Shown here piece by piece: positions 1-17,383 of a stretch of DNA of 17,383 nt. The notes under the pieces were generated by a model. That model saw nothing but the letters and a program-made list of their open reading frames with translations. It ran no database searches and was not told the DNA's origin. The position numbers were made by a program, and so were the translations under genes. Each line of letters starts with the position of its first letter. Within the stretch, counting starts at the first letter, position 1. The stretch spans positions 1 through 17,383 of the forward strand of contig JAHEEB010000008.1 in the NCBI GenBank assembly GCA_024640925.1, read 5' to 3'. The DNA comes from Bacteroidota bacterium. GTDB taxonomy: Bacteria; Bacteroidota; Bacteroidia; Bacteroidales; UBA10428.

Positions 1-1008
1 TTCTCCTATGCCTCCTGCTTTCATTTTCTTGTGGGGAATTCTTTTTATAACTTTTTTGATTTTTATCTATTGGTCAATAAATATCCTTTTACATGCATTT
101 TAAGCAGACAGTCATTTAAAATTTCGAATAAATGGAAATATTTTATAAGCTATATTATATGTATTTTACTGTTTTTTCTGATGCATTTTGCTTCAGAGCG
201 GTTGATCTTATTATTCTTTCATCAAAATGCATCGGAAAAATTAAAATATTTCGGTTTATTTAATACTCCATATAAATACATTGAATTGATGCATTTGGGA
301 ATAACTGCATTGTTTGCAATATCTTCAAATACATTAATTTTAATAATCCAGGATTTAATGCTCCTCAGAGAAAACAAAGCAATTATAGAATCGGAAAACT
401 CACAATTAAAAATTAAAAATATCGAGGCTACCTATCATCAATTAAAACAACAGGTAAATCCACATTTTTTGTTTAATTCATTAAGTACATTAAAGACACT
501 GATTAGTAAAGAGCCTAAAAAAGCCGAAAGTTATCTTAAAAAGCTATCCGACTTTTTAAGAGTGCCTATCACTCTAGATAATGCGAATGTTGTAAAACTA
601 AGCGATGAAATAAGATTTTGCATGGATTACCTCGAACTTCAAAAAGTAAGGTTTGGTGAAGCCCTGCAATTTAAACTATCTATACCGGAAGAAGCAGAAT
701 GTGGTTTTGTGCCATTATTCTCCGTTCAGCAATTGTTGGAAAATGCAATAAAACACAATCTATTAACTGATGAATTACCCTTGCATATTGAGATTGAATA
801 TGACAAAGGCCGGATAATCGTTCGAAACAATATTCAGGTAAAAAACACTACGGATGAATCTACCGGTATGGGATTGGTAAATTTGTCCGAACGGTATAAA
901 ATTCTTTCAGGCGACGAAGTCATTATTCAAACAAATGAGAACCATTTTTCAGTAAGTTTAAAAATATTAAGCAATGAAACTGGTCGTGAGCATAAAACTT
1001 TTTCTTAA
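1..1008 (+). CDS. LytS/YehU-type sensor histidine kinase, 5' partial
   Basis: Membrane sensor kinase of the His_kinase (PF06580) family, which autophosphorylates and passes the phosphate to a LytTR regulator such as the one encoded next. The frame is open from base 1, so the true start probably lies upstream. A GTG at 31 is only the first internal candidate, and the family usually has more membrane helices before this point. Counting from that GTG, two hydrophobic segments lie at about residues 37-63 and 86-112. A short coiled linker follows, then the hallmark NPHFLFNSL box (143-151) with the probable phosphoacceptor His145, an N-box (LLENAIKHN) and a G-box (GMGLVNLSERY). No separate sensing domain is visible, so the signal is probably sensed by the membrane part. 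It is 45 bases upstream of the response regulator and almost certainly co-transcribed with it. The family call is firm; the signal is unknown. Confidence 0.9.
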   Translation, partial: FSYASCFHFLVGNSFYNFFDFYLLVNKYPFTCILSRQSFKISNKWKYFISYIICILLFFLMHFASERLILLFFHQNASEKLKYFGLFNTPYKYIELMHLGITALFAISSNTLILIIQDLMLLRENKAIIESENSQLKIKNIEATYHQLKQQVNPHFLFNSLSTLKTLISKEPKKAESYLKKLSDFLRVPITLDNANVVKLSDEIRFCMDYLELQKVRFGEALQFKLSIPEEAECGFVPLFSVQQLLENAIKHNLLTDELPLHIEIEYDKGRIIVRNNIQVKNTTDESTGMGLVNLSERYKILSGDEVIIQTNENHFSVSLKILSNETGREHKTFS

Positions 1009-1014
1009 AAAGGT

Positions 1015-1029
1015 AACTGTATAGGTACA
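1015..1029 (+). promoter_or_regulatory. Candidate LytTR operator before the regulator gene
   Basis: AACTGTATAGGTACA lies between the kinase and regulator genes. It matches 14 of 15 bases of the sequence at 1910-1924, just before the tolC-like gene. A near-identical motif upstream of both transcription units suggests a shared binding site, most simply for the LytTR regulator encoded at 1054-1815. No binding data are available. Confidence 0.4.
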
Positions 1030-1053
1030 TCTGACAAAACATATTTTAATCAA

Positions 1054-1815
1054 ATGAAAATTGTAATTATAGAGGATGAAAAGCTTACTGCAGATGACCT
1101 GGAGGAAATTATCACAAACCTGTTGAAAGATGCATATGTAGTAAGAAAATTATATTCTGTTAAGGAAGCCATTGCCTGGTTTAGAAAAAACGAACACCCC
1201 GACCTTATATTTAGCGATATACAGCTGGGTGATGGTTTATGCTTTGATATTTTTAAAAGCCAGGCGATTTCCACTCCTGTCATATTCTGCACAGCTTACG
1301 ACGAATATGCTCTAAATGCTTTTAAAACAAATGGTATCGATTATATTTTAAAACCATTTGATGAGCAAACCATTTCAACGGCTTTGTTAAAATACAACGA
1401 GCTGAAAAGAAGATTTTCCGAAAATTCATTACGAATCGAAAATATTTTTAAGCTTTTTGAAGACCGGATGAATCAGAAAAAAGGTTCTGTTTTGGTTTAC
1501 CACAAGGATAAAATATTTCCTTTACGAATGAATGATATTGCTCTTTTTTATATTGAATATGAGATAACTCACATCATTACCTTTGAACAAAAAAATTATA
1601 CTATAAACAAAACTCTCGAAGAACTTGAGAAAATTACGGGTTCTGATTTTTACCGAGCGAACAGGCAATATCTTATAAACAGAAAAGCAATTAAAGAAGC
1701 TTCGCAATATTTCGCCCGCAAGTTATCTGTAAGCCTTACAATTTCATTTAAAGAAACAATCACTGTAAATAAAGTTAAAGTTCCGGATTTTTTGAACTGG
1801 CTCTCTGAAAGTTAG
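1054..1815 (+). CDS. LytTR-family response regulator
   Basis: Two-domain response regulator of 253 residues, the usual size for the LytR/AlgR class. The receiver domain (about 1-120) has the acidic pocket E7/D8, phosphoacceptor Asp55 (FSDIQL), Thr80 and Lys100 (KPF), so all the conserved phosphorelay residues are present. A linker of about 30 residues leads to a LytTR DNA-binding domain (about 148-250) with the typical FYRANRQYLINRKAI segment. It probably receives phosphate from the kinase just upstream and controls the adjacent efflux operon. Related 15-base motifs before this gene and before the tolC-like gene suggest autoregulation plus control of the pump. The start is the ATG at 1054, which gives a complete receiver domain. 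The family call is certain; the target operon is inferred from position and motif. Confidence 0.93.
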   Translation: MKIVIIEDEKLTADDLEEIITNLLKDAYVVRKLYSVKEAIAWFRKNEHPDLIFSDIQLGDGLCFDIFKSQAISTPVIFCTAYDEYALNAFKTNGIDYILKPFDEQTISTALLKYNELKRRFSENSLRIENIFKLFEDRMNQKKGSVLVYHKDKIFPLRMNDIALFYIEYEITHIITFEQKNYTINKTLEELEKITGSDFYRANRQYLINRKAIKEASQYFARKLSVSLTISFKETITVNKVKVPDFLNWLSES

Positions 1816-1870
1816 TTAATACAAAGGATTTTCACCCTGCGATTTGTCCATTTCGGATTCGAGTATCTTC

Positions 1871-1924
1871 ATACAGTTATGAATAACCTTCAACTTTGTT
1901 GTATCAATAAACTGTATAAGTACA
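1871..1924 (+). promoter_or_regulatory. Candidate LytTR operator/promoter region of the efflux operon
   Basis: The 115-base gap before the tolC-like gene holds ATACAGTT (1871-1878) and its exact inverse AACTGTAT (1910-1917), 31 bases apart. The right half extends to AACTGTATAAGTACA (1910-1924), nearly identical to 1015-1029. Read on the minus strand, ACAGTTTAT fits the known LytTR half-site pattern [TA][AC][CA]GTTN[AG][TG]; the plus-strand half ACAGTTATG misses at one position. The right half ends only six bases before the ATG, which would suit a repressor or an activator site overlapping the leader. Confidence 0.45.
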
Positions 1925-1930
1925 AGTAAA

Positions 1931-3256
1931 ATGACAACAAAATTGATCGCAGTTATCCTTGTAACTTTTGGAATGTTGCAAGTCTCAGCACAGGATACAA
2001 CGTTTTACCTATCGTTAAAAGAATCTTGTCGGTTGGGTATTAATAAAAATGTGAATACTCTGAATGCTGAACTTGAAAAACAGAAAGCAAACTATGAATT
2101 AAAGGTGGCCAAAAGCAAACTGTATCCGCAACTTGAGGCATATAGCACATTCAGTTACTACTATGCAATTCCAAAAATGGTCATTCCGGGTGAAATATTC
2201 GGACAAACCGGAATGATAGCTGTTGAGATAGGGACAAAATACGACTGGGCGAGCGGCTTTAAAGCATCACAAGTGCTATACAACCAAAGTTACTTTACAT
2301 CACTTAAGGTGGCACAACGAATGGAATCGATAAGTGGACTAACCCTTCAACAAAAAAAGGAAGAAATAATTTATCAGGTCTCACAAATATATTATTTGTG
2401 TCAGGCAACAAGCTATCAAGCTAATCAGTTAAAAACAACCCTGAAGAATACGGATAGTTTGCTCGTAATAGCAAGACTCCAAAGTGAAAACGGAATTATT
2501 CGTAAAGTTGATTATTCGAGGGTTTCGGTGAACAAAGCTAACCTGCAAACCCAGATTGACAACCTCGATCAGTTATACAATCAGCAGCTTGGTATGCTGA
2601 AATATCTTATTGGAATGGATATTACTGTTAAAATAGAATTATCTGATTCTTTATCTTTTTTTTCAACAGAAACGGCAACTCTACCTGATTTTAACAAAAG
2701 GGTTGAATTGCAAATCATAGATAATCAATTAGAATCTACTTCACTTGCACGCAGAATGAACCAACAATCGTACCTGCCGACTTTAACTGGTTTTGGTCAG
2801 TATTATTATGAAGGGCAGCGCAATGAGTTCGATTTTTTTGAAGGCAACGATAAATTTTATCAGGTTGGCTTAATTGGATTGAGTTTGAACATTCCCATTT
2901 TCGATGGTTTTGAAAAGCATTGCAAAACACAGCAAAAAGATATTGAATTACAACAGTTACAAAACACCCGAAAAAGCACATCTGATTTTTTATCCAAAGA
3001 ATTCGCAGATGCTTTAAGGCAATACGAGAACAGTCAAAATGCTTTGTTGCGCCAGAGAGAAAATATCAAACTGGCCGAAGAAACTTACTCAATAAGTTTA
3101 GAAGGATATAGTCAACAAACGGTACCGCTCTCCGATTTGCTAATGTCGGAGAGCAGCCTGATAGAGGCGCGACTTTCGTACTACAATGCCCTGCTTCAGT
3201 TAAAGAATGCCGAACTGGATGTTAAAAAAGCCAAAGGTGAATTACTCAAACAGTAA
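1931..3256 (+). CDS. TolC-family outer membrane efflux protein
   Basis: Outer membrane channel of a tripartite efflux pump, 441 residues, the normal length for TolC/OprM-like proteins of Bacteroidota. A signal peptide (1-20) has a hydrophobic core and a likely signal peptidase I site after VSA. The mature chain consists of two related halves rich in Leu/Gln/Asn coiled helices (about 30-230 and 240-440), as expected for the alpha-barrel with OEP repeats. The stretch LSLNIPIFDGFEKHCKTQQK is the typical strand and turn leading into the second helical hairpin. There is no lipobox cysteine after the signal, unlike NodT-type members. It is the first gene of a three-gene operon, followed after 22 bases by the fusion protein. 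The substrate of the pump cannot be read from the sequence. Confidence 0.92.
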   Translation: MTTKLIAVILVTFGMLQVSAQDTTFYLSLKESCRLGINKNVNTLNAELEKQKANYELKVAKSKLYPQLEAYSTFSYYYAIPKMVIPGEIFGQTGMIAVEIGTKYDWASGFKASQVLYNQSYFTSLKVAQRMESISGLTLQQKKEEIIYQVSQIYYLCQATSYQANQLKTTLKNTDSLLVIARLQSENGIIRKVDYSRVSVNKANLQTQIDNLDQLYNQQLGMLKYLIGMDITVKIELSDSLSFFSTETATLPDFNKRVELQIIDNQLESTSLARRMNQQSYLPTLTGFGQYYYEGQRNEFDFFEGNDKFYQVGLIGLSLNIPIFDGFEKHCKTQQKDIELQQLQNTRKSTSDFLSKEFADALRQYENSQNALLRQRENIKLAEETYSISLEGYSQQTVPLSDLLMSESSLIEARLSYYNALLQLKNAELDVKKAKGELLKQ

Positions 3257-3278
3257 GAAACAATTAAAAACAGCAGAT

Positions 3279-4340
3279 ATGAAGTCTAAAAGAATTATTA
3301 CCACGCTGATCATTGCTTTTATAGCAATAATGATTGTGTTGAGACTCGTTGCAAATAAGCAAGGATTCGAAGAACAACTCAAAACGATTTCGGAATTTAA
3401 TATAATCGTACCGGTTGACGTTGATACTGCCAAATACAAACAACAAACAAGTGATTTTTCGGTATATGGGTCTTTTCAGCCCTTTCAGGAAATTTCAGTA
3501 ACATCGGAAACCCAGGGTAAAATTGTTTCGGTTACAGCTGAAGTTGGTGATAAAGTTAATGCTGGCAAGATTCTGGCTGCTGTTGACGACGAACTTTTAA
3601 AATCTCAATTCGATTTGGCAAAATTCGACCTTGAGAGAGCGGAAAAAGATATGCAACGTTTCGAACTTCTTTCAAAAAGAGATGCAGCTACAGTGCAACA
3701 GTATGAGTCGGCAAAACAAGCATTTATCTACGCGAAATCAGCTTATTCTGCAGCCAGTATTCAGTATGAAAATGCTTTTATTAAGGCTCCTTTTAATGGT
3801 ATAATCACTAAAAGATATATCGAAAATGGCAGTTACTTGTTGCCAGGTGCTCCGGTTTTTGATTTGGTAGAAATTAATAAAGTTAAGTTTGTGACCAGGC
3901 TTACCAGTGATGAAGTTGAAAATGTAAAGGAAGGTCAACCTGTTGATATCAGTGTTGATGCCTATCCTGGAATAATTTTTAAAGGCACAATAAACACTAT
4001 TGTTGTGAAAGCTGACCTTTCCAGATGTTATGAGGTAGGAGTGTTAGTAATGAATCGTTCCGATAAATTTCTAAAACCGGGCATGTCGGGTAAAGGATTA
4101 TTTGCAGAACACTCCGACGAGAAAGTTCTTGCAATTCCTCGCAGAGCTGTTACAGGGAGCATTAAAAATCCTGAAGTATATATAGTTAAGGGCGATTCTG
4201 TTATTCGAAAAGGCATTAAAGCAGTCCCTTTAGATGATAAATATGTAGAGGTCCGCGAAGGCCTGAAAGCTGGAGATGTCGTAGTGGTATCGGGACAGAT
4301 AAACCTTGTAAATGGATCTAAAATTACATTAAACGATTAA
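3279..4340 (+). CDS. RND efflux membrane-fusion (periplasmic adaptor) protein
   Basis: HlyD/AcrA-type adaptor that bridges the inner membrane pump and the outer membrane channel. The chosen ATG at 3279 gives 353 residues beginning with an N-terminal membrane anchor (about 5-24). The frame continues upstream to 3207, but that would overlap the tolC-like gene by 50 bases and bury the anchor, so it was rejected. After the anchor come a barrel-sandwich/lipoyl half (GKIVSVTAEVGDKVNAGKIL), a helical hairpin (about 110-170), the second lipoyl half (APFNGIITKRYIENGSYLLPGAP), and a beta-barrel and membrane-proximal domain ending near KAGDVVVVSGQ. The gene ends six bases before the RND gene, so translation is probably coupled. 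Confidence 0.92.
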   Translation: MKSKRIITTLIIAFIAIMIVLRLVANKQGFEEQLKTISEFNIIVPVDVDTAKYKQQTSDFSVYGSFQPFQEISVTSETQGKIVSVTAEVGDKVNAGKILAAVDDELLKSQFDLAKFDLERAEKDMQRFELLSKRDAATVQQYESAKQAFIYAKSAYSAASIQYENAFIKAPFNGIITKRYIENGSYLLPGAPVFDLVEINKVKFVTRLTSDEVENVKEGQPVDISVDAYPGIIFKGTINTIVVKADLSRCYEVGVLVMNRSDKFLKPGMSGKGLFAEHSDEKVLAIPRRAVTGSIKNPEVYIVKGDSVIRKGIKAVPLDDKYVEVREGLKAGDVVVVSGQINLVNGSKITLND

Positions 4341-4346
4341 AAACAA

Positions 4347-7300
4347 ATGGCCATTAATATTGCAAAAATAGCGGTCAACAGGCCCACTCTTGTTGTAGTG
4401 GTTTTTACAGTGCTTATCTTTTTAGGGATAGCCAGTTATAAAAGCCTCAACTATGAGTTAGTACCAAGTTTTTCTTCACCTGTTTTTACTATTGTAACTG
4501 TTTATCCTGGCGCATCGCCGGCTGAGGTAGAGAATGGCGTAACAAAGAAACTGGAAGATGTAATTACATCTGTAGAAAATCTGGACAATATCCGTTCTTT
4601 TTCTCAGGAAGGAGTTTCAATACTGGTAGTATCATTAAAACTATCGGCTAATATAGATAATGGTATCCAGGATGCACAGCGCAGAGTGAGTGCGGCAAAA
4701 AGTTTGTTGCCTTCGGGTGTCATGGAACCTATGGTTACTAAAATTTCGATGAGTGACCTTCCAATAATGAACATTGGTGTAACGTCTGCAATTTCTCCTA
4801 CTGAGTTTTATGATTTGCTGAAGTATCGCATCCAACCTGATTTAGCCAAAATTAAGGGTGTTGGTGAAGTATCTCTGGTAGGTGGAAATGAACGTGAAAT
4901 ACGTGTGAATCTGGATGCTGAAAAGATGCAGGCATATAATCTTTCATCGTTACAGGTTTTGCAAGCCATACAATCGTCGAACCTGGAATTTCCAACAGGG
5001 AAAATTAAAAACGACGAATCGCAAATGGTTATCCGGCTTTCTGCAAAGTTTAAAACCATTGACGATATAAAAAATGTAATTATAGCCGTTGACGAGGATG
5101 GTTCAAAGGTGAAATTGAAAAATATAGCAGAAGTATTAGATACAGAAAAAGAACCTGCCATGCTTGCCCGGGTGAATGGCAAGAATTCAGTAGGGTTAAG
5201 TCTAAAACGGCAATCGGGCTCTAATACAGTTGAAGTTTGTCATCTAATAAACAATGAACTTGCAAAACTCGAAAATACCTATAAAAACTACAATCTGAAA
5301 TTTGAAGTTCCGTTTGATTCCTCGGTTTTCACCGAAAAAGCTGCTAGTTCAGTTATGCACGATTTGATGTATGCCATTATATTAGTGTCGTTGGTAATGC
5401 TTGTATTTCTTCACGGTTTGCGCAATGCGTTTATTGTGATGATAGCTATCCCAATCTCATTGATAATATCATTTTTGGGCATGTATTTACTTGGTTACAC
5501 GCTTAATATTATGACACTTGTAGCCATGTCGCTGGTTATTGGAATATTGGTGGACGATGCCATTGTGGTGTTGGAAAATATTTATCGTCATATAGAAATG
5601 GGGAAAGACAAAGTACAGGCTACGCTTGATGGCAGGTCTGAAGTTGGTTTCACAGCAGTGGCAATTACATTGGTAGATGTTGTTGTATTTTTACCTATAG
5701 GCTTGTCAAAGAGTGTAATCTCGCCCCTTATTGGCCCTTTTGCATTGGTTATTGTTGTAACAACATTGTTGAGTTTATTGGTAGCATTTACTGTTGTCCC
5801 GCTCTTAACTTCGCGTTTGGCCAAACATCAACATTTACGCAAAGAAGTACTTTCAGGCCGTTTCTTCCTGTGGTTTGAAAAACAAGTCGATAGCTTTGCT
5901 GCAGTTCTTCATAAAATACTTCTTAAGGCATTTCGTCATAAAATTGTCACCTTTATTGTAGTTACCATTCTCTTTATTGGTTCAATAGCTCTTATTCCCG
6001 CCGGTTTTGTTGGTTCCGAAGTTTTTGGTATGGGCGATGCAGGTGAATTTATGATTCAGGTTGAACTTCCGAAAGATGCTACCTTAAAAGAAACCAACCT
6101 GAAAGTATTGGAAATTGAACAACTTTTATTTACAAAACCTGAAATAAAGTCGGTTTTTACAACCGTTGGTTCTGCCAGTGCAGGAATGCTTAGCGGTGGA
6201 ACACAAAGTAATACATACAAAGCCGAAATCAATGTAAAAATGGTAGATAAAGAATTTCGCAATGTATCGGCACAAACATATTCAAATCGTATAAAAAACG
6301 AACTAAATTCAAAAATTACAGGCGTCAAAGTCAGAACAGTTTTCTTAAATCCGTTTATGGGAGGAACGGATGACAGTCCTATTCAGGTTATCGTAAAATC
6401 ATCGAATCCCGATTCGTTGAGCAAATATGGAAAACTCATAAAAAGCCTGATAGAAAAAACACCTGGAGTAAACGATGTCAATTCAACGCTTGAAGATGGC
6501 AGTAATGAAATTATTGTTGACATTGATAAAGAAAAGATGGCCGAGTTTGGTTTATCACTGGCATCTGTTGGCTCTGCGATGTCAACAGCTTTTAGTGGAA
6601 ATATTGATGCAAAATTTATGGATGGCTCGTACGAGTATGATATTGATGTGGTTTACGACGAATTTGATCGCCGTAGCATAAGGGATGTTTCAAACCTGGT
6701 ATTTATGAATTCTTTAGGACTACCGATAAAACTATCGCAGTTTGCAACAATTTACTATGGAATGGGGAGTTCAAAGCTCGAACGACACGACCGTATTTCT
6801 TGTATATCAATTGAGTCGCAGGTATTGGGCAGAGCTTCGGGCGATGTTGGCGAAGATATTAAAAATCAAATTGCAGCAATATCAATGCCTCCAGAGGTTT
6901 CCATTAGTTACGACAGCGATATGAAATTTCAGGAAGATGCTTTCGGAAGTCTTGGTTTTGCATTGCTAACGGCCATATTTTTTGTGTATTTGATTATGGT
7001 TGCTTTATACGAATCCTATTTGTATCCATTGGTAGTGCTGTTTTCGATACCGCTTGCTATTGTAGGGGCAATATTAGCGCTTGCTCTGACGAAAACAAAC
7101 TTAAGTATATTTACTATTATGGGTATTATTATGTTAGTTGGATTAGTGGCTAAAAATGCAATTTTAGTAGTTGATTTCACGAACCATCTTAAAAAAGAAG
7201 GTTATCGCACCATTCGTGCATTACTTATGGCAACACGCATAAGGTTAAGGCCTGTTTTAATGACCACAATGTCTATGATTATTGGTCTACTGCCCATAGC

Positions 7301-7478
7301 GCTTGCTTCCGGTGCGGCATCGGAATGGAAAAACGGAATTGCATGGGTGCTAATTGGCGGACTTACAAGTTCTATGCTGTTAACCCTGGTTGTTGTACCA
7401 GTCGTATATTCTATACTTGAAATGGCAAAAATTAATGTTCAGAAATGGTCCCTCAGGTTGAAACGAGTACCTGTGTAA
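4347..7478 (+). CDS. RND efflux pump inner membrane subunit (HAE1/AcrB type)
   Basis: Proton-driven resistance-nodulation-division transporter, 1043 residues, full family length. TM1 lies near 14-32 and is followed by the first periplasmic porter loop with the conserved VYPGASPAEVE stretch (52-62). TM2-TM6 cover about 335-480, then come a second porter loop and TM8-TM12 at the C-terminus. The proton relay is intact: Asp403-Asp404 in TM4 (GILVDDAIVVLENIYRH) and a Lys near 936 in TM10 (GLVAKNAILVVDF). It is the last gene of the tolC-like/adaptor/pump operon and likely acts as a homotrimer with both. The gene order and the upstream LytS/LytTR pair suggest a signal-induced export system. The exported compound is not predictable; multidrug export is only a default guess for this class. 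Confidence 0.95.
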   Translation: MAINIAKIAVNRPTLVVVVFTVLIFLGIASYKSLNYELVPSFSSPVFTIVTVYPGASPAEVENGVTKKLEDVITSVENLDNIRSFSQEGVSILVVSLKLSANIDNGIQDAQRRVSAAKSLLPSGVMEPMVTKISMSDLPIMNIGVTSAISPTEFYDLLKYRIQPDLAKIKGVGEVSLVGGNEREIRVNLDAEKMQAYNLSSLQVLQAIQSSNLEFPTGKIKNDESQMVIRLSAKFKTIDDIKNVIIAVDEDGSKVKLKNIAEVLDTEKEPAMLARVNGKNSVGLSLKRQSGSNTVEVCHLINNELAKLENTYKNYNLKFEVPFDSSVFTEKAASSVMHDLMYAIILVSLVMLVFLHGLRNAFIVMIAIPISLIISFLGMYLLGYTLNIMTLVAMSLVIGILVDDAIVVLENIYRHIEMGKDKVQATLDGRSEVGFTAVAITLVDVVVFLPIGLSKSVISPLIGPFALVIVVTTLLSLLVAFTVVPLLTSRLAKHQHLRKEVLSGRFFLWFEKQVDSFAAVLHKILLKAFRHKIVTFIVVTILFIGSIALIPAGFVGSEVFGMGDAGEFMIQVELPKDATLKETNLKVLEIEQLLFTKPEIKSVFTTVGSASAGMLSGGTQSNTYKAEINVKMVDKEFRNVSAQTYSNRIKNELNSKITGVKVRTVFLNPFMGGTDDSPIQVIVKSSNPDSLSKYGKLIKSLIEKTPGVNDVNSTLEDGSNEIIVDIDKEKMAEFGLSLASVGSAMSTAFSGNIDAKFMDGSYEYDIDVVYDEFDRRSIRDVSNLVFMNSLGLPIKLSQFATIYYGMGSSKLERHDRISCISIESQVLGRASGDVGEDIKNQIAAISMPPEVSISYDSDMKFQEDAFGSLGFALLTAIFFVYLIMVALYESYLYPLVVLFSIPLAIVGAILALALTKTNLSIFTIMGIIMLVGLVAKNAILVVDFTNHLKKEGYRTIRALLMATRIRLRPVLMTTMSMIIGLLPIALASGAASEWKNGIAWVLIGGLTSSMLLTLVVVPVVYSILEMAKINVQKWSLRLKRVPV

Positions 7479-7574
7479 ATAGGGGAAAATTATTCATTAT
7501 AAACGATAAGCTTTATCAAACAGACTTATGATTTGGAGAATTTACAGGTTTTAAAATATGCCTGATTACAGAAC

Positions 7575-7782
7575 ATGATGGTCTTATTATTGGCAGTATT
7601 CTTCTTTGTTTTAGTAGAAACCGGATCAGAACCAAAATTCTACGAAAATGGCCGGCCATGTAATAAAAAATGCCAAAAGAATATTGTCCCCCCAGACTTT
7701 AAAAATTACGCCTTGGCCGATGGATTAAGCAATTAATTCTCCAACAATCAGAGACTTACAACTTAATTTCGATTTTGGTTAA
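7575..7782 (+). pseudogene. Frameshifted stub resembling the N-terminus of a Reg_prop-type sensor
   Basis: An ATG at 7575 opens 53 codons ending at 7736. The peptide has a hydrophobic signal-like start (MMVLLLAVFFFVLV), two cysteines, and ends in FKNYALADGLSN. That ending resembles the entry into the first beta-propeller repeat of periplasmic Reg_prop hybrid two-component sensors (typically YTxADGLSNN). Skipping one base (T at 7734) continues the similarity as NSPTIRDLQLNFDFG before a stop at 7780-7782. I read this as the remnant of a sensor gene with a one-base insertion and most of its body deleted. A free-standing 53-residue small secreted peptide is the alternative. The match is from memory of the family motif only. 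Confidence 0.35.
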
Positions 7783-7864
7783 ATTTTGGTATATCCAAAT
7801 ACTGTCCGGTTAAAATTTCCAAGTTGTATTGAAGAGCCCTGTTAATTGGCCTTTTAGGTAATTT

Positions 7865-8000
7865 CGCCCCTCTGGAGCTTACGTTTAAATTTCAAGATTT
7901 TTTACCATAGTTTCGTCCTTAACAGGACTTTTATAGCCCCAGAGGGGCTAAAATATGGTAATAACCTGTAAATTACTATAAATAAAGTGCCGTAGGTACG
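7865..8000. repeat. Multi-hairpin palindromic repeat (REP-like)
   Basis: A compact set of nested inverted repeats. TTACCATA (7902-7909) pairs with TATGGTAA (7954-7961). Inside lie GTCC/GGAC (7915-7918 and 7925-7928) and the self-complementary AGCCCCAGAGGGGCT (7935-7949). A degenerate second copy of the last hairpin sits at 7865-7879. Downstream is CGTA-GG-TACG (7991-8000), and a perfect 12-base palindrome AAACTATAGTTT lies at 8011-8022. The folded shape is a stem with two arms, like REP/BIME elements mobilised by RAYT transposases. It could also serve as a bidirectional terminator between the converging pump operon and the 8086-8721 gene. Confidence 0.5.
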
Positions 8001-8085
8001 ACAGTAAAACAAACTATAGTTTTTATCGGACAACGGTGATATCCAAACAAAAAAATATGCCTGTCAATCTTTTTAGCTTTAGTGA

Positions 8086-8721
8086 TCAGTTAAAATTAAA
8101 AGGGTAGTTTATTTCTTTCAGGTCACTTTCAAGTTGTTCCCAATCTTCCAATTCGTCAACAATTGATAAAACCATCTTTTTTGTTAAAGTTTTTCCGTCA
8201 TAAATATTCTTTACAATACCAGGCGGAATACCACTTTCTTTGTAGCTTTCTTCAAAATAATCCGTTGCCCAGTCGATATATGTCTGAGGATGCCCATCGA
8301 AAATATTGAGCATTTCTTCTGAATTGTCATTGTAATTAACAAGTTGTCCGACTTGCCAGTTTTTAAGTTCGTTTGTCCATAAGCAAAATGTAGTTCCTAT
8401 AGATTTTACGGGCTCTCCATAAATAAAATCGTAAAAAATATCGGGTAATTTTGCAGTTATTTTTTCTTTATCTTGTTGGTCATACTCAATAGCAAAACCA
8501 TTAATAACACAGCCATCTTCACAAAACAGTATATGCATCTCGTCTCCCGAGCCGTTACGCATTTGAAAACATTCTTCGTTTTTATCCCACTTCGAATTGT
8601 AAGAGTAATAGCGACATTCCCATTCCGGAGAAATAATGGCATCTAAAACAGAAATAGCTTTACAAATATTCTGTAAGGTCTTTCTATCGGGCAGTAAACA
8701 GTAATTTTTAGTTGAGATCAT
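8086..8721 (-). CDS. Orphan cytoplasmic protein, unknown function
   Basis: A 211-residue soluble protein with no signal peptide or membrane segment that I do not recognise as a named family. It is acidic and rich in aromatic residues, with a central MRNGSGDEMHILFCEDGCVINGFAIEYD segment and a helical C-terminus (VDELEDWEQLESDLKEINYPF). The general look, a small single-domain protein with an NGSGDE-type turn and many Trp/Tyr residues, recalls Bacteroidota orphan and toxin-immunity proteins, but that is only an impression. It starts at the ATG at 8721, followed upstream by an AT-rich leader. It lies just outside the cassette array, on the same strand, between a palindromic repeat and degraded gene pieces. 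Its 3' end lacks the array's conserved arm. Confidence 0.7.
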   Translation of the reverse strand: MISTKNYCLLPDRKTLQNICKAISVLDAIISPEWECRYYSYNSKWDKNEECFQMRNGSGDEMHILFCEDGCVINGFAIEYDQQDKEKITAKLPDIFYDFIYGEPVKSIGTTFCLWTNELKNWQVGQLVNYNDNSEEMLNIFDGHPQTYIDWATDYFEESYKESGIPPGIVKNIYDGKTLTKKMVLSIVDELEDWEQLESDLKEINYPFNFN

Positions 8722-8907
8722 AAATTATTTATTTGCGACTGTTATTCACAATGTCTTTTTTTTTAATTCGTTTAAGTGTGACATCCCAAAACAACTATAA
8801 AAATAAACTATTGTAATGAAATATCTCTATGGAATTTATTTAGCTTTTCGATTAGTTGAAAAAGTATTGGAATCAGGGTTAAATGATTTTGTGAATTTTT
8901 ACAGATT

Positions 8908-9198
8908 CTAAGCAGAACAATCGCAATCGTTTATTATAAAGAGCCACCATTTACCTTCTGCTTTCATGAAATACATTGTCTTAAGAATCATGTGTTCACC
9001 TTTTTTTAAATCATGATAGGCAGGTAAGGAATTCATCATTTTAAAGTATATCCCATCCTCATCAGGACTTTCTTCACAAAAACCATCTTCTGGCAAAACT
9101 CTACAGAAAAATTTCGGATTATTTATATTCGGATATTTATATCCGTAATAACTACTCCACTCATTTTCGCAAAAGTTATAACCCGTTGGAATTTTGGC
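8908..9198 (-). pseudogene. 3' remnant of a lost gene (possibly secreted/lipoprotein type)
   Basis: A minus-strand frame runs from a stop at 9199-9201 to a TAA at 8908-8910. It has no ATG until deep inside; a TTG at 9096 would give only 62 residues. The conceptual peptide KIPTGYNFCENEWSSYYGYKYPNI... and its end MKAEGKWWLFIINDCDCSA look like real protein: aromatic-rich, with several cysteines and sensible codon use. Sense coding upstream of the TTG makes a 5'-truncated gene more likely than a genuine short gene. The family is unknown. The C-terminal WWLFIIND pattern is reminiscent of NTF2/DUF-type secreted proteins, but not enough to name one. Confidence 0.45.
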
Positions 9199-9228
9199 TT
9201 AAATTTAGAAAATAAAAAACGGTTAAAT

Positions 9229-9348
9229 ATGGAGCCAAGAATTGAGATTTTAGATGATAAAAAATTAGTTGGGAAGCGTCAGATTATGTCATTTGCAAAC
9301 AATAGAACAGGTGATTTATGGAGAAGTTTTATATCGTTAAAATTATAG
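9229..9348 (+). pseudogene. 5' fragment of a GyrI-like effector-domain gene
   Basis: The 39-codon frame starting at ATG 9229 encodes MEPRIEILDDKKLVGKRQIM followed by SFANNRTGDLWRSF. From memory, this is the conserved N-terminus of GyrI-like/AraC effector-binding proteins of Bacteroidota (MxPRIEILxEKKLxGKxxxMSxANNKTxELWxSFMPRR). The similarity stops after Trp-Arg-Ser-Phe (base ~9332), where ISLKL and a stop follow. A full domain would need about 120 more codons. The break lies about 40 bases from the terminal arm of the cassette array, so the array, or a deletion at its edge, probably removed the rest. Confidence 0.55.
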
Positions 9349-9374
9349 CTGATTTGTGGGTGGTTTTACCGTGT

Positions 9375-9391
9375 GTTATGTGGCGTTTTCC
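9375..9391 (-). repeat. Terminal half-site of the cassette array (3' arm of the 9397-9930 gene)
   Basis: TTTTACCGTGTGTTATG and the following TGGCGTTTT on the plus strand align with TTATACCACATGTATGTG and CTGGCGTTTTT in the attC-like site at 13124-13255. Only the arm next to the gene is present. The partner arm is missing, and the broken GyrI-like fragment begins instead. This marks the left end of the array. Confidence 0.5.
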
Positions 9392-9396
9392 TTATG

Positions 9397-9930
9397 TTAT
9401 GCACTTGTTCCCCAATTAAATCTTATAAAATAATCCTGAGTCTCAAATAAATAATCTTCATCGTTCCATTCCGATTTCAAATGATAAGTCTTTAAAGAGT
9501 TTTGATTAACCCAGTCCGATTTTTTTATTGGTTCTAAAGTAATTTGATTATCCCATTCATTGTTTTTATAAATTCTTTGTTCATTATCAGAGATAAATCT
9601 GGTTATACAATCTTTTAATGTAATTTTTTCTGTTAACTCGAATTTGGCATTTCCGTAATGTCCAATTAGGGACTCAACACATTTATTATAAATCTCAATT
9701 TTTGCCGTATCCTTAAAGTAAAATTCTCCGAACCGTACAAATTCTTGTAACACTGAGATTATCAAAGCCTTTTCAACACTTTCTACATTAGCTTTATTCA
9801 TGATAATAAAAGTCGCACTTGACTCCCAACTCGGTTTGTCAAAATGAAATGAAGTCAACTCGGTCAAGAATGTATTCTCAAATACCTCTAAAACGATTTC
9901 ATAATTCTTTATATATTCAATTACGTTCAT
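9397..9930 (-). CDS. Array gene 1: orphan protein of unknown function
   Basis: A 177-residue soluble protein beginning MNVIEYIKNYEIVLEVFENTF and ending DYFIRFNWGTSA, with no signal peptide or membrane segment. I recognise no named domain. The alternating helix/strand pattern and the aromatic C-terminal tail resemble small Bacteroidota orphans often found as single accessory genes; no function is implied. It starts at ATG 9930, 19 bases from the end of repeat A. Its stop at 9397 is followed directly by the array's terminal half-site. The gene is bracketed by an 11-base inverted repeat: AAAATGCCACA at 9939-9949 and TGTGGCGTTTT at 9379-9389, 10 of 11 paired. It appears to be the last cassette of the array. 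Confidence 0.7.
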   Translation of the reverse strand: MNVIEYIKNYEIVLEVFENTFLTELTSFHFDKPSWESSATFIIMNKANVESVEKALIISVLQEFVRFGEFYFKDTAKIEIYNKCVESLIGHYGNAKFELTEKITLKDCITRFISDNEQRIYKNNEWDNQITLEPIKKSDWVNQNSLKTYHLKSEWNDEDYLFETQDYFIRFNWGTSA

Positions 9931-9949
9931 TGTCTGTTAAAATGCCACA

Positions 9950-10133
9950 CAATCGAGTAGGGAAAGATACGAAATATTTCGCATCTCCTCCCTCTTACAC
10001 CACCGTACGTAACGACCAGGCTTTAGTTCAACCGGAAGTTCATGTTTGCCTTGCGGTGAGCTCCTTTTAGTCGGTTAGCTGCGCTGAGCCCTTCGGGGTT
10101 GGGCTGTTAGCCCACATGAACTTCTATTTATTA
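9950..10133 (-). repeat. Structured cassette repeat A (group II intron end-like)
   Basis: A 184-base copy read on the minus strand, from AATAAATAG to CTCGATTG. Its stem GAAGTTCATGT/ACATGAACTTC (10114-10124 with 10035-10045) encloses two tandem sub-units. A domain V-like stretch follows (GTTGAAC ... GTACGGTGGTGTAAGAGGG), then a 22-base hairpin (9965-9986) resembling domain VI, and the end CCTACTCGATTG. Three other copies lie in the window. It sits between array genes 2 and 1. Confidence 0.8.
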
Positions 10134-10146
10134 GGCACGGGCATTT

Positions 10147-10938
10147 TTATCTTTCCCAAATCTTCCTAATTAATTTTATCGGTTTTATATCTTTCCATTC
10201 GATTTTTTTATCGGAAACTTTCAAGTCATTATCATTTATTTCTGTCGCTTCTGATTCATTTTTCCTACGTGCCATTTCCTTTTCCCAAATCTCGTTTTCA
10301 TTTGGTGGTTGAATTAATTCCGAACCACCTTTATGCGGAAACTGAACATAATTTTCAGGGGGACTTGGTAAATTATTCTCACATTCTATCGAACATACAT
10401 TGACTAAAAGAGGTAAAATATCAGTCCCGACACATAATGAAATCCAAAATTGGTTGGCCTCACTATAATCCATTACCTTTTTACAGACACTACACATTAC
10501 TTTATCCCCAAAATATCGAATTGGATTATTTTTCAATTGAGGGAAACCCATTCGATACTTATAATTCCCATAAAGTGCCCTAGTGCTTACTCGACTTTTC
10601 TTTAATTTTTTACAATTAGTGATTTCGTAAGGGAACCAATGTAAATCATAAGAAGTATATGGATCAAAATATTCAAGAGCTTCCATTTCCCCAATTTCTG
10701 GTGGAATCCGTTTTAATTTACTACCATATAACCACAATTTCTTGACCTTTTTCAATTTTGATATTGATTCGGGTAAAGTAAAAATCTGAGAAAATAATTC
10801 TGGACCCAATTCTTCAAGAGGGGCAAATTCATCATTTCCTTGTTCCGCAATTTTTTCAATATAATCGCAGAGTTTAATCCAAGCCTGAGAATTTCTGTCT
10901 TGAATATTATTTTCTATCCTTGAAATCATTTTATTCAT
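10147..10938 (-). CDS. Array gene 2: leucine-rich-repeat protein with a CxxC...CxxxC knuckle
   Basis: A 263-residue soluble protein. After a short helical N-terminus, residues about 40-115 form two to three leucine-rich repeats (LPESISKLKKVKKLWLYGSKLKRIPPEIGEMEALEYF). A conserved-looking WFPYEITNCKKLKKSRVSTRALYGNYKYR segment follows. A probable zinc site then comes from Cys149/Cys152 (CSVC) and Cys182/Cys186 (CSIEC). The C-terminal ~60 residues are charged and probably disordered. Proteins of this layout (short LRR plus zinc knuckle) occur in several phyla without known function; a protein-interaction role is a reasonable inference. The start is ATG 10938; an in-frame ATG three codons later is possible. 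It lies between repeats B and A in the cassette array, with its stop eight bases before the conserved 3' arm ends. Confidence 0.8.
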   Translation of the reverse strand: MNKMISRIENNIQDRNSQAWIKLCDYIEKIAEQGNDEFAPLEELGPELFSQIFTLPESISKLKKVKKLWLYGSKLKRIPPEIGEMEALEYFDPYTSYDLHWFPYEITNCKKLKKSRVSTRALYGNYKYRMGFPQLKNNPIRYFGDKVMCSVCKKVMDYSEANQFWISLCVGTDILPLLVNVCSIECENNLPSPPENYVQFPHKGGSELIQPPNENEIWEKEMARRKNESEATEINDNDLKVSDKKIEWKDIKPIKLIRKIWER

Positions 10939-10980
10939 AAAGCTCTATCATAGTTTCGAAGCCGTTTTTATGCTTGTTGA

Positions 10981-11136
10981 CAATCGAGTATGGAAAGATT
11001 CGAAATATTTCGAATCTCTACCCTCTCACACCACCCGTAAGTACCGGCCGGGTTTTAGTTCAACCGGGAGTTCATGTTTACCTTACGGTGAGCCCTTCGG
11101 GGTTGGGCTGTTAGCCCACATGAACTCCTATTTATT
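10981..11136 (-). repeat. Structured cassette repeat B (group II intron end-like)
   Basis: The shortest clean copy, about 156 bases, read on the minus strand. Stem GGAGTTCATGT/ACATGAACTCC (11118-11128 with 11067-11077) encloses one sub-unit with the hairpins GGGCT-AAC-AGCCC and ACC-GTAA-GGT (GNRA loop, 11080-11089). The domain V-like part GGTACTTACGGGTGGTGTGA follows. The domain VI-like hairpin at 10996-11017 is a perfect 22-base palindrome here. The end is ATACTCGATTG. Its first bases supply the stop codon of array gene 3. Confidence 0.8.
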
Positions 11137-11701
11137 GGCGGTAGTTTATATTTATTTCCGATTCATTAATAAGTTGAAAATTTTCAATTATATCAAATCC
11201 CAATGCCCCTTTTCTTAATTGCAATTTTATACTTTTTGCATTTTCGACAAGCTCAGAATTTGATGAATAAAAAACAAGTTCTTTTTCTAAATCTGCGTAA
11301 TCAAATATTACAGTAGGTTGCCGTTTACTTGTAATTTTATATCCAGGTAGAGAACTTTTCGACTTAATTATTAATTCATGTTCTGTTATATCTTTATCAG
11401 CGAGATAATAGTTTGTAGCTAGGAATAAATAACTTAAAATGAATCCCCATGATAAAAAGCTTTGGATTAGTGGGAAAAAATTTCCTTTCAATTTATAAGT
11501 TGATTTGTATTTTTTTCTAATCAAAGCAAAGGTTACAGAACCTACAACTACTACAATAATGAACAAAATGCCAATTTTAATAAAAGTCTTTCTGTAAAGA
11601 AAAATCTCTAAATACATTAAAATCAGTCCAAGGAAAAGAGTCACAGTATAAAATCCTTTCCAAAAATCATTATTATCTATTTGTCTACCTAATAGCTTCA
11701 T
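11132..11701 (-). CDS. Array gene 3: small membrane protein of unknown function
   Basis: A 189-residue integral membrane protein with three clear hydrophobic helices (about 15-36, 41-62 and 75-100). A soluble tail of about 85 residues follows (ELIIKSKSSLPGYKITSKRQPTVIFDYADLEKELVFYSS...). I do not recognise the family. The tail looks like a small beta-rich domain. The tail's side of the membrane is not obvious. Its last codons (NINYRQ) run through the cassette's 3' arm, and its TAA stop is made by the first bases of repeat B, so the gene ends inside the repeat. The cassette is bracketed by an 11-base inverted repeat (11710-11720 and 11137-11147; 9 of 11 paired). The start is ATG 11701, close behind the end of repeat C. 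Confidence 0.75.
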   Translation of the reverse strand: MKLLGRQIDNNDFWKGFYTVTLFLGLILMYLEIFLYRKTFIKIGILFIIVVVVGSVTFALIRKKYKSTYKLKGNFFPLIQSFLSWGFILSYLFLATNYYLADKDITEHELIIKSKSSLPGYKITSKRQPTVIFDYADLEKELVFYSSNSELVENAKSIKLQLRKGALGFDIIENFQLINESEININYRQ

Positions 11702-11719
11702 GTTTTTTTAAATAACCGC

Positions 11720-11868
11720 CAATCTAGTAGAGAAAGATACAAAATATTTCGCAACTCCGCCCTCTCACACCACCCTAGGTACCAGCCGGATTTTAGTTCA
11801 ACCGGGAGTTCATGTTTAGCTGCGCTGAGCCCTTTTAGTCGGTTAGCCCACATGAACTCCTATTTATT
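11720..11868 (-). repeat. Structured cassette repeat C (group II intron end-like)
   Basis: A copy of about 149 bases on the minus strand. The stem GGAGTTCATGT/ACATGAACTCC (11850-11860 with 11805-11815) encloses a single sub-unit of a different type from that in repeat B (plus-strand TTAGCTGCGCTGAGCCCTTT then TAGTCGG). The domain V-like part GGTACCTAGGGTGGTGTGAGAGGG and the domain VI-like hairpin (11735-11756) carry more changes than the other copies, and the end reads CTACTAGATTG. Confidence 0.78.
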
Positions 11869-11879
11869 GGTGCCAGTTT

Positions 11880-13046
11880 TTATTTGTCAAATTCTTGTTT
11901 CACTTTTTCAATCAATTTACTATCGCCACTATTTTCAGCCACTATTTTCGCTAATTCTTTTAATTTTTCGGCTTTATCAGACATCGATTTTGCTATATAA
12001 TCCCTGTAAACTATCTCAAAACAATTTATGTAGTTTTGGTTTTGATTATTTACATTTTTCTGATTATAATCATTAATGACTTGCAATTTTAGGTAATCTA
12101 ACAAAAATTTATTTTCTATCAATGATTTGTTAAGCTCCACATCAAGCGATGGTGTCTTTGAAAATTTATATGTTAATCCTGATACAGTCATATGATTGAC
12201 ATAAGGCTGGTAATTTTTTTGAGAAACCGTCATGCCAATATATAAAGGCCTATCCAAATTGTAATTTGCAAGTATGTGGTTAAGTACTTTTGGCCAATTA
12301 ACCTGATATCCATCCGATAAGTCTATATCAATTGGTTTTACACCTAAAATTTCAAAAACTTGTTCTCTATAACTATCCAGTAAAAGAAAATCAATATTTA
12401 TAACCCAAACATCCTCTCGTACTCCTTTTGCATCCTGCAACATCCAAGCTGCATAAGAATCATTGTCGTGTTCAGTAAATATGATACTTTTGGGTTCAAC
12501 TGACATTAAAACATTATATGCGTAAGATATAAGTCCTGTTGATAATTTATTTTCTTTAAACCATTCCTTATTTACTTTTTTTCTCAAATCGAAATCTAAA
12601 ATACTTACCGAATATGTTATCATATTTGCTTTTATTTCCTCAAAATTGGGATTTATCTCATAAGCTTTTAATAAATACTCTCCTTTTGAGGGATCTATTC
12701 CTCTTCTGGCATAGGCAACATAATTATAAGTAAAAGTATTAGGTATATTCTCTTCCATTAGTTTAATAATCTCATCACTGCTTTTGAGAAATTTAGATTC
12801 CTTAACGAAATCTTCTGACCAATTTGCAGTGCCTTGAGCATTGCGACATGCTTTAAAATAATTATACCAATTATCTTCAGAATGTATATTTTTTTCAATT
12901 TCTTTCCACCATAATTCTGATTGTTCTACATAATATGAATGTGGTTTTGACTCAAGGGCAAATGATTTTTGCTTTTCTGGTGTTTGTCCAACTATGGTTG
13001 CTGAAACAATCAATAATGAAGTTGCTAATATTAGATATAGTCTCAT
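11880..13046 (-). CDS. Array gene 4: secreted protein resembling the C-terminal domain of DUF2723 glycosyltransferases
   Basis: With the ATG at 13046 the product is 388 residues and begins with a signal peptide (MRLYLILATSLLIVSATIVG). An ATG at 13076 is a possible longer start. The open frame extends further up to a TTG at 13160, but that would lie inside the attC-like inverted repeat and was rejected. Residues about 188-220 read IIFTEHDNDSYAAWMLQDAK followed by GVREDVWVINIDFL. This matches the motif of the soluble C-terminal part of DUF2723/TMEM260-type protein O-mannosyltransferases (FTxGDNDTYPLWYLQEVEGVRxDVxVxNLSLL), and a later LYIGMTVSQKN stretch also fits. The multi-membrane catalytic domain is absent, so this is a stand-alone periplasmic relative, not an active transferase by itself. 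It could bind glycan or protein partners; that is inference. Confidence 0.72.
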   Translation of the reverse strand: MRLYLILATSLLIVSATIVGQTPEKQKSFALESKPHSYYVEQSELWWKEIEKNIHSEDNWYNYFKACRNAQGTANWSEDFVKESKFLKSSDEIIKLMEENIPNTFTYNYVAYARRGIDPSKGEYLLKAYEINPNFEEIKANMITYSVSILDFDLRKKVNKEWFKENKLSTGLISYAYNVLMSVEPKSIIFTEHDNDSYAAWMLQDAKGVREDVWVINIDFLLLDSYREQVFEILGVKPIDIDLSDGYQVNWPKVLNHILANYNLDRPLYIGMTVSQKNYQPYVNHMTVSGLTYKFSKTPSLDVELNKSLIENKFLLDYLKLQVINDYNQKNVNNQNQNYINCFEIVYRDYIAKSMSDKAEKLKELAKIVAENSGDSKLIEKVKQEFDK

Positions 13047-13123
13047 AATTAATTTATTAAAGTTGTTTTTGTACATAGAATACACTTTCATCAAGAAAAC
13101 GTTCAAAAATAGGGTAGTAAAAT

Positions 13124-13255
13124 TGGTATGAAAAGTTGCCGATTGCGGGGCGATTTCCAATCAAGCCGTTAAGAACTTTATGCGGGTTACAGCCTTTGAA
13201 TAACCTACTACAATGGCAATTTTTTATACCACATGTATGTGCTGGCGTTTTTATT
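13124..13255 (-). repeat. attC-like inverted-repeat site between array genes 5 and 4
   Basis: TGGTATGAAAAGTTGCC (13124-13140) and GGCAATTTTTTATACCA (13215-13231) pair at 15 of 17 positions, spanning 108 bases, and both mismatches are G.T pairs on the plus strand. That strand is the bottom strand relative to the genes, the one recombined in integrons. The loop holds GGCGATTTC (13149-13157). The outer arm GTGCTGGCGTTTTTATT (13239-13255) sits at the 3' end of the GNAT gene. Overall length and layout resemble large attC sites, but a canonical GTTRRRY core is not evident. Confidence 0.5.
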
Positions 13256-13281
13256 ATTCATTTTATATTCTTTCAAGCAAA

Positions 13282-13737
13282 TCATAACTTGTACTCCATC
13301 TTGTAAAGGTCATACCCTTTAGCCCAATAGTCCTTAGCTTGCTCTATTAATCGAAATCCATTCTTTTCATAAAATCTATAGACTAGCTGTGTTGTCCTAA
13401 CAATGATCTGTTTAATATTATTGTCACCTTTCAGTTTATTTATTCTATAATTTAAAATCATGCTGCCGTATCCTTGTCTTTGATAATTTGGATGAAAAAA
13501 GTCCCAACTAATATATCCAATAGTATGATTTTCTTTATAATTAATACCTCCACAACCAATAATCTCATTGTTAAAGACAAGAACATAATATTCTTCTATT
13601 TCATTGTCCAAATAATAAATCAAATCCTTTTCTTCTTCTGGCGCAAAGTATTTAGGCGTATTAGTCCTCAATAAATCTAAGACTTTTATTTTGTCCTTGT
13701 CGCTATATTTTCTAATAATCAAATCTTCTTTAATCAT
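13282..13737 (-). CDS. Array gene 5: GNAT-family N-acetyltransferase
   Basis: A 151-residue acetyl-CoA-dependent acetyltransferase, the usual size for a single GNAT domain. Motif A is clear: ISWDFFHPNYQRQGYGSMIL with the acetyl-CoA pyrophosphate loop Q86-R-Q-G-Y-G91. Motif B follows (VYRFYEKNGFRLIEQ, about 119-133), including the Tyr that often acts as general acid. The N-terminus (IRKYSDKDKIKVLDLLR) is the typical first strand and helix. The substrate is not predictable; amino group donors among small molecules, peptides or ribosomal proteins are all possible. GNATs are among the most common passengers of integron cassettes, which agrees with its position between two attC-like inverted repeats. 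It starts at ATG 13737. Confidence 0.92.
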   Translation of the reverse strand: MIKEDLIIRKYSDKDKIKVLDLLRTNTPKYFAPEEEKDLIYYLDNEIEEYYVLVFNNEIIGCGGINYKENHTIGYISWDFFHPNYQRQGYGSMILNYRINKLKGDNNIKQIIVRTTQLVYRFYEKNGFRLIEQAKDYWAKGYDLYKMEYKL

Positions 13738-13773
13738 TTTATCCTGTCAATATAGTTACTGTCTGTTTTTTTT

Positions 13774-13927
13774 ACGCTTGCACCTATCGTTCGATGGTAT
13801 GATGTCGTGCGGGACTACGAGGCGATTTCTTATCAGTTTACGCTGACCTTTTTTACGAGCCACAAACCTTCGAAACCCGCTTAAACCCGCATGCACTATA
13901 CCATGTGTTGTGTTGTCGTGCATTATT
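13774..13927 (-). repeat. attC-like inverted-repeat site between array genes 6 and 5
   Basis: ATGGTATGATGTCGTGCGGG (13794-13813) pairs imperfectly with CCCGCATGCACTATACCAT (13886-13904) across 111 bases. Outer arms TGCAC (13779-13783) and GTGCA (13918-13922) continue the symmetry. The internal GGCGATTTC at 13821-13829 and the right-hand arm match the site at 13124-13255, although the stem sequences differ. Conserved shape with variable sequence is the hallmark of attC families. Confidence 0.5.
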
Positions 13928-13943
13928 TTTTGTCAATATTTTT

Positions 13944-14951
13944 CTATTCAAATTGTTCCATAATCTGCAAATTCACATTTTCATTCTTTTTAATATTTTC
14001 CATTGATGAAAAATGCATCTGTGGAATTTTATCATATTGACGTTTTGCCATAATCTTTTTTGTAAATGTGCGAATTGTCTCTATCGCTTCATAATTCGAT
14101 GCATCTCCACAAACATCCAATCCAACCACTCTTTTAGTTTTTCCAATATATGCAAGTGCATTAAGCAGCTCTTCAACGTGCATCTTTCCGGTAAACCCCT
14201 GATATGCTGAAAAGCTTTCCTTTTCGTCTAAGACATCTTTATCAATTGTAACATAAACTGCCTCTGTTGGAATATTTGAAATAACATTCTCTATAACCGA
14301 CTGAACACCTCCATTATCACTCATATTCTTCCATCTGGCATCGGTAGTTAAAATTCCCGGATTGAAATCCACACATTTTAATGAACCATTTAATCTACCA
14401 ATCAATGTCGATTGGCTCATATAATTTGGATAGGTCTCTACACGTTCCTGAAAAAGAAGATTAAATGAATGGGTCATCTTTCCTTTTGGTAAAGGAAGAT
14501 AATTTCTAACTTTAAAATCCCCGTCTATGCCAAACTGTACAAGTTTTTTGACAAAGGGTAGTCGTAAAGCCGGATTAATCCATGATCCGTAGTTGAAGTA
14601 GTCAGCTCCATGCCACCATTTACCCAAAGACATAAGATTCACAAATTCTTCACGCCAATAATCAGAGTGATTATCGAAGTGTATAATCGTAAAAGGCTCT
14701 TTTATTAAACTAATTCCAATATATGCCAGATGGTGAAAGTCTCCAGAACCATAGAATATAGCTTTAGGATTTTCTGTCCGACTGGCTTTAGTTACCAAGT
14801 CAATTAAATTGTTCATTTTGTCCTTATGACACCAGAAGCGAATATCACTAGTTTGTTTGCGAAGTGGAATTATTACTGCATTATATTGCGATATAAGTCT
14901 CTCCTGGGAGGTAACTCCGCCATCCACATCTAGAATGATTGTCTCAAACAT
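13944..14951 (-). CDS. Array gene 6: arginase/ureohydrolase-fold protein
   Basis: A 335-residue protein of the arginase/agmatinase superfamily, whose members hydrolyse guanidino or related C-N bonds with a binuclear Mn centre. All metal-ligand motifs can be placed: GSGDFHH (His73/His74, for the usual GGDHS), FDNHSD (Asp93, His95, Asp97, for DAHxD) and TIDKDVLD (Asp237, Asp239, for SxDxDxxDP), followed by GLDVCGD. The first motif is unusual, and the segment between the second and third (about 100-230) is not typical for arginases, so the substrate is probably not arginine or agmatine. Related enzymes include formiminoglutamase and polyamine or histone deacetylase-like members. It starts at ATG 14951. 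It lies in the cassette array, with a half attC-like site and repeat D upstream and a complete attC-like site downstream. Confidence 0.82.
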   Translation of the reverse strand: MFETIILDVDGGVTSQERLISQYNAVIIPLRKQTSDIRFWCHKDKMNNLIDLVTKASRTENPKAIFYGSGDFHHLAYIGISLIKEPFTIIHFDNHSDYWREEFVNLMSLGKWWHGADYFNYGSWINPALRLPFVKKLVQFGIDGDFKVRNYLPLPKGKMTHSFNLLFQERVETYPNYMSQSTLIGRLNGSLKCVDFNPGILTTDARWKNMSDNGGVQSVIENVISNIPTEAVYVTIDKDVLDEKESFSAYQGFTGKMHVEELLNALAYIGKTKRVVGLDVCGDASNYEAIETIRTFTKKIMAKRQYDKIPQMHFSSMENIKKNENVNLQIMEQFE

Positions 14952-15012
14952 ACCTTGATTTCATTGAAATTGTTTTTTGGTAGAAATATTTAGTATTAAA
15001 ACATAGATTTCA

Positions 15013-15042
15013 TTTTGGTAGAGGCGATTTTTGCATGCCGAA
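15013..15042 (-). repeat. Half attC-like site abutting repeat D
   Basis: The plus-strand sequence TTGGTAGAGGCGATTTTTGC just before repeat D keeps two landmarks of the complete sites: a TGGTA core and GGCGATTT (15023-15030). The distance between them is shortened and the second arm is missing. Repeat D begins where the rest of the site should be. This suggests that the repeat entered, or replaced part of, an attC-like site. Confidence 0.4.
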
Positions 15043-15464
15043 CAATCGAGTAGGGAAAGATACGAAATATTTCGCATCTCCTCCCTTTCACACCAAAGTA
15101 TGAACTGGCAGGTATGGGGTTCGTTAAACATTGCTATATCTGACGAATTGTTCCTTTAAACCCATTATGCTTATGGGTATAGAATAATATTGCCTTTTTT
15201 GAACGAAAATAATGTGATTTTATACTGACTGTTTTTAATAGCAAAACTTGAAAAAACATGCTTTATCTACCTCTTTGTTTTTTAATTTACCTCTCCGGTT
15301 TTAGCGTGTTTGCCCTTTATCCCTGAAGAGAAGTCCATAGCCGCCAGGCCGGGTTTAGTTCAACCGGGAGTTCATGTTTAGCTGCCGGTGAGCTCCTTTT
15401 AGTCGGTTAGCTGCGCTGAGCCCTTCGGGGTTGGGCTGTTAGCCCACATGAACTTCTATTTATT
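15043..15464 (-). repeat. Structured cassette repeat D, interrupted by ~230 bases
   Basis: Both ends match the other copies. The right part (15346-15464) has the stem at 15446-15456/15367-15377 and two tandem sub-units, as in repeat A. The left part (15043-15112) has the domain VI-like hairpin (15058-15079) and the CTCGATTG end. Between them, about 15113-15345 is unrelated AT-rich sequence with no coding frame; the only structure seen is a small hairpin ACCCAT/ATGGGT (15160-15178). The interruption falls within the domain V-like part. TATGG and CCATA lie near its ends, with CAGG on both sides, so a small insertion is possible. Confidence 0.7.
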
Positions 15465-15494
15465 AGCTGCTGGCAATCTTTCGAGAATTCATTT

Positions 15495-17003
15495 TTATTC
15501 ACCATTTGGATATCTATATAATTCCAAAATATTATGATTATCGAATCCTTTATATTTAGCATTTATTCTTTCAATCCATTTAGGAATACTTTGTTTCTCA
15601 AAAATTAAGTTGTAGTTTTTAATCTTTTCTGAACATTCAATATTGCCCTTATCAATTTTTCGGATTACCAGTAGATTTACAGCATCTTGTACAAATAAAG
15701 AATCATTTAACTCACATAAATTGTTAATTCTATGGTCTGTCAAGGAATCTTCAAAATAAAATTTAGCAGGTAAACCGTGCCAAGGATTATATGGATTTGC
15801 CCATGAACAAAATACTAAATTGATTTTTTCTCTACCATAATTATCATGAATATATTTGGTGATCTCCATTCTACCTATACCGGCAGATTTTTGTCCCATT
15901 GCAATTATTCCAATTGAATTTACTAGAACAAATATTGATATAAGCATAAAATTGAAGCTTTTAATCCAAAACCGATTTGTAATTAATCTTTCTATTACTA
16001 AGTAACCTTCAATAAGCATAAGAGGAAATAAATAAACTAATGGAAAAAGAAAACGTTCCTCTTTGTGTGAAATAATAGAATGGCCAACAATAAATGGTAT
16101 AGTAACCCATAAAATGTAATTTTTCGGATTAGAAAACAATATAAAAATGAACGATAAAATAATAGGTATACCAATAAAATAACTGGGATAACTTAATAGT
16201 TTAAGAATATAAAAATACCAAGGAGAAGTACCAAATCCTGAAGCTGCTCCTTCAACAATATTTTTATAGAAATAGTTCCATGGAGTAGAAACAAACTCAC
16301 CATAAAACCATGAATCTAATAATAAGCCAAGAATGATAATTGCAATAAATGAGGCGCATATCTTTAATAAATATTTCAATTTTGAATGATTAATAAATAT
16401 TAACCATAATCCAAAACCAACTATTGCGAAAGCAATTTGGAATCGAAATAGGAAACTTATACCAAATAAAAGTCCCATTTTAAAGGGTTTTGTTTTGTCA
16501 TTTGAGTCATTGATAAAAAGAGCCAATGATAACAAAAACAATAGTCCAGACCATGTTTCAGAAGAAAATCGAACACTAATGATAGGAATAAACCATAAAA
16601 AGAAAGAAAGTAAATAGTATGCTATTTCTAAAGTTTTATTTTTGATTAAGCCCTTTGTATTTTGAATAAAATAGGAAATAACAATTATCGCAAATAATGC
16701 GGAAAGTAGTCGAAGTAAAAAAGCCTGATTATATGGATCATTAACATTTATAATATCAAATGTTTTTAAAAAAACGAAACAAATAATGGGCTGTAAGGCT
16801 GGTCTAATTTGAGCTTTGAATTCCCATGCTAATTCATCAGGGGAGTGAGTTCCAAGCTTCAAACCAGCAAATTCAACTATTTGATAATGTTCATCAGCAT
16901 GATAAAAACCATGAGAATTAAAGGCTGTGGTAATATAAACCACAGCCGCAAGAGCAACAATTATTAAAAATATATCTTTCTTTGAAAAAACAGAAAACTT
17001 CAT
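15495..17003 (-). CDS. GT22-type (PIG-B/ALG9-like) membrane mannosyltransferase
   Basis: A 502-residue multi-pass membrane glycosyltransferase of the GT-C fold with about ten hydrophobic helices. The first luminal/periplasmic loop after TM1 carries the family signature: YHADEHYQIVEFAGLKLG (His35-Ala-Asp37-Glu38) and, after a spacer, LAWEFKAQIRPALQP (Trp60-Glu61 and Arg67). This corresponds to the (H/P)DE(x)(Y/W)Q and TWEW...RS motifs of Dol-P-mannose-dependent GT22 enzymes. It therefore probably transfers a sugar from a polyprenyl-phosphate donor at the outer face of the inner membrane. A final soluble tail (about 380-502) lacks helices. The ATG lies one base after the stop of the T9SS protein gene, so the two are co-translated or coupled. 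Its 3' end carries the same arm as the array genes and then repeat D. The donor and acceptor are unknown. Confidence 0.85.
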   Translation of the reverse strand: MKFSVFSKKDIFLIIVALAAVVYITTAFNSHGFYHADEHYQIVEFAGLKLGTHSPDELAWEFKAQIRPALQPIICFVFLKTFDIINVNDPYNQAFLLRLLSALFAIIVISYFIQNTKGLIKNKTLEIAYYLLSFFLWFIPIISVRFSSETWSGLLFLLSLALFINDSNDKTKPFKMGLLFGISFLFRFQIAFAIVGFGLWLIFINHSKLKYLLKICASFIAIIILGLLLDSWFYGEFVSTPWNYFYKNIVEGAASGFGTSPWYFYILKLLSYPSYFIGIPIILSFIFILFSNPKNYILWVTIPFIVGHSIISHKEERFLFPLVYLFPLMLIEGYLVIERLITNRFWIKSFNFMLISIFVLVNSIGIIAMGQKSAGIGRMEITKYIHDNYGREKINLVFCSWANPYNPWHGLPAKFYFEDSLTDHRINNLCELNDSLFVQDAVNLLVIRKIDKGNIECSEKIKNYNLIFEKQSIPKWIERINAKYKGFDNHNILELYRYPNGE

Positions 17004-17004
17004 T

Positions 17005-17383
17005 CTAGTCGGTTAAAATAATTCGTTTTATATCAATTTCTTTTCCATCAGCGATAAGAGCATAAAGATACATTCCTGAATTTAATTCTGACTCATTTAT
17101 TTTAATTTCTGATTCACCTAAATTATGTAATTGATAACTTTTGACTTGTGTGCCTTGAATATCATAGATATTTAACATTGCTGATTTTACATTGGAGGAA
17201 AGAAAATATTTGATAGTTGTTTCTTCACTAAAAGGATTTGGGGCATTCTGATATAAAATATGTTCTGATGATTTTGAACCTATTTGAGTCTGTAAAGTTG
17301 AGTTTATTTTTAAATCTTCTAATTCACTTTTTAAAGAACTTATTTCATTATTCTGTTCCTTTATAGCTTCAATTAATACAGGA
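17005..17383 (-). CDS. T9SS-secreted tail-fibre/S74-like protein, 3' part
   Basis: Runs off the right edge; only the last 125 residues are visible, so no start is present. The visible part opens with PVLIEAIKEQNNEISSLKSE, which matches the C-terminal helix and coiled coil of peptidase S74/tail-fibre intramolecular chaperone domains (typically LIPxLIEAIKEQ). A linker leads to a type A T9SS C-terminal sorting domain of about 75 residues: NAPNPFSEETTIKYFLSS, then LNIYDIQGTQVKSYQL and GMYLYALIADG, ending KRIILTD. The product should therefore be exported by the type IX system and released or attached at the cell surface. The stop (17005-17007) is one base from the glycosyltransferase start, indicating an operon. 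Confidence 0.87.
   Translation of the reverse strand, partial: PVLIEAIKEQNNEISSLKSELEDLKINSTLQTQIGSKSSEHILYQNAPNPFSEETTIKYFLSSNVKSAMLNIYDIQGTQVKSYQLHNLGESEIKINESELNSGMYLYALIADGKEIDIKRIILTD

Follow-up and report, generated by a model that had tools for sequence, protein, structure and literature searches.

Integron-type gene cassettes in a Bacteroidota genome and their probable link to a tyrosine recombinase without the I2 insert

Integrons built from an integrase (IntI), its attI site and cassettes with attC sites spread antibiotic resistance, and the I2 insert is the part of the recombinase thought to be essential for cassette capture. In the "reverse" integrons attI lies 3' of the integrase gene and the array runs parallel to that gene. 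The IntegronFinder 2.0 paper reports that, among the Bacteroidetes, only Salinibacter ruber has a complete integron, with others in Chlorobi and Ignavibacteriae (PMC9024848), and a review lists the Bacteroidota among the integron-bearing phyla (PMC8618304). Group IIC-attC introns are described as inserted in attC opposite to cassette transcription, and IIB introns as occurring in the integrons of halophiles (PMC7923331); group II introns have also been proposed to take part in the making of cassettes (PMC7923331, PMC3053210). Neither an I2-less or HARP-bearing integron integrase nor a separate Bacteroidota integron class was found in open-licence PMC papers, preprints excluded, and this coverage makes the result weak evidence of novelty.

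The window (the whole stretch of 17,383 nucleotides analysed here) probably contains a section of a large array of integron-type single-gene cassettes on which an I2-less tyrosine recombinase of the Bacteroidota acts. Seven minus-strand genes between 9397 and 17003, all in one direction, look like such cassettes (c1 to c7). Their genes, arms and sites are as follows; p values are for the pairing of a cassette's own two arms against shuffled sequences.

9375..9389, minus: 3' arm (R'') of c1; p=0.005; the site beyond the arm is degenerate
9397..9930, minus: gene c1, orphan, 177 aa
9939..9952, minus: 5' arm of c1, its start coinciding with the intron 3' end; position 10 is A
9952..9992, minus: group II intron domain VI and 3' end; 96% identity to the corresponding end of the full-length intron of contig C234
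10049..10132, minus: variable hairpin of an intron-type attC (family 1), one of 32 copies in the fetched contigs
10130..10148, minus: 3' arm of c2; own pairing not significant, p=0.67
10147..10938, minus: gene c2, orphan, 263 aa
10966..10983, minus: 5' arm of c2; A at position 10
10983..11136, minus: intron-type attC at the c3/c2 boundary; intron 3' end 10983-11023
11132..11701, minus: gene c3, orphan, 189 aa
11134..11148, minus: 3' arm of c3, overlapping the end of the c3 ORF; p=0.004
11709..11722, minus: 5' arm of c3; A at position 10
11722..11868, minus: intron-type attC at the c4/c3 boundary; intron 3' end 11722-11762
11866..11881, minus: 3' arm of c4; no 5' partner found for it
11880..13046, minus: gene c4, orphan, 388 aa
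13117..13246, minus: plain attC-like site, degenerate; matched at 13113-13246 (E=1.5e-4) by a model in whose training set it was not included
13237..13252, minus: 3' arm of c5; p=0.007
13282..13737, minus: gene c5, GNAT acetyltransferase (PF00583, E=7e-13)
13774..13787, minus: 5' arm of c5
13780..13918, minus: plain attC-like site; 85% identity to C329:9234-9356; one of the five members of model R1, so that it matches the model by construction
13907..13924, minus: 3' arm of c6; own pairing not significant, p=0.16
13944..14951, minus: gene c6, arginase-fold protein (PF00491, E=5e-10)
15028..15045, minus: 5' arm of c6; A at position 10
15045..15464, minus: intron-type attC at the c7/c6 boundary; intron 3' end 15045-15085, hairpin 15351-15464
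15462..15478, minus: 3' arm of c7
15495..17003, minus: gene c7, Alg9-like mannosyltransferase (PF03901, E=9e-36)

The 5' end of the c7 cassette was not found within the window. On this reading a cassette is a gene with a 5' arm that starts with TTR and a 3' arm that ends with AA(C/T), its own arms being complementary over about 13 positions apart from a conserved mismatch at position 10 (mostly A opposite C). The two arms of one cassette being complementary, its circular form would carry one attC site. Reverse complementarity tends to link the 3' arm of a cassette to the 5' arm of the same cassette, like R'' and R' of attC: over 18 cassettes of the window's genome the pair score is 16.1 for own arms and 10.7 for other pairs, and none of 20,000 permutations matched the own-arm pairing. 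The cassette-array architecture proposed in the initial annotation is borne out by this result. That annotation had also seen a related arm at all seven gene ends; there is indeed an arm at each of these places, but the arms are not one shared sequence, and what they have in common is a pattern: counted from the crossover, the tenth base is C in 29 of the 32 3' arms of the window's genome. In the same genome, A is at position 10 of 23 of 27 5' arms. The arm-pairing signal is weaker in the window alone than over the 18 cassettes; among its five testable cassettes the own pairing is reached by two of 120 permutations, one of which is the true pairing itself, and c1, c3 and c5 are each significant alone (shuffling p<0.01). 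A chance likeness of AT-rich 3' ends has next to no probability: c2 and c6 are not individually significant, but no permutation in 20,000 did as well in two independent sets.

The same signature, in which the arms pair at positions 1–8 and mostly at 11–13 while the A at position 10 faces a non-pairing base, recurs in other Bacteroidota. In the first cassettes behind the recombinases described below, position 10 is complementary in 0 of 21 and positions 1–8 in 20 or 21 of 21. A search of 82 loci gave 74 candidate further cassettes, of which 60, from 23 loci, passed a filter of at least five of the first six arm positions paired. Position 10 pairs in one of these 60, and positions 11–13, to which no selection was applied, pair in 46, 53 and 44 of them; the base opposite the position-10 A is C in 20/21 first and 43/60 further cassettes. 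Fourteen further cassettes turned up on both strands and were read in the orientation that puts A at position 10; all 46 found in one orientation only have that A as well. An attC site at the gene's 3' end with complementary own arms, one criterion for an integron, was found in the 18 cassettes of the window's genome, in the 21 first and 60 further cassettes, and in part within the window itself. The strict GTTRRRY crossover, a second criterion, does not typify these sites: it is present in 6/60 further cassettes, in which G|TTR is general but is also a requirement of the cassette finder, and the intron-type sites have A|TTR.

The initial annotation placed group II-like elements at most sites, and four of the six boundaries do carry a degenerate group II intron 3' end, the other two being plain attC-like sites. 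The intron ends were identified through their likeness to a full-length intron elsewhere in the window's genome, which carries one full-length and one deleted copy; at the four intron boundaries the following cassette begins at the intron end. In this species many attC sites would be chimeric, joining an attC-like hairpin to a degenerate group II intron, and the final base of the intron apparently doubles as the first T of the cassette that follows. The protein encoded by the intron is nearest to the GsI-IIC reverse transcriptase among solved structures, and no Rfam family was found in the window. The bottom strands of five plain sites have folding energies that do not surpass those of shuffled sequences (z from -1.56 to +1.56). 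Into the site at 15045-15464 is inserted a sequence that, as judged by eye, resembles the end of an IS91-like element, where it stands beside an IS91-type transposase gene in contig C909. It is very improbable that the repeats are simply group II intron debris (MITE-like copies) lying behind the unrelated genes of a static region, which the 29 matches to the intron 3' end across the genome, along with the full-length and deleted copies, might suggest; intron-free plain attC-like sites stand in the same arrays, and arm pairing and the position-10 signature are common to intron-free arrays of other genera. The introns in contigs C234 and C226 have the same orientation as the cassettes, so that they fall outside the definition of group IIC-attC introns, which requires the opposite one. 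These intron-attC chimeras are relevant to the published proposal that cassette formation involves group II introns.

There is no integrase within the window, as had been noted from its sequence alone, and in the window's own genome, which is fragmentary and 82% complete, we found neither an IntI above the cut-off nor a recombinase of the type described below. An IntI-family integrase with I2, a further criterion for an integron, is thus not part of what was found here; with two plain and four intron-type sites, and with no IntI encountered either in the window or in the fragmentary genome, the locus falls within the definition of a CALIN (cluster of attC sites lacking an integrase), which asks for at least two attC sites and no neighbouring integrase. 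Recombinase pieces in contigs C444 and C909, which adjoin an IS91-type transposase (PF14319, PF04986), were rejected as the array integrase: they match L187 at 56–58%, and L187 groups with L278, outside the recombinases at the heads of arrays (the pieces themselves are not in the tree). It is improbable that this is an ordinary integron whose I2-bearing IntI was lost, unassembled or elsewhere, the recombinase beside related arrays being a mere neighbour. A bona fide IntI (422 bits) in G006, of the same genus as the window, one with a broken C-terminus in G029, and the incompleteness of the window's genome speak for it. Yet IntI exceeds the cut-off in only 2/60 relatives and 1/395 Bacteroidia, against attC-model matches in 34/60 genomes; no attC match lies beside the three fetched IntI loci (L152-L154), although R1 represents one site family and could miss others; and the arrays start at an attI-like site behind a different recombinase. 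As a control, 16 IntI-bearing loci gave 0 cassettes at the strict threshold, three entries at a looser one (all in L283, two of the three being a single cassette counted once on each strand), and 11, several of them probably spurious, when the threshold was relaxed further.

Arrays that bear this arm signature in relatives and in other Bacteroidota stand immediately downstream of a non-IntI tyrosine recombinase (hereafter the head recombinase). Since these arrays share the window's signature and follow an I2-less enzyme, the window is most likely part of an integron variant of the Bacteroidota whose integrase is without I2. The initial annotation's suggestion of movement by another recombinase is therefore the best supported of its alternatives. 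Homologues of the head recombinase are present in 116 of 395 sampled Bacteroidota genomes, in part of which the presence of an array was checked. Two catalytic motifs are 64–70 residues apart in those heads, 37 of 51, in which both were matched and 106–107 apart in 11 of 16 rows labelled IntI, so that, in the alignments, the I2 insert of about 41 residues is absent from the heads wherever it could be measured. Fifteen of the 16 IntI-labelled rows form a clade apart from the heads in a tree from which three short rows were dropped; the exception, L277, had been placed among the IntI by us and fell outside that clade. Among 59 relatives (the window's own genome left out, head presence taken as E<=1e-55), attC-model matches track the head recombinase (20/23 with it, 13/36 without; Fisher p=1.4e-4) and are not associated with bona fide IntI.

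An attI-like ATA..G|TTR site lies 3' of the head recombinase gene. The heads considered were 32 of 80 loci among the matches listed (at least 589 stretches matched) and six fetched relatives. Downstream sequence exceeded 1500 nt, which made a head testable, in 29 of the total of 38. The attI-like site is found beside the integrase gene in 21 of the 29 (relatives and named Bacteroidota, none in the window), and the pairing test found no array in the other eight (L185, L206, L220, L227, L229, L235, L237 and L240), which were dropped as having no 3' arm that opens an attC. First cassettes pair with the 3' arm of their own locus, and 0/20,000 permutations did as well; negative-control recombinases show a weak own-locus effect too (255/20,000). 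When 28 heads were scored (all but L185), 17 of them, each belonging to the 21, came out at or above the 99th percentile of 7,330 background positions. A simple finder gave 46 attC-like sites downstream of 15 heads and 0 in five upstream flanks; the window's own sites all escape it. Among the ORFs of the array contigs are members of toxin-antitoxin, acetyltransferase and defence families. Of 92 same-orientation ORFs 78 were aligned, some of which may not be true cassettes. In alignment A6 the start of the row for L206 is probably misread.

We infer that the head recombinase catalyses the movement of these cassettes, which it would capture at the attI-like site just 3' of its own gene and in the same direction as that gene, and that it uses a folded single strand. 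The same recombinase might instead act like XerA on double-stranded DNA, the palindromic sites being paired half-sites with no folded strand; this is unlikely, as every cassette has arms specific to it that pair with each other, the G|TTR crossover motif is on one side only, and the mismatch is conserved at position 10. In sequence-profile comparison with the PDB, XerA gives the heads higher scores (237 and 232 bits) than IntI does (217 bits); the top solved structure by Foldseek is V. cholerae IntI (2a3v), in a near tie with XerA. Of seven heads scanned, three reach the cut-off of 220 for the XerA-type family NF040815 (220.8, 226 and 243 bits) and none that for the IntI family, and some public records of such proteins are named "site-specific tyrosine recombinase/integron integrase" after NF040815.

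Head recombinases usually have one to three N-terminal bbabba repeats, and these may replace I2. No named fold was found for them, a resemblance to HARP/XPB being below significance: the best score against the HARP domain (PF07443) in nine proteins was 21.2 bits, below the Pfam gathering cut-off of 25, 0/23 reached E<=0.01, and the Foldseek match to 4o66 has E=0.27. Tentatively, and with somewhat less than an even chance of being right, this could be a second, phylum-wide Bacteroidota integron class in which an I2-less recombinase acts on folded attC hairpins and HARP/XPB-like repeats recognise their structure. If so, hairpin-based cassette capture would have arisen twice, or before I2. If an I2-less recombinase heads arrays across the Bacteroidota, searches that require IntI overlook them, and a comparison of two enzyme families could test where hairpin-based capture came from; Algoriphagus ornithinivorans DSM 15282 (L225) and Flavobacterium aciduliphilum DSM 25663 (L221) provide material for such work.

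The whole block was not seen as one stable syntenic unit, the case against which the initial annotation had set its cassette array; a 121-base query of the site family matched 0/59 relatives. Single-cassette gain or loss between strains was not seen directly. Blastn for exchanged cassettes returned mostly recombinase genes and stretches of about 150 nt resembling attC sites, and comparison of four related platforms gave short shared stretches only. The L231 array contains a 66% match to a gene in contig C313 of the window's genome. G495 and G186 have a first cassette in common (974 nt, 74%) that extends from about the attI site to the R'' region, and this is the only shared cassette that was inspected closely at both ends.

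Among known systems, CALINs resemble this locus in that contig and genome have attC-like sites with no integrase found; they differ in that the window's sites are for the most part chimeras with an intron, in which A|TT takes the place of G|TT. The group IIC-attC introns are likewise group II introns inserted beside attC hairpins, but the introns here are parallel to the cassettes and have degenerate copies within about 30 sites. Archaeal XerA (NCBIfam NF040815) shares the catalytic core of the head recombinases; no Xer protein is known to head a cassette array, and the Xer proteins are without the N-terminal repeats. The chromosomal integrons (IntI, attI, attC) differ in several respects: the Bacteroidota recombinase is without I2 and usually has N-terminal repeats, its attI follows the recombinase gene on the 3' side and the array runs parallel to that gene (the layout of the "reverse" integrons), strict GTTRRRY is limited to those 6/60 cassettes, and arm pairing extends over about 13 positions and includes a fixed mismatch, compared with 8–9 positions in two or three IntI-type cassettes of L283. 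The likenesses to these integrons are head-to-tail cassettes in one direction, attC sites with the order R''-L''-L'-R' and a G|TTR crossover, as read from their sequences, and an attI-like site beside a tyrosine recombinase.

The window is one entire contig (C793) of a probably metagenome-assembled genome, whose 5.67 Mb are spread over 1131 contigs with a completeness of 81.9%. The genes of its first part have no relation to the array:

1-7478, histidine kinase, response regulator with a LytTR domain, outer-membrane efflux protein, and HlyD-type and AcrB-type proteins (efflux operon)

From 9397 to the end the genes lie on the minus strand. Of the seven array genes three have a Pfam name (a GNAT acetyltransferase, an arginase-fold protein and a mannosyltransferase), and none is named by PADLOC. 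The intergenic sites of the array are of two kinds, an intron-type attC (family 1) and a plain, intron-free form. In the contigs fetched from this genome family 1 has 32 copies, and at the DNA level it has 51 matches. In gene direction it runs from the 3' arm through the AATAAATAGGAGTTCATG hairpin, of variable length, and further sequence, and frequently closes with the 3' end of a group II intron, which has 29 matches in the genome; with few exceptions the cassette that follows begins with TTR exactly at the intron end. Group II introns are found on two contigs of the genome:

L055 (contig C234), 1490-3345, full-length group II intron, encodes a 442-aa protein
L099 (contig C226), internally deleted copy

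Rfam assigns the C234 intron to group-II-D1D4-3 (E=8e-27), and the solved structure nearest to its protein is the GsI-IIC RT. Both introns appear by eye to lie directly behind an attC-like hairpin, oriented as cassettes, and their exon boundary is ambiguous (..ACC|GTGCG.. or ..ACCGT|GCG..). Plain sites occur in the window and in contigs C329, C230, C140, C363 (truncated by the contig end) and C412, and most end in G|TTR. At L047 (C140) 6036-6260 the family 1 hairpin seems by eye to be lengthened by tandem modules of ~28 nt, so hairpin length differs between sites. An IS91-type element (PF14319, PF04986) with an accompanying tyrosine recombinase is probably divided between contigs C909 (L059, 1-1760) and C444 (L040, 3-323), and sequence similar to the end of such an element lies inside an attC at 15097-15350 of the window.

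In 18 cassettes of this genome (a list in which a few long pairs are probably mis-joined), the reverse complement of the 5' arm gave 16.1 against its own 3' arm and 10.7 against those of the others. An attC site carried by a circular cassette would show just this kind of pairing. Confined to the window's cassettes, the arm comparison is only suggestive. The initial annotation's reading of the block as an integron-type cassette array is borne out by the own-arm pairing, which none of 20,000 permutations equalled, together with the attC-like sites, and we conclude that the block is such an array. Folding energies of the sites lend no support.

A covariance model built on five of this genome's plain sites (the attC model) matches 34 of 60 relatives. 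No integron integrase (IntI) over the NCBIfam cut-off was found in the window's own genome, which carries little weight because that genome is fragmentary. Over the same cut-off IntI occurs in 1 of 395 Bacteroidia genomes and in two of the 60 relatives, G006 (same genus, intact) and G029 (C-terminus broken), and no attC-model matches adjoin these three genes. The bona fide IntI loci of the two relatives (L152 636-1595 in G006; L153 in G029) have no detectable array; their upstream regions are alike by eye and may hold attI. Among 59 relatives, attC-model matches are present in 20/23 with the head recombinase, a tyrosine recombinase lacking the I2 insert, and in 13/36 without it (p=1.4e-4); for IntI the figures are 1/2 and 32/57, no association. 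Movement by another recombinase, one option of the initial annotation, is thus the better candidate, as the matches track the head recombinase and not IntI. Of 14 fetched loci with this head-type, non-IntI tyrosine recombinase (275-621 aa), 7 also have a match of the model within the fetched stretch; at six of the 7 that have none, the contig stops soon past the recombinase.

The head recombinase aligns to the IntI model on either side of an absent stretch. Two of its catalytic motifs could be matched in 37 of 51 head-type proteins, but not in the other 14, and lie 64-70 residues apart; among 16 rows bearing an IntI label the distance is 106-107 residues in 11. With one Algoriphagus protein as query, 116 of 395 Bacteroidota genomes have matches at E<=1e-45, and 7,991 of 8,000 scored database proteins have E<=1e-50; database records name the homologues XerD, integrase, or "site-specific tyrosine recombinase/integron integrase". 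L228, L230 and L234 hold relatives of the head recombinase in MAGs whose labels are Bacillota, Undinarchaeota and Spirochaetota, where binning errors are possible; L228 has an attI-like site too. L193 (7760-8830), L229 and L235 form a subgroup of heads that have no array by the downstream test; L193 has attC-model matches on its divergent side.

One genome collection was scanned with the head-recombinase alignment and the best 80 loci were kept; we chose 38 loci, of which 29 have >1500 nt downstream, and took every G|TTR within 400 nt downstream as a junction candidate. Over the 29 loci the best pairing with the downstream 3' arm was 20.0 within the own locus versus 16.8 between loci, a value reached in 0/20,000 permutations (maximum 18.9). 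Control loci with other recombinases (30 of 36) gave a weak own-locus effect (255/20,000), probably due to base composition. At 21 of the 29 loci, judged by eye, a full attC begins with the 3' arm, and the 99th percentile of the background was reached by 17 of these 21 and by none of the seven remaining loci scored. The attC is 120-124 nt long in 14 of the 21, and an ATA...G|TTR site lies 24-359 nt past the recombinase stop codon (median 96; 21 loci). A simple attC finder, which detects none of the window's own sites, found 46 sites, with 12 of 15 downstream 20-kb stretches positive (12 of the 15 come from single-contig assemblies), and five upstream flanks of 10-11 kb contained none; it also reported 24 hits on the other strand, which may represent these palindromes a second time.

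The arms of the cassettes carry a signature at position 10 from the crossover. In the 21 first cassettes behind head recombinases, positions 1-8 pair in 20 or 21, position 10 in none (A versus C in 20, A versus G in one), and positions 11, 12 and 13 in 19, 21 and 19; the pairing owes part to score-based selection, the position-10 mismatch does not. Sixty further cassettes were kept from 74 candidates at 23 loci, selected on arm positions 1-6. Position 10 pairs in one of them (A versus C 43, G 14, A 2, T 1), positions 11, 12 and 13 pair in 46, 53 and 44, and positions 4-8 show 42 distinct sequences; only six have the strict integron consensus GTTRRRY. Wherever a cassette was found in a single orientation (46 cases), position 10 is A; for the other 14 we chose the orientation that places A there. 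Control loci yielded no cassettes. In the window's own genome, counting from the intron end, position 10 is A in 23/27 5' arms and C in 29/32 3' arms, which links its integrase-less arrays to those headed by the recombinase in other genera.

Putative cassette exchange is supported by one shared first cassette and by the differing array content of related platforms. L308 (genome G186) and L306 (G495) have differing platforms and a common first cassette (974 nt, 74% identical), with no second match of at least 150 nt among the matches listed for their downstream stretches. Among 78 ORFs on the array contigs of the window's genome (alignment A5), UPF0175 and DUF3368, both of toxin-antitoxin type, have five matches each; there are also four acetyltransferases, and GmrSD, TIR, Fic and a beta-lactamase-family domain occur once each.

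Cassette capture has been described as needing I2, and I2 as absent from all other proteins (PMC7790495); PMC8138268 describes the insertion as not fully conserved in its integron-like subgroup, yet essential for integron function. Because I2 is described there as necessary for capture, the I2-less family, whose newness is judged against open-licence literature exclusive of preprints, would represent a second way of achieving hairpin-based capture, a stage that preceded I2, or a look-alike system that acts on double-stranded DNA.
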